Shown one piece after another: positions 1 through 64,000 of a DNA stretch of 64,000 nucleotides (positions are counted from its first letter, which is position 1; the number at the start of each line of letters is the position of its first letter). Both the position numbers and the translations under genes were made by a program. The stretch is from the NCBI RefSeq assembly GCF_011082085.1, contig NZ_CP041063.1, positions 3,272,001 through 3,336,000 of the forward strand, written 5' to 3'. Source of the DNA: Bacillus sp. Cs-700 (GTDB taxonomy: Bacteria; Bacillota; Bacilli; Bacillales; Guptibacillaceae). The notes under the pieces were generated by a model that was given only the letters and a program-made list of their open reading frames with translations, was not told the origin of the DNA and ran no database searches.

Positions 1-888
1 CGCTACACGTGGGCCTCGATCAGCTCTTAGTGTTTCAGCTCGCTTCATGACGTGAGAAGCTGTTAATACTTTGGAAAGGTCAACGTCTTCCACAAATCGC
101 TCAACGTAGTCATTAGCAGGATTCGTCATAATTTCTTCTGGTGTTCCAATTTGAACAATGGAACCGTCTTTCATTAATGCGATCCGATCACCGATACGAA
201 GTGCTTCATCAAGGTCATGTGTAATAAACACAATTGTTTTCTCCATAGACTCTTGAAGTTCAAGAAGTTCATCTTGCATGTCTTTCCGAATAAGTGGATC
301 AAGTGCACTAAAAGCTTCATCCATTAAAAGAACATCAGGATCATTTGCAAGAGCACGGGCAAGACCAACACGCTGCTGCATACCTCCGCTTAGTTCCGAA
401 GGATAACTTTTTTCATATCCTTTTAATCCAACAAGTTCGAGTGATTCCTGCGCTTTTCCAGACCGTTTCTCTTTACTAATGTTCTGTACCTCTAGTCCGT
501 ACTCTGTATTTTCGAGTACTGTCTTATGAGGAAATAGCGCGAACCGCTGGAATACCATACTAAGCTTCTTGCGCCTAACGTCTCGAAGTTGTTCAGGTTT
601 CATCCTGACGATATCTTCATCATCAATGAGAACCTGACCTGAAGTAGGTTCAATTAATCGATTGAGAAGCCGAACAAGTGTAGATTTACCACTACCTGAT
701 AGCCCCATGATGACAAAGATTTCACCGGGATATACGTCGAAACTTGCGCGGTTAACACCAACCGTATTTCCGGTCTCTTTTAAAATATCACTTTTTGATT
801 TGCCCTGATCTAAAAGCTTTGTAGCCTGTTTGGGCGATTTGCCAAATATTTTGGTTACATCTTTTACTGTAATTTTGGCTTTCTCCAT
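1..888 (-). CDS. opuAA: Glycine betaine/proline ABC transporter ATP-binding subunit (OpuAA/ProV type), 3' end beyond window
   Basis: Partial gene: 296 codons are visible from an ATG at 888, preceded by GAGGTG, and the frame is still open at base 1. It powers uptake of the osmoprotectant glycine betaine across the membrane. In order there is an N-terminal segment [18 protein letters not shown] typical of the ProV/OpuAA branch, Walker [10 protein letters not shown], signature [15 protein letters not shown], and Walker [14 protein letters not shown]. The start of a C-terminal CBS region follows ([20 protein letters not shown]). Permease and binding-protein genes would lie to the left. The divergent GbsR-type gene is the likely local regulator. 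Family assignment is firm; the exact symbol (opuAA or gbuA) depends on the unseen neighbours. Confidence 0.93.
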
Positions 889-1222
889 AGTTTCACCTCT
901 GCCTTTATTTCAAATAGTACGCGGATAAAATTACAAAAATAACTGAAATATGTCTAAATTTACGATAATCAGTCATTTACTAGTCTTTTTTTACCGACCT
1001 ATTAAGTATAGGGTTTAGGTCCTTCATACTACAAATGGCGTGAGAGCTCAAAATCAGGTAATTCAGTACATACAGAAAAAACTGTACAAACTAAACGGGC
1101 AAATCCTTAAGTATCGTCTAAGATGCTAGTATATGCTACAAGGTTTGCTAGTAAACTTTACATTTCATGGGGTTAACACTAAACTATGAAATGACAAACG
1201 ATTGGAAAAGTAGGTGCATAGT
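889..1222. promoter_or_regulatory. Divergent opuA / gbsR intergenic region with inverted TTTACTAG / CTAGTAAA elements
   Basis: A 334-bp AT-rich region without coding potential separates the opuA ATPase gene from the GbsR-type gene. It contains TTTACTAGT at 976-984 and its inverse CTAGTAAA at 1148-1155. A related TGCTAGTA lies at 1124-1131, and a perfect TTACTAGTAA palindrome lies just after the regulator gene at 1788-1797. The repeated element could be the operator of the GbsR-type repressor. That is inference; I know of no verified consensus to compare it with. Confidence 0.4.
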
Positions 1223-1759
1223 TTGCAAGATAAACGAGTAGAGAATGCAAGAGAACGAGTGATTGAATCAATCTCTAAAAACATGGATATTTATAGCGTA
1301 ACTCCTTCTGTGGGGCGCTTATATGGCGCGATGTTTTTCGAAAAAGAGCCGATGACGCTTGATGAAATGAAGGATAAGCTTCAAATGAGTAAGACAAGTA
1401 TGTCGACCGGAGTAAGGACATTAATCGACTTAAATATGGTGGATAAGGTGTGGAGAAAGGGGGAGCGTAAAGATCTTTACGAAGTGAAGTCAGATTGGTA
1501 TCAAACCTTTACGGATTTCTTTTGTATCCATTGGCGAAAAGGAATTGAAATGAATCGGGATGCTTGCAAAGAATCGATTAGTGAGCTAATGGAAGTGTTA
1601 GATGAGGATATTTCGAAAGAAGAAAAAATGATGGCTGAAGCCGATTTAGATAAAATGTCTTACGCTCTTGGATATTATGAATGGTTGAATAAGGTAGTAG
1701 ATTTATTTGAATCGCGGAGAATATTTGACGTAATTGATAAGGAAGAAGAACTGAAGTGA
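1223..1759 (+). CDS. GbsR/OpcR-type MarR-superfamily regulator of osmoprotectant genes
   Basis: A 178-residue winged-helix repressor of the GbsR family, whose Bacillus members control choline and glycine betaine uptake or synthesis. The N-terminal half has the family pattern (residues about 20-70: PSVGRLYGAMFFEKEPMTLD, then KTSMSTGVRTL as recognition helix), followed by an effector/dimer region. The start is a choice: a GTG at 1214 lies on top of the likely ribosome site, while TTG at 1223 has AGGTG six bases upstream and is preferred. It is divergent from the opuA ATPase gene, which suggests OpuAR/OpcR-like control of that operon. I cannot separate GbsR, OpcR and OpuAR from sequence alone. 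Confidence 0.85.
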   Translation: MQDKRVENARERVIESISKNMDIYSVTPSVGRLYGAMFFEKEPMTLDEMKDKLQMSKTSMSTGVRTLIDLNMVDKVWRKGERKDLYEVKSDWYQTFTDFFCIHWRKGIEMNRDACKESISELMEVLDEDISKEEKMMAEADLDKMSYALGYYEWLNKVVDLFESRRIFDVIDKEEELK

Positions 1760-1837
1760 ATGTAAGCGTAGTCTTTGAACGTATTTATTACTAGTAAAGA
1801 CATGATATGGACGATGTTTCTTTTCTTATCACCCAAA

Positions 1838-1870
1838 CAAAAACGTGCAGGAATTTCCTGCACGTTTTTG
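1838..1870. terminator. Bidirectional terminator between the GbsR-type gene and glnQ-like gene
   Basis: An inverted repeat (AAAAACGTGCAGG ... CCTGCACGTTTTT) with A-rich and T-rich flanks sits between two converging genes, so it can end both transcripts. Confidence 0.85.
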
Positions 1871-2599
1871 TTATAGGATTTTACTTAAGAAAGCCTGAGT
1901 TCGCTCATTTTGAGGATTTGAGAACAATTCGTTAGGGACGTTCTCTTCTACGATATAGCCGCCATCCATAAAAATAACGCGGTCGCCTACTTCACGTGCA
2001 AAACCCATTTCATGAGTAACTACAACCATCGTCATGCCTTCTTTAGCAAGATCTTTCATAACTTCTAACACTTCGCCGATCATTTCAGGGTCCAGTGCGG
2101 AAGTTGGTTCATCAAAAAGCATAACGCTAGGTTCCATTGCAAGAGCTCTAGCAATTGCGACACGCTGCTTTTGACCCCCTGAAAGTTCGCCTGGGTAATT
2201 ATTGGCCTTATCTCCAAGCCCAACTTTAGCAAGAAGTTCCTTTGCTTTCTTTGCTGAGTTTTGTTTGTTTTCCCCTTTTACTTTAATGGGGGCAAGGGTT
2301 ACATTCTCAAGAACTGTTTTATGTGGAAAGAGGTTAAAATGTTGAAAAACCATTCCGACGTCCTGACGAACCTTATTGATATTCGTTTTTGGATCCGCAA
2401 TATTATGACCATTAACGATGACGCTACCGCCCGTTATTTCCTCTAATTTATTTAAACAGCGAAGAAAGGTGCTTTTGCCTGAACCAGAAGGACCGACTAC
2501 GCAAACAACCTCTTTTTCTTTTACATCTGTATTAATATTCTTTAATACTTCTAACTCTCCGAACGATTTCTTAAGATCTTTCACCTGGATGATGCTCAT
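1871..2599 (-). CDS. Polar amino-acid ABC transporter ATP-binding protein (GlnQ family), orphan
   Basis: A 242-residue ATPase of the polar amino-acid uptake family (GlnQ/HisP/ArtP). It shows Walker [10 protein letters not shown] (about residue 36), Q-loop [10 protein letters not shown], signature [15 protein letters not shown], Walker [14 protein letters not shown] and switch histidine [10 protein letters not shown]. Full length for the family. ATG at 2599 follows GAGGAG with a rather long spacing. Unusually there is no permease or binding-protein gene on either side: upstream is the divergent glucosidase gene and downstream a converging regulator. It must act with membrane partners encoded elsewhere. 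A plausible promoter on the minus strand has a TATAAT near 2671-2676. Substrate cannot be told. Confidence 0.92.
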
Positions 2600-2737
2600 T
2601 GTTGCAACTGTCTCCTCTCATTCTACTTTCTCCCTTCATGTAGAAGAAGCTTTCGATAGAAACCATTATATCAATCCTTTGCTTAATTAGAAAATAACTA
2701 ACCTTCAAGTAAAGAGAAAGCGTTTTATTTCTAGCAG

Positions 2738-2788
2738 TTGTACTATGGCTTACATTCTTCTATAATACTTAGTGAAAACGTTTGCGCA
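2738..2788 (+). promoter_or_regulatory. malL promoter with catabolite-response element
   Basis: TTGTAC (2738-2743), 17-bp spacer and TATAAT (2761-2766) form a good SigA promoter. Directly downstream, TGAAAACGTTTGCGCA (2773-2788) is close to the CcpA cre consensus, with mismatches in its right half. Binding there would block transcription during growth on preferred sugars, as expected for a glucosidase. Confidence 0.65.
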
Positions 2789-2819
2789 AAAGTTTGACTG
2801 TATGAAGGAGGAGACAGGT

Positions 2820-4493
2820 ATGGCAAAACAGTGGTGGAAAGAAAGCGTGGTTTATCAAATTTATCCTAGAAGTTTTAATGACAGCAACGGGGATGGAATT
2901 GGTGATATTAAAGGGATCACTGAAAAACTTGATTACTTGAAGGAGTTAGGCATTGATGTAGTGTGGTTATCACCGGTTTACAAGTCACCGAATGATGACA
3001 ATGGCTATGATATTAGTGACTATCGGAAGATCATGGATGAATTCGGAACAATGGAAGACTGGGAAGAAATGTTAGCAGGGATGCATCAGCGAGGAATCCG
3101 TCTCGTGATGGACCTAGTTGTTAACCATTCCTCTGATGAACATGCATGGTTTACAGAAGCGAGAAAATCTAAAGACAATCCATATCGCGATTACTATATA
3201 TGGCGAGAAGGAAAAGAAGGTCAGCCACCAAATAACTGGGGATCTTTTTTTGGGGGATCTGCTTGGGAATATGATGAAGAGAGTGAAGAATACTTTCTAC
3301 ATCTCTTTTCAAAAAAGCAACCTGACCTCAATTGGGAAAACGAAAAGCTAAGAGAAGAAGTGTATGATCTGATGAAATTCTGGCTCGATAAAGGGGCCGA
3401 TGGATTCAGGATGGATGTGATTAATCTAATTTCCAAAACGCCTGGTTTTCCAGATGCCGAAGTAACGTCAGATTCTGCATATCAGTGGGGTGGAGACTAT
3501 TTCGTAAATGGGCCTAAGTTCATGGATTATATGAACGAAATGAATGAAAAAGTATTATCAAAATATGATGCAATGACGGTTGGCGAGATGCCGATGGCTA
3601 CGCCTGAAGATGGGAAACGGTACACGAATGAAGAAAGTGGTATAGTGAATATGCTATTTCAGTTTGAACATATGGATGTAACGAGCGGGCCAGGCGGTAA
3701 ATGGGATCAGCAGCCCTGGAAACTAACAGATTTAAAGCATATTATTTCAAAATGGCAAACTGAGCTTCACGGAACAGGGTGGAATAGTTTGTACATGGAA
3801 AACCACGACCAGCCTCGTTCCGTTTCTGTGTTTGGCGATGATCAACAATATCGTGTAGAGTCAGCTAAAATGCTTGCAGCATGGCTTCATTTTCTGCAGG
3901 GAACACCCTATATTTATCAAGGACAAGAATTAGGAATGACAAATGTGTACTTTGATTCAATTGAAGACTATGAAGATATCGAGACGCTTAATATGTATCA
4001 GGAAGAGGTTGGTGAAAGAGGCGCTAAACCTGAAGATGTACTTAAAGCCATTCACAAAAAAGGCAGAGATAATGCGAGAACGCCTATGCAGTGGAATGAT
4101 CAGCAAAATGCTGGATTTACATCGGGTATACCCTGGTTAAAAGTAAATGACAATTATCCTGAGGTTAATGCGCAAAAAGCATTAAGTGATGAAAATTCGA
4201 TTTTTTACTTTTATAAGAATTTAATTCGTCTGCGTAAAGAGCTACCAGTGATGATTCATGGAGATTATCAACTCCTTTTAGAAGAAAACGAGAACTTATA
4301 TGTTTATACTCGAAGTTTTGATGGCACAACATTACTTGTTGCTGCTAATTTCTCAAAGGAAACGTGCGAGTTAAAGCTTCCAGAAATCTTAAACGGCGGG
4401 AAGTTACTCGTTCATAATTATTCCGATGTCGCGAACCAGTTGCACAATGAGTCAAGCATGCGCCCTTACGAAGTAAAAGTGTATATGTTATAA
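2820..4493 (+). CDS. malL: Alpha-glucosidase / oligo-1,6-glucosidase (GH13)
   Basis: A 557-residue cytosolic GH13 enzyme that hydrolyses alpha-glucosidic bonds in isomaltose- or maltose-type oligosaccharides. It starts MAKQWWKESVVYQIYPRSF, the classic family N-terminus. Catalytic sites are visible: nucleophile Asp in DGFRMDVI, acid/base Glu in VGEMP, and third Asp in NHDQPR, plus KKQPDLNWEN of the MalL-type subfamily. An upstream in-frame start at 2772 is rejected because GGAGGAG (2807-2813) points to ATG 2820. No sugar transporter is adjacent. Regulation by a cre just downstream of the -10 box is likely. Exact linkage preference (alpha-1,4 or alpha-1,6, trehalose-6-phosphate) is not certain. 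Confidence 0.93.
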   Translation: MAKQWWKESVVYQIYPRSFNDSNGDGIGDIKGITEKLDYLKELGIDVVWLSPVYKSPNDDNGYDISDYRKIMDEFGTMEDWEEMLAGMHQRGIRLVMDLVVNHSSDEHAWFTEARKSKDNPYRDYYIWREGKEGQPPNNWGSFFGGSAWEYDEESEEYFLHLFSKKQPDLNWENEKLREEVYDLMKFWLDKGADGFRMDVINLISKTPGFPDAEVTSDSAYQWGGDYFVNGPKFMDYMNEMNEKVLSKYDAMTVGEMPMATPEDGKRYTNEESGIVNMLFQFEHMDVTSGPGGKWDQQPWKLTDLKHIISKWQTELHGTGWNSLYMENHDQPRSVSVFGDDQQYRVESAKMLAAWLHFLQGTPYIYQGQELGMTNVYFDSIEDYEDIETLNMYQEEVGERGAKPEDVLKAIHKKGRDNARTPMQWNDQQNAGFTSGIPWLKVNDNYPEVNAQKALSDENSIFYFYKNLIRLRKELPVMIHGDYQLLLEENENLYVYTRSFDGTTLLVAANFSKETCELKLPEILNGGKLLVHNYSDVANQLHNESSMRPYEVKVYML

Positions 4494-4496
4494 GCT

Positions 4497-4526
4497 AAAG
4501 CGCGGGCACAGCCTGCGTTTTCTTTC
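4497..4526 (+). terminator. Terminator after malL
   Basis: CGCGGGC-ACA-GCCTGCG hairpin (one G-U pair) followed by TTTTCTTTC. Confidence 0.65.
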
Positions 4527-4626
4527 ATTTAAATTTTGTTTTATCTTTTTTAAAAGGATTGAATTCTTTCTTTCGAGGGAAGATAATTTTGAGAAAAAGA
4601 AATTACTCGAAAAATGGTCGGTTTCC

Positions 4627-4655
4627 TTTTTCTTTTCGTTTCACTCATGTATAAT
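4627..4655 (+). promoter_or_regulatory. Probable transketolase promoter
   Basis: A clear TATAAT at 4650-4655 lies 66 bp before the transketolase start, with a poor -35 (TTTTTC at 4627-4632) at 17-bp spacing. The -10 is convincing; the -35 is weak. Confidence 0.45.
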
Positions 4656-4720
4656 AGCAGATGTACATTTGTTCATTAGGTATTTTACTAAATTTCAATA
4701 TAAAAAAGGAGTGTATACAT

Positions 4721-6721
4721 ATGACAACGACTCAAATGGATTCACTTGCTGTAAATACGATTCGTACGTTAGCAATCGATGCAGTTGAAAAAGCAAACTC
4801 AGGTCACCCAGGCATGCCGATGGGAGCTGCACCTATGGCCTACACGCTATGGAGTCAGTTCATGAATCACAATCCATCTAACCCGGATTGGTTTAACCGC
4901 GACCGTTTTGTTCTTTCAGCAGGTCACGGTTCAGCACTATTATATAGCATGCTTCACTTGTTTGGATATGACGTAACAATGGAAGATTTAAAATCATTCC
5001 GCCAGTGGGGAAGCAATACTCCAGGACACCCAGAATTCGGTGAGACACCCGGAGTAGACGCAACAACTGGACCGCTTGGCCAGGGACTTGCGATGGCAAC
5101 TGGTATGGCTATGGCTGAACGTCATTTAGCAGCAACGTATAACCGAGATAACTTTAACGTCATTGATCACTATACGTACAGCATTTGCGGAGATGGCGAC
5201 TTAATGGAAGGCGTATCTTCAGAATCTGCTTCTCTAGCTGCACATTTGAAGCTTGGTCGTCTTATTGTGATGTATGATTCAAACGACATCTCTCTTGATG
5301 GTGATCTTGATCAGTCCTTCTCAGAAAACGTTCAACAACGTTATGAAGCATACGGCTGGCAAGTGATTCGCGTTGAAGATGGAAATGACATGAATGCAAT
5401 TGCGGACGCTCTTAAACAAGCGAAAAGCAATACAGAGCAACCGACACTAATTGAAGTGAAAACAACAATTGGGTATGGTTCGCCTAACAAAGGTGGCAAA
5501 AATACTTCACATGGTGCTCCGCTTGGTAAAGATGAAATTCAGCTAGTGAAAGAAAACTATCAGTGGACTTTCGAAGAAGATTTCTATATTCCTGAAGAAG
5601 TGAAAGGCCAATTTGCAGATGTTAAAGAAGCTGGAAGCAAAAAAGAGCAGGAATGGAATGAACTTTTCAATAAATACGAAGCACAATATCCAGAGCTTGC
5701 AAAGCAATTATCAGCAGCTCTAAATAACGAACTTCCTGAAGGATGGGATAGCGAAGTTCCTACTTATGAAAGAGGAACAAGTACAGCATCTCGTGCTGCA
5801 TCTGGAGAAGTTCTTAATGCACTTGCTAAAAATAACCCGCAAATCTTTGGTGGATCAGCGGACCTTGCGTCTTCTAACAAAACAATGTTAAAAGATGAGC
5901 AGGACTTCTCACCAGCAGATTATAGCGGCCGTAATATTTGGTTCGGCGTACGTGAATTTGGAATGGCTGCAGCAATGAACGGAATTGCCCTTCATAAAGG
6001 TCTTCGTATCTTTGGAGCAACGTTCTTCGTATTCTCTGACTACCTTCGTCCTGCACTTCGTCTATCGGCATTGATGGGTGTACCTGTAACATACGTATTC
6101 ACTCATGATAGCGTAGCAGTAGGAGAAGATGGTCCGACTCATGAACCTGTTGAGCAACTCGCCTCACTTCGTGCGATGCCAGGTCTTTCAGTTATCCGAC
6201 CAGCGGATGGAAATGAAACTGCTGCAGCATGGAAGTTGTCTGTTGAAGCAACAGATCACCCAACAGCTCTAGTGCTTTCTCGTCAGAACCTTCCAGTAGT
6301 GACAGATTCGCATGAACAAGCTTACGAAGGCGTTAAACGCGGTGCGTATGTAGTGGCTGGTGGCGAGAATGCGGAAGCTATTCTTCTTGCGTCTGGATCT
6401 GAAGTTGGTTTAGCAGTAGAAGCGCAAGAACTTCTTTCGAAAGAAGGCATTTCAACTTCTGTTGTCAGCATGCCAAGCTGGGATCGATTTGAAAAACAAT
6501 CAGCTGATTATAAGCAAAGCGTTTTACCAGATAACGTAACGGCTCGTCTTGGTATTGAAATGGGCGTATCATTTGGCTGGGATAAGTATGTTGGCCAAAA
6601 AGGTGATATTCTTGCGATTGACCGCTTTGGAGCATCTGCGCCTGGCGACACTGTTATTAAGGAATTTGGCTTTACTGCAGAAAATGTTGTCAATAAAGTT
6701 AAAGCAATGCTCTCCAAATAA
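4721..6721 (+). CDS. tkt: Transketolase
   Basis: A 666-residue thiamine-diphosphate enzyme of the non-oxidative pentose phosphate pathway that moves two-carbon ketol units between sugar phosphates in the cytosol. It begins [20 protein letters not shown]. It carries the N-terminal [12 protein letters not shown] motif, the cofactor signature [17 protein letters not shown], the Pyr-domain segment [19 protein letters not shown] and the transketolase motif [21 protein letters not shown] start 20 codons earlier (4661) is rejected; AAAAAAGGAG precedes ATG 4721. Codon use is regular, as for a highly expressed gene. It stands alone, with promoter and terminator of its own. The symbol tkt/tktA is used in Bacillus. 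Confidence 0.97.
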
Positions 6722-6749
6722 GATAATCGTATCTTAAGATGATGAGCGG

Positions 6750-6793
6750 AAGGCTTTCAGAAGGCGAAAATGGTCTTTCTGGAAGCCTTTTTC
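6750..6793 (+). terminator. Terminator after tkt
   Basis: AAGGCTTTCAGAA and TTCTGGAAGCCTT form a long imperfect stem, followed by TTTTTC. Confidence 0.85.
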
Positions 6794-6835
6794 TTAACTA
6801 AAGACCATTAAATATTTGAATACACGGGTGTTGCT

Positions 6836-7792
6836 ATGGATAAAGATAAACTAACAAAGGTGGTCGAAGCCGCCCGCTTATACTATCAATTGGACTATAG
6901 TCAACAGGAGATCGCAAAAAAATTAGCGGTTTCAAGGCCGACGGTTTCGCGTTTATTAAAACAAGCGAAAGCAGAAGGCGTTGTTGAAATTAAAATTCAT
7001 GATCCATCCCAAGATGTTCATATGCTTTCATCAGAACTTGCTGATTTGTTTGGACTATTAGAAACGAGAGTCGCTATTGTTCCTCAATTTGAGGATGATC
7101 TTGTCAAAAAACATATCGGTAAAATTGCAGCTGATTATTTAAATACAGCTATTCAAGACAATGATTTGATTGGTGTTTCATGGGGAACCACGCTAAATGA
7201 GATTGGTAAGAACCTTCGTCATAAGTTACTGAAAAATGTTTCGGTTGTTCAATTAAATGGTGGCATTAGTTATTCAGAAACCAATACCTATGCTTATGAA
7301 GTGATTCAAATGCTTGGCCGTGCATTTCATGCTACGAGCCATTTCTTGCCTGTTCCTGCCATTGTTGACCATCTTCTTGTAAAGCAAACGATGGAAGAAG
7401 ATAGACACATTCGTCGTGTTCTTGACATGGGTCGGAATGCGAATATTGCCTTATTTAGTGTTGGAATTCCAACAAATGACTCGGTTATTGTACAGGCAGA
7501 TTATGTATCAAAAGAAGAGCTTGAAGTGATTCATACGAGATCTGTTGGTGAAATTTGTTCGAGATTTTTTGACGAAAAAGGGAAGCTCATTCATAAGGAA
7601 TTAAATGAACGCACAATTGGAATTGATCTACAAGAGCTTTCTACAAAAGAAAAGTCGATATTGGCGGCTGGTGGTCCTAAGAAAGTTGAAGCGATATATG
7701 GGGCGTTGGAAGGTGGATATGCCAATGTTCTTATAACGGATCACTATACGGCTCGGGCTTTATTAGAGAAGAAAAAGCAGGAGGAGGGATAA
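6836..7792 (+). CDS. SorC/DeoR-type sugar-binding transcriptional regulator, closest to B. subtilis DeoR
   Basis: A 318-residue regulator. The N-terminal helix-turn-helix (about residues 20-45, YSQQEIAKKLAVSRPTVSRL) is followed by a SorC-family sugar-phosphate-binding domain with GVSWGTTLNEI, FSVGIP and EICSRFFDEKG. From memory the protein matches B. subtilis DeoR closely (EAARLYY..DYSQQ, NERTIGIDLQ, ANVLITDHYTARAL). DeoR represses deoxyribonucleoside catabolic genes in response to deoxyribose-5-phosphate. Here no dra, nupC or pdp gene is adjacent. Its neighbour four bases downstream is a metallo-hydrolase gene, and transketolase is upstream, so the regulon is uncertain. The ribosome site before ATG 6836 is weak. 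Confidence 0.85.
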   Translation: MDKDKLTKVVEAARLYYQLDYSQQEIAKKLAVSRPTVSRLLKQAKAEGVVEIKIHDPSQDVHMLSSELADLFGLLETRVAIVPQFEDDLVKKHIGKIAADYLNTAIQDNDLIGVSWGTTLNEIGKNLRHKLLKNVSVVQLNGGISYSETNTYAYEVIQMLGRAFHATSHFLPVPAIVDHLLVKQTMEEDRHIRRVLDMGRNANIALFSVGIPTNDSVIVQADYVSKEELEVIHTRSVGEICSRFFDEKGKLIHKELNERTIGIDLQELSTKEKSILAAGGPKKVEAIYGALEGGYANVLITDHYTARALLEKKKQEEG

Positions 7793-7795
7793 ACA

Positions 7796-8542
7796 ATGAA
7801 AATGACTGTATTAGGTCCGTGGGGAGGTTACCCTAAAGCTGGAGAAGCGAGTGCAGGGTATCTTTTCCAGAGTGAAGGCTATAACTTGTTAATTGATTGT
7901 GGAAGTGGTGTATTGGCACAACTTCAATATCACCTTTCCGTCGAAGAACTCGATAGTGTCATCATTAGTCACTACCATCCAGATCATATTGCAGATGTAG
8001 GGGTTCTTTATCACGGACGCTTGATTCAATCCAAAACAAAATCTGAATTACCTGTGCTGCCGATCTATGGTCATTCACATGATGAAGCAGGTTTTAATAG
8101 TTTGGATCATAAGCCTTATACCGAAGCGAGGTCTTACACGGAAGAAGATCGTTTAGAGCTCGGGCCGTTTTCCATTACTTTTCAAAAAACAAAACATCCG
8201 GTTGTATGTTTTGCTTTGCGCATAACTGATGGAAAGCATACCGTAGTGTATACAGCAGATTCAAGTTATATAAAAGAGTTCGAAGTCTTTTCTGCTGGAG
8301 CTGACTTACTCATCTCAGAATGCAACCTTTATGCGGATATGGATGGTTCTAAAATGGGGCACATGAATAGTACGGATGCAGCAACAGTTGCAAGCGCAGC
8401 GAATGTTTCCACTCTTATGTTAACGCATCTTCCGCATTTTGGAGAGTTATCGGATCTTCAAAAAGATGCAAAACAATATTTTGATGGGGAAGTTGTACTT
8501 GCTTCTACAGGACTAATTTGGGATTCAGAAAAAGAGTTATAG
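7796..8542 (+). CDS. yhfI: MBL-fold metallo-hydrolase (YhfI family)
   Basis: A 248-residue metallo-beta-lactamase-fold hydrolase, similar in layout to RNase Z-like and AtsA-like proteins. The metal-binding motif ISHYHPDHIAD (about residues 57-67) is intact. Further ligands are likely in the YTADSSY, ISECN and LTHLPHFGE segments. It starts four bases after the DeoR-like gene behind GGAGGAGGG, so the two are co-transcribed. B. subtilis has yhfI next to lplJ, as here, which supports the name. The substrate is unknown; cytosolic, no signal peptide. Confidence 0.88.
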   Translation: MKMTVLGPWGGYPKAGEASAGYLFQSEGYNLLIDCGSGVLAQLQYHLSVEELDSVIISHYHPDHIADVGVLYHGRLIQSKTKSELPVLPIYGHSHDEAGFNSLDHKPYTEARSYTEEDRLELGPFSITFQKTKHPVVCFALRITDGKHTVVYTADSSYIKEFEVFSAGADLLISECNLYADMDGSKMGHMNSTDAATVASAANVSTLMLTHLPHFGELSDLQKDAKQYFDGEVVLASTGLIWDSEKEL

Positions 8543-8580
8543 TAAAAAGCCAGAAGAAGGACTCCTTCTTCTGGCTTTTT
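8543..8580 (+). terminator. Strong terminator after yhfI
   Basis: AAAAAGCCAGAAGAAGG pairs with CCTTCTTCTGGCTTTTT around a very short loop. Confidence 0.92.
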
Positions 8581-8613
8581 GAATAGGATTTCAAGACAGT
8601 CTGGGGTAAAATG

Positions 8614-8875
8614 GGCTTCCGCTTTTCGTAGATCCAGCTGCGACTCGCAGAAACTGCGATATTTCGCTCTTTCACCAGAACACAAAGGGCGTGTTCAAAT
8701 GAAAAGGCTCCAGTGCCTGCCGGGTCTAAACGGAGGCTTCCGCTTTTCGTTAGATCCAGCTGCAGTGGGCAGGTCCTCGAGTCGCTTCAGACGTAAATCC
8801 GAACACAAAGGGCGTGTTCAAATGTACGTCTTCCAGCGCTTGTCGGACCTAACCGCCCACTTCCGCTTTTCGTTA
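8614..8875. repeat. Tandem intergenic repeat, two units of about 122 bp with internal hairpins
   Basis: The motif CTTCCGCTTTTCGT occurs three times at 8616, 8737 and 8860, so two units of 121-123 bp lie head to tail. Each unit carries a hairpin GAACAC-AAAGGGC-GTGTTC (8678-8696 and 8801-8819), and the following CAAATG is also identical. The units resemble the dispersed intergenic element I know from many Bacillaceae genomes (segments such as CCAGCGCTTGTCGG and CCTCGAGTCGCTTC). The G+C content is higher than the surroundings. The last copy runs into the stop codon of the adjacent minus-strand gene. It contains no convincing gene; the open frame across it is a shadow. Confidence 0.85.
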
Positions 8876-9067
8876 TTCCCCCAGCGTCGCGTCTAGTTTT
8901 CCGTTCATGTCCATTAGAAAGCCGATTTCTCGGCCGAGTAGGCGAGCTAGTTCCTTGGATTTTTTTTCGCCTTCGGATTTGATTTGTTCGATGGTTAGGC
9001 TTGAGTTTAGGTTTGACGCCCCTACGACTACGGGGATTTCACCTTTTTCGTAATACACGATTTTCAT
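8873..9067 (-). CDS. Small conserved-looking hypothetical protein, 64 aa
   Basis: A 64-residue protein beginning MKIVYYEKGEIPVVV. ATG 9067 follows GAGGAGGAG at good spacing, so a start five codons earlier (TTG 9082) that lies on the ribosome site is rejected. The N-terminal third is beta-like and the rest amphipathic helix with many Lys/Glu. No membrane segment or metal motif. I do not recognise the family. Its stop codon lies in the terminal bases of the tandem repeat, so the repeat may have fixed its present C-terminus. It is divergent from lplJ. Confidence 0.65.
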   Translation of the reverse strand: MKIVYYEKGEIPVVVGASNLNSSLTIEQIKSEGEKKSKELARLLGREIGFLMDMNGKLDATLGE

Positions 9068-9180
9068 ATTGCTCCTCCTCAAAGTACGTTTGCTTACAAT
9101 ATTCGTACGGAGACAGCTAGGAAAGGGTAGAGGTGTTGTGCTTTTTCGTACTTTGGTCGGGGGGACATAAGTATCAGGTT

Positions 9181-9209
9181 TTGATTCCTTTACAACAATT
9201 CATTAGAAT
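9181..9209 (+). promoter_or_regulatory. lplJ promoter
   Basis: TTGATT, 17-bp spacer, TAGAAT, about 30 bp before the lplJ start. It matches SigA promoters reasonably. Confidence 0.55.
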
Positions 9210-9239
9210 AGAGAGAGAGAACATACAGGAGGTACAAGG

Positions 9240-10229
9240 ATGCTTTATATAGATAATGAGAACATAATGGATGCTGGGATTAATCTAGCGATTGAGGAAT
9301 ACATTTTGAAGGAGCTTGATCCTGAGGAAACCTATTTGTTATTTTACTCGATGAATCCAACAGTTATTGTTGGGAAAAATCAGAATACCATTGAGCAAAT
9401 TGATACGAGCTACATACGTGAGAATGGTGTGGATGTGGTTCGTCGTCTTTCAGGTGGAGGCGCGGTTTACAATGATCCTGGGAATTTAAGCTTTAGCATT
9501 ATTACAAAGGATGACGGCAATAGTTTTCACAACTATAAGAAGTTCACTGATCCAGTAGTAAAGGCACTTAGCAAACTGGGTGTCGATGCGGAGCTTAGTG
9601 GACGAAACGATTTGTTAGTGAAAGGGAAGAAAATATCAGGTAATGCCCAGTTTTCAACAAAGGGGAGAATGTATAGTCACGGAACGCTAATGTTTAATGT
9701 GAACTTAGAAAATGTAGTGAAAGCTCTAAAAGTAAATAAAGAGAAGATTGAATCGAAGGGCATTAAATCCATTCGCAGTCGCGTTACAAATATTAGTGAA
9801 CATATGGATCAAGAGATGACACGTGAGCAATTTAAACAAACATTACTTCAGTATATTTTCGAAGGAGAAAAAGAAATCCCCTCTTATGACTTAACCGAAA
9901 AAGATTGGAAAGCCATCCATGAAATTGCGGATGAACGATATAAGAACTGGGATTGGAATTATGGTCGATCACCAAAATTTAACGTTCAGCATTCAAAGCG
10001 TTTTCCGATTGGTTCAATAGATGTTCGTCTTGAAGTAAAAAAGGGCTACATCGAACAGGCTACGATTTTTGGAGATTTCTTTGGGGTTGGGGACGTGAAA
10101 GAGATTGAAAACCAACTAATAGGTGTTCGTTATGAACGTGGATCGCTTGAAGAAGCTCTTCAAGAAGTGGACGTATCTCATTATTTCGGGAAAATAACAA
10201 AAAAGGAATTTATTGATCTTCTATACTAA
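9240..10229 (+). CDS. lplJ: Lipoate--protein ligase
   Basis: A 329-residue enzyme that activates lipoate with ATP and attaches it to lipoyl domains of 2-oxoacid dehydrogenase E2 subunits and GcvH. The catalytic domain shows RRLSGGGAVYNDPGNLSFS (about residues 71-89), GRNDLLVKGKKISGNAQ with the catalytic lysine region, and a C-terminal accessory domain. Length matches B. subtilis LplJ. AGGAGGTACAAGG precedes ATG 9240. The gene lies between yhfI and lcfB as in B. subtilis. A client protein, the E2 gene at 26.3 kb, is in this window. Confidence 0.95.
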   Translation: MLYIDNENIMDAGINLAIEEYILKELDPEETYLLFYSMNPTVIVGKNQNTIEQIDTSYIRENGVDVVRRLSGGGAVYNDPGNLSFSIITKDDGNSFHNYKKFTDPVVKALSKLGVDAELSGRNDLLVKGKKISGNAQFSTKGRMYSHGTLMFNVNLENVVKALKVNKEKIESKGIKSIRSRVTNISEHMDQEMTREQFKQTLLQYIFEGEKEIPSYDLTEKDWKAIHEIADERYKNWDWNYGRSPKFNVQHSKRFPIGSIDVRLEVKKGYIEQATIFGDFFGVGDVKEIENQLIGVRYERGSLEEALQEVDVSHYFGKITKKEFIDLLY

Positions 10230-10230
10230 A

Positions 10231-10265
10231 AGAAAGGAGCTGGGAATCCAGCTCCTTCTTTTTTT
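10231..10265 (+). terminator. Terminator after lplJ
   Basis: GAAAGGAGCTGG-GAAT-CCAGCTCCTTCTTTTTTT. Confidence 0.9.
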
Positions 10266-10366
10266 GTTGCCCTTTCTAGTTGTTCTAAATAATTTAGAAC
10301 GTGAACTTTGGAGAAAGTGAAGGTTTTTTTATTGAGAATTAATTTATGAACTTTTCTTTGTTCCCC

Positions 10367-10432
10367 TTGCTAGTAAAATTTTCTTCCAATATAATATATT
10401 TAGAAAATTAAAAATGAATGACTGCTCATTCA
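10367..10432 (+). promoter_or_regulatory. lcfB promoter with FadR operator
   Basis: TTGCTA (10367-10372), 17-bp spacer, TATAAT (10390-10395). At 10415-10432 lies TGAATGACTGCTCATTCA, which fits the Bacillus FadR consensus TGAATGAMTANTCATTCA except at one central position. FadR represses fatty-acid degradation genes and is released by long-chain acyl-CoA, matching the downstream acyl-CoA ligase. Confidence 0.85.
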
Positions 10433-10448
10433 TATAGGAGGAGAGCGA

Positions 10449-11975
10449 ATGAATCTATCTCAACAATTAAAAGAGACAGCAGCGACTTATCCTGAGAAAC
10501 AAGCTTATATTTATCAGGATGAAGCTGTTTTGTACAAAGAACTTGATCAGAAGGTTTCTGCTTTTGCTACAAATTTATTGGCAGAAGGAATAAAAAAAGG
10601 CGATCATGTGGCTTTAATATTAGGGAACTCACCAGAGTTTTTAATTGCTTACTACGGTGTCTTAAGAGCTGGTGCAGTCGTTATTCCAATTAATCCTATT
10701 TACACTCCAGATGAAATTGGCTATCTTCTTCATAATGGAGATGTGAAGGCAATTGTTACATTGGAACAAGCACTCCCTCTAGTTGAAAAAATGGCCGATC
10801 AATTAACCGATATCGTTCTCGTTGCTTATACAGGTGAGGGGAAAGAAGAGAGAGTTATTGCAAACACAAAATTGAAACCGTTTACAAAAATGATCGAGGA
10901 TCAAAACGAGGTTTTTCCAGATGTTATTATAAATGAAGATAACCTGGCTGTTATTCTGTATACATCGGGAACAACAGGAAAACCAAAAGGTGCGATGCTT
11001 TCGCATAAGAATTTATTTAGTAATGCATCAGATACTGGCTCTTACCTTCAAATCTCTTCTAATGACGTTGTTGTCACTGCCCTTCCTATGTTTCACGTGT
11101 TTTGCATGACCGTTTCAATGAATGCCCCTCTCATTTCAGGAGGGACGTTGTTAATCCTTCCTAAGTTCAGTCCTCAAGAAGTTTTCCGCGTTGCTGAGAA
11201 ATTCAAAGCTACTATTTTTGCAGGAGTACCAACCATGTATAATTTCTTATACCAATACCCAGAAGGTAGAGCTGAGTATTTTCAGCATCTGCGACTTTGT
11301 ATTTCAGGAGGTTCTTCTTTACCTGTGGCCCTTCTACACCGTTTTGAAGAAAAGTTTCAAGTTCGGATTTCAGAGGGATATGGATTATCAGAAGCATCAC
11401 CTGTTACGTGCTTCAATCCACTTGATCGTCCTCGTAAAGCAGGCTCGATTGGTATGAACATCACGAATGTTGAAAATAAAGTCGTTGATGAACTGGGACA
11501 GGAAGTTCCCGTAGGGGAGGTTGGAGAGCTAGCAGTTAAAGGTCCAAATGTGATGAAAGGTTATTATAAAATGCCAGAGGATACCGCAGTAACGCTGAAA
11601 GAAGGCTGGCTATTTACTGGTGATTTAGCGAAGATGGATGAAGAGGGTTACTTCTATATTGTGGATCGCAAAAAGGATATGGTTATCGTAGGCGGATATA
11701 ATGTCTATCCAAGAGAAGTTGAAGAAGTTCTTTATCAACATCCTGATATCGTTGAAACAGCGGTAGTGGGCGTCCCAGATCCAAACTTCGGGGAGGCAGT
11801 TCAAGCCTTTGTTGTCACACAGCAGCAGATGACGGAAGAAGAAGTTATGAACTATTGTAAAGAGCATCTGGCAAAATATAAATGCCCGACCATTGTAGAA
11901 TTTATTAGTGAATTGCCGAAGAATACAACTGGAAAAATATTAAGAAAAGCTCTTCGTAAACAAGTAAACGCTTAA
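10449..11975 (+). CDS. lcfB: Long-chain fatty-acid--CoA ligase (LcfB type)
   Basis: A 508-residue member of the AMP-forming acyl-CoA synthetase family. Motifs in order: P-loop-like [16 protein letters not shown] (about residue 171), [12 protein letters not shown], the ATP-binding [14 protein letters not shown], the hinge [20 protein letters not shown], and the C-terminal catalytic lysine in [11 protein letters not shown]. It activates fatty acids to acyl-CoA for beta-oxidation. GGAGGAG precedes ATG 10449. FadR control is indicated by the operator 16 bp upstream. B. subtilis lcfB (yhfL) lies in the same neighbourhood. Its proximity to the paa genes raises the alternative of an aryl-acid ligase, but the FadR box favours fatty acids. 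Confidence 0.92.
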
Positions 11976-11978
11976 GAC

Positions 11979-12009
11979 AAAAGCCGATCCAAAATGGATC
12001 GGCTTTTGT
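11979..12009 (+). terminator. Terminator after lcfB
   Basis: AAAAGCCGATCC-AAAAT-GGATCGGCTTTT. Confidence 0.9.
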
Positions 12010-12029
12010 TATGAATAATCAGAAAACAA

Positions 12030-12075
12030 TTGATATTTATATAACAATAAAATATAATGACGTTAAATAAACGTT
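12030..12075 (+). promoter_or_regulatory. paa operon promoter with palindromic operator (shared with the phenylalanine operon)
   Basis: TTGATA (12030-12035), 17-bp spacer, TATAAT (12053-12058). Two bases further on comes CGTTAAATAAACGT (12061-12074), a palindrome of the form CGTT-N5-AACG. The same 14 bases, also exactly two bases after the -10 box, precede the operon at 22683. A repressor bound here would cover the transcription start. PaaX, encoded at the end of this cluster, is the obvious candidate. Confidence 0.8.
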
Positions 12076-12096
12076 ATATTGGAGGTGCGCACAATA

Positions 12097-13050
12097 GTGA
12101 TTTCTTTAAACGAAAGAATGGATCATTTTATGAATCGTATCAATAGTGGCGAAAAAATTGAAGCGGATGATTGGATGCCAGATGACTATCGAGAAGCGTT
12201 AATTCGTTTGATATCCATGCATGGGATAAGTGAGATTATGGGAGCTTTACCTGAAAAAGAGTGGGTTCCAAAGGCCCCATCTGTCTATCGTAAGCTTGCG
12301 ATTATGGCGAAAGTTCAGGATGAAATGGGTCATGGTCAATTATTGCTTCGAGTAGCAGAAGATTTAATGGAACCATTAGGGAAAAATCGGGATGATATTA
12401 TGAAAGATCTTTTTTCTGGAAAGTTGAAATTTCATAATGTCTTTCATATGAAAGCCCCGACGTGGGGGGATGCTGGTGTGATTGCATGGTTAGTAGATGG
12501 TGCGGCAATTATATCGCAGACGATGATGCTGGGAACGTCTTATGGACCTTATGGTCGTGCTTTGAAACGGATTTGCGCTGAAGAGGTGTTTCATGCTCAG
12601 CATGGTGAAAGCATTATTATGGCACTTGCTGAAGGAACGAAGGAGCAACGTACGTTGTTACAAGACTCCATTAACAGATGGTGGTCATCGTTACTAATGT
12701 TTTTTGGACCGAGAACAAATGCGGAAACCGGACATAGCAATCAGGATAAAAATATGCGCTACAAGCTTCGTACCAAAACCAATGAACAGCTCAGACAGGA
12801 ATTTTTAACAAAGTATGTTCCTCGAGTATGGGCACTTGGGCTAACGATACCAGATCCCACACTTAAATTTGATGAAGAAACTTCTGAATGGCAGTATCAA
12901 CAGCCAGATTGGGAAGAATTTAAAAAGATTGTAACGGGACATGGGCCGAAATCGAAGGAAAGATTAGCTCTTCGGGTGCGATCGTATGAAATGAACAGTT
13001 GGGTAAGGGAAGCGCTTGGAACAAGTGAGGTATCAAATGTTGCGAGGTGA
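12097..13050 (+). CDS. paaA: 1,2-phenylacetyl-CoA epoxidase subunit PaaA
   Basis: A 317-residue di-iron oxygenase subunit. With PaaC and PaaB it converts phenylacetyl-CoA to its 1,2-epoxide in the cytosol. Two ferritin-like metal-binding motifs are visible: DEMGHGQ (about residue 78) and CAEEVFHAQHGES (about residue 165). The start is GTG 12097, nine bases after GGAGGTG; an in-frame TTG at 12079 falls on the ribosome site and is rejected. First gene of a tight operon (paaABCD, ethD-like, paaG, paaF). Length is normal for the family. Confidence 0.95.
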   Translation: MISLNERMDHFMNRINSGEKIEADDWMPDDYREALIRLISMHGISEIMGALPEKEWVPKAPSVYRKLAIMAKVQDEMGHGQLLLRVAEDLMEPLGKNRDDIMKDLFSGKLKFHNVFHMKAPTWGDAGVIAWLVDGAAIISQTMMLGTSYGPYGRALKRICAEEVFHAQHGESIIMALAEGTKEQRTLLQDSINRWWSSLLMFFGPRTNAETGHSNQDKNMRYKLRTKTNEQLRQEFLTKYVPRVWALGLTIPDPTLKFDEETSEWQYQQPDWEEFKKIVTGHGPKSKERLALRVRSYEMNSWVREALGTSEVSNVAR

Positions 13051-13056
13051 TATGTC

Positions 13057-13398
13057 GTGAGTAGTAAAGACAGTCTTTTCTATGAAGTTTTTGAGGTGTT
13101 TAGTAAGAAAACAGATACATCTGCACTCCAGCATCAATTTAGTCTTCTTGCGCCAAATCAGGAATTAGCATTTGTTATGGCAAAAGAGAACTTCTTTAGA
13201 CGTGAACAAGTAGCTGATATTTGGGTCGTGAAGCGAGATCACATAAAACGAATGACTGAAGAAGAAAAAGAAGCAACAAAGCATTTAGAGAAAAGTTATC
13301 GTGAAACGAAAGGATATGGTTATTTAAAGAAAAAATGGCGCCAGTACGAACAAGAGCAGCTTACTGAAAAAGATATCATGGGAGGAGGAGATACCTAA
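13057..13398 (+). CDS. paaB: 1,2-phenylacetyl-CoA epoxidase subunit PaaB
   Basis: A 113-residue structural subunit of the phenylacetyl-CoA epoxidase, which bridges PaaAC heterodimers. The family features are an N-terminal YEVFEVFSKKTDTSALQHQF and a following LAFVMAKENFFRREQVADIW. It begins with GTG six bases after paaA and its stop shares a base with the paaC start (TAATG), so translation is coupled. Small and soluble. Confidence 0.92.
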   Translation: MSSKDSLFYEVFEVFSKKTDTSALQHQFSLLAPNQELAFVMAKENFFRREQVADIWVVKRDHIKRMTEEEKEATKHLEKSYRETKGYGYLKKKWRQYEQEQLTEKDIMGGGDT

Positions 13399-14177
13399 TG
13401 GATGAGTCTATCGAATATCGCCAGTGTTTAATTGAACTGATCTATCAATTAGCTGATGATGATTTTCTGCTAGCATACCGCGGTTCAGAATGGCTCGGTC
13501 TAGCTCCTCATATTGAAGAGGATGTAGCGTTTGCTTCAATCAGTCAAGACTTGATGGGGCATGCTGCCCTTTATTATGGACTACTAGAAGAGCTTGGAGA
13601 AGGAAAGATAGATCACTTAACACATAATCGCTCACCTGAACATTTTCGAAATGCCATACTTGTAGAGTTGCCAAATGGAACAGGGACTTATTTAGAAGAC
13701 CCCTCTTATGATTGGGCATTTACAGTTGTACGGAATTACTTCTATACGGTAGCAAAAAAGGTTAGACTTGACTCAATCAAGAAAGCCTCGTATGAGCCAC
13801 TACAGCACATTGTCCAAAAAATCTCTATTGAGATGAGCTACCATATGATGCATTGGGAAGTTTGGTTTAAGCAGCTTATCAGTAGTACAGCTGAAGCGAA
13901 AAGTAGAATGGAAGAAGCAATGAGCATTGTATTTGAAGAGTTAGGTGGTGTTTTTTCATACGGGTGTATCGGTGATCGAATGGCCAGGCTTTCGCTTATT
14001 GAAAGTGAAGAGGTCCTTAAGGAACGATGGATGGCTTACTTAAACAAAGAAAAAATACAGTATTCTATGAAAATGAAACAGGGGGATGGTCGAAATGGCA
14101 TTCATACACCCCATTTAGCGGAAGCGCTTGCTACGTTGTCAGAAGTATATCAATCTGTCCCTACAGCGGAGTGGTGA
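13398..14177 (+). CDS. paaC: 1,2-phenylacetyl-CoA epoxidase subunit PaaC
   Basis: A 259-residue ferritin-like partner of PaaA that supports the catalytic subunit without a complete active di-iron site in known members. Recognisable segments are LADDDFLLAYRGSEWLGLAP near the N-terminus, SISQDLMGHAALYYGLLEEL (with Asp where a metal-binding Glu would be expected), and SYHMMHWEVWFKQL. It overlaps paaB by one base and is followed 13 bases later by paaD. Confidence 0.93.
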   Translation: MDESIEYRQCLIELIYQLADDDFLLAYRGSEWLGLAPHIEEDVAFASISQDLMGHAALYYGLLEELGEGKIDHLTHNRSPEHFRNAILVELPNGTGTYLEDPSYDWAFTVVRNYFYTVAKKVRLDSIKKASYEPLQHIVQKISIEMSYHMMHWEVWFKQLISSTAEAKSRMEEAMSIVFEELGGVFSYGCIGDRMARLSLIESEEVLKERWMAYLNKEKIQYSMKMKQGDGRNGIHTPHLAEALATLSEVYQSVPTAEW

Positions 14178-14190
14178 GGAGGGGGAGGAA

Positions 14191-14664
14191 ATGATACTTA
14201 AAGAGAAAGTGATGAAGGTGCTTGATACGGTAAAAGATCCAGAGATTCCAGTTGTAAGCGTAGTGGACCTTGGGATGATCCACAACGTTTCTGTTCATCA
14301 TGATCGAGTCACAATTGAAGTGATGCCAACATTCTCGGGGTGTCCTGCGCTAGAAATTATCAAAAGGAATATCGAGATTGCTGTAGAAAGTATTCCTGAA
14401 GTGAATTCTTTATCTGTTGCATTTATTCGGCATCCCATATGGACAACCGAACTTGTTTCGGAGAAGGGGAAGCAGGAGTTGAGAAAGTTTGGTATTGCGC
14501 CACCTAAAGACCGTGTGGAAGGGGAATGGCATGTGCCGTGTCCATATTGTGGATCAGTTTATACAACAATGGATAATATTTTTGGACCAGCCGCTTGTCG
14601 AAGTATTTTGTATTGTAAGTCATGTAAAAATCCATTTGAAGCGATGAAGCCTGTATCAATTTAA
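14191..14664 (+). CDS. paaD: Phenylacetate-CoA oxygenase assembly protein PaaD
   Basis: A 157-residue protein with an N-terminal MIP18/DUF59 domain (KVLDTVKDPEIPVVSVVDLG, then the conserved TFSGCPALE) and a C-terminal zinc-ribbon-like part with CPYCGS and CKSC. PaaD is needed for epoxidase function, probably in metal-centre assembly. ATG 14191 follows GGGGGAGG; an in-frame start at 14128 inside paaC is rejected. Both cysteine pairs are intact, as in longer PaaD proteins. Confidence 0.92.
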   Translation: MILKEKVMKVLDTVKDPEIPVVSVVDLGMIHNVSVHHDRVTIEVMPTFSGCPALEIIKRNIEIAVESIPEVNSLSVAFIRHPIWTTELVSEKGKQELRKFGIAPPKDRVEGEWHVPCPYCGSVYTTMDNIFGPAACRSILYCKSCKNPFEAMKPVSI

Positions 14665-14686
14665 TTAAAATAAGAAAGGTTGATGA

Positions 14687-15010
14687 ATGATGGTTAAAGT
14701 GATCGCATTGTATAAACAGCCGGAAAACGCCCAGAAGTTTGATGAGCATTATTTTAATACGCACGCCCCAATTACAGCTAAAATTCCTGGACTGAAGAAA
14801 ATGGAAGTGACAAAGATTGTGGGTTCACCTATGGGGAAAAGCGACTATTATTTGATGTGTGAAATGTACTATGAAGATCATGAATCGATGAAAGCGGGAA
14901 TGAAGTCTCAAGAAGGTAAGGCTTCAGGTAAAGATCTAATGAGTTTTGCTGGCGATCTTGTAACACTAATGATTGGTGAAGAAGTTGGAGAAACAGCAGA
15001 TACAAAATAA
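14687..15010 (+). CDS. EthD-family protein in the paa operon
   Basis: A 107-residue ferredoxin-like alpha/beta barrel protein of the EthD family (VKVIALYKQPENAQKFDEHY, FNTHAPITAKIPG). Two consecutive ATG codons (14687, 14690) are possible starts behind AAGAAAGG. It sits where proteobacterial operons carry paaE, the reductase, but it has no flavin, NAD or iron-sulfur motif and cannot replace it. The role is unknown. EthD relatives accompany aromatic and ether degradation genes. Confidence 0.85.
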   Translation: MMVKVIALYKQPENAQKFDEHYFNTHAPITAKIPGLKKMEVTKIVGSPMGKSDYYLMCEMYYEDHESMKAGMKSQEGKASGKDLMSFAGDLVTLMIGEEVGETADTK

Positions 15011-15025
15011 AGTGAGGTGCAATGA

Positions 15026-15799
15026 ATGTTTGAAACGATTGAATATGAAGTAAAGGATCGCGTAAGTTGGATTCGGTTAAATCGACCGAATAAATTGAAT
15101 GCGTTTACATTTAAAATGAATCAAGAAATAACAGAAGCAATGAAGCTAGCGAATAACGATAATGAAGCTCGTTGTGTGGTGATCACTGGTAATGGAAGAG
15201 CTTTTTGTTCAGGTCAGGATTTAGGTGGCGTTGAAGAAGGTGTGGATCATGGTGAAATGCTGAGGGGTACTTATAATCCGATGGTAAAAGAAATTACCTC
15301 TTCATCTAAACCGGTGATTGCTGCAGTGAACGGTGTGGCGGCAGGTGCAGGCATGAGTCTTGCTCTTGCGTGTGATTTTCGATTAGCTCATGAAAACGCA
15401 AGCTTTATAGAAGCATTTGTTCATGTTGGTCTTGTGCCTGATTCTGGGAGTACTTATTTTCTTCCGCGCCTGATTGGTCATGCGAAAGCGCTAGAACTTG
15501 CGCTACTTGGAGAAAAAGTAAGTGCTTCAGATGCTAAGGAGCTTGGACTTGTGACGCAATTTTTCTCTAATGAACAGTGGGAGAAAGGGATTAATCAGTT
15601 TGCAAACCGTGTAGCTAGTCTTCCGCCCAAAGCGGTAACTCTCATTAAACAGAGCTTACTCCGCAGCTGGGATAGTACCCTTGATGAGGTGCTTGAAATG
15701 GAAGCAGTTGCGCAGGCCGAAGCTGGTCAAACGAAAGATCATAAGGAAGGTCTGCTAGCATTTACTGAGAAACGTAAACCAGTTTTCCAGGGGAGTTAA
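15026..15799 (+). CDS. paaG: 1,2-epoxyphenylacetyl-CoA isomerase (crotonase family, PaaG)
   Basis: A 257-residue crotonase-fold enzyme. PaaG turns the ring epoxide into the seven-membered oxepin-CoA. It shows the oxyanion-hole elements GRAFCSGQDLGG (about residue 58) and NGVAAGAGMSLALACDFRLA (about residue 100), then IEAFVHVGLVPDSGSTYFLP, where the Asp position matches PaaG/PaaB-type isomerases and not classical hydratases. GTGAGGTG precedes ATG 15026. Function follows from the operon as well as the sequence. Confidence 0.9.
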   Translation: MFETIEYEVKDRVSWIRLNRPNKLNAFTFKMNQEITEAMKLANNDNEARCVVITGNGRAFCSGQDLGGVEEGVDHGEMLRGTYNPMVKEITSSSKPVIAAVNGVAAGAGMSLALACDFRLAHENASFIEAFVHVGLVPDSGSTYFLPRLIGHAKALELALLGEKVSASDAKELGLVTQFFSNEQWEKGINQFANRVASLPPKAVTLIKQSLLRSWDSTLDEVLEMEAVAQAEAGQTKDHKEGLLAFTEKRKPVFQGS

Positions 15800-15933
15800 G
15801 AGAGCGAGAGAAAAAAGCAGGAAACCGGGGGTAAATCTTGAATAGATGCTATAGAGCGAAAGCAGCCGAGGAGGTTGGTGAACCGACTTCCCGGCTCTTT
15901 CCTATGCTTACTACCATAGAAGGAGGTCTTCAA
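15800..15933 (+). promoter_or_regulatory. Intra-operon leader with long imperfect RNA hairpin before paaF
   Basis: A 134-bp gap in an otherwise tight operon. Bases 15858-15901 can fold into a hairpin: GAAAG/CTTTC (15858-15862 with 15897-15901), a bulged C, AGCCG/CGGCT (15864-15868 with 15892-15896), a bulged A, then nine pairs closing on a TGAA loop (15870-15878 with 15883-15891). ATAG/CTAT (15851-15854 with 15902-15905) extends it. No T-run follows, so it is not a simple terminator. AAGGAGG of paaF lies about 15 bases downstream. It may stabilise or process the mRNA, or control paaF translation. I match it to no riboswitch class. Confidence 0.5.
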
Positions 15934-16710
15934 ATGTCAGTTGTTACATATGAAGTAAAAAACCATGTTGGATACGTAACTTTAAATCGACCAGAAGTTC
16001 TAAACTGTTTTAATTACGAAACCCTTTCAGTACTGCAGGGAATTGTTGACGATATTTATTCAGATCGCGAGGTTCGTGCCGTTATTTTTTTAGGAGCTGG
16101 TGAAAAGGCTTTCAGTGCAGGAGCTGATTTGAAAGAAAGAAGAACGCTTTCTGAAAGTGAAGTCCGTCGCAACGTTAAAAAAATCCGAGAAGTGTTTTCC
16201 TCAGTTGAATCACTTCCTCAGCCAACCATTGCAGCATTGAATGGGTTTGCGTTTGGTGGAGGATTTGAGCTGGCTCTTGCTTGTGATTTTCGTTATGCAG
16301 TCAAAGGAACAAAAATGGGCTTAACCGAAACAAGTCTAGGGATCATACCTGGGGCGGGAGGAACTCAGCGTTTACCTCGTCTAATTGGCACAGCGAAAGC
16401 GATGGAATTGGTGTTAACAGCACGAAAATTAACATCAGACGAGGCTTACGAATATGGCATCCTAAATGGGGTAGTGGGTCGTGAAGACTTACTTAGGAAA
16501 TGTGAAGAATTAGCCCAGGAAATCTGTCAAAATGCTCCGATTGCAGTGCAACAGGCGAAGTTTGCTGTACTGGAAGGGATGAACGTAGACCGTCACACGG
16601 GTATGGCGATTGAATCGAAAGCATATGAAGTAACCATCCCAACGAACGACCGTCTTGAAGCATTAGATGCTTTTGCAGAAAAAAGGAAACCAAGCTTTAA
16701 AGGGGAGTAG
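15934..16710 (+). CDS. paaF: Enoyl-CoA hydratase/isomerase (PaaF-like)
   Basis: A 258-residue crotonase-fold enzyme. Motifs: GEKAFSAGADLKER (about residue 60), NGFAFGGGFELALACDFRYA (about residue 105) and LTETSLGIIPGAGGTQRLPR, with the paired Glu residues of true enoyl-CoA hydratases. In the paa pathway PaaF hydrates 2,3-dehydroadipyl-CoA. ATG 15934 follows AAGGAGG; a TTG at 15838 would run through the structured leader and is rejected. A role in general beta-oxidation is possible, but the operon supports paa. Confidence 0.87.
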   Translation: MSVVTYEVKNHVGYVTLNRPEVLNCFNYETLSVLQGIVDDIYSDREVRAVIFLGAGEKAFSAGADLKERRTLSESEVRRNVKKIREVFSSVESLPQPTIAALNGFAFGGGFELALACDFRYAVKGTKMGLTETSLGIIPGAGGTQRLPRLIGTAKAMELVLTARKLTSDEAYEYGILNGVVGREDLLRKCEELAQEICQNAPIAVQQAKFAVLEGMNVDRHTGMAIESKAYEVTIPTNDRLEALDAFAEKRKPSFKGE

Positions 16711-16802
16711 TTGTTGCAGAAGAGGAAAGGCTCTGGTAGTATAACATCATATTTGAACCGCGTTTTTATTTCGGAATGCTTTAAGCAAGCGGAGGTATGA
16801 TG

Positions 16803-17696
16803 ATGAGCGAATCTTTGAATACACGCTCCATGATTTTTACATTGTATGGAGAGTATGTTAGACACTATGGAAATGATATTTGGATTGGTAGTTTGATTCG
16901 TCTTCTAAAAGAGTTTGGGCACAATGACCAGTCTGTTCGAGCGGCGATTTCACGAATGAGTAAGCAGGGCTGGGTGGAAGCAAGGAAAGAAGGAAATAAG
17001 AGTTTCTACTATTTAACAAAACGTGGGATTAGGAGAATGGATGAGGCGGCTGAGAGAATATTTAAGCTCCGGCCAGCAGAATGGGATGGAAGATGGCGTA
17101 TGTTTCTTTATACGATCCCTGAAGAGAAGCGACATATTCGAGATGAGCTACGTAAAGAGCTTGTTTGGAGCGGGTTCGGAAGTTCATCCGCTAGCTTATG
17201 GCTTTCACCTAATCACCTTGAAGAACAGGTGAAATGGCTGATCGATAAGTATGAAATTAATGACTACGTTCATTTCTTTGTTGCTGATTATAAAGGTCCA
17301 CACGAAAATCATGCCCTTGTCAATGAATGCTGGGATTTGAATGAAATAAGCAATCGATACCGTGAGTTTATTAAAATGTATAGTGAGCGTTATGTTATCG
17401 ATCGTAGTAAAATTGAAAAAGGGAAAATGAGTGATGGCGACTGTTTTGTAGAACGCGCAAAGCTCGTTCATGAGTACCGGAAGTTTCTATTTATTGATCC
17501 GGGCCTTCCATCCCAACTATTACCTGATGAATGGCCTGGCGAGCATGCAGCCATGTTATTTAGCGATTACTATAAAACGCTCGCAAAACCAGCTTCACGT
17601 TTTTTTGAAGAAGTTTTTCGAGAGGGAAATGAACTGAAAAATAAAGATAATGAGTATGATGCGCTCCAGCATCCTTTGTTATCTGACAGGTCATAG
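16803..17696 (+). CDS. paaX: PaaX-type transcriptional repressor of phenylacetate catabolism
   Basis: A 297-residue protein with the PaaX arrangement: N-terminal winged helix (SMIFTLYGEYVRHYGNDIWI, then FGHNDQSVRAAISRMSKQGW, residues about 8-60), central segment EWDGRWRMFLYTIPEEKRHI, and C-terminal domain ending near LVHEYRKFLFIDPGLPSQLL. PaaX proteins repress paa genes and are released by phenylacetyl-CoA. Three ATGs in a row (16797, 16800, 16803) follow GGAGG; the third has the best spacing. It is the last gene of the paa cluster on this strand and probably acts at the CGTTAAATAAACGT operators at 12061 and 22642. Confidence 0.92.
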   Translation: MSESLNTRSMIFTLYGEYVRHYGNDIWIGSLIRLLKEFGHNDQSVRAAISRMSKQGWVEARKEGNKSFYYLTKRGIRRMDEAAERIFKLRPAEWDGRWRMFLYTIPEEKRHIRDELRKELVWSGFGSSSASLWLSPNHLEEQVKWLIDKYEINDYVHFFVADYKGPHENHALVNECWDLNEISNRYREFIKMYSERYVIDRSKIEKGKMSDGDCFVERAKLVHEYRKFLFIDPGLPSQLLPDEWPGEHAAMLFSDYYKTLAKPASRFFEEVFREGNELKNKDNEYDALQHPLLSDRS

Positions 17697-17705
17697 AAGT
17701 AGAAA

Positions 17706-17735
17706 GAAGGAACGGATATCCCGTTCCTTCTTTTT
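17706..17735. terminator. Bidirectional terminator between paaX and the PaaY-like gene
   Basis: GAAGGAACGG-ATATC-CCGTTCCTTC with T-run on the plus strand and A-rich left flank. Confidence 0.9.
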
Positions 17736-17737
17736 CG

Positions 17738-18262
17738 TTATCTGAGCACTTCATGTACCTGATATTTAAATTCTTTTCCCTTTGTTTTATACGTTTCAAT
17801 CGTTAAGGTGATGAGTTCCTTGTCTTTCTCTGTTAATTGCCTGATTACTTTTCCTGGAGAGCCGAGAACCATAGAATGTGGTGGAATCTTTTTACCAGAA
17901 GGGATCAGCGTATTTGCCCCTATTAACGAACCTTCACCAATCTCAGCCCCGTCAAGTACAATTGCTCCCATACCGATTAATGCTCCATTACGAATCGTAC
18001 ATCCATGTAGAATGGCATTATGGCCAACAGATACTTCGTCTTCTAACACAAGTGGGAACCCTTCAAATAAATGGCACGTACAATTGTCCTGGATATTGCA
18101 CCCTTTTCCAATGGTGATTGGTGCTTCATCCCCTCTTAAAACGGCATTAAACCATACGGTCGATTTTTCTCCAATTGTGACATCCCCAATAATTTTGGCA
18201 CCTGGAGCTACGTACACATCTTCCGCTAGGTCTGGTGTTAAACCATTATACGAAAATAACAT
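17738..18262 (-). CDS. Gamma-carbonic-anhydrase-fold protein (YtoA/PaaY-like)
   Basis: A 174-residue left-handed beta-helix protein of hexapeptide repeats. The zinc-ligand pattern is visible (NCTCHLFEG, then SVGHNAILHGCTI). Family members include B. subtilis YtoA and E. coli PaaY, a thioesterase that clears ring-hydroxylated CoA by-products of the phenylacetate pathway. The position next to paaX supports a PaaY role; YtoA-like proteins elsewhere have no known paa link. Convergent with paaX. Confidence 0.82.
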   Translation of the reverse strand: MLFSYNGLTPDLAEDVYVAPGAKIIGDVTIGEKSTVWFNAVLRGDEAPITIGKGCNIQDNCTCHLFEGFPLVLEDEVSVGHNAILHGCTIRNGALIGMGAIVLDGAEIGEGSLIGANTLIPSGKKIPPHSMVLGSPGKVIRQLTEKDKELITLTIETYKTKGKEFKYQVHEVLR

Positions 18263-18429
18263 ATAAGCGCGTTCTCCTTTCTGAAATAACAGGCTAGTGA
18301 CGGGCTAGAAATAAATCGTGGTTCATAAGAAGCAGGAATTTTTTGTTTTATTTTGAATGTTATAAATAAGTATAACACGTTTTATGTAAAGCGTATTAAT
18401 ATCGTCATGAATTTAGGGGGAGGTATAAA

Positions 18430-19398
18430 ATGAAACGTCTTTGTGAGTTGCTGTCCGTTCACTACCCATTTATACAAGGAGGGATGGGGAATATTTCTAG
18501 TCCTGTTCTTGCATCAGCTGTGTCTGAAGCAGGCGGACTCGGAACAATCGGAACGGGTACTTTAACAATAGATGAAGTAGAAATTTTACTTCTTGATATG
18601 AAGAAACGAACTAAGAAAACATTTGCGCTCAATATACCAATTTCGGTTACAGAAAACTTAAAAGGAATGTGTGAATTAGCTGTAAAACACGCTGTACCTG
18701 TCGTCTCTCTTTCAGCCGGTAACCCAGCCCCTTATATTCATTATTTTAAACAAAATAACATTAAGGTTATTTGTGTTACCGCTAGCGTGAAGCATGCACA
18801 AAAAGCTGAAAAGGCAGGAGCCGATCTTATCGTAGGAGAAGGCTTTGAAGCAGCTGGGATCAATTCGCCACTCGAGCTTACGACGATGACGCTTATTCCT
18901 CAACTTGTCGCTAAAGTGCAAATACCTGTCGTTGCTGCAGGAGGGGTAGGTGATTCAAAAGGCTTTGCCGCAGCATTAGCTTTAGGGGCAGAGGGGATTC
19001 AAATGGGAACAAGATTAATAGCAACGAAGGAATCTCCTTATCATGAACGGTATGTTGAAAGGTTACTAGAAGCAGATGATACAGAAACGGTCATCGTAGG
19101 ACGCAGCGTCGGAAAAGTACGTAGGATCTTAAAAACAGCTTATGCAGACCGATTAATTCAAGCGGAAGGAGCTGGTATTCATCCAGATGATTTTGAAGTA
19201 ATGACAGATGAGGAAAAACATCGAATTGGTGCAGTAGAAGGGCGATTGGAAGAGGGATTTATTAATGGCGGACAAATAAGCGGATTAGTTAAGTCCATTC
19301 CGACAGTTCAGGAGCTATTTAAAGAAATGATGGAAGGAGCTGAGCAAATTTACGAGATTCAAATGAAGGCATTTAAACGTTTTTATTTAAAACACTAG
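18430..19398 (+). CDS. Nitronate monooxygenase / FabK-like flavin oxidoreductase
   Basis: A 322-residue FMN-binding TIM-barrel protein of the 2-nitropropane dioxygenase / FabK superfamily. Recognisable parts are YPFIQGGMGNISSPVLASAV at the start, GADLIVGEGFEAAGI, PVVAAGGVGDSKGFAAALAL and GAEGIQMGTRLIATKE (FMN phosphate site). It could oxidise nitronates or reduce enoyl-thioesters; sequence alone does not decide. GGGGGAGG precedes ATG 18430. An 18-bp near-palindrome, ACGTTTTATGTAAAGCGT (18377-18394), lies in its promoter region and may be an operator. Located inside the aromatic region, it could take part there, but that is inference. Confidence 0.82.
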   Translation: MKRLCELLSVHYPFIQGGMGNISSPVLASAVSEAGGLGTIGTGTLTIDEVEILLLDMKKRTKKTFALNIPISVTENLKGMCELAVKHAVPVVSLSAGNPAPYIHYFKQNNIKVICVTASVKHAQKAEKAGADLIVGEGFEAAGINSPLELTTMTLIPQLVAKVQIPVVAAGGVGDSKGFAAALALGAEGIQMGTRLIATKESPYHERYVERLLEADDTETVIVGRSVGKVRRILKTAYADRLIQAEGAGIHPDDFEVMTDEEKHRIGAVEGRLEEGFINGGQISGLVKSIPTVQELFKEMMEGAEQIYEIQMKAFKRFYLKH

Positions 19399-19570
19399 AT
19401 CTATATCAAAATATTATTTTTGAAAATATAAAATAGTAATAATTGTTTGAATACTCGTTGACAAGCTAGATTTGCCAGTGTACCATAACGATACAATATG
19501 CCGGACAGGCGATAGGATTAAAATATGACGACAATAAGTTGGGAGAACTTATTTGGGGGAGGACAGGCAT

Positions 19571-20581
19571 TTGAAATCCTGGAAAAAGTGGATTGGAATT
19601 TCGGCAGTAAGCGTGATGGCACTTGCAGGGTGTGGATCGAACAATTCGTCATCAAACGCAGATGATGAAGGACAAGCAAGTAAAGATACTTATACAATTG
19701 GCGTCACGCAAATCGTGGAGCACCCTTCACTAGATGCAGCTTACGAAGGTTTTAAAATGGCACTCGAAGAGAACGGATTTAAAGAAGGAGATAACGTTAC
19801 TTACGATGTTCAAAATGCTCAGAATGACATGAACAACAGTAACACGATCGCGCAAAACCTTGTAGGTGATGAAGTAGATTTAATTTTTGCGAATTCAACT
19901 CCAAGCGCACAGTCCGCGTTAAATGCCACTTCCGATATTCCGATTGTTTTTACTTCGGTAACGGATCCAGTCGGGGCAAAACTTGTCGAGGATTTTGATA
20001 AGCCAGGTGAGAATATAACAGGTACAACAGATACTCATCCTGAAGCGATTCCAAAAACAATTGAGTTTATTGCCAATGAGTTTGATGCTAAAAATGTTGG
20101 ACTCATCTACAATGCCGGGGAACAAAATTCTGTGGCCCAAGTTGATATTGTGAAAGAAGCAATGGAAGGTAAGGATATGAAAGCTGTTGAGAAGAGTGTT
20201 TCCACTTCAGCTGAGGTAAAGCAAGCAGCTGAAGCGCTTGTTGGTAAAGTAGACGTGATTTACATCGTAACAGATAATACGGTCGTATCAGCGCTCGAAT
20301 CGGTCATTAGCGTAGCAAATGATAAGGACATTCCGATGTTTGCGGGAGAATTTGATTCTGTTAACCGCGGTGCCTTTGCGGCTTATGGTTTTGATTATCA
20401 AGATATTGGCTATGAAGCAGGTCAGATGGCTGCAAAAATTTTAAAAGGTGAAGAAACGACGGCAGAAATTCCAGTACAATACCCTCAGAATTTAAAACTT
20501 AAAATGAATGAAACAGCAGCAGAAGAAATGGGCATCGAAGTGAAGTCAGAATGGGAAGAGATGGGGGAATACACAGAGTAG
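19571..20581 (+). CDS. ABC transporter substrate-binding lipoprotein (TrpX family)
   Basis: A 336-residue extracellular binding protein with a lipoprotein signal: charged start KSWKKW, hydrophobic core, and lipobox LAGC at about residue 19. Family traits (ABC_sub_bind) include YTIGVTQIVEHPSLDAAYEG, PIVFTSVTDPVGAKLV and YAAYGFDYQDIGYEAGQMA. Relatives bind tryptophan, tyrosine or phenylalanine. Start is TTG 19571, eight bases after GGGGGAGG; an earlier TTG at 19553 lies on that site. A TTGACA at 19458-19463 may be the -35. It is separated from its permease gene by a terminator, a common way to give binding-protein excess. Confidence 0.9.
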   Translation: MKSWKKWIGISAVSVMALAGCGSNNSSSNADDEGQASKDTYTIGVTQIVEHPSLDAAYEGFKMALEENGFKEGDNVTYDVQNAQNDMNNSNTIAQNLVGDEVDLIFANSTPSAQSALNATSDIPIVFTSVTDPVGAKLVEDFDKPGENITGTTDTHPEAIPKTIEFIANEFDAKNVGLIYNAGEQNSVAQVDIVKEAMEGKDMKAVEKSVSTSAEVKQAAEALVGKVDVIYIVTDNTVVSALESVISVANDKDIPMFAGEFDSVNRGAFAAYGFDYQDIGYEAGQMAAKILKGEETTAEIPVQYPQNLKLKMNETAAEEMGIEVKSEWEEMGEYTE

Positions 20582-20588
20582 AAAAATG

Positions 20589-20628
20589 GGTTCGAAAAAG
20601 AAGGAGTTTTCTTTTTCGAACCTTTTTT
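20589..20628 (+). terminator. Internal terminator between binding-protein and permease genes
   Basis: GGTTCGAAAAAG pairs with CTTTTTCGAACC, followed by TTTTTT. Partial read-through would yield more binding protein than permease. Confidence 0.85.
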
Positions 20629-20687
20629 ACGAATACCGTTTTTCAAATGGATAAATCCACTGTGAAAAGAATAGGAGGGAGCTCGGT

Positions 20688-21722
20688 ATGGGTTCAGCAA
20701 TGTTTGGAGCAGTAGAATCTGGCATTATATATGCCATTATGGCACTTGGTGTTTATTTATCGTTTCGTATTCTAGATTTTCCCGATTTAACAGTTGATGG
20801 GAGCTTCGTCACTGGTGCAGCTATTGCTGCAATTCTAATTGTAAATGGAACGAATCCTTTTTTTGCAACGCTTATAGCGATCGGAGTGGGGTTTTTAGCG
20901 GGTTGCGTAACAGGCCTCCTACATACAAAAGGGAAAATCAATCCTCTTCTTGCGGGGATTCTTATGATGATTGCACTCTATTCCATAAACTTAAGAATAA
21001 TGGGAAGATCCAATGTTCCTTTGCTAAATGAGGAATCCGTCTTTACCAAATTAGTAGGTTTTTTTGAAGCAACCGGTCTCGATCCTCTACTAAGCAACTT
21101 AGCTTCATCAATTGGATTTGGCAACCTAACATCAACATGGTCTGTTTTAATAAGCATGTTACTTGTTACGACAATTATAAAAATTTTGACGGATTTATTT
21201 TTACGCACGCAAATTGGTCTTGCACTTCGAGCAACAGGTGATAATAAACGAATGATTCGTAGTTTTTCAGCGAACACGGATCAATTTACGATTCTTGGAC
21301 TTGGGCTTTCGAACGCTCTCGTAGCACTTGCCGGTGCATTAATTGCACAGTATAGCTCATTTGCAGATGTTGGCATGGGCATTGGAATGATTATTATTGG
21401 ACTTGCTTCAGTGATTATTGGAGAAGCAATTTTTGGAACACGGACAATAGCAGTGACAACATTCGCTGTAGTTGGAGGAGCGATCGTCTATCGAATTGTT
21501 GTCAGTTTAGCGCTGCGAGTGGATTTCCTGGAGACAGGCGATATGAAATTGATTACAGCTGTAATTGTAATTGCTGCTCTTGTTCTTCCACAATTAATAG
21601 ATGGTCAAAAAGAACGAAATCGAAAGAAGCGAAAACGTCTTCAGCAAGAGTTGAAGTTAAAAGAAATGAAGGATGGAGGCGAAGAGTATGCTTCAACTAA
21701 ATCAAATTCACAAAGTATTTAA
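20688..21722 (+). CDS. ABC transporter permease (TrpY family)
   Basis: A 344-residue inner-membrane permease of the branched-chain-type permease superfamily, as found with TrpX-type binding proteins. Eight or more hydrophobic segments are visible. The motif LRATGDNKRMIRSFSANTDQ (about residues 181-200) is typical, and a basic C-terminal tail follows. GAGGGAGCTCGG precedes ATG 20688. It overlaps the ATPase gene by 35 bases, so the two are co-translated. Likely substrate is an aromatic amino acid, by family and genomic position. Confidence 0.9.
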   Translation: MGSAMFGAVESGIIYAIMALGVYLSFRILDFPDLTVDGSFVTGAAIAAILIVNGTNPFFATLIAIGVGFLAGCVTGLLHTKGKINPLLAGILMMIALYSINLRIMGRSNVPLLNEESVFTKLVGFFEATGLDPLLSNLASSIGFGNLTSTWSVLISMLLVTTIIKILTDLFLRTQIGLALRATGDNKRMIRSFSANTDQFTILGLGLSNALVALAGALIAQYSSFADVGMGIGMIIIGLASVIIGEAIFGTRTIAVTTFAVVGGAIVYRIVVSLALRVDFLETGDMKLITAVIVIAALVLPQLIDGQKERNRKKRKRLQQELKLKEMKDGGEEYASTKSNSQSI

Positions 21723-22482
21723 CGAAGGTACGCTTGATGAGAAGATTGCACTTGAAGATATTAATTTAACGCTTGATCCAGGTGATTTTGTTACAGTGAT
21801 CGGAAGTAACGGCGCAGGGAAATCAACTTTAATGAATATGATTTCCGGGGTATTAACACCTGATGTTGGAGATGTCTTTATTGATGATAAGAAGATTACA
21901 AGCTTACCAGAATATAAGAGGTCAAAGTTAATCGGACGCGTTTTCCAGGATCCTATGGCAGGAACAGCTCCATCCATGACGATACAGGAAAACCTGGCCC
22001 TCGCCTACAATCGAAATCGAAGAAGAACGCTAATGAAAGGCGTGACTAAAAAGTTGAAAACAACTTTCCAGGAAGCACTTGAAACGCTTCATCTTGGTCT
22101 CGAGGATCGCCTGTCTGCGAAAGTTGGCATGCTATCGGGAGGAGAGAGGCAAGCACTGTCCCTTTTAATGGCGACATTCACAGAGCCTAAAATGCTCTTA
22201 TTAGATGAACATACTGCAGCTCTCGATCCTGCCAGAGCAGCTTTAATTACGAAATTGACTGGTGAAATTGTACAAAGAACTCAATTAACAACACTTATGG
22301 TCACTCATAATATGCAACAGGCGCTGGACTTAGGCAACCGACTAATTATGATGGATAGCGGTAAAATTATATTAGAAGTTGAGGGAGAAGATAAGCAGAA
22401 TTTAACAATTGAAGCTCTGCTTCAAGAATTCCAGCGAATCAAAGGTACAAAGATGAACAATGATCGAGCCCTCTTAGGGTAG
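21688..22482 (+). CDS. ABC transporter ATP-binding protein (TrpZ family)
   Basis: A 264-residue ATPase of the TrpXYZ-type importer. Walker A GSNGAGKST (about residue 40), Q-loop VFQDPMAGTAPSMT, signature LSGGERQALSLLMA and Walker B MLLLDEHTAALDP (His in place of the usual Pro, a trait of this family), with switch VTHNMQQALDLG. Start ATG 21688 follows GGAGGCG; the earlier ATG 21673 precedes that site and is rejected. It energises the permease encoded by the overlapping gene. Confidence 0.92.
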   Translation: MLQLNQIHKVFNEGTLDEKIALEDINLTLDPGDFVTVIGSNGAGKSTLMNMISGVLTPDVGDVFIDDKKITSLPEYKRSKLIGRVFQDPMAGTAPSMTIQENLALAYNRNRRRTLMKGVTKKLKTTFQEALETLHLGLEDRLSAKVGMLSGGERQALSLLMATFTEPKMLLLDEHTAALDPARAALITKLTGEIVQRTQLTTLMVTHNMQQALDLGNRLIMMDSGKIILEVEGEDKQNLTIEALLQEFQRIKGTKMNNDRALLG

Positions 22483-22487
22483 GAATT

Positions 22488-22520
22488 GAAACCAATCGGA
22501 TTTCCGGTTGGTTTTTCTTT
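22488..22520 (+). terminator. Terminator after the TrpXYZ-type operon
   Basis: AACCAATCGG-ATTT-CCGGTTGGTT, then TTTC. Confidence 0.82.
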
Positions 22521-22610
22521 AAAATGGCTTATGGAGGTAAGGAGGATTCTTTAGCATACTAACCTTTAGATATTTTCATCATGGACCGTTCTTAATTTTT
22601 TGACAATTCA

Positions 22611-22656
22611 TTGACGGTTATTAGACGTGATGTTATTATATCGTTAAATAAACGTC
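22611..22656 (+). promoter_or_regulatory. Phenylalanine-operon promoter with the same operator as paaA
   Basis: TTGACG (22611-22616), 17-bp spacer, TATTAT (22634-22639), then CGTTAAATAAACGT at 22642-22655. The core is identical in all 14 bases and in distance from the -10 box to the element before paaA. This predicts joint control of the two operons. Confidence 0.8.
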
Positions 22657-22682
22657 ATATATTATGGTGTGAGGTGTAGCTG

Positions 22683-23078
22683 GTGAAACAGGGAATATCG
22701 GTTGGGCAAAGTGCTGTCATTCATGTAGAGGTCACGCCAGATATGTATGCTCAGTTTGAGGGTGAAATCATCCATCAGGCTTATTCGACTGTATCGATGG
22801 TCTATCATATGGAGTGGGCCGCAAGACAGTTAATTCTTCCTTACCTTGAAGATGATGAGGAGGGAATCGGCGGCGGTGTTGAGGTAAAGCATATGGGATC
22901 AGCGTGTGAAGGGCAGTCCCTTACAATACGAGCCGTTATTATTACACTTACACACAAATCGGTTATTAGCAGAATAGATGTTAAAAAAGGAAGAGAGCTT
23001 ATTGGGACAGGAAAAGTGATTCAGTTTATCCTCCCTAAAAAGGTGATCGACGAGAAATTAGAAAACGCTAAAATGTAA
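22683..23078 (+). CDS. Hot-dog-fold acyl-CoA thioesterase family protein
   Basis: A 131-residue protein of the thioesterase superfamily, similar in pattern to FlK-type thioesterases: a helix with a conserved Glu in [11 protein letters not shown] (about residues 40-50) and a His in [15 protein letters not shown] (about residue 70). It probably hydrolyses an acyl-CoA, or guards CoA when the pathway stalls. First gene of the phenylalanine dehydrogenase / 2-oxoacid dehydrogenase operon, GTG start at 22683 after GAGGTG. PaaI, the thioesterase of proteobacterial paa clusters, is also a hot-dog protein; this is not a close PaaI by eye. Confidence 0.75.
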
Positions 23079-23103
23079 GCGATTTCATAAAGGGGTGAAA
23101 ATC

Positions 23104-24204
23104 GTGTTTGATCGTATAGAAGAGCATGAGCAATTATTATTTTGTAATGATGCTGATACAGGTCTAAAAGCCATAATCGCCATACATAACACAACGCTAG
23201 GGCCAGCGCTTGGTGGTTGTCGAATGCGTCCCTATGAAACGGTAGATGATGCCATTGAAGATGTCTTAAGACTTTCCAAAGGCATGACGTATAAATGTGC
23301 AGCGGCTGATGTGGATTTTGGAGGTGGCAAGGCAGTAATTATCGGTGATCCGCTGATAGATCGGACGCCTGAGCTTTTTCGTGCTTTTGGTCAATTTGTA
23401 GAATCGTTGAATGGACGATTTTACACAGGAACAGATATGGGAACAACTCCTGATAATTTTGTTCATTCACTAAGAGAAAGCAGCTGTATTGTAGGGGTTC
23501 CAGAAGAATATGGTGGAAGTGGAGATTCCTCCATTCCAACAGCTAACGGCGTTCTTTACGGCATACAAGCTACGAATAAAACTGTTTTCGGTTCAGAAGA
23601 ACTGGGTGGGAGGACATATGCGATTCAAGGTCTTGGGAAGGTTGGCTATAAAGTCGCGGAAATGCTTCTTGAAAAAGGAGCAGATTTGATTGTTTCAGAT
23701 ATTAATCAATCAGCTATAGATCGTTTAATTCAACGAGCGATTGAGCTCAAGCAGGGGGTAAAGGTCGTTTCTGGGGATTACATTTACGAAGCAGACGCCG
23801 ATGTTTTTGTTCCCTGTGCACTTGGAGGGATCATTAATGATCAAACCATCCATAAGCTTAAAGTACAAGCAATTGTCGGTTCTGCGAACAATCAGCTTTT
23901 AACAAATGAGCACGGCGATCAGCTCAATGAACGCGGTATTCTTTATGCGCCTGATTATATTGTAAATAGCGGGGGCTTAATCCAGGTATCTGATGAGTTG
24001 TATTCACCAAATCCTAAACGAGTGCTTCAAAAAACAAAGGCGATTTACGATACGTTATTGTCCATTTTTGAGCAGGCGGAGACTCACTCATTTTCAACGA
24101 TAAAAGCGGCGAATCTTTTTTGTGAACAGCGAATTGAAAGCCGAAAACGGAGAAATAGCTTCTTTGCGCATAAGAAACCAGGGAAATGGTCTGTTCGCTC
24201 TTAG
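23104..24204 (+). CDS. pdh: Phenylalanine dehydrogenase (amino-acid dehydrogenase family)
   Basis: A 366-residue NAD-dependent dehydrogenase that deaminates an amino acid to its 2-oxoacid. The catalytic region has [31 protein letters not shown] (active-site Lys) and [15 protein letters not shown]; the Rossmann motif is [14 protein letters not shown]. These segments, [16 protein letters not shown], and the C-terminus [13 protein letters not shown] match Bacillus phenylalanine dehydrogenases as I recall them better than leucine dehydrogenase (which has AAAGLNLGGGK). Start GTG 23104 follows GGGGTG; GTG 23095 overlaps that site. The product phenylpyruvate would feed the E1/E2/E3 genes downstream. 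Confidence 0.85.
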
Positions 24205-24229
24205 TATTAATGTGAGAGGGGGGAGTTTA

Positions 24230-25294
24230 ATGGACGTAACTGAGCAATTCCCATTTATTCAATTAGTCAATGGAGAAGGCAAACAAATGGAAGAAAATCC
24301 ATCCATTACGGTAGCGAATGCAAAACGATTTTATGAACAAATGATGTTTTCTCGTATGTTCGATCGAAAAGCTGTTAATCTCCAGCGTCAGGGTCGAATC
24401 GGTACCTATGCTCCGTTTGAAGGCCAAGAAGGCGCGCAAATTGGAAGTGCTCTAGCTTTAGAAGATGGTGACTGGATGTTTCCTACTTATCGTGATCATG
24501 CCGCAACGGCAGCTTTTGGGCATTCACTCGTCAATATCTTTCTTTACTGGAAAGGATGTATTGAAGGGTGTGTTCCTCCAGAAGGAAAACACATTTTTCC
24601 CCCATCCGTTCCGATTGCTTCCCAAATTCTTCATGCGACTGGTACAGCTTGGGCTGAGAAGAAAAAAGGAAGCGACAGAGTATCGCTTGTATATTTTGGA
24701 GACGGTGCAACATCGGAAGGGGATTTTCACGAGGGATTAAATTTTGCAAGTGTGTTCCAAATCCCAGTCGTTTTCTTTAATCAAAATAATGGCTATGCCA
24801 TTAGCGTTCCGATCGAGCGACAGATGAATACAAAAACCATTGCACAAAAATCCTTGGCTTATGACATGCCTGGTGTAAGAGTGGATGGAAATGATGTTTT
24901 TGCTGTTTATAGTGAAACGCTAAAAGCAGTCGAACGTGCGAGAAAAGGGAAAGGTCCAACGTTGATTGAGGCGGTTACATGGCGCTATGGAGCTCACACG
25001 ACGACCGATGAGCCATCGAAATATCGTGACCAGGGAGAAAGTGAACGGAGAAGGCAGACGGATGATCCAATTACTCGCGTTGAAAAGTATCTGAAAGCTG
25101 AAGGTAGCTGGGATGCCGATTGGGAGGAAGAGCTTAAGAAAAAATCTGAGAAACGATTACAACTTGCTGTCGATGAAATGGAAAAAACAAAAAAATCGGA
25201 TGAAGGACTTATTTTTGATCATGTGTTTGGCACGGATGTTTGGCCTGTTCAAGAACAAAAGAAGCGCTTTTTTCATAAGGAGAGTGGGAAATGA
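24230..25294 (+). CDS. 2-oxoacid dehydrogenase E1 component, alpha subunit
   Basis: A 354-residue thiamine-diphosphate subunit. The cofactor motif runs from GDGATSEGDFHEGLNFA to FFNQNNGYAIS (GDG...NN). Other features are YAPFEGQEGAQIGSALAL and the phosphorylation-loop-like RYGAHTTTDEPSKYR. ATG 24230 follows GAGGGGGGAG; the longer frame from 24122 overlaps the dehydrogenase gene and is rejected. Its stop overlaps the beta-subunit start by four bases. It decarboxylates a 2-oxoacid; with phenylalanine dehydrogenase upstream, phenylpyruvate is the likely substrate. Branched-chain oxoacids are the main alternative. Confidence 0.9.
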   Translation: MDVTEQFPFIQLVNGEGKQMEENPSITVANAKRFYEQMMFSRMFDRKAVNLQRQGRIGTYAPFEGQEGAQIGSALALEDGDWMFPTYRDHAATAAFGHSLVNIFLYWKGCIEGCVPPEGKHIFPPSVPIASQILHATGTAWAEKKKGSDRVSLVYFGDGATSEGDFHEGLNFASVFQIPVVFFNQNNGYAISVPIERQMNTKTIAQKSLAYDMPGVRVDGNDVFAVYSETLKAVERARKGKGPTLIEAVTWRYGAHTTTDEPSKYRDQGESERRRQTDDPITRVEKYLKAEGSWDADWEEELKKKSEKRLQLAVDEMEKTKKSDEGLIFDHVFGTDVWPVQEQKKRFFHKESGK

Positions 25295-26286
25295 GCATAG
25301 CGGTCAATATGAAAAAGCTAACGATGGTGCAGGCGATTACAGAAGCCCTAAAGGTGGTTCTTGAAGAAGATGAGTCTGTCCTTGTTCTTGGAGAGGATGT
25401 AGGAAGAAACGGCGGAGTTTTTAGAGCAACTGACGGCTTGTTTGAACTGTTTGGTGATCAGCGAGTGATGGATACACCTCTTGCTGAATCAGGTTTAATT
25501 GGTACATCAATTGGACTTGCGATGAATGGATATACTCCTGTTGTAGAGATCCAGTTTCTTGGCTTTATTTATCCAGGCTTTAATCAATTAATTACTCATG
25601 CAACGCGCATTCGAACGCGAACACAAAGTCGATATACCGTGCCACTTACCATTCGAGTACCTTATGGAGCAGGTGTACGGGCCCCTGAAATTCATAGTGA
25701 TAGTACAGAAGCACTTTTTACTCACATACCTGGGTTGAAGGTAGTCGTTCCTTCAACGCCACATGATGCAAAGGGGCTATTAATTAGTAGTATTAAAGAC
25801 CCGGATCCGGTGCTGTTTCTTGAGCCGATGAAAATGTATCGGACCGGTAAAGGTGACGTTCCTACAGGAAGTTATACAATTCCGCTTGGTAAAGGTTATA
25901 GGCGGCGTAATGGAGAGGATGTATCCCTTTTTGCATGGGGAGCAATGGTAAAAGTTGCGGAAGAAGCAGCGAAAAAAGCCGCTGCTAAAGGAATAGAATG
26001 TGATGTTATCGATCTGCGTTCTCTCTATCCTTTAGATAAAGAACTGATCGCAGAATCGGTGCAGAAAACAGGTAGAGCGGTTATTATTCATGAAGCCCCT
26101 TCCTCTGGAGGAGTAGGTAGTGAAGTGATTTCAATCATTAATGATACTTCGTTTCTTTATATGAGGTCTCCAATTAAAAAAGTAACTGGTTATGATGCGC
26201 CTGTTCCTTTGTTTACGCTAGAAGATGATTATTTACCGGATGCTAACAAAGTTTTACGAGCGATTGAAGAGACAGCTCGCTTCTGA
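25291..26286 (+). CDS. 2-oxoacid dehydrogenase E1 component, beta subunit
   Basis: A 331-residue partner of the E1 alpha subunit in a heterotetramer. It contains VLGEDVGRNGGVFRATDGL, DTPLAESGLIGTSIGLAMNG (with the conserved Glu that activates thiamine diphosphate), RVPYGAGVRAPEIHSDSTEA and the C-terminal domain with DVIDLRSLYPLD. The ATGA overlap with the alpha gene signals translational coupling. Length is standard for PdhB/BkdAB-type subunits. Confidence 0.92.
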   Translation: MSIAVNMKKLTMVQAITEALKVVLEEDESVLVLGEDVGRNGGVFRATDGLFELFGDQRVMDTPLAESGLIGTSIGLAMNGYTPVVEIQFLGFIYPGFNQLITHATRIRTRTQSRYTVPLTIRVPYGAGVRAPEIHSDSTEALFTHIPGLKVVVPSTPHDAKGLLISSIKDPDPVLFLEPMKMYRTGKGDVPTGSYTIPLGKGYRRRNGEDVSLFAWGAMVKVAEEAAKKAAAKGIECDVIDLRSLYPLDKELIAESVQKTGRAVIIHEAPSSGGVGSEVISIINDTSFLYMRSPIKKVTGYDAPVPLFTLEDDYLPDANKVLRAIEETARF

Positions 26287-26300
26287 AGGGAGGTTGAATG

Positions 26301-27455
26301 ATGGATGTGAAATTGCATGACATTGGAGAAGGAATGTCAGAAGGCGAAATCGTGCAGCTTCTAGTTAAGCCTGGCGATCATGTGCTAGTTGATCAGCCAT
26401 TAGTCGAAGTACAGACCGATAAAGTGACGGCGGAGCTTCCGTCTCCTTTTGCGGGAAAAGTAGAAACGATTTATGTAGAAGCAGGTGAAGTTATTGAAGT
26501 AGGAGGGACGCTGTTAACGATTTCTCCAATTCCACAGCACGCCGAGCAAACACTGCTTCCACACCGAAAGAAAAGAATTTTAGCGGCCCCTTTTACGAGA
26601 AAAATTGCGCGCGAAAATAATGTCGATATTGAGGAAGTTAAGGGGACAGGGCCAGCAGGGCGAATTACTGATGAAGATGTTTTTAGGCATCTTGCGACAA
26701 CTCAAAAGCCCGAAGAAAAAGAAACAAAAGCAATAGAGAAAGAAATAGAGAAAGAAGCAACTGAACGAACGATTCCGTTTTCAACAAGACGGAAACAAAT
26801 TTCAGCGAAAATGAAAAAATCCACTTTAACCATTCCACATGTAACTCATTTTGACGAAGTTGATGTAACGAACATCTTAGAAATGAAAAAAGCAATGAAA
26901 GAAGGTAAGGGTCAATCTATTTCGGTTGCTGCTTTTTATATTAAAGCGGTATGCGTGGCGTTAAAAGAGTTCCCTATTTTTAACTCGGAGTTGAGAGAAG
27001 AAGAAGGGCAGATTTGCTTGAAGCCCGATCTTCATATTGGTTTAGCTACTGATACGGAAGAAGGACTAATCGTTCCGGTTATCCATCATTGTGATAAACT
27101 CTCAATCAACGAAATTCATAAAAAAATGAAAAATCTACACCATGCAGCAATGAATAATGAACTCACAAGCAAAAACCTTAGCGAGAGTACATTTACAATT
27201 AGTAATGCAGGCCCACTTGGCAGTACGGGTGCAACGCCGATTATTAATTACCCACAAGTTGCCCTTCTAGCTTTCCATAAAACGAAAAAAATGCCCGTCG
27301 TTAAAGAAAATGATGAGATTGTTATTCGATCGATAATGTCAATTTCCATGACTTTTGATCATCGTATCGCAGATGGAGGGACATCTATGCGTTTTACTAA
27401 TCGTTTTATTGAATTGATTGAACAACCTTCCCTACTATTAACGGAGCTTGTCTAA
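26301..27455 (+). CDS. 2-oxoacid dehydrogenase E2 component (dihydrolipoamide acyltransferase)
   Basis: A 384-residue core subunit. Domains: one lipoyl domain (residues 1-75, lipoyl Lys in EVQTDKVTAELPSP), a peripheral-subunit-binding domain (about 88-130: AAPFTRKIARENNVDIEEV, GTGPAGRITDEDV), a charged Glu/Lys linker, and the catalytic domain ending with MTFDHRIADGGTSMRF (active-site His and Asp). Two ATGs (26298, 26301) follow GGGAGG; the second is better spaced. It transfers the acyl group, predicted phenylacetyl, to CoA. Lipoylation may depend on LplJ at 9.2 kb. Confidence 0.92.
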   Translation: MDVKLHDIGEGMSEGEIVQLLVKPGDHVLVDQPLVEVQTDKVTAELPSPFAGKVETIYVEAGEVIEVGGTLLTISPIPQHAEQTLLPHRKKRILAAPFTRKIARENNVDIEEVKGTGPAGRITDEDVFRHLATTQKPEEKETKAIEKEIEKEATERTIPFSTRRKQISAKMKKSTLTIPHVTHFDEVDVTNILEMKKAMKEGKGQSISVAAFYIKAVCVALKEFPIFNSELREEEGQICLKPDLHIGLATDTEEGLIVPVIHHCDKLSINEIHKKMKNLHHAAMNNELTSKNLSESTFTISNAGPLGSTGATPIINYPQVALLAFHKTKKMPVVKENDEIVIRSIMSISMTFDHRIADGGTSMRFTNRFIELIEQPSLLLTELV

Positions 27456-28858
27456 TGGTGGTAGGTGAAATTATACATGAAAAAGACGTTGTCATAATTG
27501 GAGCAGGTCCAGCCGGATATGAAGCGGCATTTCGTGCTGCTAAAAATGGGAGAGACGTTACGCTAATTGATCGATTTCGTCCGGGTGGGGAATGCCTCCA
27601 TAGCGGATGCATTCCTTCAAAACTGCTTGCGGCAGCTGCTAGGAAAATGCATGAAAAGACACCAGGAATTAAGGTGACACCCGCATTTTGCATGGACAAA
27701 TGGCAGGAAGAAAAGAATTCGCTAATTGCTACGATGGAAAAAGGACTACAAGCCCGCTTTCATTCAAGCAACATCGAATGTGTAAAAGGACAGGCATCTT
27801 TTCTCTCAGAAAACAGGATTGGAGCTGAACAGGGGGAGAAATTTGAAGTGTGGTCATTTAACCATGCCATTCTTGCGACGGGAAGCAGCCCAATTATGCC
27901 TAACTTTCTTTCATCTTCTTCTCACCCTAACATTCTTCCTTTAGAACATCTTTATACCTTATCGTCTCTTCCAAATCAGCTTATCCTGTTTGGATCTGAT
28001 TATCTCACAATAGAGGCTGCTAGCACGTTTCGTGCGCTAGGAGTTGAAGTAACGATCGTGACGCATCAAGAGACCATTCTTCCTGAATGGGATGAAAGCA
28101 TTCAACGAGAATCGATAAGGCAGTTTAAGAAGCAAAAAGTCTCCTTGTACACAGGAGTATCCAATTGTCTGGTGAAGGAACGTGAAATGACTCTAGTTTT
28201 TTGTCATGCTAAAGGAGAAACCGTAGAAGTAGAAACAGAGATGATCGTCTATTCAATTGGACGAGTCGGAAATAGCGATTCGTTAGGGGTGGACCAAGTA
28301 GGTATTGATATACAGGATGATGGCACCATTCCTATTTCTGAGGAATGTAAAACAACAAGAGCAAATATTTATGCTTGTGGTGATCTAACAGGAGGACCTT
28401 CCCTCGCAGTGAAAGGAATCAAGCAGGGAAAGACTGCTGCAGATCATTGCAGTGGGGTAAAGTCTACTTTCTCGCTTGAATGCCTTCCAAAGGTCATACA
28501 CACCCAAACTCCGATATCGTCTGTAGGGTTAACCAAAACTGAAGCGAAAGAAGCAGGCTACGAAGTGATGACAGCAAGCTCCTCAATGAAAGCAAACGGT
28601 TATGCGATGGTCACTGGAAACACAGAAGGAAAGGTTGTGATCCATCGTGATCGAGAAAGTCATGTATTGTTAGGGTTTCATGCCATAGGAGCAGGTGCAG
28701 TAGAACTCATTGAAAAAGCAGCGCTTGCTATTGAAATGGGTGCGAGGGATGAAGACTTTATCTATCCTTATACACCGCATCCAGGTTATGGAGAAGCATG
28801 GACAGATGCAGTTGAAAGTACAGTGGAGAACAAGGTGGAAACAAAGATAAGTCAATAG
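27455..28858 (+). CDS. 2-oxoacid dehydrogenase E3 component (dihydrolipoyl dehydrogenase)
   Basis: A 467-residue flavoprotein that reoxidises the lipoyl arm with NAD. FAD site IIGAGPAGYEAAFRAAKNG, redox disulfide GGECLHSGCIPSK (usual GGTCLNVGCIPSK altered outside the cysteines), second FAD site YACGDLTGG, and the C-terminal active base in TPHPGYGEAW, where the common form is HPHPTLSE; His and Glu are kept. The NAD-binding glycine motif is degenerate: LILFGSDYLTIEAASTFRAL has Ser-Asp where Gly-Gly is normal. Its start shares a base with the E2 stop. Probably dedicated to this complex. Confidence 0.88.
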   Translation: MVVGEIIHEKDVVIIGAGPAGYEAAFRAAKNGRDVTLIDRFRPGGECLHSGCIPSKLLAAAARKMHEKTPGIKVTPAFCMDKWQEEKNSLIATMEKGLQARFHSSNIECVKGQASFLSENRIGAEQGEKFEVWSFNHAILATGSSPIMPNFLSSSSHPNILPLEHLYTLSSLPNQLILFGSDYLTIEAASTFRALGVEVTIVTHQETILPEWDESIQRESIRQFKKQKVSLYTGVSNCLVKEREMTLVFCHAKGETVEVETEMIVYSIGRVGNSDSLGVDQVGIDIQDDGTIPISEECKTTRANIYACGDLTGGPSLAVKGIKQGKTAADHCSGVKSTFSLECLPKVIHTQTPISSVGLTKTEAKEAGYEVMTASSSMKANGYAMVTGNTEGKVVIHRDRESHVLLGFHAIGAGAVELIEKAALAIEMGARDEDFIYPYTPHPGYGEAWTDAVESTVENKVETKISQ

Positions 28859-28860
28859 AT

Positions 28861-28886
28861 AAAACGCTCCGATTGGAGCGTTTTTT
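28861..28886 (+). terminator. Terminator at the end of the phenylalanine operon
   Basis: AAAACGCTCC-GATT-GGAGCGTTTTTT. Confidence 0.92.
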
Positions 28887-28910
28887 CATTTGCTTTTAAA
28901 AATCTACTGA

Positions 28911-29480
28911 TCAGCGGAAAGGAGAGGGATAATGAATGATCATCGTGGCTTTACATGGTTGATCAGAAGTATTTCGATAATAGTGGGCGTAATTTGCTGT
29001 GAATCTTAAACTTTCTCCATGAGAGATGATAAATTTTTGTGTATCAACTTCAAGGCTCATACTCCCTTCTTCAATAAACACATATTCTTCTACGCCCTCA
29101 GGGTGAGGATTTGAGTGATAGTTACAGCCCGGGGCAAGTTCAATATAAAAAGTTTCAAATGATTTTCCAGGTTCCATAGGGAAGAGGGGAATGACTTTCA
29201 TTTTTCCACCTTCTTCTATTAGGGGTTCTATTTCAAATCTGTTTACTTTTTTGATTACGGGCTGTTCTTCATCAATGAATGCTGTGAAAGATACGCCCAG
29301 TCCGTTAGCAATTTTCCATAACGTGTTAACGGTAGGATTCGAAGCTCCGCGCTCAATCTGTGCAAGCATTGGCTTACTTACAGAACATCGCTCTGATAAT
29401 TGATCGAGACTTAATCTATTTTCAAGACGAATTTTTTTTAATTTCTGACCGATTTGTTGCGTTAATGATTGGTTTTCCAT
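28911..29480 (-). CDS. XRE-type regulator with C-terminal cupin sensor domain
   Basis: A 189-residue regulator. The N-terminal helix-turn-helix spans about residues 10-65 (KIRLENRLSLDQLSERCSVS, QIERGASNPTVNTLWKIANG). The C-terminal cupin (about 110-185) has YHSNPHPEGVEEYVFIEEG and TANYAHYYRN, which may bind a small ligand or metal. Start ATG 29480 has AAGGAGTATGTA upstream; the longer frame to 29609 crosses the promoter region and is rejected. Divergent from azlCD, it most likely controls those genes through the palindrome between them. Confidence 0.88.
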   Translation of the reverse strand: MENQSLTQQIGQKLKKIRLENRLSLDQLSERCSVSKPMLAQIERGASNPTVNTLWKIANGLGVSFTAFIDEEQPVIKKVNRFEIEPLIEEGGKMKVIPLFPMEPGKSFETFYIELAPGCNYHSNPHPEGVEEYVFIEEGSMSLEVDTQKFIISHGESLRFTANYAHYYRNTSDQPCKATMIIHYPSPFR

Positions 29481-29528
29481 TACATACTCCTTTTTAGCTG
29501 TTTGATGGAGGTCATTTATTGAAAATTT

Positions 29529-29565
29529 GTTTAATATAACATACAATAAGTTTAATATATTAAAC
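29529..29565. promoter_or_regulatory. Operator in the azlC / XRE-cupin divergent region
   Basis: A perfect 16-bp palindrome GTTTAATATATTAAAC (29550-29565) preceded at 21-bp distance by a half copy GTTTAATATA (29529-29538). The spacing of two helical turns suits two repressor dimers side by side. Binding by the adjacent XRE-cupin protein is inferred. Confidence 0.65.
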
Positions 29566-29590
29566 GATTTGGAGCAACAGGAGGGATATG

Positions 29591-30292
29591 ATGGAGGCAA
29601 GCGTAGCAAACGATTCAGAGTTTGGAGAGGGATTAAAGGCAGGAATAAGCATTGCTGTCGGGTATATGCCAGTTGCCCTTACTTTTGGTTTACTAGCAAG
29701 AACGACAGGGCTTACACTTTATGAAGCTGTTCTTATGAGCGTCCTCGTTTTTGCTGGGGCTGCTCAGTACATTACGTTAAGCTTAGTCGCGATAGGCACA
29801 GGTGCATTTGAAATTATTTTTACAATCTTTATCGTTAATATTCGACATCTTTTAATGAGTGCCTCTATTAATGAGAAAGTGGAAGAAGATACACCTTGGA
29901 AAAAAGCAGTCTATGCCTTTGGTATTACAGATGAAACGTTTACGGTTTCAGCAACGAAAGCAGGTAGACTCACGACTGGATATATGTTTGGTTTATGTTT
30001 GATCTCTTATTCCAGTTGGGTTCTTTTTACAGGGGGAGGTTACATAGCTGGAGCTACGCTCCCAAGTGTGGTTCAGCAAGGAATGAGCGTTGCGCTTTAT
30101 GCCATGTTTATCGGACTGCTTATCCCCTCTGCTAAAAAAAGTCGGAAAGTGCTTTTTCTCGCGGCCCTTGCTGCTTTATTTAATAGTTTCCTTACGTTTG
30201 CTCAGTTTTCAACAGGCTGGTCGATTGTGCTTGCTACTTTGTTATCTTCCATAATCGTTGAGTGGGTAATGGGGGGAGAGAAAAATGAGTAA
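29591..30292 (+). CDS. azlC: AzlC-family branched-chain amino-acid exporter, large subunit
   Basis: A 233-residue membrane protein with about seven hydrophobic segments and the family motif VFAGAAQYITLSL near residue 55 and NIRHLLMSASI near residue 87. AzlCD pairs export branched-chain amino acids and analogues. Of two ATGs (29588, 29591) the second is better spaced from GGAGGG. It overlaps azlD by eight bases. Neighbouring XRE-cupin gene is the likely regulator; B. subtilis azlCD is controlled instead by AzlB. Confidence 0.92.
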   Translation: MEASVANDSEFGEGLKAGISIAVGYMPVALTFGLLARTTGLTLYEAVLMSVLVFAGAAQYITLSLVAIGTGAFEIIFTIFIVNIRHLLMSASINEKVEEDTPWKKAVYAFGITDETFTVSATKAGRLTTGYMFGLCLISYSSWVLFTGGGYIAGATLPSVVQQGMSVALYAMFIGLLIPSAKKSRKVLFLAALAALFNSFLTFAQFSTGWSIVLATLLSSIIVEWVMGGEKNE

Positions 30293-30590
30293 CACGATGC
30301 TCTGGTTAATTATAGGTCTTGCTATTGTAACGTATATTCCAAGAATGATACCACTCGTTTTCTTTAACTCAGATAAAATACCATCCGTTGTTCAAAACGT
30401 ACTAAAGAACGTTCCCTTCGCTATTCTAGGGGCGCTTATCTTTCCTGGCATCCTGACAATTAATGATGATTTACTGTTTGGTGTTATTGGAGCGGGTGCG
30501 GCAATTTTCGCTGCATATCTTGGAGCAAACTTAATCGTGGTCGTTATGTTTGCAGTAGCAGTTTTAAGTACGTATGCCTATTTTATTTAA
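30285..30590 (+). CDS. azlD: AzlD-family branched-chain amino-acid exporter, small subunit
   Basis: A 101-residue membrane protein with four hydrophobic stretches, starting WLIIGLAIVTYIPRMIPLVF, the AzlD signature. It overlaps azlC by eight bases and starts behind GGGGGGAGAG. It forms the small subunit of the exporter. Confidence 0.92.
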   Translation: MSNTMLWLIIGLAIVTYIPRMIPLVFFNSDKIPSVVQNVLKNVPFAILGALIFPGILTINDDLLFGVIGAGAAIFAAYLGANLIVVVMFAVAVLSTYAYFI

Positions 30591-30683
30591 TACAATCAAA
30601 AATTAAATGATTTATATTTTCTGATTTTTGTGATATAACCAAAGTAAAACTAAATATTGTCTTCTAAAGAGGAGGAATGAAAC

Positions 30684-30806
30684 ATGCATTTGTTTCGTAT
30701 TTTGATGGTTGGTTTTTTCTCAATGACCGCTGTGTCACTCGTTTGGTTCCAATCTGTCGAAGTGGTCTCCTCATTCATTGACTTTTTCTTTCACAATAAA
30801 AGATAA
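30684..30806 (+). CDS. Small membrane protein, 40 aa
   Basis: A 40-codon gene with a strong GAGGAGG ribosome site and its own terminator 7 bp after the stop. The peptide (MHLFRILMVGFFSMTAVSLV at the start) has one hydrophobic helix over residues 3-22, an amphipathic second half, and a basic end HNKR. A TATAAC near 30633 may be the -10 box. I do not recognise the family. The combination of ribosome site, clean frame and terminator makes it a likely real gene. Confidence 0.65.
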   Translation: MHLFRILMVGFFSMTAVSLVWFQSVEVVSSFIDFFFHNKR

Positions 30807-30812
30807 CGTGTT

Positions 30813-30842
30813 GAAAAGAGCTTTTTTAAAGCTCTTTTTTCT
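30813..30842 (+). terminator. Terminator after the 40-residue membrane protein gene
   Basis: AAGAGCTTT-TTT-AAAGCTCTT followed by TTTT. Confidence 0.82.
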
Positions 30843-30930
30843 TTGCTTTTTTACCTGCACTAAAATTTTGCTATACTATTCAAGAACTTTGCAACAAAGA
30901 TAGGACCAAATAGAAAAGGATGTTGCCCTT

Positions 30931-31803
30931 ATGAGATGTATTTCAATTGATATGGATGGGACGCTGTTAACGAACGAACAAACTGTTAGTTTTGAGAATG
31001 TAAATGCTATTCGAGAGGCACAGAGTCAAGGTATTACAGTAGTTCTTAATACTGGGAGAGCTTATGATGGTGCGATAAAGCCACTTGAAGGTACTGGTCT
31101 AGAGCTCCCGATTATTTGCTATAACGGTGCTGAGATTCGTTCAATTGAAGGAGATATTTTGCACGCCATTTATCTTGATGATGAGCAAGTTCAGTCGATA
31201 AAAGGAATTCTTGATGATGAAAGTATTTATTATCAGCTATTTACAAACAAAGGTGTATTCACTCATGATTATGAGGGCACGATTGACTTAATCATCGATA
31301 TGATGAAAAGTTCAAATCCTAATTTAACTGAAGAAGAATTGCATGTTGGCGCTAAGCGTCAGTTTGAGAGTTTGTCACTAAAGGCCGTTGATAACTTTGA
31401 TGAATTGTTGGCAGATAAAAGCCTCCATGTCTATAAATTCCTTAGTTTCTCTTTTGATGAAGAACGGTTGGAACGAGCAGCATCTTTAGCGGAAAGCGTT
31501 CAGAAGACAGTAGTGACCTCATCAGGTAAAGAAAACCTAGAAATCAATCACGAGAATGCACAAAAGGGACTAGCTCTTGAGACGTTTGTTGCCCAAACTG
31601 GCCTAGATATGAAGCAAACGGCTGCAATTGGAGATAATTATAATGACATTTCCATGTTTAAAAAAGCATCCTATTCTATCGCGATGGGAAATGCCGATGA
31701 GAAAATAAAACAACAAGTTTCGTTTGTCACGAAAAGCAACGAACATGAGGGCGTTGCGCATGCTATTTATAAATTAATGGACGAAGATCTTCTTTCTAGT
31801 TAA
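30931..31803 (+). CDS. Cof-type HAD-IIB family phosphatase
   Basis: A 290-residue haloacid-dehalogenase phosphatase. Motif I SIDMDGTLL (nucleophile Asp near residue 7), motif II LNTGRA, motif III lysine in ENAQKGLAL, and motif IV GDNYNDISMF. The cap of type IIB lies between about residues 85 and 195. Such enzymes dephosphorylate sugar phosphates, flavin or pyridoxal phosphates. The closest B. subtilis relatives are the YwtE/YkrA group; the substrate cannot be told. GGATGTTGCCCTT before ATG 30931 is a modest ribosome site. Confidence 0.9.
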   Translation: MRCISIDMDGTLLTNEQTVSFENVNAIREAQSQGITVVLNTGRAYDGAIKPLEGTGLELPIICYNGAEIRSIEGDILHAIYLDDEQVQSIKGILDDESIYYQLFTNKGVFTHDYEGTIDLIIDMMKSSNPNLTEEELHVGAKRQFESLSLKAVDNFDELLADKSLHVYKFLSFSFDEERLERAASLAESVQKTVVTSSGKENLEINHENAQKGLALETFVAQTGLDMKQTAAIGDNYNDISMFKKASYSIAMGNADEKIKQQVSFVTKSNEHEGVAHAIYKLMDEDLLSS

Positions 31804-31940
31804 GAGAAGTCGAGAAAATGTTTAACTTTTTTGACAACGGGAACTGCTTTTTATAGGAAGGGATTCCCAGTTAAGGAGGTTTTCCGGACCCTTGTTCGCG
31901 CAGTCTTTGAAATACTCTGCTAAAGGAGCTGGAAAAGACA

Positions 31941-32192
31941 ATGATGAAACCAACAGAAATTGAAGAAAAAGCAACATGTCGGATGTGTGAAACAGAGTAT
32001 ACGTGGTTTATTCCGATTGCTAAGGAAGACGTTCATGCAAATGATCGGGTTGAAGCAACCGGGATCACGACAAAAAGCAGTCAGGCACCAATTGTTGAAC
32101 TTCATGTCCTTGCAGAATGCCCAGTATGTGGTATCCTCAATCGGTTTGATCACAGTTACGATCGTACAAATGTCTATGTGGAAAGTTCATAA
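31941..32192 (+). CDS. Small zinc-ribbon-like protein, 83 aa
   Basis: An 83-residue soluble protein with two CxxC pairs, CRMC (about residue 13) and CPVC (about residue 62), which would bind one zinc. ATG 31941 (or 31944) follows AAAGGAG. No known family comes to mind. It ends at a terminator and stands alone. Confidence 0.7.
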   Translation: MMKPTEIEEKATCRMCETEYTWFIPIAKEDVHANDRVEATGITTKSSQAPIVELHVLAECPVCGILNRFDHSYDRTNVYVESS

Positions 32193-32202
32193 ATGCGTTA
32201 GG

Positions 32203-32232
32203 AAGCCGGCAGATTATCTGTCGGCTTTTTTT
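32203..32232 (+). terminator. Terminator after the zinc-ribbon gene
   Basis: AAGCCGGCAG-ATTAT-CTGTCGGCTT then TTTTT. Confidence 0.88.
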
Positions 32233-32381
32233 GAGGGGATTGATTCGATTTCCCTTTTAAATCAATTGAAAGGTTTATGGTAATTTTGTAGAACATATAG
32301 GAGAGACTGTGATTGGCCTGTTCTAAAAAAAAGTTTTGCTCGTACTATTTATATAGAGGTCGTATCGGGAGGAGAATGAAG

Positions 32382-33650
32382 ATGAAGAAGCGTATAACAT
32401 GGATCATTCTAGGATTCTCAATTTATGCCCTGATTCTGGGGCTCTATTTATTTAATTGGGCGGATTTTGGAGTACCTGAGGCGTATCTAGGGACAGCGGC
32501 AGATCCGGCCACCTTCATGACAGACAGGCAGTTAGAACTATCAGAGGAGTATTCACGTTACAGAAGTTTCTTATCTTTTATCGCAATTCCCTATGAATGG
32601 TTAATTTATTTAGCCGTTCTTGGATTTGGCTTATCAAAGCTGTTTAAGCAATTTAGTGAAGGGGTTTCTAGAAAAAGTGTCGTTGTGGTTCCTCTTTATT
32701 TGCTTCTACTTACGACGTTTACATGGTTGCTCACATTTCCTCTGCATTATTGGGCGAGATCACTTTCAGTTAAATATGGCATTAACACTCAATCGTTCTC
32801 AGGGTGGATGAAAGATGAAATGATTTCCTTTTGGATTGACATTCTATTGACATCCCTTGTTATCGGTGTCCTTTATGCGTTAATGAAACGGTTTAAGAAA
32901 AAGTGGTGGCTGATGGCTTGGGGGCTAATGGTTCCGTACCTTGCCTTTATGATGTACATTCAACCAGTTGTCATAGATCCTTTATATAATGATTTTACTT
33001 CCCTAACAGATAAAGCACTAGAAGAAGAAATTCTTACAATGGCGGATAGTGCTGACATTCCAGCTGATCGAGTATTTGAAGTAAACATGTCAGAGAAAAC
33101 AAACGCAATGAATGCCTATGTATCTGGTATTGGTTCAAATTTAAGAATTGTTCTTTGGGATACTACTCTGAATAAGCTAGATGATGATGAAGTGCTGTTT
33201 ATTATGGCTCATGAAATGGGTCATTATGTGATGAATCATTTATATGGAAATTTAGTTGGTGCACTCGTTACGAGCTTTATGGGATTGTATCTCGCATATA
33301 GGCTTCTAGGAGCAATGATTCGAAAATGGGGTGATGCATGGGGGATTACCTCAGCATCAGATCTTGCATCCTTACCAGCATTATTCTTGCTTTTTTCACT
33401 TATGTCTTTCGTTGCTAGTCCTGTTGAACTAGCGATTTCTCGTAACGCCGAAATGAAAGCAGATGCGTATGCTATCGAAATGACTCATGATGTTGATGCC
33501 GCTATTGGGTCTTTCCAAACGTTAACTGTAAACAGCTTAAATGAAGTGAATCCGCCATTTATCGTAAAATACTTTAAATATGGGCATCCTACGATGATGG
33601 AACGGCTAATTATGTTAAATGAATACGAAAAGGACGTTCCCAATGACTAA
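32382..33650 (+). CDS. yhfN: M48 family metallopeptidase (YhfN/Ste24-like)
   Basis: A 422-residue membrane zinc protease of the Ste24/CAAX-protease type. The N-terminal helix begins KRITWIILGFSIYALILGLY, further helices fall between residues 60 and 200, the zinc motif is HEMGHYVMNH (about residue 280), and the third ligand Glu sits in NAEMKADAYAIE. Start ATG 32382 follows GGGAGGAG; ATG 32376 and an upstream frame at 32313 are less well placed. B. subtilis yhfN lies in the same yhf neighbourhood. Likely role is membrane-protein quality control. Confidence 0.92.
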   Translation: MKKRITWIILGFSIYALILGLYLFNWADFGVPEAYLGTAADPATFMTDRQLELSEEYSRYRSFLSFIAIPYEWLIYLAVLGFGLSKLFKQFSEGVSRKSVVVVPLYLLLLTTFTWLLTFPLHYWARSLSVKYGINTQSFSGWMKDEMISFWIDILLTSLVIGVLYALMKRFKKKWWLMAWGLMVPYLAFMMYIQPVVIDPLYNDFTSLTDKALEEEILTMADSADIPADRVFEVNMSEKTNAMNAYVSGIGSNLRIVLWDTTLNKLDDDEVLFIMAHEMGHYVMNHLYGNLVGALVTSFMGLYLAYRLLGAMIRKWGDAWGITSASDLASLPALFLLFSLMSFVASPVELAISRNAEMKADAYAIEMTHDVDAAIGSFQTLTVNSLNEVNPPFIVKYFKYGHPTMMERLIMLNEYEKDVPND

Positions 33651-33668
33651 GGGGCGTCTTTTTTTTAT
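33632..33668 (+). terminator. Terminator overlapping the yhfN stop
   Basis: AGGACGTTCCC and GGGGCGTCT pair around AATGACTAA, which contains the stop codon, then an eight-base T-run. Confidence 0.8.
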
Positions 33669-33837
33669 GAATAACCAACAACTTCTAGGGTATCCTGTTT
33701 TGAAGTGCTCTTAACGTAACAGAACATTCACTTTAAGAAAAAGGTAAGATAGTATAGGATGAATAGTGAGTAGTAAATTAGAGTATGAGATCGTGCTTTA
33801 TTCATATTGTTAGATTAATGGTGATGAGGTGACAAAC

Positions 33838-34224
33838 GTGAACGAAGAAATTAAAAGAGTACTTGATGCTGGCGTATATGGAACACCGGAATTAAAGCCA
33901 GCCGAAAAAGCCTTGTTCTTATCAACATTTAGAGAGCGAGTTTATATTGCTCTTACGAAAAGACAAGTTGCGCAAAATAATGTTTATAAAGAAGTGAAAG
34001 AAGAAATGAGAAGAGTTCGTAATGGGATTCTTTATTTGAATGGGGACTTATCCTATTCGATGCTTTCAAAATATATTAAGGAAGCAAGTAAGCTTTCTAT
34101 ATCATTTACAATCGTGAATGATAAAGAAACAGACACACCGCTTGGTCTAGTTCTAGCCTCAAAACAGGAAGCGGTTGAGCGAGAAGAGGTTTTTATTCGT
34201 GATGATCGCTTTTCATTGGAGTAA
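33838..34224 (+). CDS. yueI: YueI family protein (DUF1694)
   Basis: A 128-residue soluble protein of the YueI family: VYGTPELKPAEKALFLSTFR (about residues 13-32) and FRERVYIALTKRQV, with a C-terminal alpha/beta domain. Function unknown; structural relatives are nucleotide-binding-like. GTG 33838 follows GAGGTG; GTG 33829 is that same site. It is three bases upstream of a thioredoxin-like gene and probably co-transcribed with it. Confidence 0.85.
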   Translation: MNEEIKRVLDAGVYGTPELKPAEKALFLSTFRERVYIALTKRQVAQNNVYKEVKEEMRRVRNGILYLNGDLSYSMLSKYIKEASKLSISFTIVNDKETDTPLGLVLASKQEAVEREEVFIRDDRFSLE

Positions 34225-34227
34225 CGG

Positions 34228-34764
34228 ATGAATAAAAAAGCTAGAATGAAAATGATTAAGAAGTTTGTGCTGATTGTTCTTGCGGTTGCACTTGGATGGG
34301 GGATCTACAATACTGTGATTGCTGATCGAAGTGTAGGTACTGAGGTTGGTGATCAGGCGGCTGATTTTACCCTTGAGACGATGGAAGGCAAAGAAGTCGG
34401 CCTTTCAGATTATGAAGGACAACCTGTTTTCTTGAACTTCTGGGCAACCTGGTGTCCACCATGTGAAGAAGAAATGCCTGATATTCAACAATTTTCAGAT
34501 GAATATGGGGAAGAAGTAGCGGTATTATCCGTGAATTTCACTAAGTTTGAGCCCAATAAGGAAGCCATTCCTAAATTTGTGGAATCACATAACTTAACAT
34601 TCCCGATTCTTATGGATCGAGAAGGCAAAGTTGGGGAGAATCTTTATCAAGTTATTTCAATGCCAACGTCATTCATGATTGATCGTGAAGGAGTTATTCG
34701 CCAGAAACGAGTAGGTCCGTTGACGTTAAAAGACATGGAAGGATGGCTTGATCAAGTAAAATGA
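34228..34764 (+). CDS. TlpA/ResA-like membrane-anchored thiol-disulfide oxidoreductase
   Basis: A 178-residue protein: N-terminal anchor (residues about 10-28), then a thioredoxin fold with active site FWATWCPPCEEEMP (about residue 75) and the cis-proline loop SMPTSFMID. It faces the outside of the membrane and reduces disulfides, for example in cytochrome c maturation (ResA) or spore formation (StoA). ResA would lie next to resB/resC, which are not here, so the substrate is open. It follows yueI by three bases. Confidence 0.9.
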   Translation: MNKKARMKMIKKFVLIVLAVALGWGIYNTVIADRSVGTEVGDQAADFTLETMEGKEVGLSDYEGQPVFLNFWATWCPPCEEEMPDIQQFSDEYGEEVAVLSVNFTKFEPNKEAIPKFVESHNLTFPILMDREGKVGENLYQVISMPTSFMIDREGVIRQKRVGPLTLKDMEGWLDQVK

Positions 34765-34796
34765 AAAAACGGTCTCGGAAACTGAGACCGTTTTTC
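34764..34796. terminator. Bidirectional terminator
   Basis: AAAAACGGTCTC-GGAAACT-GAGACCGTTTTT between converging genes. Confidence 0.92.
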
Positions 34797-34814
34797 TTAT
34801 TGAGAAAATGGAAG

Positions 34815-36152
34815 CTATTTGTTTGATATCGGCTGATAAGCATCTTGAAAACCTGTCGCATTCGCTAGTCTTTCAAGTTTTTCATTAATGTAGCGATGAT
34901 CAAACTTATCGAGAACTTTAGGATCAAATCCTCTAATAACGAATTGCCCAAATTCCCAGATGGTTTCGTGCGTATCGTGTTTGTTTCCATCAGCAGCTAA
35001 CACTAACGAGTGTAGAATCGATCCTAGAACGGATACATCTTCCTTCGCATAATGTCTGATCTGATAGAAGCTTTTATAAAGGTACGTATCATATGTGATT
35101 GGCCTTGTAATCACCCTTAAGTTCTTTTTGGCATCATGGTAGAGAGGATGAGGGATGTGTTTTTGCCCAAGGCGTGATAATACTCTTCCTAATCGATTAA
35201 TGCAGTTAATGGCTGTGTTTGGGTCATTAATTCCAGGTGAAATCGCTCTTAAGGCTATTTCAACAAGCTTTTGGATGCCATACTCAATATCTTGATCGGT
35301 TGTTCGTTCTGTTCCAAGTGAGAGTGTGTTAAGTAGAACCTGTTGATTGGGATTCTGATCTGAGGAAGACCAGTAGGAAAAAATGACTGTTCCTTCATCA
35401 ACATACTCTCCAATATCACGCTCAAGTCGAATGATAAAATCAAGTTTTGTAGCGGTTGAAATTAAATCAGGTAAATCGATATTTTGTAAATACCCTGATT
35501 TTGTTGATCGTATTGAAATCGGTTTTTTCATCTTAATCTCATCTAATTCCCAGGAGTCCCACGAAGCAAGGTTACCTTGATTAGCTTCTTCAAAGTCTAG
35601 GAAAGTACGATCAATTGTGGTCAATGTGTTCATTGTAATGTGGTGAATTAAATTGCCGACAAGTATCCAATTTGAAACGTGATGGATGAAAAATACAAAA
35701 TAGGCTACACAGACGATGGCATAGATAACGGCGAAAACGGGTGAAAGATAGACGACATCATCTTGACTGCTTTGTTCAATTAAGAGAAGAAGAATAATAA
35801 AATAAATAATACCTCCAACGAAAATACCAAGTACTCTTTTTGTAATGCGATCTGTGATGAAGTTTTGTAGGGTTCTTGGTGAGAAGTTAGATAGGTACGT
35901 TGTAAGAACAACCATTATGGTTGAGAACGTAATTGTGGTCATTGTTAACATGGAGGAAACAAGCGTGCTTAAGATCGTAACACTTGTGTCATAGGTGGCA
36001 AAGAAAAAATAGGGAAGAACGACAGGCTGCCCCTGAATAACTGTACGATCAATTACAAGAGTTAAAATGGCAGCAAGAAATGCCCCTACCCCATAGAATG
36101 TTGGGATAAACCAGAAGCTTGATTGGATTCGTTTAAACTTATTATGCTCCAT
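34815..36152 (-). CDS. DUF2254 family membrane protein
   Basis: A 445-residue protein with four membrane helices in the first 170 residues (including TMTTITFSTIMVVLTTYLSN, a family hallmark) and a soluble C-terminal half. That half includes GYLQNIDLPDLI and ALRAISPGINDPNTAINCIN, the most conserved segment. Function unknown. ATG 36152 has GGAGG ten bases upstream; the longer frame to 36218 has no ribosome site. Stands alone between a terminator and a divergent small gene. Confidence 0.88.
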   Translation of the reverse strand: MEHNKFKRIQSSFWFIPTFYGVGAFLAAILTLVIDRTVIQGQPVVLPYFFFATYDTSVTILSTLVSSMLTMTTITFSTIMVVLTTYLSNFSPRTLQNFITDRITKRVLGIFVGGIIYFIILLLLIEQSSQDDVVYLSPVFAVIYAIVCVAYFVFFIHHVSNWILVGNLIHHITMNTLTTIDRTFLDFEEANQGNLASWDSWELDEIKMKKPISIRSTKSGYLQNIDLPDLISTATKLDFIIRLERDIGEYVDEGTVIFSYWSSSDQNPNQQVLLNTLSLGTERTTDQDIEYGIQKLVEIALRAISPGINDPNTAINCINRLGRVLSRLGQKHIPHPLYHDAKKNLRVITRPITYDTYLYKSFYQIRHYAKEDVSVLGSILHSLVLAADGNKHDTHETIWEFGQFVIRGFDPKVLDKFDHRYINEKLERLANATGFQDAYQPISNK

Positions 36153-36246
36153 ATCCCCTTTGCCTCCAAATAGAAAGATTAGGGTTAGTATGTGAAGATA
36201 TGGGGATGTTTCATACATATAATGAAATTGGAGAAGAGCAAAAGAG

Positions 36247-36272
36247 AATTAAGTACACTGTTTTTAGGGTAT
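36247..36272 (+). promoter_or_regulatory. Possible SigB-type promoter for the 57-residue gene
   Basis: GGGTAT (36267-36272) is a perfect SigB -10, with AATTAA (36247-36252, consensus GTTTAA) 14 bases upstream. Confidence 0.4.
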
Positions 36273-36307
36273 ACAGGAAGTAAAGTCAACTAAAGGAGGA
36301 TCAATAG

Positions 36308-36481
36308 ATGAAGGTAGACCGGACGGGCATCATTGAGAATTTCTCCGAGAAAAGATATGAATATTGGATTGTCGAGAATCAAGATGTGAAAATTATGGTT
36401 TCGTGGATCAGTTGGGATGTACCACAAGAGCTAATCAATAAATGGAAGGAAGACATGGTTATGTCAGGTATCTCTTCCTGA
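36308..36481 (+). CDS. Small hypothetical protein, 57 aa
   Basis: A 57-codon gene with AAAGGAGG seven bases before ATG 36308. The product is soluble and acidic-amphipathic with four Trp residues (YEYWIVENQDVKIMVSWISW). I do not recognise it. Its last codons and stop lie inside a 44-bp perfect palindrome, which probably serves as its transcript end. A SigB-like promoter 36 bp upstream suggests stress induction. Confidence 0.65.
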   Translation: MKVDRTGIIENFSEKRYEYWIVENQDVKIMVSWISWDVPQELINKWKEDMVMSGISS

Positions 36482-36514
36482 ATGTCTTCTAGCTAGAAGA
36501 CATTCAGGAAGAGA
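36471..36514. repeat. 44-bp perfect palindrome at the end of the 57-residue gene
   Basis: Bases 36471-36492 are the exact reverse complement of 36493-36514, with no spacer. The centre reads TTCTAGCTAGAA. No T-run follows on the plus strand. As RNA it would form a very stable hairpin; as DNA it could extrude a cruciform. It may end or protect the transcript. Confidence 0.9.
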
Positions 36515-36561
36515 AAGATTCAAGGCATATGCTGAACGATATGAAGTGTTCTATTACAGCT

Positions 36562-36765
36562 TTATAGGTTATTATCAGTCCTCGAAATGTTTTCTTTTTC
36601 CATTCTCTTTTTGACAATTTCTTTTGGTTCCCAGCAATTAAACTGATAAGTAGGTTTCGTTTCAAACCCCAGTCTTCCACAGAGATAAGTTGTCCTTGCA
36701 CTTTTTATAACTTCGAAATGAATACATGTAGCACAGCAATGAAAGCGAGAATAGCGTCCATTCAT
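36562..36765 (-). CDS. Cysteine-rich small protein, 67 aa
   Basis: A 67-residue protein with HCCATCIHF, YLCGRLG and FNCWEPKE, a pattern that could bind zinc. Its ATG shares bases with the stop of the upstream phosphatase (TAATG on the minus strand), so it is translationally coupled. I recall similar small proteins in bacilli with the FETKPTYQFNCW end, but no function. Confidence 0.7.
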   Translation of the reverse strand: MNGRYSRFHCCATCIHFEVIKSARTTYLCGRLGFETKPTYQFNCWEPKEIVKKRMEKENISRTDNNL

Positions 36766-37322
36766 TAGGGTGTATCCTCTATTAGTGTTACATTTTCAAT
36801 CGAGTCTATTTCACCATTTTGAAAATGTAGACAGTAAATTTCAGGATTTCTAAGAGCTTTCCAACTCTTGAAATCGTATGTTGGATCGAAGTGATGTAGT
36901 ATTAAGGTTAATAGGTTACCATGAGTCATCATGACGGCATATTCTTTTGTGTGATGAATAGCTTCACTTATCGCAGCAATGCCTCTTGACGTAGCTTTGT
37001 GACTTGATTCGCCACCTGGAACGGTATAAGAAAGGTCTCTGAAAGTTTTCTCTAATTCTTCTAACCAATTGTCAATTGGTTTTCCAGATAACGTTCTCTC
37101 CTCTAGTCGATCATCTAACGTAATCGCTTTATCTAATTGAAGTGCAAGTGGCTCTATCGACTGGACGGCACGTCTAAAAGGAGAACTATACAATTTATCA
37201 AACGGGATAGATCCAAGAGTTTGAGCTAGCTTTGTAGCCTGGTTACGTCCTTCTTTTGTTAATGAAGCACTTGGTTCTTGGCCAGTCGCCTGGCAGTGTC
37301 TGACGAGATATATTTTTTTCAT
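36765..37322 (-). CDS. Histidine phosphatase family protein
   Basis: A 185-residue phosphoglycerate-mutase-fold phosphatase. The catalytic motif is LVRHCQATGQ, with RHC in place of the more common RHG; the second His lies in MMTHGNLLTL, and the acid in PGGESSHKA. Start ATG 37322 follows GAGGAG at 11-12 bases; the frame to 37382 is less likely. Substrate unknown. Co-transcribed with the cysteine-rich protein gene. Confidence 0.87.
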   Translation of the reverse strand: MKKIYLVRHCQATGQEPSASLTKEGRNQATKLAQTLGSIPFDKLYSSPFRRAVQSIEPLALQLDKAITLDDRLEERTLSGKPIDNWLEELEKTFRDLSYTVPGGESSHKATSRGIAAISEAIHHTKEYAVMMTHGNLLTLILHHFDPTYDFKSWKALRNPEIYCLHFQNGEIDSIENVTLIEDTP

Positions 37323-37481
37323 TATTGTCGCCACTCCTCGTAATTTTGAGTAAGGAATACTATGATCGATTTTAACATTCAAAAGGTTTGTTGGAAAACA
37401 TTTGTAGAATATTGAAACTTTTATGGTTGCTTAATCGTTATAAGAGAGACCCCTTTTTAACAAGATGTTTTACCCCCTGTT

Positions 37482-37520
37482 TGCTTAAAGAATGGATATC
37501 CATTCTTTAAGCATTTTTTT
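37482..37520 (+). terminator. 32-bp perfect palindrome followed by T7, in the leader of the GNAT gene
   Basis: Bases 37482-37497 are the exact reverse complement of 37498-37513 (centre GGATATCC), and TTTTTTT follows at 37514-37520. On the plus strand it has the form of an intrinsic terminator, but no plus-strand gene lies upstream within 960 bp. It may act as an attenuator in the leader of the acetyltransferase gene 54 bp downstream. Confidence 0.8.
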
Positions 37521-37573
37521 CATAAGGGAGTGTTTGAAAAGTATGAAAATGAGATTCAATAGGAGTGAGCGAA

Positions 37574-38122
37574 GTGGAAAAGTTCCCAGAGTTATCAACA
37601 AAGCGATTACGGTTAAGAGAATTAAGAGAATCAGATGCTCCTGTTCTCCTATCTATATTTTCAAATCCGCACACAATGAGGTACTATGGTAGCGAAAAAA
37701 TGACAGGGATTGAAGAAATAGAAGGAATGTTAATGAGTTTCAAACAAGGATTTGAAAAAAAACAGGCGATCCGTTTTGGAATTGAGTTAAAAGAGACTGG
37801 ACAATTAATTGGGACCTGTGGCTTTCATAACTGGGCAAAACGGGTGAATCGCATAGAAATGGGATATGAATTAAATCAAGAAAAAGAAGGCAAAGGATAC
37901 ATGTCTGAAGCACTTACAGCCATGATCCCGTTCGCCTTTCAACAACTGAATATTCACCGAATTGGAGCATTAATTCACCCAAATAACGATTCTTCGAGAA
38001 AGCTTGTGCAAAATCTAGGATTTCTTGAAGAAGGTGTTTTGAGGGATTATGTGTATGCAGGAGGAGTGTATATGGATTTGATTATGTACTCAATCCTAAA
38101 AAAAGAATGGTACACAGCTTAG
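37574..38122 (+). CDS. GNAT family N-acetyltransferase (RimJ/RimL type)
   Basis: A 182-residue acetyltransferase: ELSTKRLRLRELRESDAPVL at the N-terminus, FGIELKETGQLIGTCGFHNW, the acetyl-CoA motif YELNQEKEGKGYMSEAL (about residue 97) and NDSSRKLVQNLGFLEEGVLR. RimJ-like enzymes acetylate protein N-termini or small amines. GTG 37574 is well placed after AGGAG; GTG 37565 overlaps it. A close paralogue is encoded at 59304-59843. Confidence 0.9.
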   Translation: MEKFPELSTKRLRLRELRESDAPVLLSIFSNPHTMRYYGSEKMTGIEEIEGMLMSFKQGFEKKQAIRFGIELKETGQLIGTCGFHNWAKRVNRIEMGYELNQEKEGKGYMSEALTAMIPFAFQQLNIHRIGALIHPNNDSSRKLVQNLGFLEEGVLRDYVYAGGVYMDLIMYSILKKEWYTA

Positions 38123-38168
38123 ATAAACTCAGGGATGAGAGAATGTCTCATCCTTAAATAAATGTAAA

Positions 38169-39668
38169 TTACAAAACTGGAGAGAACAGTCTTGCGAAAG
38201 ATTCTTTAGTGCGGTGTTTAAGTCCGCGTTTACTGTATGAATCTTTTGTTACGTTTACCGAATCGGTTAGGTCATTTTGATAGGCTTCAATTAACTCATG
38301 AATTGTACTTGATTGAAATAAGAACATGTTTACTTCAAAATTTAAATTTAGAGAGCGCATATCCATATTAGCCGTACCGATTGTAGCAAGATCATCATCG
38401 ACAATCATAATTTTTTGATGCAAAAATCCTTTTTGATACATATAGATTTCGACCCCATAATCAAGAAGCTCTGAAAAGTAAGACCGTGTTCCATATTGAG
38501 TGAGAAAACCGTCACTTATTTCAGGAACAATGAGTCTGACTTCGATGCCTCTCATAGAAGCCATGGCTAGTGCAGTTCGAATGGCTTTATTCGGAACAAA
38601 GTAAGGAGTTGCAATCCAGACTCGCTTTCTAGCTGAAGTAATTAAGCTGAAATACAAATCAGACATAGCGCCTCTTTTCGTATCAGGTCCACTTGCAACC
38701 AGCTGTGCTCCTCCATCTCCTTCAACATCATAGGTATCAAGGTATTTTCTTGATAGCAATTCTTCTCCAGACATATACGACCAGTCCATTAGGAAAACGC
38801 CATGTAGAGCAGAAAGGACCTCTCCCTTAACAAGGAGATGAGTGTCACGCCAGAAGGGCATTGAATTCATATCTCCAGCATACTCATCACCGATATTTAG
38901 CCCACCTACAAACCCAGCTTTCCCATCAATGACAATGATTTTACGATGGTTTCGGAAATTAACGGTTTGATTCACGAACCCGTATTTAATGGGTAGAAAT
39001 TGTTGAACACTTGCACCAGCGTCCCTTAATGCTATTTTCGAAGCTCGGGAAAGGTTATGGCTCCCGATTGAATCATATAGGACACGCACTTCAACACCTT
39101 GCTTCGCTTTTTTGACGAGTAAATCAATGATTGAAAGGCCTAGCTCGTCTGATCGGAATGTGTAATATTCTAAGTGTATATACGTTTCGGCCTTTTCAAT
39201 TTCGTCCTTAATGGCGGTAAACGTTTCTCTCCCATTTAGTAAAAGCTTTGTGGAAGATCGCATACTAATGGGACTTGCGACCATTGTAGCAATGAGATTC
39301 GAAAAGTTTTGATTTCGCTCACTTAGATCGTGCCATTTCTCTGAAGCAGGAAAATTAACATACTTCTGAAAAAACTCCAGTCCATTGGTTCGTTTTTCTT
39401 TAAACAAATGCCCTTTTACTTCAAGTTGACCAGAAAATAAAAAGAAAACATACCCGACGATAGGAAAGAAAATCAATACGTAGATCCATAATAGCGATTT
39501 ATAAGGAGATCTTCCCTCAAGTAATAGAACGTATAAAATAGATAGTAAAATAGCGGCATAAAGAAAGCCTGCTCCCCATTTAAAGATAGGCTCTAAAGAA
39601 GTGAACAGAATAATTGAAAGGGATGTTGTCATAAGAAGAAAGAATAGTATTTGTCTTGCTTGTTTCAT
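38169..39668 (-). CDS. cls: Cardiolipin synthase
   Basis: A 499-residue membrane enzyme that joins two phosphatidylglycerols into cardiolipin. Two N-terminal membrane helices (residues about 5-50) are followed by two phospholipase-D motifs, HRKIIVIDGKAGFVGGLNIG and HQKIMIVDDDLATIGTANMD, both complete (HxKxxxxD). ATG 39668 follows AAGGTGGG; the GTG at 39680 lies on that site. Length is normal. Confidence 0.95.
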   Translation of the reverse strand: MKQARQILFFLLMTTSLSIILFTSLEPIFKWGAGFLYAAILLSILYVLLLEGRSPYKSLLWIYVLIFFPIVGYVFFLFSGQLEVKGHLFKEKRTNGLEFFQKYVNFPASEKWHDLSERNQNFSNLIATMVASPISMRSSTKLLLNGRETFTAIKDEIEKAETYIHLEYYTFRSDELGLSIIDLLVKKAKQGVEVRVLYDSIGSHNLSRASKIALRDAGASVQQFLPIKYGFVNQTVNFRNHRKIIVIDGKAGFVGGLNIGDEYAGDMNSMPFWRDTHLLVKGEVLSALHGVFLMDWSYMSGEELLSRKYLDTYDVEGDGGAQLVASGPDTKRGAMSDLYFSLITSARKRVWIATPYFVPNKAIRTALAMASMRGIEVRLIVPEISDGFLTQYGTRSYFSELLDYGVEIYMYQKGFLHQKIMIVDDDLATIGTANMDMRSLNLNFEVNMFLFQSSTIHELIEAYQNDLTDSVNVTKDSYSKRGLKHRTKESFARLFSPVL

Positions 39669-39719
39669 AATGTAGCCCACCTTGTTTGAATTTGAACAAA
39701 AAAAGTAAGGGCATAGCCC

Positions 39720-40127
39720 TTACTCAGCGTGTTTGGATTTACGCTTCACACGGTATCTACCCCATAAATCAATAAGCTGATCACCTACTTCAACTAATTG
39801 TGAATTTCTTGTTTCACGCTGCGGATTTGGCGTGTTCTTAATGGATGACACAAGATTTTTAAAGGGTTCTGGTGAAGATTTAGCTGTTTGAATAACGCCT
39901 TGAACGGTCTCTTTCTTAGTCTGAATACCTTCAGAAATTGATGCTGCCGTTGTCGTTAGCTTAGTTGTTTCCTCATTAATTTGATCAACTTTTTCTTGAA
40001 ACCTAGCTGCTGTTTCTGATAAATCTGTTAATGATTTTTTTGTTTCTTTCATATTCTTAACTGCTATGTATCCTAAATAAATAATAGAAAGAACAACAAT
40101 GCCGATGCTAATGTAGACAATAACCAT
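39720..40127 (-). CDS. DUF948 membrane protein (YtxG/YoxC-like)
   Basis: A 135-residue protein: one N-terminal membrane helix (VIVYISIGIVVLSIIYLGYI), then a long coiled-coil region rich in Thr, Glu and Lys, and a basic tail RYRVKRKSKHAE. DUF948 proteins are often general-stress proteins. ATG 40127 follows GGGAGG. Divergent from the AIM24-like gene. Confidence 0.82.
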   Translation of the reverse strand: MVIVYISIGIVVLSIIYLGYIAVKNMKETKKSLTDLSETAARFQEKVDQINEETTKLTTTAASISEGIQTKKETVQGVIQTAKSSPEPFKNLVSSIKNTPNPQRETRNSQLVEVGDQLIDLWGRYRVKRKSKHAE

Positions 40128-40200
40128 TTCATAACCTCCCATTTAAGAACATTAGTTAATATTCTCTTACCCTTAACATGCTATACGCAAACAAATTGTT

Positions 40201-40239
40201 ATGAAAACGTTTTGCAGAAAATTGAAACGTTTGTATACT
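40201..40239 (+). promoter_or_regulatory. AIM24-like gene promoter with cre-like element
   Basis: TTGCAG (40212-40217), 16-bp spacer, TATACT (40234-40239). ATGAAAACGTTTTGCA (40201-40216) overlaps the -35 and resembles a CcpA cre site with one extra base in the right arm. Catabolite control is possible. Confidence 0.4.
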
Positions 40240-40276
40240 TTGAAACGTAATCAATAACTGGAAGGAGAGATGAAAA

Positions 40277-40975
40277 ATGAATCGTTATTCGATCGAGGAG
40301 TTTGTAAAGTCTACAGAACAAAAGGATAAGGGAGAAGGCTTTTTTGAACTAGAAACACAACGTATGCTAGAAGTGAACTTATCAGGAAGAGTTTGGGCAA
40401 AAGCGGGCGCAATGATTACTTACAATGGTCAAATTAAGTTCGAAAGAGAAGGAATTCTTGAACACGGTCTAGGGAAAATGTTCAAAAAAGCACTCACAGG
40501 TGAAGGCGCTTCTTTAATGAAAGCAGAAGGAAATGGGAAGCTCTATCTTGCCGATGCAGGGAAGAAGATATCCATTCTTCATTTGCAAAACGGAGAATCA
40601 ATCAGTGTAAATGGGAATGATCTTCTAGCATTTGAAGATGGAATACAGTGGGATATCAAAATGATGAAACGGATAACAGGAATGATGGCTGGTGGATTAT
40701 TTAATGTTACCTGTCAGGGCCCAGGAATGGTCGCAATTACAAGCCATTATGAACCTCTTACAATTCGAGTATCACCAGGGAAACCAGTCATTACCGATCC
40801 AAATGCAACTGTAGCCTGGTCTGGCCAATTGCAACCGGATTTCCAAACAGATATTTCCTTAAAGTCTTTTTTTGGTAGAGGTAGCGGTGAGTCTGTTCAA
40901 ATGAGATTTGAAGGAGACGGTTTTGTGGTCGTCCAGCCTTATGAAGAAGTATATATGCAAAACAATCAGGGGTAA
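40277..40975 (+). CDS. AIM24 family protein
   Basis: A 232-residue beta-rich protein of the AIM24/TraT-like fold: VWAKAGAMITYNGQIKFERE, LGKMFKKALTGEGASLMKAE and CQGPGMVAITSHYEP are conserved parts. Role in bacteria unknown. GGAAGGAGAGATGAAAA gives a good ribosome site. It is followed after 2 bp by an acetyltransferase gene, forming a two-gene operon. Confidence 0.88.
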   Translation: MNRYSIEEFVKSTEQKDKGEGFFELETQRMLEVNLSGRVWAKAGAMITYNGQIKFEREGILEHGLGKMFKKALTGEGASLMKAEGNGKLYLADAGKKISILHLQNGESISVNGNDLLAFEDGIQWDIKMMKRITGMMAGGLFNVTCQGPGMVAITSHYEPLTIRVSPGKPVITDPNATVAWSGQLQPDFQTDISLKSFFGRGSGESVQMRFEGDGFVVVQPYEEVYMQNNQG

Positions 40976-40977
40976 AA

Positions 40978-41778
40978 ATGTCATTTTCATTGAAAGAGAG
41001 TGAACTCAAAGCAGGTGTGAAATTACTTGATGGCCGACCTTTCTATCTTTCATTAGAGGGAATTGAAAAATTGAAAGATGAAGAGGTCATTGAATCATTG
41101 TTGGATCGATTGGATAGTGCTTTAAATTCCAATGAAGTAAACCAAGTTTCAATTACGATGGAACGTTTTTTTACAGAGGGTAGCCAGTTGTTAGAAAAAA
41201 AATATTATTTTTTACGGTCTACAACGATCGAATACTATAAAAGATTTCAATTGGAAAAAATGGTTGCAAATTATAATCGTAGTATTACGTATGAACAGGT
41301 CGAAGAATCGAGGATCGATGCTTTTCTTTCGATGTGGGAGTTATGTTCGAAGGGATCGCTCAATTCACCTTCTAAAAATTCTATCCACGTTCAATATGAG
41401 GCGATGAAGCAGGAGATTGGAAAGCAGTATAAAACAAGCTGTTTTAGTGTCTATTGCGATGACAAGCCATTAGGCATGGTTATTCCTATTATTGAACCTG
41501 GTACAAATGAAGAGGGAAGGCTGTTTTATATGGGGATTTTACCAGAGTGTCGTGGTAAAGGACTTGGAACGCTTTTACATCAACTTGGATTAGCATTATT
41601 GCGAGAAAAAGGGGCTACTTATTATATCGGTAGTACAGGCATTGAGAATCAACCAATGCAGCAAATATTTCGCAATAATAATTGCAAACCAATTTTCCAG
41701 GCAGTTACCTATGTGAAAGAGCGTCCAAAACGCGAAACTTATCATAATATGCTGAAGGAAGTAAAATATTCCTATTGA
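40978..41778 (+). CDS. GNAT family acetyltransferase, 266 aa
   Basis: An N-acetyltransferase with an extra N-terminal region of about 130 residues. The acetyl-CoA motif is FYMGILPECRGKGLGTLLHQ (about residues 182-201). The C-terminal part is GIENQPMQQIFRNNNCKPIF. The N-terminal extension is rich in Lys and Glu and not recognised. It starts two bases after the AIM24-like gene, with AGGGG as a modest ribosome site. Substrate unknown. Confidence 0.83.
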   Translation: MSFSLKESELKAGVKLLDGRPFYLSLEGIEKLKDEEVIESLLDRLDSALNSNEVNQVSITMERFFTEGSQLLEKKYYFLRSTTIEYYKRFQLEKMVANYNRSITYEQVEESRIDAFLSMWELCSKGSLNSPSKNSIHVQYEAMKQEIGKQYKTSCFSVYCDDKPLGMVIPIIEPGTNEEGRLFYMGILPECRGKGLGTLLHQLGLALLREKGATYYIGSTGIENQPMQQIFRNNNCKPIFQAVTYVKERPKRETYHNMLKEVKYSY

Positions 41779-41838
41779 AATTAATAGAATTTTCATTATA
41801 ATCATACAAAAGGGTTCTCAAAAAAGGAGAGTGCATGT

Positions 41839-42279
41839 ATGATTCGTTTAGAAAAAGGCAACCTTCTTAAAAGTGACTGTACTGTGATTGCGCATCAATG
41901 TGACTGTTTTAATGCGATGGACGTTGGAATTGCAAAATCAGTAAAAGAAACTTATCCTGAAGCAGCGAAAGCAGATGAGGACTTTCCATTTTCACCAAAA
42001 AAGAAGTTGGGGAAATGTTCATTTGCTTTAAGTCGAGATAATAAACGTATCATTGCAAATCTCTATGGTCAGTATAAACCTGCTGGTCTGCAAACAAATT
42101 ACCCTGCGTGGTTAAAATCGTTCGAACATATGATTAAAGAATTAAAGCCATTTGAAGAAAAGGGATTCAAAATAAAAATTGGTTGTGGAATAGATAAAGA
42201 TGATTTGATTAACGTTAAAAAATCTCTTGAAAAGATTTCTAAGAAATATGAAAAACCAATACATGTTTACTATTCTTAA
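41839..42279 (+). CDS. Macro-domain protein
   Basis: A 146-residue stand-alone macrodomain, which binds ADP-ribose or a related nucleotide. VIAHQCDCFNAMDVGIAKSV (about residues 17-36) and ANLYGQYKPAG are the signature regions; the loop IGCGIDKDDLINVKKSLEKI replaces the usual GxGxxG-type phosphate loop ending (commonly GCGLAGGDW). It may remove or read ADP-ribosylation. AAAAAGGAGAG precedes ATG 41839. Confidence 0.85.
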   Translation: MIRLEKGNLLKSDCTVIAHQCDCFNAMDVGIAKSVKETYPEAAKADEDFPFSPKKKLGKCSFALSRDNKRIIANLYGQYKPAGLQTNYPAWLKSFEHMIKELKPFEEKGFKIKIGCGIDKDDLINVKKSLEKISKKYEKPIHVYYS

Positions 42280-42283
42280 AGTC

Positions 42284-42311
42284 AAACGTCCCTGTACGGG
42301 GGCGTTTTTTT
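42284..42311 (+). terminator. Terminator after the macrodomain gene
   Basis: AACGTCCC-TGTAC-GGGGGCGTT with T-run. Confidence 0.78.
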
Positions 42312-42376
42312 ATGTAAAATAATTTCTCTATTTTTAGTAAGAAGGAATCAAAAATGTAAAAAGAATCCATTTTGTC

Positions 42377-42402
42377 GTTTATCAATTAGATAGCGTGGAA
42401 TA
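42377..42402 (+). promoter_or_regulatory. SigB-type promoter of the gsiB-like gene
   Basis: GTTTAT (42377-42382), 14-bp spacer, GGAATA (42397-42402), close to the general-stress SigB consensus GTTTAA / GGGTAT. The gene type (GsiB) fits. Confidence 0.65.
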
Positions 42403-42450
42403 CAACAAGTGTAGCAAACGTTATCAAAATTACTAGAGGAGGTTTCAAAA

Positions 42451-42837
42451 ATGGCTAACAATAGTAATAACAGTAATGACAAAATGAGTAGAGAAGAAGC
42501 AGGGCGTAAAGGCGGAAACAAAACATCTAGAGAACATAACAAAGATTTTTATCAAGATATTGGACAAAAAGGTGGAGAAAAGACAGCCAAGGAACATGAT
42601 CAAGAGTTCTATCAAGAAATAGGCGAAAAAGGTGGCAACAAAACGGCTCGTGAACATGATAAAGAATTCTTTGAAGAAATAGGTGAAAAGGGCGGTAAGA
42701 AAACAGCTAGAGAGCACGATAAAGAGTTTTATCAGGAAATAGGCCAAAAAGGCGGAGAACAAACGTCCAAAAATCAAGATAAGGAATTTTACGAAGAAAT
42801 AGGTAAAAAAGGCGGTAAGAAGAGCGGTAACAATTGA
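42451..42837 (+). CDS. gsiB: General stress protein with KGG repeats (GsiB-like)
   Basis: A 128-residue, highly charged hydrophilic protein made of five roughly 20-residue repeats of the form KGG-x-KTxREHDKEFYxEIGx. GsiB in B. subtilis is a SigB-dependent, desiccation-type stress protein. No cysteine and no hydrophobic core, so probably disordered or hydrophilin-like. AGAGGAGG precedes ATG 42451. The repeat encodes strong antisense open frames that are shadows. Confidence 0.92.
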   Translation: MANNSNNSNDKMSREEAGRKGGNKTSREHNKDFYQDIGQKGGEKTAKEHDQEFYQEIGEKGGNKTAREHDKEFFEEIGEKGGKKTAREHDKEFYQEIGQKGGEQTSKNQDKEFYEEIGKKGGKKSGNN

Positions 42838-42852
42838 GAAATCGTTATGAAA

Positions 42853-42890
42853 AAAGAACGTGGGGAATTCCCTTCGTTCTTTTATTTTTT
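42853..42890 (+). terminator. Terminator after gsiB-like gene
   Basis: AAAGAACG-TGGGGAATTCCCTT-CGTTCTTTT. Confidence 0.82.
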
Positions 42891-42924
42891 ACAAAGCAAT
42901 GATTAATGAAGGTTTATATCTATA

Positions 42925-42964
42925 CATAAAACATCCCTTCGCTCCTGCGAAGGGATGTTTTATG
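42925..42964. terminator. Strong terminator for the DUF2188 gene (minus strand)
   Basis: Two 18-bp arms, CATAAAACATCCCTTCGC and its exact complement, around TCCT. It lies just past the stop of the minus-strand gene and can act in both directions. Confidence 0.9.
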
Positions 42965-42966
42965 TA

Positions 42967-43164
42967 TTAAAATGTGCGTTCTTCTTCAACTTCGTGCTGA
43001 TCATTAAGAATTAATAAGCGACTTGGGGAATCACCTTTCGCAAGTTCTTCTGCCTTTTCAATAGCAGTTGAACGCATATCGTAAAGGTCCGTTGGAGCAA
43101 CGTCCTCAATTTTAACGTACCAACCTGTAACATCTTTGTTTGGTGCTACTGTATATTCCTTCAT
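42967..43164 (-). CDS. DUF2188 domain protein, 65 aa
   Basis: A 65-residue protein: KEYTVAPNKDVTGWYVKIED, then AIEKAEELAKGDSPSRLLIL, the DUF2188 pattern (a small fold with a swapped-beta/helix layout). Unknown function, common in firmicutes. ATG 43164 follows AAAGGAGG; the longer frame is rejected. Confidence 0.85.
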   Translation of the reverse strand: MKEYTVAPNKDVTGWYVKIEDVAPTDLYDMRSTAIEKAEELAKGDSPSRLLILNDQHEVEEERTF

Positions 43165-43244
43165 GGTTATATCCTCCTTTAAGCTGTGTATAATTAACAC
43201 TTCCCACGATAAAGGAGAATAAAACCTGCTTTCTAGGAGAATTA

Positions 43245-43275
43245 AAAAAAATCAGCGCATTTACGCTGATTTTAC
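43245..43275. terminator. Terminator downstream of the 38-residue gene
   Basis: AAAATCAGCG-CATTTA-CGCTGATTTT. It follows the minus-strand 38-residue gene by about 70 bp. Confidence 0.8.
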
Positions 43276-43344
43276 TCAACCTACCTAGAGATGAGGTTAA
43301 TCGAGTTGAAAAATTGCTGTTCATTAAGGATCGTTCGGTTCACC

Positions 43345-43461
43345 TTATTGGGGTTGAGAGATTATGTAGAAACCGATTACAAATGCGATAGGCACAATCC
43401 AAACCATAAAGGCTAGTGCCCATACAGTAAAACGGTTCCATTCTTTTTCCTTAGTAGCCAA
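43345..43461 (-). CDS. Small membrane protein, 38 aa
   Basis: A 38-codon gene on the minus strand starting with TTG 43461, eight bases after GGAGG. The peptide begins MATKEKEWNRFTVWALAFMV, has one hydrophobic helix (residues about 11-34) and ends ISQPQ. Charged N-terminus and single helix are typical of short membrane regulators. No family recognised. Confidence 0.65.
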   Translation of the reverse strand: MATKEKEWNRFTVWALAFMVWIVPIAFVIGFYIISQPQ

Positions 43462-43547
43462 GAGCAGACCCTCCACATCATAAGTTTAGTTTCATTATAA
43501 CATGGACATAGCTAAATTATGTGTGAACGATTGAAATTGTTAGAAAT

Positions 43548-43907
43548 TCAAGATACGAACCGAATAGTGATGGGATATCGGTAAAACTCACCTTGATTCG
43601 CCTTCACAGAGGCGATGACAATGAAAGTAAGGTGAACGATAAAAAGCAATGGGAGAAGAAATAATCCAATGATCACAAAGGTGAGAATAGCAAGGATAAC
43701 GGCATATAGCGTCATGCTGATTTGGAAGTTTAGAGACTCTTTACCCTGGGCATCGATGAATGAGTTCCCTTCCTTCTTTATTGACCAAATCATGATGGGA
43801 GCGATGATATGTCCAAGGGGAACTAAATAACCAGACAATGCAGAAAGATGAACGTACATAGCCCACTGACGTGTGATTTGATCAGGTGTAATGTCTTTGT
43901 TTTCCAT
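43548..43907 (-). CDS. DUF4870 domain membrane protein
   Basis: A 119-residue protein with three or four hydrophobic segments: MYVHLSALSGYLVPLGHIIA, MIWSIKKEGNSFIDAQGKES (loop), then two helices near the C-terminus. This is the DUF4870/Tic20-like pattern, function unknown. ATG 43907 has GGAGGG six bases upstream. Confidence 0.87.
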   Translation of the reverse strand: MENKDITPDQITRQWAMYVHLSALSGYLVPLGHIIAPIMIWSIKKEGNSFIDAQGKESLNFQISMTLYAVILAILTFVIIGLFLLPLLFIVHLTFIVIASVKANQGEFYRYPITIRFVS

Positions 43908-43987
43908 CACAATCCCTCCTGTAGCCTCTACCTATGTTCAGCATATTAGAAAATAGTTTGGGATATGCCGTTAAGAAATTCTTCAAT

Positions 43988-44012
43988 AGAAAAAGGAACC
44001 AATTTTGGTCCC
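43988..44012. terminator. Short terminator after the 114-residue gene (minus strand)
   Basis: AGGGACCAAAATTGGTTCCT on the minus strand followed by TTTT; the gene ends at 44013. Confidence 0.65.
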
Positions 44013-44357
44013 TTAATTTGCGTTATAGCTGATGTGATAGGAGGCACGGTTTGTGAGAAAGACTAATTCAGCCGACTGCTGTTGAACATGATCTAGTTCT
44101 TCAAGTGGTATCTCAAAAATAGAGTGTGGAAGCGGTACGGCAGCTTCATCTGAAATTACCTTTCCTTCCCCTTTAAGCTGAAGAAGAGTGGAAGCAGTGT
44201 AGTCGTCAACGGTCTCACCACGATGTTGGAAAGAAAAATCTTCAAGCTTCATAATTGTCTTATCAAGGTCATCTTGCTCTTTTTTTTCGATGATGATATG
44301 ACCACCAACCCAATCAGCTAGCGTATTGCGAACTTCTGATAACGTTGTAGTATCCAT
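44013..44357 (-). CDS. Hypothetical protein, 114 aa
   Basis: A soluble acidic protein starting MDTTTLSEVRNTLADWVGGH. Predicted helical N-terminus and beta-rich C-terminus (SAELVFLTNRASYHISYNA). GAGGTG precedes ATG 44357; the longer frame to 44387 is less likely. I do not recognise the family. Confidence 0.72.
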   Translation of the reverse strand: MDTTTLSEVRNTLADWVGGHIIIEKKEQDDLDKTIMKLEDFSFQHRGETVDDYTASTLLQLKGEGKVISDEAAVPLPHSIFEIPLEELDHVQQQSAELVFLTNRASYHISYNAN

Positions 44358-44473
44358 TTTATTCACCTCTCTCCTAATTTTCCCCATCTGAAGGTAACAT
44401 AAACCGTCTAACTAAATTTACATCAGGGATGATGATATACTTGTACTATGAAATGAGATGAAGGATGATTGTT

Positions 44474-45535
44474 ATGAAAAAAATATCGATAGATGAAGCT
44501 CTAAATAAAAAGATACCTTTACTAGATGTTAGAACCCCGGCTGAATTTGAGAAGTTCCATATTCCTGGAGCAGTTAACATGCCGATTTTCTCGAATGAGG
44601 AACGGGAAGTGGTGGGGACTACTTATAAGCAAAAAGGGACAGAGGCAGCGAAAGATTTGGGGATTTCGATTGTCTCGCCACTACTCCCTGAGTTTTATAA
44701 ACGTGCAAAAGAAATAACAAATCATCAAGAATTTGCTGTTTACTGCTGGAGAGGCGGAATGCGAAGTAAAAGTCTTGCTACGATTTTTGAGATGATGGGA
44801 TTACCGAGTCTTCAGGTCGAAGGCGGCATTCGAGCATACCGACAGAAAGTAACAACTGGCTTAGAGGATTTTTCGACTCAATCAACTCCATATCTTGTTC
44901 TAGAAGGATTAACTGGAACTTCGAAGACCGAAATTCTAACTGCTTTAGAAAAGAAGGAATATCCAGTGATTGATCTCGAAGGTCTAGCTGCTCACAGAGG
45001 CTCCGTGTTTGGTCGAGTAGATTTACCTGAAAGAAGTCAGAAGGAATTTGAAGCGAAGCTTTACCACCGATTGAAAGAGATTGGAGAAACACCTTATTAC
45101 ATTATAGAATCTGAAAGTAAGCGCCTTGGAAATATCATTATTCCTGACTTTATTCTAGAGGGCAAACAAAAAGGGACGCGTATACAAGTCCACGCCCCGC
45201 TTTCTTATCGAATTCGTACGATCTTAAATACGTATCATCCTGAACAACATCACGAAGAAATCACTGACGCCATTACAAAAATTGAAAAACGATTCTCTGC
45301 TGAAGATAAAGAAGTGATTGATCAGGCGCTTGAAGCAAAAAACTATGCTGTAATTATTGAACGATTGTTGCTTTATTATTATGATCCAAGATACGAATAC
45401 AAAGCATATGAAAATGAAGGCAACATCATCAATCTTTCATACGAGTCGCTCGAAGAAGGGACTCAACTTGTCCAGAATGAAATCGATCGTTTAGATATTA
45501 AGCTTCGATCAGAAGGCGAGAAAGTTTCGCTTTAA
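44474..45535 (+). CDS. mnmH: tRNA 2-selenouridine / geranyl-2-thiouridine synthase (MnmH/SelU)
   Basis: A 353-residue enzyme with an N-terminal rhodanese domain (active-site Cys in AVYCWRGGMRSKSLA, about residue 93) and a C-terminal P-loop domain. It exchanges sulfur for selenium at tRNA wobble uridine using selenophosphate, through a geranylated intermediate. The P-loop reads GLTGTSKTEIL, so Ser replaces the conserved Gly before Lys, which may impair nucleotide binding. Two starts are possible (ATG 44465 or 44474). The last 38 bases overlap a convergent gene. selD is not in the window. Confidence 0.9.
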   Translation: MKKISIDEALNKKIPLLDVRTPAEFEKFHIPGAVNMPIFSNEEREVVGTTYKQKGTEAAKDLGISIVSPLLPEFYKRAKEITNHQEFAVYCWRGGMRSKSLATIFEMMGLPSLQVEGGIRAYRQKVTTGLEDFSTQSTPYLVLEGLTGTSKTEILTALEKKEYPVIDLEGLAAHRGSVFGRVDLPERSQKEFEAKLYHRLKEIGETPYYIIESESKRLGNIIIPDFILEGKQKGTRIQVHAPLSYRIRTILNTYHPEQHHEEITDAITKIEKRFSAEDKEVIDQALEAKNYAVIIERLLLYYYDPRYEYKAYENEGNIINLSYESLEEGTQLVQNEIDRLDIKLRSEGEKVSL

Positions 45536-45962
45536 TGGATCTTTTTTCTTCAGGCAACTGTTCCTTGTTGTATCGTTCAATCAAATCATCAATACGCTTA
45601 AAGTACAAATGACTTATCCACGCTACGTAGCTTCGGTAAATTGGCGATTTTAGAAAGTGTATAAGCATATTATCATCAGGTCCAAAGTAGTATGTCTTAT
45701 CGTCAAAAAAAGTTGAAAACCGTCTAAAAGATAGTTTGGTAAATGAGTTGTCCAATTCAAATCGAAATTTATTAAGGGCATCTGGAATCAAGCGAATAGT
45801 GAAAACATCGTCATTATCAAACATTTCCTTAGGCGTGGGTAAGATTAAATAAGGATATTCTTGATCATCAAGGGCAATAAAGAAGTCTGCTGGGGACTCG
45901 TGACAGCTAGGCACTCGTTTGACGGTGGTTTCAACAATCAACTGATAGACAGAATCATTCAT
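45498..45962 (-). CDS. Hypothetical protein, 154 aa
   Basis: A soluble protein with a mixed alpha/beta N-terminal part (DFFIALDDQEYPYLILPTPK) and a helical Lys/Glu-rich end (YFKRIDDLIERYNKEQLPEE). ATG 45962 follows GGGAGG. Its 3' end overlaps mnmH by 38 bp tail to tail. The C-terminal segment loosely recalls IDEAL/YpiB-type tails, but I would not assign the family. Confidence 0.72.
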   Translation of the reverse strand: MNDSVYQLIVETTVKRVPSCHESPADFFIALDDQEYPYLILPTPKEMFDNDDVFTIRLIPDALNKFRFELDNSFTKLSFRRFSTFFDDKTYYFGPDDNMLIHFLKSPIYRSYVAWISHLYFKRIDDLIERYNKEQLPEEKRSIKAKLSRLLIEA

Positions 45963-46213
45963 ATCGTTCGTATCCTCCCTTTGTAATCTATCATCATTGT
46001 TACCGTACTAGTAAACTTGTATACCCCTTTGTCGAAAAGTAGTTATTACAATCTATTATCCAACCTTCGAAAAAATTCCTTTATTTCAAATATTACAAAT
46101 GTTTTCTTCGAAATGCTTAATTCACCCAGCTGAAGACAATTTAATTTGAATACATCTTCTTATGAATAAGATTTTTTTAAACCGTTAATCTAATAAATGT
46201 TTGAGCAAAAGAC

Positions 46214-46276
46214 TTGAAAGTCAGAGATAGTCAAATTATAATATGGTTACAAGGTCAAAGATAGTCAAAGTCAAAG
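46214..46276 (+). promoter_or_regulatory. clpE promoter with two CtsR operators
   Basis: TTGAAA (46214-46219), 17-bp spacer, TATAAT (46237-46242). One CtsR heptad pair (AGTCAGAGATAGTCAAA, 46219-46235) fills the spacer. A second, GGTCAAAGATAGTCAAA (46253-46269), lies after the start point with a third heptad GTCAAAG at 46270-46276. This is the classic heat-shock control of clp genes. The rest of the gap from 45963 is AT-rich, with nothing else I can name except CTAGTAAA at 46008-46015. Confidence 0.92.
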
Positions 46277-46344
46277 GAAACATCTTTCACCTTTTAACTA
46301 GTTTAATTAATGACAAGAAAGATAAATAATAAGGAGGCCATCAT

Positions 46345-48477
46345 ATGCTTTGTGATCAATGCCAACAAAACCAGGCTTCGGTTCAACTGAATGTCCAAAT
46401 GAATCAACATAAGAAAAGAGTTAACCTTTGTAGCACGTGTTACGCAAATGTGATGAATGGTCAAACAGCTTCATCGCCAAAAGGTCAAATGGATGAGTTC
46501 TTTCAATCCTTTATGGGTTCAGCAGAACAGAATGGTTTTACAAGTCAAGAAGATGGACCACAAACAGAATCAGGAAAAGGTAAAGGCGGTTTACTTGATA
46601 ACCTTGGTCGAAATTTATCTGACGCAGCAAAAGCTGGTTTGATTGATCCAGTCATCGGGCGCGAAAATGAGGTAGCAAGAGTGATTGAAACATTAAACCG
46701 TCGTAACAAAAATAATCCAGTTTTAATCGGTGAAGCAGGAGTCGGTAAAACGGCGATTGCAGAAGGTCTTGCTTTAAGGATTTCGGAAGGTCAAGTTCCT
46801 TCTAAACTAAAGAATAAAGAAATTTATTTATTGGATGTTGCGTCACTTGTTTCAAATACGGGTGTAAGAGGACAATTTGAAGAAAGAATGAAACAACTAA
46901 TTTCTGAACTTCAAAGTCGGAAAAATGTGATCTTATTTATAGATGAACTTCATCAAATCGTTGGAGCTGGATCTGCAGAAGGATCAATGGATGCAGGAAA
47001 CATATTAAAACCAGCACTTGCGAGAGGCGAGCTTCAATTAATTGGTGCCACAACGCTTAAAGAGTATCGTCAAATCGAAAAAGATGCCGCATTAGAACGA
47101 CGTTTTCAACCAGTAATGGTCAATGAACCTACTGTAGAAGAAGCCATTCAGATTCTAAAAGGTTTGCAACCTAAGTATGAAGAGTACCATGAAGTGAACT
47201 ATACGGAAGAAGCGATTCGTGCTTGTGTATCATTATCGAACCGGTTCATTCAAGATCGTTTCTTACCAGATAAAGCAATTGACTTAATGGATGAAGCAGG
47301 CGCCAAAATGAACTTAACGTTTGCTGTGTCGAACCATGATGAAATTCAGCAGCGTTTACACCAGATTGCTACTGAAAAAAACAAGGCAGCAGAGGCTGAA
47401 GATTATGAACTAGCTGCCAAACTAAGAACAGAAGAATTGCAGCTTGAGAAACAGCTTGAAGAAACGTTAAAAAACAACTCGAATGCAAATCATTCAGTTG
47501 ATCTTGAAGAGATCCAGCAGATTGTCGAAGGAAAAACAGGAATTCCAGTTCGTAAGCTTAGGGAAGATGAGCAGACGAAAATGAAAAACCTTGCAGAGCG
47601 ACTGAATTCTAAAGTAATTGGTCAGGAAGATGCGGTTAACAAAGTAGCAAAAGCCATCCGCAGAAGTCGAGCAGGATTGAAACGGCAAAATCGACCGATT
47701 GGTTCTTTCCTATTCGTCGGTCCAACTGGTGTCGGAAAAACGGAACTTTCCCGTTCTCTTGCAGAAGAAATGTTCGGTGATCGAGAAGCAATGATTCGAC
47801 TTGATATGAGTGAATATATGGAAAAGCACTCTGTCTCTAAACTGATCGGTTCTCCTCCAGGCTATGTTGGTCATGAGGAAGCAGGACAATTAACAGAAAG
47901 AGTACGCCGTAAACCATATAGCATCATTTTAATTGATGAAGTGGAGAAAGCTCATCCTGATGTACAAAATATGTTCCTTCAAATCCTTGATGATGGACGT
48001 CTTACAGATAGTCAAGGTAGGACGGTAAGCTTTAAAGACACGGTTATTATCATGACAAGTAATGCCGGAACTTCTGAGAGAAGAATTACTGTTGGTTTTG
48101 AATCAGCAGAAAGCTATACTGGGGTGATGGAGAGCCTTGGTGGTTACTTTAGGCCTGAATTCTTAAATCGGTTTGATGGAATTATTCCATTTAAGTCACT
48201 TGAACAATCAAGTCTCGTTACCATTGTAGACCTTATGATTAATGATTTAGATGAAAGCCTTGAAGAACAGAGTATTACACTTACAATTAGTGAAGCAGCA
48301 AAAGAGAAGTTGGCTGTACTTGGATATAATCCACAGTTTGGTGCCCGTCCTCTTCGCAGAGTAATTGAAGAACATGTGGAAGATGGTATTGCTGATTTGC
48401 TTGTCGATGAAGGCAGTATCAAATCCGTGACGGTTGAAGTTGAAGAAGATAAGATTGTTGTTTCACAAAAAAAATAA
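46345..48477 (+). CDS. clpE: ATP-dependent Clp protease ATP-binding subunit ClpE
   Basis: A 710-residue HSP100 unfoldase that feeds substrates to ClpP. N-terminal zinc finger (LCDQCQQN and LCSTCYAN), first AAA module with [15 protein letters not shown] and [13 protein letters not shown], a UVR-like coiled middle region ([20 protein letters not shown]), second AAA module with [20 protein letters not shown] and [11 protein letters not shown], and a C-terminal D2-small domain. AAGGAGG precedes ATG 46345. CtsR control is shown by the upstream sites. Normal length. Confidence 0.96.
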
Positions 48478-48491
48478 TTTTTTAAGTAAGG

Positions 48492-48524
48492 AAGTCGCTC
48501 TATAAAAATAGAGCGACTTTTTTT
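48492..48524 (+). terminator. Terminator after clpE
   Basis: AAGTCGCTCTA-TAAAAA-TAGAGCGACTT then T-run. Confidence 0.9.
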
Positions 48525-48737
48525 ATGTTAGTTTTTACAATAATAGGGAAGTTGTTAATATGAAATCCTGATTTCTTTCCTTAAATAACGTTGTCGAATC
48601 TTATATGATTTTGACTTCTTTTGCGGTTATAAGTCGAAAAGTCAGAATATTAGTTAAAATAAGTTGTGAGATCTGCTACGTTAGATAAGGAAGGTCGGGA
48701 AAGACTTCTCTACTATTTAATAAAGGAGCGAGAACAA

Positions 48738-50006
48738 ATGGAACTGGATCAGTTAGAGTTGAACCAGACGTTACAAGAAAGTCAGCCAGAAGGAAAGACA
48801 ATTCCTTATTTAACAGCATTAATTGGATGGAGTCTTCCAGCAATTGAGGCCTGTGACAAGTTGAATCGGCCTTTTGTAGTGGTAGGTCCTCCTGATTTTA
48901 AGGATTACGCCGAAAAGCACGACATTACTTTCGTAGGGTGGGAGTTTGATAGATTGAATGAAGGGTCAGACAAGCTCTACAAGCAGCTTAAAGCTCTCGG
49001 CGCTGAGGTAGCGGTACCTCTCTATGAAGAGTGTGTAGAATGGGCAGGTGCTCTCAATTCACGCTTTAGAGAAGAACCAAGACTATTTAACCGATCTCTT
49101 CTTTTAAGAGATAAAGGAATGATGAAACGAAAAGCCCAAATGGCCGGTATTAAAGTAGGCGTCTTTGAAGAAGCAAGAGATAAAGAGGATGTAAAGCGTT
49201 TTCTTAAAAGAGTAAATGATGCTCTTTTGAAAGTTGATGGAGATAAATATGAGCCAATTCACTGTAAGCCTTTAGATAAGGCTGGATCAGTAGGACACCG
49301 CGCAATCGATGACCCAGCGGATATTGAAGCACTAACAGATAATGACTTTCCGCTTCTGATGGAGAGTCATCTAGATGGCCAAGAATTTTCATGTGAAGTA
49401 TTTGTTAATAATGGAAAAATTCAATTTCTGAACATTACGGAATACGTAAAGCTCGGTTATTCAAATTTTGTTCCACCTTCTCCTTCTCTCGAAGAGAAAC
49501 GTCCTGTTATTAGAAAAGCGATTGAACAACTTATTGAAGCGTTCGAAATCGAAAATGGTGTTATTCATCCGGAGTACTTTATTATGCCTGATGGAACACT
49601 ACACTTTGGAGAAGTAGCAGCCCGCGTTCCAGGTGGACACATTTTTGATCTTATCGAACGCGCTTACGGATTTAGCGCTTATGAAGCGCAGATTCTATGT
49701 AGCGACCCTAATACAACGGAAGAAGAGTTAAGAAAGTTCTTCCCGGCTGAAAATGACGCGTTAGGCTATGCTGGCTGTTTGATGGTGCATCCTCATGTGA
49801 ATTACATTGAGAAGTTAACCATTCCTGAAGAGCTTGAAGAACATTCCTTCTTTGAGAAGCATGATATGTTTACGCCCCCACAGGGGAAAGTGGCTGAACG
49901 CGTTGGATTCGGAAATCATTATGGCACCATTTTCTTTTTCGGAGATGACAGTGCAGAGATGACTCGTTTACTTGTAGACTATGAAAAGTATGATTTCTAT
50001 TTGTAG
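48738..50006 (+). CDS. ATP-grasp domain protein, unknown substrate
   Basis: A 422-residue protein with an N-terminal Rossmann-like preATP-grasp region (TALIGWSLPAIEACDKLNRP), the ATP-grasp core with Lys and glycine loop HCKPLDKAGSVGHRAID, a hinge around LLMESHLDGQEFSCEVFVNN, and the metal-binding Glu/Asn-type end HPEYFIMPDGTLHFGEVAAR. Such enzymes join a carboxylate to an amine through an acyl phosphate. ATG 48738 follows AAGGAG; GTG 48666 has no ribosome site although its reading is protein-like. It lies 32 bp upstream of the papain-like gene, so the two are co-transcribed. I know no named pathway with this pair. Confidence 0.85.
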   Translation: MELDQLELNQTLQESQPEGKTIPYLTALIGWSLPAIEACDKLNRPFVVVGPPDFKDYAEKHDITFVGWEFDRLNEGSDKLYKQLKALGAEVAVPLYEECVEWAGALNSRFREEPRLFNRSLLLRDKGMMKRKAQMAGIKVGVFEEARDKEDVKRFLKRVNDALLKVDGDKYEPIHCKPLDKAGSVGHRAIDDPADIEALTDNDFPLLMESHLDGQEFSCEVFVNNGKIQFLNITEYVKLGYSNFVPPSPSLEEKRPVIRKAIEQLIEAFEIENGVIHPEYFIMPDGTLHFGEVAARVPGGHIFDLIERAYGFSAYEAQILCSDPNTTEEELRKFFPAENDALGYAGCLMVHPHVNYIEKLTIPEELEEHSFFEKHDMFTPPQGKVAERVGFGNHYGTIFFFGDDSAEMTRLLVDYEKYDFYL

Positions 50007-50038
50007 CATAATATTTTTACAATAAAGGAGAATTAAGC

Positions 50039-52009
50039 ATGCCATCTGAAGTAACAGAAGGAAAGATTGCAAGGTTTTCCAGGTCATTAACGCGTTTAGA
50101 GGAAGCGCCTTCTTATGCGAAATCACGCTATCAGACAGATGTTTTTCAAGAGGCAAATCGCCTTTTGGAAACGGAGGAAGGTCTAGAGTTTCTTTATCAA
50201 TATGCCCATCGATTTGATGCTGCAGGAGTTTTTCAAGATGGCCCTTGGGAAGATCCATCAAAACTTCAGCCACCGCTTGTCGCTGGCTCTCTTCAAGCGA
50301 AGGGACTCCCGTATGTCATCGAGATGCTGAGCGATCTTCGTATGCTTGCATTAGCGGAAGGAAAGGGCGAGCATCCCAAGGTTTCTAAAGAAATGGCTAT
50401 GGATTTCTTAAACGAAGTCATGGCATTAAACCTTGACTTGCTTTTTCCAAACACATCAGAAGCTTCACGAATTGAAGAAAAGGAAAATACGGTCGAAACA
50501 CAGCGATTATTCCAGTTTATCTCACAATACCTTTCTTCGAGTGCTTTATCAGAAACACTTATTTATGAGATAGAACGCTTAACCGCACAACGACCAATCA
50601 CGGTAAAAAGAACCGTGTCAATGATCAAAATGGCGAAAGAAATGCTTCGCTCTGAAACAAGTGAAGATCAGCGCGCGATGTTAGAATCGTACGTATCTTC
50701 CATTGAAGGACCTTCAGAATTAAGTCGTTCCAATCAGCTACCAAATGAATATCGCAAACAATTAATGGCGCTCTCCACAGAAGAGCTCCGAAAAGAGAGC
50801 GAGCAGCTTGGGCTCTCCATGAGAAAAACAGGGCTTTGTTCCCCGCATCATAGTGTACTTGCCCGTTTTTTAAGTAGAAAATCGCCGCACTTACTTCCAG
50901 TACTGTTGCAATTAACTGGTAAAGGAAAAGCCAATCTTGAAGAGCACGCGGAGCTCGTTCATCAGCTTATTAAAGTTTCGCTATTTCCATCGACTTGTCA
51001 ATCGGTCTATGGATTAGCTCTTTTATTAGAAAGAGGCGTGCTTTCTGCTTCGCCAGTGATTCCAGGTTTAAGGCGGATGATTGAGCTTGATATCCGACCA
51101 GAAGTGCGAAGTGCCTTATTTAATACGGTTGGTGAAGGAGAGGGTCTAACGGCTAACAGCATTTTGTTAGCAGGTGTAATTAGCGTTCTTGGTCAGCCGC
51201 TTGGTGTTGGACAAGGTTTAAACCCAACTTGTCAGGCAGCAAGAGGAATTAGTCTCTGGGCTCAACATGCGCCTGGATATTTATTGGAGATCATCCCAAG
51301 AGCTGCAAGAGATGGAGATATCGATATGGTGTTTGAAGGGGTTCAAATTCATTCGAAAGACCTTCAAGGTGGACTCGCACCCGATCTCCATCCAGAACTA
51401 GATCCCGTATCGCTTGTCCTCGTTCCTCATCTTGATCGCATTTATAGTGAGATGATGAGCAGAGTGGCATTAAGAGGAGAAGATGGTCATCGCTGGGTAA
51501 ACCCAGCCTTTTATGGAAATTGGGTTCAAAAAGGATTTAGCACGGTCATTGAGCCGATTACCGGTAGCGTTACGGACTATCCAGGTTTCGTCAGATTGTT
51601 TTATGCCACACACCATCCAGAATACAATGATGATTATGAATTGATCTATCCGAATCCGGTAGGGATTTTTATCACGAACGTTCATGGAAAAATGCTTGGC
51701 TTTCATGCGGTGTCCATTCAAAGAATTGCTAAAAGTCCAGATGGAGATTACCGAGTCTACTTTTACAATCCGAATAATGATGGTTCTCAAAATTGGGGCC
51801 AAGGAATTGAATGTACGGTTATGGGAAAAGGAGAACTCTCAGGTGAAAGCTCACTACCATTCGAGGAGTTTACTTCACGTTTATATGCTTTTCACTATAA
51901 CCCTTATGAACAAGGAGATGCTTATGCAGTTGAGGCTGAGAACATCTCCATTGTAAAATCCCTTGCCAAGGAAAGCTGGGGACAAGAGTACACGTGGATC
52001 AGTAAGTAG
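50039..52009 (+). CDS. Unrecognised 656-aa protein with papain-like Gln/Cys/His/Asn arrangement
   Basis: Large soluble protein not assigned to a known family. Residues 1-380 are mainly helical. The C-terminal part holds GQGLNPTCQAARGISLW (Gln392, Cys398), MLGFHAVSIQRI (His556) and YFYNPNNDGSQNWG (Asn578). Gln and Cys are six residues apart, the same as Gln19/Cys25 in papain, and the order Gln-Cys-His-Asn matches that fold; this is my inference from spacing. It could be a peptidase, amidase or transglutaminase-like transferase acting with the ATP-grasp enzyme. AAAGGAG precedes ATG 50039; a terminator follows. No signal peptide or membrane helix. Confidence 0.85.
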   Translation: MPSEVTEGKIARFSRSLTRLEEAPSYAKSRYQTDVFQEANRLLETEEGLEFLYQYAHRFDAAGVFQDGPWEDPSKLQPPLVAGSLQAKGLPYVIEMLSDLRMLALAEGKGEHPKVSKEMAMDFLNEVMALNLDLLFPNTSEASRIEEKENTVETQRLFQFISQYLSSSALSETLIYEIERLTAQRPITVKRTVSMIKMAKEMLRSETSEDQRAMLESYVSSIEGPSELSRSNQLPNEYRKQLMALSTEELRKESEQLGLSMRKTGLCSPHHSVLARFLSRKSPHLLPVLLQLTGKGKANLEEHAELVHQLIKVSLFPSTCQSVYGLALLLERGVLSASPVIPGLRRMIELDIRPEVRSALFNTVGEGEGLTANSILLAGVISVLGQPLGVGQGLNPTCQAARGISLWAQHAPGYLLEIIPRAARDGDIDMVFEGVQIHSKDLQGGLAPDLHPELDPVSLVLVPHLDRIYSEMMSRVALRGEDGHRWVNPAFYGNWVQKGFSTVIEPITGSVTDYPGFVRLFYATHHPEYNDDYELIYPNPVGIFITNVHGKMLGFHAVSIQRIAKSPDGDYRVYFYNPNNDGSQNWGQGIECTVMGKGELSGESSLPFEEFTSRLYAFHYNPYEQGDAYAVEAENISIVKSLAKESWGQEYTWISK

Positions 52010-52053
52010 GTATGTATTTTAAATAGTTGCGTATCCTATCTAATCTTATAGCG

Positions 52054-52093
52054 AAGCGTCAGGTAAATGATTTGTTTCCTGGCGCTTTTTTTG
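52054..52093 (+). terminator. Terminator after the ATP-grasp / papain-like operon
   Basis: AAGCGTCAGG and CCTGGCGCTT pair around a 14-base loop, then T-run. Confidence 0.85.
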
Positions 52094-52130
52094 ATTAACT
52101 TAACTTATATAACAAGGAGGCGATCTTTAA

Positions 52131-52427
52131 ATGATCGAGCATGTAGTTTTATTTAAATTCAGTGAAGAAACAACGGTAGAACAGAAAGAAGAAGGTATGA
52201 GAAGGTTAATTAAAGTAAAAGACAAAATTCCGGGTATTGTTGATATTCAAGCTGGAAATAACTTTTCTGATCGAAGCCAGGGATTTGAAAGTGGGTTAAC
52301 GGTGCGCTTTGAATCGAAAGAAGCACTAGAGTCATATGGACCACATCCGGCCCATCAGGAAGTAGTGGCCTACCTTAAAGAAATAGGAATGAGTGATGTA
52401 CTTGCACTCGATTTTGAGTGCCTGTAA
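52131..52427 (+). CDS. Dabb-type stress-responsive alpha/beta barrel protein
   Basis: A 98-residue protein of the Dabb family (MIEHVVLFKFSEETTVEQKE at the start, GLTVRFESKEALESYGPHPA near the C-terminus). Such small ferredoxin-like dimers occur as stress proteins or accessory cyclases; function here unknown. ACAAGGAGGCGATC precedes ATG 52131. It ends 22 bp before the oxidoreductase gene and is probably co-transcribed with it. Confidence 0.88.
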   Translation: MIEHVVLFKFSEETTVEQKEEGMRRLIKVKDKIPGIVDIQAGNNFSDRSQGFESGLTVRFESKEALESYGPHPAHQEVVAYLKEIGMSDVLALDFECL

Positions 52428-52449
52428 GAACAGAAAGGAGGATCTACAT

Positions 52450-53451
52450 ATGAAAGGATTTGTTCACGGAGGACAGGCAGGTCTACAGGGGTTATCACTG
52501 AAAGAGCAACTTGCTGAACAAGAACCTCAGCATGGGGAAGTGAAAATCAAACTGAAAGCAGCTGGTTTGAATCATCGCGATTTGTTTATTCCTGATCGCC
52601 ATGATCCAGAGGAGGCAGATGTTATCCTTGGTTCAGACGGAGCAGGAGTCGTCATTGCAGTTGGCGATGGGGTGAAAGAGATTCAGGAAGGTGATGAGGT
52701 GATCATCAACCCTGGCCTTGGTTGGGAAAAAAATGCCCCCATCCCGCCAGTAGGATTTCAAATTGTAGGTTTTCCGGGGCATGGTACTTTTGCAGAAACA
52801 ATCGTGGTCCCAGAGGTTAATGCAGTGAAAAAGCCAGAAAGCCTTACATTTGAAGAAGCGTCTGTCATTGGTTTAGCAGGATTAACAGCTTATCGCTCGT
52901 TGTTTACGAGAGGGCAGCTTCGAAGTGGACAAACCGTCTTTATTCCTGGAATTGGAGGAGGCGTTGCCACGTTCTTGCTGAAATTTGCCAAGGCAGCAGG
53001 AGCAAGAGTGATTGTAAGTTCAAGAAGTGAGGAGAAGCGCCAATTAGCCCTTTCGCTTGGCGCGGATCGTGCACTTGCTGATGATGCAGACTGGATAGAA
53101 GAAACCACTAATGAAAAAGTGGATTTAGTGATTGAAAGTGTCGGAGCAGCAACATTTAACCGATCTCTTGAAGTATTAGGTAAAGGAGGTACGCTCGTTA
53201 TCTTTGGTTCTTCAACAGGAGATAAAATTGAATTTGATTTGCGTACATTCTTTTACGGTCAGTATAACTTGCTTGGCTCGACGATGGGAAGTTCTGAAGA
53301 ATTTCATGATATGGTTGCTTTTATAAATGAAAATTCAATTAAGCCCGTCATGGACAAAATATATGATTTTCAAGAGATTAATGAAGCTTTTACTCATTTG
53401 AACAGTAGCCATCAATTCGGAAAACTAGCGGTTCGACTAGCTGAAAAGTAA
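52450..53451 (+). CDS. Medium-chain dehydrogenase / quinone-oxidoreductase-like protein (YogA-like)
   Basis: A 333-residue alcohol-dehydrogenase-superfamily protein. GroES-like N-terminal domain with AAGLNHRDLFIPDRHDP and LGSDGAGVVIAVGDGVKE, and a Rossmann domain with PGIGGGVATFLLKFAKAAGA (NADPH site). Zinc-binding cysteines are absent, so it is a quinone-reductase-like or YogA-type enzyme. Substrate unknown. ATG 52450 follows AAAGGAGG; the frame from 52393 overlaps the Dabb gene and is rejected. Confidence 0.88.
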   Translation: MKGFVHGGQAGLQGLSLKEQLAEQEPQHGEVKIKLKAAGLNHRDLFIPDRHDPEEADVILGSDGAGVVIAVGDGVKEIQEGDEVIINPGLGWEKNAPIPPVGFQIVGFPGHGTFAETIVVPEVNAVKKPESLTFEEASVIGLAGLTAYRSLFTRGQLRSGQTVFIPGIGGGVATFLLKFAKAAGARVIVSSRSEEKRQLALSLGADRALADDADWIEETTNEKVDLVIESVGAATFNRSLEVLGKGGTLVIFGSSTGDKIEFDLRTFFYGQYNLLGSTMGSSEEFHDMVAFINENSIKPVMDKIYDFQEINEAFTHLNSSHQFGKLAVRLAEK

Positions 53452-53493
53452 CGGAAGATCGCTTCTAGAAAAAATGTGCATCTATACGTACAG

Positions 53494-53519
53494 AAAAGGA
53501 AGCCGATCGGCTTCCTTTT
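53494..53519. terminator. Bidirectional terminator, 26-bp perfect palindrome
   Basis: AAAAGGAAGCCGA and its exact complement, between converging genes. Confidence 0.85.
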
Positions 53520-53524
53520 CTATG

Positions 53525-54082
53525 TTAATAGTAATAAGGTGGATACCCATAGTATGGATATGGGCGATAATAAGGAATCAAACTAAGTGCAGCGATGCCA
53601 GCTAACGGAAAGAAAAAACTTCCAAATCTGCGGTACCGACCGTATTGTCTTTCCATTTCCTGTCCTTCACTTTCTTCAACTTCTTGTGGAATCATTAAGC
53701 ACATATGCTCGTCATCTGAGTCCATAATGATTCCTTCATATTCTACTCCATCCTGCATTCTTACTTTAGCGTGGTAGCTATGATAACGTTGACAAAGTTG
53801 TTTCATATCCCCTTGAAGCTGCTTTTCTTTACCAGGCATCATCGCCCCTTGAACGGCCTGATTAGGCATGTTGCCTTGCATGGCGCCCTGAACGGCCTGA
53901 TTAGGCATGTTGCCTTGCATGGCGCCCTGAACGGCCTGGTTAGGCATGTTGCCTTGCATGGCGCCTTGAACGGCCTGGTTAGGCATGTTGCCTTGTATGG
54001 CGCCTTGAACGGCCTGGTTAGGCATATATCCTTGCATTGCACCCTGAACTCCTTGATTCATATGATTACCGTACATGTTCAT
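53525..54082 (-). CDS. Repeat-containing coat-like protein with Tyr/Pro-rich tail
   Basis: A 185-residue protein in three parts. The N-terminus (about residues 8-85) is made of 13-residue repeats NQAVQGAMQGNMP, five to six copies. The middle (about 95-140: YHSYHAKVRMQDGVEYEGII) looks like a small Sm-like beta barrel. The end is YYRPYPYYGYPPYYY, typical of spore-coat or surface proteins. ATG 54082 follows AGGAGG. No signal peptide. I infer a spore coat or crust role from composition and from the coat-type transglutaminase gene 6 kb away; I do not recognise the gene. Confidence 0.75.
   Translation of the reverse strand: MNMYGNHMNQGVQGAMQGYMPNQAVQGAIQGNMPNQAVQGAMQGNMPNQAVQGAMQGNMPNQAVQGAMQGNMPNQAVQGAMMPGKEKQLQGDMKQLCQRYHSYHAKVRMQDGVEYEGIIMDSDDEHMCLMIPQEVEESEGQEMERQYGRYRRFGSFFFPLAGIAALSLIPYYRPYPYYGYPPYYY
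53840..54055. repeat. 39-bp coding tandem repeats
   Basis: Five to six in-frame copies of a 39-bp unit coding for NQAVQGAMQGNMP, nearly identical at DNA level (GGCATGTTGCCTTGCATGGC recurs on the plus strand). Copy number is likely to vary between strains by slippage. Confidence 0.9.
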
Positions 54083-54248
54083 AAGTAGTTCCTCCTTTAC
54101 ACAACACAGGATATTCACCCAAATCGAAAACAGTTACTAACTTAATGAAAAATTGGGCGTAACAATAGTAAAGATGTGTTCTCTTGTTGAAATTTCCATA
54201 AAGAAACTATACGATAAGTTCAAATGACCTTAAATATAGAGGTGTCAG

Positions 54249-54917
54249 ATGAGAGGATTTTATTTAACTAGAACAGAAATGGGAACAATTCTTAAAACCA
54301 TTCGTAGACAAGAAATACCTGATAAGATTTTATTGAAGGCAATGAAAAGGTCCGGTAGTGAAAAAGAAGAATTACCAACGATTTTTGCTAAATTATCAAA
54401 AGCAACGGAAGGAAGTTTTGGATTCTCGATAAATGAAATTGCTACCCTTGGCAATCAGCTTGAGTATGCTAGCTTTCGTTCTACAGCGGTACAAAATTGG
54501 GTTAAAAGAGACATTAAAGAGTGGATTGGCGCGCCACAATTAGGTAAAAAATATGCTATAGAACAAGCTGCAATTTTATTTATTGTAGAGGATTTAAAGA
54601 ATACACATGACTTCGAAAGCATTCGTCTTCTATTAAAGTTTGCCTTTAATAATCCGGCTGATCGAAATGATGATCTTATTGATCCGCTTGCTTTTTATAC
54701 GGCTTATTCACAACTTTTTGAAGCGATCCATACGAAAGTAAAGCCTACTAAAGAGGGTATTAGAAAGAAAGCAATGGAATTATCATCTATTTTTTCGGAT
54801 TTAACTGAAAAACAAAAAGAAGATATCGAAAAGCTGCTTATTTCTGCGGCACTTTCCGTTCAAGCTTCTTTTTACCAATCGTTATCAAAACAATACCTAG
54901 AAGATGTATGGAGATGA
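54249..54917 (+). CDS. DUF1836 domain protein
   Basis: A 222-residue protein with the DUF1836 pattern: FSINEIATLGNQLEYASFRS, AVQNWVKRDIKEWIGAPQLG and KKYAIEQAAILFIVEDLKNT (about residues 60-120), a MerR-like helix-turn-helix arrangement. A transcription-factor role is suggested but unproven. GAGGTG precedes ATG 54249. Single gene with a terminator after it. Confidence 0.85.
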   Translation: MRGFYLTRTEMGTILKTIRRQEIPDKILLKAMKRSGSEKEELPTIFAKLSKATEGSFGFSINEIATLGNQLEYASFRSTAVQNWVKRDIKEWIGAPQLGKKYAIEQAAILFIVEDLKNTHDFESIRLLLKFAFNNPADRNDDLIDPLAFYTAYSQLFEAIHTKVKPTKEGIRKKAMELSSIFSDLTEKQKEDIEKLLISAALSVQASFYQSLSKQYLEDVWR

Positions 54918-54941
54918 AGAAGCACTCCTTGGTGTAGAAAA

Positions 54942-54978
54942 AAACGAGCTGTTACCTGTTTTAGGCCACAGCTCGTTT
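54942..54978. terminator. Bidirectional terminator
   Basis: AAACGAGCTGT and ACAGCTCGTTT around a 15-base loop, between converging genes. Confidence 0.82.
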
Positions 54979-54981
54979 CAT

Positions 54982-55449
54982 TTACTCAATTGTAAAGTTA
55001 ACGGTTTGCTTAAATTGCTCTTCAGTAGCTAACCACATGTCTAACGTGTAGGAACCTGGTTTAAGGTCTTCTATCATAATCGTATATTCAAGAACTTCGG
55101 CTTGCTTTAATTCAACGTTTTCTTCTTCTTTTACAAAGCTTTTAGTAGCTGAATATGTTTTAAGGGCTTCACCCTCGTCATTAAACAGGGTATAGTCGTA
55201 TGTTTGACTACTTGGAAAGTGAATCGTTTGGACTTGTTCCGTTTGATTTTGAATGCGATACAAGAATGTGGCCGTATCATTTTTGGTGGCTGTTAGGGTA
55301 AGTGTAGGTTCAAGTGAGCCGGCGATAATACCAGAAGATCCAGATACTTGTTCACTACTTTCATTAGTCGTATTCATTAATGAGTTCTCCTCTCCACATC
55401 CAGATAACGTTAGGAGGACCATCGTTCCAATCATTGCATATTTAACCAT
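54982..55449 (-). CDS. Lipoprotein with BsuPI-type domain
   Basis: A 155-residue lipoprotein: signal peptide with lipobox LSGC (Cys about residue 18), a Ser/Thr-rich linker, then a beta-sandwich domain (TATFLYRIQNQTEQVQTIHF, QTYDYTLFNDEGEALKTYSA, PGSYTLDMWLA) of the BsuPI intracellular-proteinase-inhibitor family. It is anchored on the outer face of the membrane. Target unknown. AAGGAGTGATGAG precedes the start. Confidence 0.87.
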   Translation of the reverse strand: MVKYAMIGTMVLLTLSGCGEENSLMNTTNESSEQVSGSSGIIAGSLEPTLTLTATKNDTATFLYRIQNQTEQVQTIHFPSSQTYDYTLFNDEGEALKTYSATKSFVKEEENVELKQAEVLEYTIMIEDLKPGSYTLDMWLATEEQFKQTVNFTIE

Positions 55450-55586
55450 CTCATCACTCCTTTTTTTAATAGACGAGATGAGGCACCAGAAAGTTACAAT
55501 TCTTTGTAGCAGGCTGTAGAAACAGGATATATGATCACATCAGCCATATAATAGATAGACAAGTTTAATTAAAGGAGTTCGATAGA

Positions 55587-56210
55587 ATGAAGCCATCATT
55601 AGTTGACATTCATGCTAGGGTTAATGGCAGAAATGCAGGTGTACTTGGAAATGAACGGTTTTATAAATTTGCGGTCTTCCTGCCTTTGATTGAACGTCAA
55701 GGTGAACTTCATGTTTTATTTGAGGTAAGAGCACATACGCTAAGAAGGCAACCGGGAGAAGTTTGCTTTCCCGGTGGAAAAGTAGACCGCCACGATCAAA
55801 GTCCAAAAAATGCAGCAATTAGAGAAACGTGCGAAGAACTTGGGATTCTAGAAAGAGAAGTATCTGTCATGGGAGAATTAGATTTCCTTGTGACCTCTTT
55901 TCAATCTATTGTTTATCCTTTTGCGGGTGTAATTAACGTCGCATCTGAATTATCTCCTAATCCAGATGAGGTAGAGGAGATCTTTACAGTACCTCTTTCC
56001 CATTTTATCGCCAATCCACCAGAGCGCCACGATATTCGTGTACATGTCCAGCCTGATGATAGCTTTCCTTTTCACCTTATTCCAAATGGTGAAGAATACA
56101 ACTGGTCTTCCTCAAATATGCCTGAGTTTTTTTATTATTATCGCGATTATGTTATTTGGGGCATGACGGCAAGAATTTTGTATCATTTTATTCAATTATT
56201 AGATGAATAA
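55587..56210 (+). CDS. NUDIX hydrolase, CoA-pyrophosphatase type
   Basis: A 207-residue hydrolase. The CoA-diphosphatase signature LRRQPGEVCFPGGKVD is followed by the NUDIX box (AIRETCEELGI, about residues 79-89). These enzymes cleave CoA or oxidised CoA to phosphopantetheine and ADP. In the NUDIX box the first acid is Asp rather than Glu. AAAGGAG precedes ATG 55587. Single-gene unit. Confidence 0.9.
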   Translation: MKPSLVDIHARVNGRNAGVLGNERFYKFAVFLPLIERQGELHVLFEVRAHTLRRQPGEVCFPGGKVDRHDQSPKNAAIRETCEELGILEREVSVMGELDFLVTSFQSIVYPFAGVINVASELSPNPDEVEEIFTVPLSHFIANPPERHDIRVHVQPDDSFPFHLIPNGEEYNWSSSNMPEFFYYYRDYVIWGMTARILYHFIQLLDE

Positions 56211-56266
56211 AATGATTGAGCTCCTTTTCTGAAAACAATCTATTGTGAATTGAATCAAATATAGGT

Positions 56267-56311
56267 AAACTAGAAAAGGTCGATTTATGTCGGTTTTTTC
56301 TAGTTTTTTTA
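56267..56311 (+). terminator. Terminator after the NUDIX gene
   Basis: AAACTAGAAAA and TTTTCTAGTTT form the stem base, with an inner GTCGA...TCGG part, followed by a T-run. Confidence 0.78.
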
Positions 56312-56464
56312 TATGCAAGCATATTTCATTTAGCCGCTTCTCTTACAAAGGCTCTTCTAAATTAATAGAATATACGACAAAAATCATCAGAAAGCTACGA
56401 AAGAATTAATTGTATAAAAGCGCAGTATATAGAGAGAATGCCAAACATTTTTTAGGGGGAAACA

Positions 56465-56668
56465 ATGTTAACCATTATTTTTGTTTTACTTGCCGCGTCA
56501 GTTGGGTTCTTTATTTATTCATATTTCGTGAAAGACTATGCGAAAGAAGTGAAAGGACAAGTTGATGACGTATATATCAACTTAATGAAAGAATTGAAAA
56601 CGGTTAAGAAGCGTACTGAAATGTTAGAAAGCAAAACAAAGTCAGTGAGCGGTGGTCCACATGAGTAA
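56465..56668 (+). CDS. Small single-pass membrane protein, 67 aa
   Basis: A 67-residue protein: N-terminal helix (residues 2-21, IIFVLLAASVGFFIYSYFV) then a charged coiled-coil-like segment. AGGGGGAAACA precedes ATG 56465. It overlaps the YceG-like gene by eight bases, so both are probably made together at the membrane. Not recognised. Confidence 0.75.
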   Translation: MLTIIFVLLAASVGFFIYSYFVKDYAKEVKGQVDDVYINLMKELKTVKKRTEMLESKTKSVSGGPHE

Positions 56669-57125
56669 ACAAGAAGCAAAGGGAATTGCAGCTGGTCTCC
56701 TTTTTGCAGCGATTCTTTTAACAGCTTACTATTTTATGTTTTCACAAGCGAAGGCAGAAGAAAGCAATGAAGTAACAGATGAGATGGTAAAACACCATTT
56801 AGAGGAAAAAGGGATGGTTATGGTTGCGAAGGAAGAATATGATTCTCTAAAAGCAACAGAACAACCTAACAACGAAAAAAGCGCAACAGATGATAAGAAA
56901 GAGGAAGCAGTCAATAAACCTGAAGAGATCAAATTTACCATTAAAGAGGGTATGACAAGCCAAGAAGTGGCTCAAAGTCTTCAGGATCAAGAATTAGTAA
57001 AGAAATCGGATGATTTTATTAAAGCTCTCCGTGACATGGACAAAGAAATGGCTGTGCAACCGGGGGATTATACACTTAAAACAGATATGTCTTCTGCTGA
57101 GATTGTAGAAGAAATTACCCGATAG
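56661..57125 (+). CDS. YceG-like membrane protein lacking the MltG catalytic domain
   Basis: A 154-residue protein with one N-terminal membrane helix (residues about 8-26), an acidic linker, and a C-terminal LysM-like module (KFTIKEGMTSQEVAQSLQDQ, PGDYTLKTDMSSAEIVEEIT). That is the N-terminal module of MltG endolytic transglycosylases without the catalytic part. Stand-alone versions exist in bacilli; function unknown. Start ATG 56661 lies inside the upstream gene; GTG 56652 is the alternative. Confidence 0.8.
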   Translation: MSKQEAKGIAAGLLFAAILLTAYYFMFSQAKAEESNEVTDEMVKHHLEEKGMVMVAKEEYDSLKATEQPNNEKSATDDKKEEAVNKPEEIKFTIKEGMTSQEVAQSLQDQELVKKSDDFIKALRDMDKEMAVQPGDYTLKTDMSSAEIVEEITR

Positions 57126-57128
57126 AGA

Positions 57129-57162
57129 AACACCCGGCGAATATTAATGCCGGGTGTTTTTG
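57129..57162. terminator. Bidirectional terminator
   Basis: AAACACCCGGC-GAATATTAAT-GCCGGGTGTTT, with T-run, between converging genes. Confidence 0.88.
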
Positions 57163-57181
57163 TTAGTTTATAACCTTACCA

Positions 57182-58393
57182 TTAATTTAGGTCGACAGCG
57201 TTTGGAGACGATGGAATGGTTAATGGTTTGTCTAGTGAATATCTCCCAATCTTGTCGAATCCTGTATTCTCAAAGCGAATTGTTTGATAGTCGTATTGTG
57301 AAGCAACAAGCATTAAAGCTTCTATTGTTTGCATGGCTTCTTCTTCAGACGAAAATTTGCTTTCTTCCGTAAAGGCAATGGTTGCTTCTGAGCCGTTACC
57401 ATCGAAAGAGTAGATAGCTACTGTAGCTGGTATAGATGGCAGGTAATAAGGAGCACTTTGATCGCCATCTTTCATTAGGGAGAAAGCAACATCCATTTCA
57501 GCTGCTTCTTCACCTTGAAGCGCAGGTCCGTTTACGAGAAAATGTGATCCTGTCCTCGATTTATAAAGAAAATAAGGTGAAGGCTTTTTGTTTACTGAAG
57601 GATCAGCATTCCCGAAATTCCCCAACATGTAGCCGTCTTCTTCATTGGTTTGCCAATTGATTTGGTCTGCACCAAGGCTTTTGGCTAGCTGTTGAACACT
57701 ATCGTTTATCATAATGGATTCTATAGATGAGAGACCATCACCAGCTTCTGGAAAGCTAACTACAAGCGTTGCCTTTCCAGTCATATTAATCAATTCAAAA
57801 GTAGCATCGGTTAGCGGTGAGCGCTCAAGTCCATAATCGGAAGCGCGAAAGTTCGTTAAAATGAACTCGATATTTTCTTGTGTGCTCTTACTTTCATCTA
57901 GCGGAAAGGATAGCGGTACGAGTAGCGTGCTTTCTGGGTCAGGATAAGAAATGATGACGCTTTTTCCATCCGATTGTTGAAATGCTGGAATGTAACTATC
58001 AAACACAGTCGGTTCTTCCGCAAACGTTGGCATCTCTTCTTCTTTAGTATCGCTTGTCTTTTCTTCGGCAGGAGCTAATGTTGTGGTTTCCGCTTTCGAA
58101 TCACTACCTGAGTTTGAGTAATTGTCGCTTGTTTCGTTTGAATCGGATTGTGTAATTGCTATATTAGAATCATTGTTATTTTGATTGAAGAGTCCTGGAG
58201 TGATTGAAACAACTAACAATAAAACAACAACAGCAGCTATTCCAGGGATAATCCATGGCGTTTTCTTTTTTGTTGATCGGGACATCTGCTCATTCCTTTT
58301 TTTCTCGATATTTTCATAAATGGTAGCTTTACTTCTTTCATCTTTTACAACAGGTAGCTGAGAAAGAAGAGATTTTGTTCGATCGTTCATCAT
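57182..58393 (-). CDS. rsiX: Anti-sigma factor RsiX
   Basis: A 403-residue single-pass membrane protein: cytoplasmic N-terminus with LLSQLPVVKDERSKATIYEN (matching RsiX as I recall it), a membrane helix at about residues 47-67, then a long Ser/Thr/Glu-rich linker and an extracellular domain (about 150-400). It holds SigX inactive until an envelope signal. It overlaps sigX by four bases. The extracellular region is somewhat longer than in B. subtilis RsiX. Confidence 0.88.
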   Translation of the reverse strand: MMNDRTKSLLSQLPVVKDERSKATIYENIEKKRNEQMSRSTKKKTPWIIPGIAAVVVLLLVVSITPGLFNQNNNDSNIAITQSDSNETSDNYSNSGSDSKAETTTLAPAEEKTSDTKEEEMPTFAEEPTVFDSYIPAFQQSDGKSVIISYPDPESTLLVPLSFPLDESKSTQENIEFILTNFRASDYGLERSPLTDATFELINMTGKATLVVSFPEAGDGLSSIESIMINDSVQQLAKSLGADQINWQTNEEDGYMLGNFGNADPSVNKKPSPYFLYKSRTGSHFLVNGPALQGEEAAEMDVAFSLMKDGDQSAPYYLPSIPATVAIYSFDGNGSEATIAFTEESKFSSEEEAMQTIEALMLVASQYDYQTIRFENTGFDKIGRYSLDKPLTIPSSPNAVDLN

Positions 58394-58923
58394 AAGACCC
58401 CCTTTAGTTGATGATTAGCTGGATCATCAACAAGTTCCCTTAGCGCTTTAATTGCTCGGTGCTGCGTTGTTTTTACTTTGCTAACACTCCAATTTAGAAT
58501 TTCAGCCGTTTCGTTAATAGAGAGCTCTTGGATGTAGCGAAGAATAAGAACTTGTTGTTGATCAAGTGTACATTCTTTTAAACACTTATAAATAGCTTGA
58601 ACTTCTTCTTTTTGAAGCAGAATTTCCTCAGGTAGAGGTGCCTCGTCTTTTGGATGTTGTTTGTTAAAGTCAAATTTACTAAGCCACCTTGAAGTTCTTC
58701 GATTGTGTGTACGTAAATAATCAATCGCTATATTTCTCGCAATGGCAAAGAGCCACGTCTTTTCATTGCTTCGTTCCTCGTAATTGTGATAAGAACGAAG
58801 TACGTTAATGTAGACTTCTTGAACGAGTTCTTCTGCAATCGCTCTATTTTTTACCATATAAAATAAAAATTGAAATAAGTTCGTGTGGTAGCGATCGTAC
58901 AAACGTTCAAATGTCTTATCCAT
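58390..58923 (-). CDS. sigX: RNA polymerase ECF sigma factor SigX
   Basis: A 177-residue ECF sigma factor. Region 2 has YHTNLFQFLFYMVKNRAIAE and EELVQEVYINVLRSYHNYEE; region 4 has LSINETAEILNWSVSKVKTT. It directs envelope-modification genes (cell-surface charge, antimicrobial-peptide resistance in B. subtilis). A 17-residue tail after region 4 is shorter than in B. subtilis. GAAGGAGGGC precedes ATG 58923. A matching ECF promoter lies just upstream. Confidence 0.93.
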   Translation of the reverse strand: MDKTFERLYDRYHTNLFQFLFYMVKNRAIAEELVQEVYINVLRSYHNYEERSNEKTWLFAIARNIAIDYLRTHNRRTSRWLSKFDFNKQHPKDEAPLPEEILLQKEEVQAIYKCLKECTLDQQQVLILRYIQELSINETAEILNWSVSKVKTTQHRAIKALRELVDDPANHQLKGVL

Positions 58924-58952
58924 TCTTCAGCCCTCCTTCTTCTATAAAACAA

Positions 58953-58979
58953 AACGAGTTATCTAGTTAAAAGGTTACA
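58953..58979 (-). promoter_or_regulatory. Autoregulatory ECF promoter of sigX
   Basis: On the minus strand TGTAAC (58979-58974), 17-bp spacer, CGTT (58956-58953), about 30 bp before the sigX start. This fits the SigX-type ECF promoter form (TGTAAC / CGWC) except for the last base of the -10. Confidence 0.7.
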
Positions 58980-59188
58980 GGAAGATTACAAAAAGAGATA
59001 GCTTTTGATGAAGAGGTATAGAATAAACGAATGGAGTTACCGTGTTGGTGTAGGGGAATTAAACGGAGTGATCGTTAAAGTTACACATGCCCGAGTGATT
59101 TGAGGTTGTTTTATGACGGATAATTAATAGAATCGAATGAATCACTATAACTTTTATTTAAATTGATTTATTTGGAGGTTACACAGAG

Positions 59189-59260
59189 ATTCTTTTCATT
59201 ATTTTTATCTTTCTTATTCTTGCAATGATTGCGGGCGTTTCTGTCACCACCTCCACGTAA
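59189..59260 (+). CDS. Candidate 23-residue hydrophobic peptide with ATT start
   Basis: In the 380-bp gap between sigX and the next gene, GGAGG (59174-59178) is followed ten bases later by ATT and 23 hydrophobic codons (LFIIFIFLILAMIAGVSVTT), then TAA. A weak promoter (TTAATA / TATAAC) lies upstream. No ATG, GTG or TTG start exists in this frame. Could be a membrane micropeptide, or chance. The rest of the gap, 58980-59170 and 59261-59303, shows nothing I can name. Confidence 0.25.
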   Translation: MLFIIFIFLILAMIAGVSVTTST

Positions 59261-59303
59261 ACAAGCATAGCAAAGCGCTTCTTCTCGCACGCGGAAGGAG
59301 CGC

Positions 59304-59843
59304 TTACTTGTGTATGAGAGAATAAACAACCACGTCATAATAACGGTTTCGCATATAGATATGATCTTTAAAATGGCCTTCTTTTTCAAAATCTAGTTGT
59401 TCAAGCCGCTTAACTGCTGAATGGTTGTCTTCGATTGTTTGAGCATAAATTTTATGAAGCTTTATGTGATGAAACCCATAATGAATAATCGCTTTGGCTG
59501 CTTCAAGTCCGTATCCACCACTCCAATATTTTCTCGATAATATAGCACCAATTTCTGCTTTTGATGAGGTGCGGTCCCAATTTTGAAAACCGGCTGTTCC
59601 GATTAATTCTCCAGAACCATTTAATCGAATTCCAAAACGGATTGCATGGGTGGATAAGATAGAAGAGGGATCTTTATACGCCCGAATGTAATGAAGAGCC
59701 TGAGTTTGTGTTTTCATGACGTTACCACCATCAAAATAGGTAACGTGTGGATCTGAAAAAATGGAAAAAAGAGATGTCTGATCTTCTTCTTTTAAAGCGG
59801 TAAGGGTAAGGCGCTTTGTTTCTATTTCAGGAAAAACTCTCAA
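59304..59843 (-). CDS. GNAT family N-acetyltransferase (RimJ/RimL type)
   Basis: A 179-residue acetyltransferase: FPEIETKRLTLTALKEEDQT, RFGIRLNGSGELIGTAGFQN, acetyl-CoA motif ILSRKYWSGGYGLEAAKAII (about residues 103-122) and NHSAVKRLEQLDFEKEGHFK. It is a paralogue of the enzyme at 37574-38122. TTG 59843 is the start; ribosome site is weak (GGTGA). Substrate unknown. Confidence 0.88.
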   Translation of the reverse strand: MRVFPEIETKRLTLTALKEEDQTSLFSIFSDPHVTYFDGGNVMKTQTQALHYIRAYKDPSSILSTHAIRFGIRLNGSGELIGTAGFQNWDRTSSKAEIGAILSRKYWSGGYGLEAAKAIIHYGFHHIKLHKIYAQTIEDNHSAVKRLEQLDFEKEGHFKDHIYMRNRYYDVVVYSLIHK

Positions 59844-59927
59844 TCACTTCACCATCCTTTACCCTTAACATATGTTCTTAAAAGAAAGGGTAGAGGGCGG
59901 ATGACACGAAGAAAAGCCCGAATTCAT

Positions 59928-60809
59928 TTAATACGTGTTTCCAAATCGAACCGTAATAAAATTCTTAAGAAGTTCACTACGGTTCTCTTCATATTCTTCA
60001 GGTGATAGTGATGAACGCTCGAGCCCATTATCGAAAAGTAAAATCGAATTGTCTGACATGGTGCGATTGAACGAGTACTGATACAAATAAGAAAAACCTG
60101 GCCTGGTGGCCGGAAGCATTAAGTATGGCATTCGTGTTGCTCCTGGTCTTCTTCGCATCGCCAGTGCCTCAATCATTCCTCCTACGGTTCGAAAGCCCAA
60201 TCCATGACCAAAAAAAGTACCATCACCTAAATCGACTATGTTTTCTCCCTGCCATTCAGGTGTAAGAGGATTCACGTCAGGGTTCTTCACATAACGAATA
60301 TCTCCAGGAAGATAATCCGGTGGTATATTGTGCACAATTTGCAAATCTTGGTCGTATTTCCATCCCCACAACCGCATATTCGCGAATAGTTGATTAAACC
60401 TGTTAACTGGTAACATTTTTACAGCAGCATGATAGAGAATAATGATCATCGCCGTGGCGCATTCAAATGCATACATCGGTCCATTCCGATAAATATCTAA
60501 AATCGCTTCTGAAGCCGGTACCCCCGCCTTAAGTTGAAACGCGCCGTCCGGTAAGAGGTGCCAAAACATAGGGTTACAACGTGAACGATAAAAGTCAGCA
60601 AATTGAACCCCGCTATAATACAGGTCACGTGAACTACTCGTAATGGAAACTCGAAACCGAATTTCAAACACCAAAGCATCGAGCGACCTGTACGCATAAG
60701 TATATGGACTCATCAACATGACGTCGACAATGGTTAGTTCAAGAGGGGTCTGTATTCCTGCATTTACTATCACTTCTTTATTTGCGCTGCTACCTGCTAT
60801 CGTAATCAT
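59928..60809 (-). CDS. tgl: Protein-glutamine gamma-glutamyltransferase (spore coat transglutaminase)
   Basis: A 293-residue transglutaminase of the Bacillus Tgl family, which crosslinks spore coat proteins through Gln-Lys bonds. Catalytic Cys117 sits in YAFECATAMIIILYH; EWQGENIVDLGDGTFFGHGL carries the Glu and His region. It is about 45 residues longer than B. subtilis Tgl, mainly an N-terminal start and a C-terminal tail (SYLYQYSFNRTMSDNSILLF). It overlaps the upstream unknown gene by 20 bases. Confidence 0.9.
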   Translation of the reverse strand: MITIAGSSANKEVIVNAGIQTPLELTIVDVMLMSPYTYAYRSLDALVFEIRFRVSITSSSRDLYYSGVQFADFYRSRCNPMFWHLLPDGAFQLKAGVPASEAILDIYRNGPMYAFECATAMIIILYHAAVKMLPVNRFNQLFANMRLWGWKYDQDLQIVHNIPPDYLPGDIRYVKNPDVNPLTPEWQGENIVDLGDGTFFGHGLGFRTVGGMIEALAMRRRPGATRMPYLMLPATRPGFSYLYQYSFNRTMSDNSILLFDNGLERSSLSPEEYEENRSELLKNFITVRFGNTY

Positions 60810-61737
60810 GCTGAACCTCCTCCATGAACTTCAACTGGGCACTAAGGGGGCGATTCATCCACTCTATCCATTCACTACGTGAGCTCATTCGGATTTTGTA
60901 AGAAAGATTTGCTAACTGTTCTTTTTCCTGTTCAGAAAGAGAATGAAATCCATCTTCTCTTAAGTTGGATGATGCTTTATGAGAGAAGCATTCCCGATAT
61001 TTAGTGTCGTGATCGACAACATATGGTGCGAGCTCAGCAGTTAATTCATAGCTATTTTCGTTATGCAAAAGATATGGCAGGTTTTCTTCATACCAGCTTC
61101 TAAAGTAAGCGTAAGGGTCGTCACTTTCATCTAAACCAGTAATAAAGTGAAGAAGCTCTCTTGCAAATGCAACTTCTTCTTCGTCGGCTGATAGTAATTT
61201 TTCACCGATTGGAAGTAAACTTGCAATATTGTGTGAAGAAAAATAAGCCCAAGTCACATAGTGAGTAGAAAGGCCGGCGCGTTTCCTGTTGAATAGTAAC
61301 TTTGAAACAAGTAATAAATCGTCAGGATGTTGATAGATGGTTGTTAATAATCCAGCTGCTCGATCAATCACAAGACGATAGCGGGTGTTTAATTTCTCTT
61401 CAGAACCCGTTTCTACCATCCATCTTAGTACAGAGTGGATATATTGTGGGAGGTCACAAATCGAGTAGGGAAATGGAGCTGCAGGTGCACGCTCTTTTGC
61501 AAGGATATCTTTTTGAATCGATAAAGCGATTCTGTTTCGATCTGACAAGTGTTTCGATAGATTGTGCTCTCTTATGGTGGAAGATAGGACATAGATAGTG
61601 GGGTAAGATAGTGTATCTTCATTTAAGAGAGAAATCACTGCTCTTTTATCGTGATCAATCAGATTCTTTACATAGTGCTCCAGTCGTTTAACCCCTTCTG
61701 TTTTTCGGATTATTTCAAGTGAGACAGAGTGTTTCAA
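60790..61737 (-). CDS. Unknown 315-aa helical protein, operon partner of tgl
   Basis: A soluble, mostly helical protein (HSVLRWMVETGSEEKLNTRY, EEVAFARELLHFITGLDESD). TTG 61737 is seven bases after AAAGGAGG; a TTG at 61755 precedes that site and is rejected. The 20-base overlap with tgl shows coupled translation, so it probably acts with the transglutaminase, for example in coat assembly. I do not recognise the family. Confidence 0.8.
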   Translation of the reverse strand: MKHSVSLEIIRKTEGVKRLEHYVKNLIDHDKRAVISLLNEDTLSYPTIYVLSSTIREHNLSKHLSDRNRIALSIQKDILAKERAPAAPFPYSICDLPQYIHSVLRWMVETGSEEKLNTRYRLVIDRAAGLLTTIYQHPDDLLLVSKLLFNRKRAGLSTHYVTWAYFSSHNIASLLPIGEKLLSADEEEVAFARELLHFITGLDESDDPYAYFRSWYEENLPYLLHNENSYELTAELAPYVVDHDTKYRECFSHKASSNLREDGFHSLSEQEKEQLANLSYKIRMSSRSEWIEWMNRPLSAQLKFMEEVQHDYDSR

Positions 61738-61883
61738 CGTGTTGCCTCCTTTCAAAAATGCACTATTACCAGCTTATTCGAGAGGGGGCTATTTCATCAC
61801 AGCTAATCGAATTGGACATTTTATTGAAACCTTCGAGAGTTAGAACCGTCTTAAATGTATATCACAAAGAAAGGAGTAAACAC

Positions 61884-62738
61884 ATGGGGAATATGGTACG
61901 CATTGGCTCTCAGTTTATCGCTGCTTTTCTAGGCGTGTTGTTACTTGGCGCCATACCAGGAATGTTTAATGGGATGAAATTAGATCCTGAAGGTTATATG
62001 AAAAGGCTTCAACGCACGATAGAGGAATTGATTCATTTTCAACAATTAACGTTTCGATCAGGGAATGAGAGTTATCAACTATTTCCTCTCATTTATGAGT
62101 ACCTCTTCTATTCAATCACCATCTTATTTAGTGCTTTGATTCTTGCTTTTTTTGTTGCATTTCTATTTACCTATCTAACTTACATCTCTCCTGCATTTAT
62201 TCAAAAATGGTTCAAAAGAGTAGCGTTTTTGACAGAATCCTTTCCAGACGTTTTTATACTCGCGATTGTTCAGATCGGGGTGATTTGGGTTTATAAAAAA
62301 ACAGAGGTCCTGTTGATGGACGTTGCCGCATATGAACGCATTTACACAATGCCAATTCTCATCCTTTCTATATTACCTACCTTTTTATTGTATCGAATTA
62401 TGATACACGTGCTAGATGAGGAAGTTGAGAAACCTTATGTTGAACTTGCAAGGACAAAAGGGTTAGAACCCACCAAAATATTTCTTTTCCATATTGTTCG
62501 AAATACACTATTATCAACTTATTTTCACTCGAGATCGATTGTTTGGTTTACTTTGTCTAATCTTTTTATTATGGAATATGTGTTTAACCTTAATGGGTTA
62601 ATTCGCTTTATGTATGAGCACCCTACACCAGAAATATTCACTGTTAGTGCACTATTGCTTTTTATACCTATTTTCTTGTTTCTAACCATATATCAGCTTG
62701 TGGCGGAGCGAACTGCTCAGGAAGAAGCTTTGATGTAG
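61884..62738 (+). CDS. Oligopeptide/nickel-type ABC transporter permease (OppB-like)
   Basis: A 284-residue membrane permease with six or so helices and the EAA-type loop YVELARTKGLEPTKIFLFHI (about residues 184-203). AAAGGAG precedes ATG 61884; the longer frame from 61719 runs antisense through the divergent gene and is rejected. It pairs with the next gene. No binding protein or ATPase is adjacent. Confidence 0.85.
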   Translation: MGNMVRIGSQFIAAFLGVLLLGAIPGMFNGMKLDPEGYMKRLQRTIEELIHFQQLTFRSGNESYQLFPLIYEYLFYSITILFSALILAFFVAFLFTYLTYISPAFIQKWFKRVAFLTESFPDVFILAIVQIGVIWVYKKTEVLLMDVAAYERIYTMPILILSILPTFLLYRIMIHVLDEEVEKPYVELARTKGLEPTKIFLFHIVRNTLLSTYFHSRSIVWFTLSNLFIMEYVFNLNGLIRFMYEHPTPEIFTVSALLLFIPIFLFLTIYQLVAERTAQEEALM

Positions 62739-62759
62739 CAGAAAAAGGAGGGAATACAA

Positions 62760-63806
62760 ATTTTTAAACATGCTTTAAAAAATCCAATGTTCATGACAGG
62801 ATTGTTCATCATTGTTCTTCTGTTCGGTAGCAGTATATACTATTCCATTGCTCATGATGATGTTGTGCCGCAAACCTCCATGCTCTATGATCAAGACGGA
62901 AATTTAATCGACCGTTCACCTTTTACACCGTTACAGGTTGCTCCATTTGGAACTGATAAGTATGGGTATCATCTATTTGATCAAATCATAATTGGGGCAA
63001 AATATACAATTGGTATTGCATTTCTCGTTGCCTCGATGAGATTAGCCCTCTCTTTTGTTGCTGGTGTAGTCGGAGGGACTTATTTTCGCCGCACGTTGCG
63101 AAGTACATCTGGATTCGTTGATGCTATGCAATATATACCGATTTCATTGCTTTGTTATTTTATTCTTAGCGGTGTTTTAATGGAAAATGGGATGGAAGGG
63201 ACATTTCAGTTTTCATTTTTTGAGCGGATGGTATTTGAAATTGTTGTTTTAACAGCAGTTGCGATTCCAACTACCACTACATTAATATCCAATGAAACGC
63301 ATGCCATTTGGGGGAAAGGGTTTATTGAAGGAGCTAAAACGCTAGGCGGCTCTAAAGTTCATATCTTAACAAAACATATTCTTCCTCACCTAGGACCACG
63401 CATGGTTATTATATTTCTCCAACAAATGATTAACGTGCTGATTCTCTTACTTCATCTTGGGTTATTGAAGTTGTTTTTTGGAGGTACATTTTTTAATCCA
63501 GATCCAATATTAGGAGATGAATATCGGTCTGTGTCATCTGAATGGTCAGGTTTAATCGGCTCTACATTTCGATTTCTCCCATATGATACGTGGATTCCAC
63601 TTGTTCCGATTTTGTTTTTTGTGCTCGTTCTTTTCAGTGTAAATCTATTGTTAGAAGGTTTTAAGCAATTAGCAGAAAAACAAATTATGCCACGTTCACG
63701 TCAGGTTATTAAGAGTGACAGTTATAAGAAGAGGTTCGATTCGAACGCATTCTATTTCTTGGAAAGAACTGATAGGGGAGAAGAACGAAAAACAGCCAGC
63801 AGGTAG
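62760..63806 (+). CDS. ABC transporter permease (OppC-like), probable ATT start
   Basis: A 348-residue permease if started at ATT 62760: AAGGAGGG lies eight bases upstream and the first residues, FKHALKNPMFMTG, form the usual positively charged lead of the first helix. The first ATG (62787) has no ribosome site and would lose that lead. EAA loop FIEGAKTLGGSKVHILTKHI is in the second half. C-terminal 40 residues are basic. It starts 21 bases after the OppB-like gene. Confidence 0.82.
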   Translation: MFKHALKNPMFMTGLFIIVLLFGSSIYYSIAHDDVVPQTSMLYDQDGNLIDRSPFTPLQVAPFGTDKYGYHLFDQIIIGAKYTIGIAFLVASMRLALSFVAGVVGGTYFRRTLRSTSGFVDAMQYIPISLLCYFILSGVLMENGMEGTFQFSFFERMVFEIVVLTAVAIPTTTTLISNETHAIWGKGFIEGAKTLGGSKVHILTKHILPHLGPRMVIIFLQQMINVLILLLHLGLLKLFFGGTFFNPDPILGDEYRSVSSEWSGLIGSTFRFLPYDTWIPLVPILFFVLVLFSVNLLLEGFKQLAEKQIMPRSRQVIKSDSYKKRFDSNAFYFLERTDRGEERKTASR

Positions 63807-63867
63807 TTTTGGTGGATGTTTTTTCGTTACTTACCCATCTTTGCTAAAAGGTAATTGATATGAAAAA

Positions 63868-63904
63868 AAAGGAACAGCACAATTAACGGTTGTGCTGTTC
63901 CTTT
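63868..63904. terminator. Bidirectional terminator
   Basis: AAAGGAACAGCACAA-TTAACGG-TTGTGCTGTTCCTTT, perfect 15-bp arms. Confidence 0.92.
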
Positions 63905-63921
63905 ATTATTCATTTGGTTAT

Positions 63922-64000
63922 TTATTGGGAAGTAGAGTACCACTGAATCGTCGTTTCCTTTTTTCTCTTTGAGCCTTTTAAATAATAGGACTCGTCTGCT
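63922..64000 (-). CDS. C-terminal end of an unidentified gene, cut by the right edge
   Basis: An open minus-strand frame of 25 codons ends with TAA at 63922-63924, 18 bp from a bidirectional terminator. It reads DESYYLKGSKRKKETTIQWY and ends in STSQ, which is protein-like. Too short to assign. Confidence 0.5.
   Translation of the reverse strand, partial: ADESYYLKGSKRKKETTIQWYSTSQ

Follow-up and report, generated by a model that had tools for sequence, protein, structure and literature searches.

The operon of phenylalanine dehydrogenase (PheDH), E1, E2, and E3 beside the paa genes of Bacillus sp. Cs-700 probably encodes a catabolic phenylpyruvate dehydrogenase complex. It was read in the window, the whole 64,000-nt stretch analyzed here (NZ_CP041063.1, positions 3,272,001-3,336,000 of the forward strand; assembly GCF_011082085.1). 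We imagine that the amino acid would enter through a TrpXYZ-type importer, and that PheDH, using NAD+, would convert L-phenylalanine to phenylpyruvate by deamination. E1 (alpha and beta subunits, with thiamine diphosphate) would decarboxylate phenylpyruvate and load the resulting phenylacetyl group onto the E2 lipoyl arm, E2 would transfer it to CoA, and E3 would reoxidize the lipoyl group with NAD+. Gene context thus points to a CoA- and NAD-dependent oxidative decarboxylation, and phenylacetyl-CoA would go to the PaaABCD epoxidase encoded by the adjoining genes, without free phenylacetate and without the ATP cost of PaaK. The first-pass annotation had proposed this route through a dedicated complex, and as a predicted activity it is well supported by comparative evidence.

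The gene set that it had placed next to paa, a thioesterase, PheDH, and complete E1alpha, E1beta, E2, and E3, is present in that order on the plus strand, behind paaABCD, paaX, and the importer genes. Curated models identify paaA (phenylacetyl-CoA epoxidase subunit A, 12079..13050; TIGR02156, 452 bits, cut-off 280) and paaD (14191..14664; TIGR02159, 178 bits, cut-off 108). By eye, the true start of paaA is likely a GTG at about 12097. The genes for epoxidase subunits B (paaB, 13057..13398, between paaA and paaC) and C (paaC, 13398..14177) are assigned by position and by matches in relatives, those of paaB lying at the same place. Behind paaD come a gene for an EthD-like small protein (14687..15010; labeled by eye and adjoining paaD in relatives), two PaaG/PaaF-like enoyl-CoA hydratase/isomerase genes (15026..15799 and 15934..16710; by eye and by position in relatives), and the repressor gene paaX (16797..17696; TIGR02277, 335 bits, cut-off 265). 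A PaaY-like hexapeptide-repeat protein, labeled by eye from its translation, is encoded on the minus strand (17738..18262). A plus-strand gene for a FabK/nitronate-monooxygenase-like flavoprotein follows (18430..19398; TIGR03151, 283 bits, below the cut-off of 453); it is found in 76 of the 80 named loci, which are the best 80 of 222 relatives.

The importer consists of a TrpX-type binding protein (19553..20581, plus strand; PF04392, 282 bits), a TrpY-type permease (20688..21722, plus strand; a 99.9e-27 class match to PF02653, above the cut-off), and a TrpZ-type ATPase (21673..22482, plus strand; labeled by eye, with ATG 21688 also possible as start), the last present in 74 of the best 80 relatives. 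For the TrpX-type gene, the TTG at 19571, chosen in the first-pass annotation, is a likelier start than 19553. Since this protein scores 269.6 bits with the curated TrpX model NF041285, below the cut-off of 390, the proposed substrate of the importer is taken from its position only. The first gene of the operon itself encodes a FlK-family (hotdog) thioesterase (22683..23078, plus strand; PF22636, 98.7 bits, cut-off 27), found in 79 of the best 80 relatives. Much like PaaI, it may serve as a safety valve, releasing CoA when acyl-CoA stalls.

PheDHs are known from Bacillus badius, and also from Lysinibacillus sphaericus and Thermoactinomyces, mainly as industrial enzymes; the physiological partner is what the present finding proposes. 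The window enzyme, of the Glu/Leu/Phe dehydrogenase family (23095..24204, plus strand), has all 10 hydrophobic pocket residues and all four catalytic residues (K78, K90, D125, and N276) that the accessible text of PMC8543943 gives for the B. badius enzyme. The catalytic Lys, Lys, Asp, and Asn are kept in all 80 best relatives (of 222) and in 20 of 20 context rows; they are common to leucine dehydrogenase (LeuDH) as well. At four pocket sites, the genome's own LeuDH, 49% identical, has Leu, Ala, Thr, and Val, as opposed to Phe86, Gly123, Val144, and Leu306 in PheDH, and at each of these the PheDH residue is found in 80 of the 80 best relatives. A tryptophan dehydrogenase model, NF035922, gives 358 bits, below its cut-off of 600. 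Every published pocket residue therefore agrees with the earlier call of a PheDH-type rather than leucine-type enzyme, and as far as sequence can tell, the pocket gives no sign of the strong leucine preference that would have spoken against the route.

The remaining genes, all on the plus strand, make up a full 2-oxoacid dehydrogenase complex: E1alpha (24230..25294; PF00676), E1beta (25291..26286; PF02779 and PF02780), E2, a dihydrolipoyl acyltransferase with one lipoyl domain, an E3-binding domain, and a catalytic domain (26298..27455; PF00364, PF02817, and PF00198), and E3, a dihydrolipoyl dehydrogenase (27455..28858; PF07992 and PF02852, with TIGR01350 at 365 bits, below the cut-off of 409). 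The E1alpha frame is open from 24122, and its likely start is the ATG at 24230, behind GAGGGGGGAG. What we take to be the catalytic motifs are intact: GDG...NN in E1alpha, the TDK lipoyl lysine and DHR..DGG in E2, and GGECLHSGC and HPGYGE in E3.

One can envision that this is a second Bkd complex with a leucine dehydrogenase, which works in leucine catabolism or for branched-chain fatty acids and lies next to paa either fortuitously or to be co-regulated with it. The architecture is that of the Bacillus Bkd operon, with an amino-acid dehydrogenase and E1alpha, E1beta, E2, and E3 together, the Glu/Leu/Phe/Val dehydrogenase is 49% identical to the genome's LeuDH, and Bkd-type E1 is permissive. 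However, a complete bkdR-ptb-bcd-buk-lpdV-bkdAA-AB-B operon with its own LeuDH (names by eye) already lies at 1.047-1.057 Mb; the lack of such a second locus, with this one needed for branched-chain fatty acids, had been named beforehand as grounds for giving up the proposal. At none of the four differing pocket sites does the dehydrogenase carry the LeuDH residue, ptb and buk are absent from the operon in our gene reading of the window, the linkage to paa is conserved, and the operon carries a paa-type operator. In addition, its E1alpha falls outside the BKD clade (21 rows, support 100/100). Taken together, this makes a second Bkd very unlikely.

In the same tree, the window E1alpha belongs to a group of its own (53 rows, support 96/83), which is also apart from a PDH clade that includes the genome's own PdhA (9 rows, 100/100), although it lies nearer PDH than BKD. 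The first-pass annotation had asked for a phylogeny against Bkd and Pdh; the group is separate from both and branches on the PDH side, not with BKD. Thr95 (ORF numbering) is found in 53 of 53 rows of the group and in 79 of 79 named E1alpha rows (from the best 80 of 222 relatives), whereas this site is Phe in 9/9 PDH and 21/21 BKD rows. It aligns with Phe66 of the Thermus E1alpha 1um9, which presumably contacts the substrate side chain. Trp143 replaces the Ser of PDH in all 53 rows, and in E1beta, all 118 rows have His103.

A second pyruvate dehydrogenase, controlled together with paa for growth on aromatics, would account for the nearness to PDH and for a TIGR03181 score above the cut-off (449 versus 411 bits), which counts against the phenylpyruvate reading; among solved structures, E1alpha matches 1w85 best (272 bits), a further likeness to the PdhABCD of Bacilli. 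Yet the genome's own PDH operon, at 94 kb, falls in the different 100/100 clade, and neither the Phe-to-Thr change at the Phe66 site nor Trp143 fits PDH. Such an enzyme would also leave unexplained the amino-acid-deaminating step encoded beside E1 (PheDH or, in other loci, a HisC-type aminotransferase), together with the genomes that lack PaaK, and we consider it highly improbable. Other observations count against a phenylpyruvate dehydrogenase: L163 has Thr95 while lying outside the E1alpha group, and members of the group exist away from paaA. By eye, no amino-acid-deaminating gene was recognized beside the complex in L124 and L126-L128.

Among the best 80 of 222 relatives, E1alpha, E1beta, and E2 accompany PheDH in 79 (the exception, L067, stops at a contig end), and paaX lies within the fetched stretch in 69. 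Across a profile of 398 Bacilli genomes, 147 have PaaA, and PheDH is matched strongly in 42, all of them among the 147 (hypergeometric test, uncorrected for phylogeny: 1e-20 when genomes are counted and 4e-6 when the 16 genera are); 19 of the 42 belong to one genus. E1alpha lies at most 4.1 kb from PheDH in 41 of the 42, directly beside it in 38 of these 41, and no more than 30 kb from paaA in 54 of the 147 PaaA genomes. A 41-genome control gave 53 E1alpha-family matches in PaaA genomes; six of these were near PaaA, and all six were matches of the window E1alpha. Counting against this linkage, other such matches were not near PaaA (e.g., in G016, G019, G021, and G034), PheDH and E1alpha occur at a distance from paaA in G118, G370, and G341, and G011 has PheDH, thioesterase, TrpXYZ, and paa with neither an E1alpha match nor PaaK. 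In eight loci (L105, L119, L121, L122, L132, L133, L135, and L136), PheDH is unmatched and a HisC-type aminotransferase precedes E1alpha, an alternative way to phenylpyruvate; in L105, a thioesterase lies between the two.

Two known ways lead to phenylacetyl-CoA, the PaaK route, which differs in using free phenylacetate and ATP, and IorAB (indolepyruvate/phenylpyruvate ferredoxin oxidoreductase), which differs in using ferredoxin. In 10 of 15 genomes checked, no PaaK match above 48.4 bits was found, and IorA was above cut-off in none of the 15. Nine of the 10 PaaK-less genomes have E1alpha near paaA, and E2 was matched in seven of the eight of these that were fetched (not in G257; G281 was not fetched). 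At E 1e-140, 13 of the 54 near-E1alpha genomes lack PaaK, compared with 7 of the remaining 93 PaaA genomes (Fisher p 0.011). The earlier statement that PaaK is absent holds for the window and fails for the genome: a PaaK-type gene lies 1.07 Mb away (G000:C1:2215810-2217099; TIGR02155, 645.8 bits, cut-off 646.3), so this strain need not rely on the direct route. More broadly, there is probably a family of catabolic phenylpyruvate dehydrogenase complexes across many families of Bacilli, undescribed in the literature searched, fed by PheDH or a HisC-type aromatic aminotransferase and fully replacing PaaK in several lineages. In those lineages, paa would thus be a phenylalanine rather than a phenylacetate pathway.

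A complex of broader range might act on phenylpyruvate, 4-hydroxyphenylpyruvate, and indolepyruvate, with phenylacetyl-CoA passing to paa and the other products leaving as free acids via the thioesterase. The TrpXYZ-type importer, the thioesterase in 79 of the best 80 relatives, and L039, with a 4-hydroxyphenylpyruvate dioxygenase and a HisC-type aminotransferase 3′ of the complex, are consistent with this. However, the operon is linked to paa, and the substrate of the paa epoxidase is phenylacetyl-CoA; moreover, the pocket of the dehydrogenase is that of PheDH, and its score falls short of the tryptophan dehydrogenase cut-off. This reading is rather unlikely.

For a dedicated phenylpyruvate dehydrogenase, there is a precedent by name: the first-pass annotation had regarded a phenylpyruvate-specific version as new, but PglB/PglC of Streptomyces pristinaespiralis, which are said to convert phenylpyruvate to phenylacetyl-CoA for the L-phenylglycine of pristinamycin, are already so called in the accessible portions of PMC7089894 and PMC10685826. 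As described there, they share PDH-like E1alpha and E1beta and a thioesterase gene in the operon; they differ in being biosynthetic, in an antibiotic cluster, with only alpha and beta subunits named in the operon. Compared with that description, the present complex is catabolic by context and has PheDH, its own E2, usually E3, and a paa neighbor and operator, so that the PheDH- and paa-linked catabolic form appears to be a new variant. The Streptomyces plasmid matches listed are 40% identical, and no pgl-like gene set was seen on reading the locus of one of them, L202.

The Pgl precedent raises a biosynthetic alternative, in which phenylacetyl-CoA would serve omega-phenyl fatty acids or, via an incomplete paa cluster without PaaZ, tropone-like products. 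By eye, PaaZ, PaaH, and PaaJ were not recognized within the window. Elsewhere in the genome, the closest aldehyde dehydrogenase is just 49% identical to that of the relative L076, so that a lower paa pathway is only presumed in this genome, a point that also counts against the catabolic reading. Against biosynthesis, the importer and NAD-linked deamination point to catabolism, and in L076, genes for an aldehyde dehydrogenase, a 3-hydroxyacyl-CoA dehydrogenase, and a thiolase lie in the interval from paaG to paaX; we give biosynthesis very little credence.

The paa pathway is described as initiated by PaaK. A 2026 survey inspected neighborhoods around PaaK, and "phenylpyruvate" is absent from its main text (PMC13186573), so PaaK-less clusters could have escaped it. 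If the catabolic phenylpyruvate dehydrogenase is real, a direct way in from phenylalanine that costs no ATP would account for PaaK-less paa clusters, the well-known PheDHs would gain a physiological partner, and genes now likely named pdhA would be reannotated; this is directly testable in a culturable Bacillus relative.

The two operons may also be regulated together. The shared operator reported earlier is present as a palindrome before paaA (TGACGTTAAATAAACGTTA, 12058..12076, just 3′ of a TATAAT-like −10 box by eye) and before the thioesterase (TATCGTTAAATAAACGTCA, 22639..22657, just 3′ of a −10-like box by eye). These copies fit 12 and 11 of 12 fixed positions, and the next best site in the window fits 10. 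Genome-wide, the paaA site is the only match without mismatch; two further sites, both near unrelated genes, equal the thioesterase copy with one mismatch each. This counts against the proposal, as does a scan of 34 more distant context loci, just 4 of which have a site of at least 11/12. TGACGTTN5AACGTCA, at 11 or more of 14 positions, lies upstream of the operon in 69 of the best 80 relatives (of 222), and in other genomes, similar sites occur in 18 of the 20 segments taken from in front of paaA, paaK, or PheDH. PaaX is a candidate reader of this operator and would repress both operons until phenylacetyl-CoA appears. At the far end, 3′ of E3, a terminator-like hairpin with a T run, ACGCTCCGATTGGAGCGTTTTTTC, was read directly on the plus strand at 28864..28887.

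Every gene of the set described in the first-pass annotation is present in the window and reads intact. The operon of interest (22683-28858, plus strand) carries genes for an FlK-family thioesterase, phenylalanine dehydrogenase (PheDH), E1alpha, E1beta, E2, and E3, beside paa genes and a TrpXYZ-type importer; the start of E1alpha is most likely at 24230, and a hairpin with a T run lies 3′ of E3. We consider it quite likely, judging from gene content, motifs, pocket residues, the E1 group, the operator, linkage, and the genomes without PaaK, that this is a catabolic phenylpyruvate dehydrogenase complex feeding PaaABCD directly, to which it would hand phenylacetyl-CoA; the importer would bring in the amino acid, and the thioesterase would free CoA from stalled acyl-CoA. 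Among the named matches listed, the nearest relatives by PheDH gene are Pseudalkalibacillus hwajinpoensis and its kin.

One alternative is that the complex serves branched-chain oxoacids, with no second bkd locus in the genome, a case the first-pass annotation had considered. The source genome, G000 (4.30 Mb in one contig, with the window at G000:C1:3272001-3336000), has three E1alpha genes over the Pfam cutoff with a partner operon, 2-oxoglutarate dehydrogenase not counted: a pyruvate dehydrogenase (PDH) operon at 94 kb, a complete bkdR-ptb-bcd-buk-lpdV-bkdAA-AB-B operon at 1.047-1.057 Mb (gene names assigned by eye), and the thioesterase-PheDH-E1alpha operon of the window. With a full bkd operon elsewhere, the window complex would be dispensable for branched-chain oxoacids. 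No IorA was over the cutoff in G000.

The dehydrogenase shares 49% identity with the genome's own leucine dehydrogenase (LeuDH), and its best solved relative is a LeuDH. A published Bacillus badius PheDH model (PMC8543943) lists four catalytic residues and ten in the pocket, and each of the fourteen has an identical counterpart in the window dehydrogenase at a constant offset of 11. The genome's own LeuDH differs from PheDH at four of the pocket sites, each of which has the PheDH residue in 80/80 named orthologues (best 80 of 222). The published residues support the original PheDH assignment despite the LeuDH-like overall identity. At two loci, L110 and L142, the thioesterase gene lies between two PheDH copies.

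A maximum-likelihood tree of 84 E1alpha rows separates the paa-linked and related complexes (53 rows, 96/83) from branched-chain oxoacid dehydrogenase (BKD; 21 rows, 100/100) and PDH (9 rows, 100/100), each of the three being a group of its own; since the rows other than 14 named ones (of 18 intended, the window's included) were picked as matches of the window E1alpha, membership of the first group is partly by construction, while its paa linkage is not. At eight E1alpha positions the first group is at least 90% uniform and unlike both PDH and BKD. The clearest is Thr95, found in 53/53 group rows and 79/79 named rows, where 9/9 PDH and 21/21 BKD rows have Phe; by a hand count its counterpart in the Thermus enzyme 1um9 is Phe66, which we take to line the side-chain pocket. 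A residue smaller than Phe at this site would leave space for a phenyl ring to fit. Thr is also found at this site in L163, a row placed on the PDH side of the tree with weak support (83/63). In E1beta, all 118 rows carry His103, as against Gln in the 9 PDH and Glu in the 21 BKD rows. Against the catabolic reading we counted the match of E1alpha to TIGR03181 and the group members that sit away from paa. L138-L141, L130, and L131, which branch more deeply within the E1 group, have a PheDH-like dehydrogenase and enoyl-CoA-hydratase-like genes away from paaA; at two diagnostic sites this dehydrogenase has Gly/Leu in five of the six loci and Gly/Val in L130.

The shared operator proposed from the sequence is indeed there: the palindrome TNACGTTN5AACGTNA stands before paaA (12058-12076) and before the thioesterase gene (22639-22657), each time directly 3′ of a -10-like box, and PaaX is the candidate reader. 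The paaA site is the sole perfect match in G000. Allowing up to two mismatches, G000 has 23 forward matches versus 15 for a reversed control pattern, and the thioesterase site, with one mismatch, is tied with two others, so that the evidence for the operator lies in position and conservation, not in rarity. Those two other sites lie near proline-degradation-like and transporter-like genes (labels by eye) and were rejected as regulon members. As to conservation, 69/80 named loci (best 80 of 222) have a site with at least 11/14 positions upstream of the operon. At least 11/12 positions are matched in 18 of 20 short stretches taken from 14 other genomes 5′ of paaA, paaK, or PheDH (not in L189 and L192), where shuffled sequence would give none, and in 4 of 34 more distant context loci (L104, L112, L118, and L137); these two sets were scored within stretches and not tied gene by gene.

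Among the best 80 of 222 named PheDH relatives (70-98% identity), the order paaX, FabK-like, trpXYZ, thioesterase, PheDH, E1alpha, E1beta, E2, E3 is widely conserved, with E1alpha, E1beta, and E2 present together in 79, the thioesterase in 79, trpXYZ in 73, E3 in 71, and paaX in 69. In four of the 11 loci without paaX (L018, L027, L065, and L091), the DNA 5′ of PheDH is shorter than 6 kb. Across 398 genomes of the class, PaaA was over the cutoff in 147 and PheDH gave a strong match (E <= 5.3e-148, a cut chosen after the score gap was seen) in 42, from 16 genera, with 19 from one genus. PaaA is present in all 42 (hypergeometric probability 1e-20 by genome and 4e-6 by genus, phylogeny ignored), PheDH is within 30 kb of PaaA in 38, and E1alpha is within 4.1 kb of PheDH in 41, directly adjacent in 38. 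The exception, G011 (L108), counted against the catabolic reading, has PheDH, thioesterase, TrpXYZ, and paa genes together, and neither an E1alpha match nor PaaK was found there. PaaA was over the cutoff, as read by eye, in 25 of the 27 genomes with weaker PheDH matches (55-60% identity) left out of the strong group, and not in G054 or G157.

Of the 147 PaaA genomes, 54 have E1alpha no more than 30 kb from PaaA, with a dehydrogenase beside it in 37 and not in 17; this count used 122 of about 150 listed E1alpha rows, excluding about 28 weaker listed rows and unlisted ones. In a control of 41 genomes (97 E1alpha-family matches, long 2-oxoglutarate-dehydrogenase-type rows excluded), 53 matches were in PaaA genomes and 6 near PaaA. 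All six were matches of the window E1alpha, whose other matches in this control sit away from PaaA.

The absence of the phenylacetate ligase PaaK, claimed from the sequence alone, holds for the window but was rejected for the genome. A PaaK-type gene (449 aa) stands alone at 2.2158 Mb in G000, scoring 645.8 and 646.1 bits in two scans against a cutoff of 646.3, and was counted against the catabolic reading; the shared operator is missing there, the best site matching 9/12 positions (L015). The AMP-ligase gene at 10449-11975 was rejected as a PaaK substitute: it is over the cutoff of a long-chain acyl-CoA ligase model and is preceded at 10415-10432 by the palindrome TGAATGACTGCTCATTCA, presumably FadR-like and not the paa operator, which would place the gene under fatty-acid and not paa control. 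Just 5′ of it (9240-10229) is a lipoate-protein-ligase-like gene (by eye), in the same window as the lipoyl-bearing E2; no shared operator was seen at this gene.

A loose-threshold scan with the PaaK model gave nothing above 48.4 bits in 10 of 15 genomes (G215, G263, G281, G272, G308, G246, G323, G257, G355, and G011); PaaK was present in G000, divergent in G039 (192 bits) and G069 (99 bits), and in pieces in G179 and G251. E1alpha is near paaA in nine of these ten PaaK-less genomes, G011 being the exception, and E2 was matched in seven of the eight of those nine that were fetched (not in G257). At E 1e-140, PaaK is missing from 13/54 genomes with E1alpha near paaA versus 7/93 without (Fisher P = 0.011, phylogeny ignored), the 20 genomes being read by eye from a list that counts the divergent and broken cases as missing. 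Because most of the genomes are drafts (completeness 98-100%), a single absence may be a gap. In PaaK-less genomes, the source of phenylacetyl-CoA would have to be something other than PaaK. L113 (G251) and G179:C46 have a PaaK split into two pieces beside an apparently intact complex; in L107 (G341), PheDH, a PaaK-like ligase, and E1 are clustered far from paaA.

Downstream, no PaaZ, PaaH, or PaaJ was recognized in the paa cluster of the window (12079-17696), and the nearest G000 aldehyde dehydrogenase to that of L076 has 49% identity (C1:3226074), which leaves ring cleavage in G000 unaccounted for. The lower paa pathway there is thus unproven, and this too was counted against the catabolic reading.

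The PDH-like PglB/C of Streptomyces pristinamycin biosynthesis is proposed to convert phenylpyruvate to phenylacetyl-CoA in phenylglycine biosynthesis and called phenylpyruvate dehydrogenase (PMC7089894, PMC10685826). As described there, that system is biosynthetic, whereas the window complex is predicted to be catabolic, PheDH coupled, and paa linked; we met no complex of the latter kind in the open-licence literature searched, where the pertinent papers were those on PglB/C, one on PheDH engineering, and a 2026 survey of the paa pathway. Plasmid searches for a named PglB relative returned complexes from haloarchaea and Streptomyces; none of the four stretches read had an annotated paa gene.

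At some loci where PheDH was not matched, other amino-acid genes accompany the complex. A HisC-type aminotransferase is directly before E1alpha in L119, L121, L122, L132, L133, L135, and L136, and before it with the thioesterase between in L105 (TIGR01141 over cutoff for L105 and L121, the remaining loci labeled by similarity to L121); in L104 and L120, the amino-acid gene nearby is TrpXYZ. In L039 (15960-20962), 4-hydroxyphenylpyruvate dioxygenase and a HisC-type aminotransferase come after the complex, along with further genes that by eye resemble the homogentisate pathway. These neighbors speak for aromatic over branched-chain amino acids. In L121, a histidine-ammonia-lyase-type gene (7126-8661, TIGR01225 over cutoff) directly precedes the aminotransferase and E1alpha. 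L115 and L116, where TrpXYZ was not matched, have an NSS sodium-dependent transporter-like protein (by eye) directly before PheDH and the complex, and a sodium-dependent transporter is annotated before pdhA on the haloarchaeal plasmids L199 and L200.
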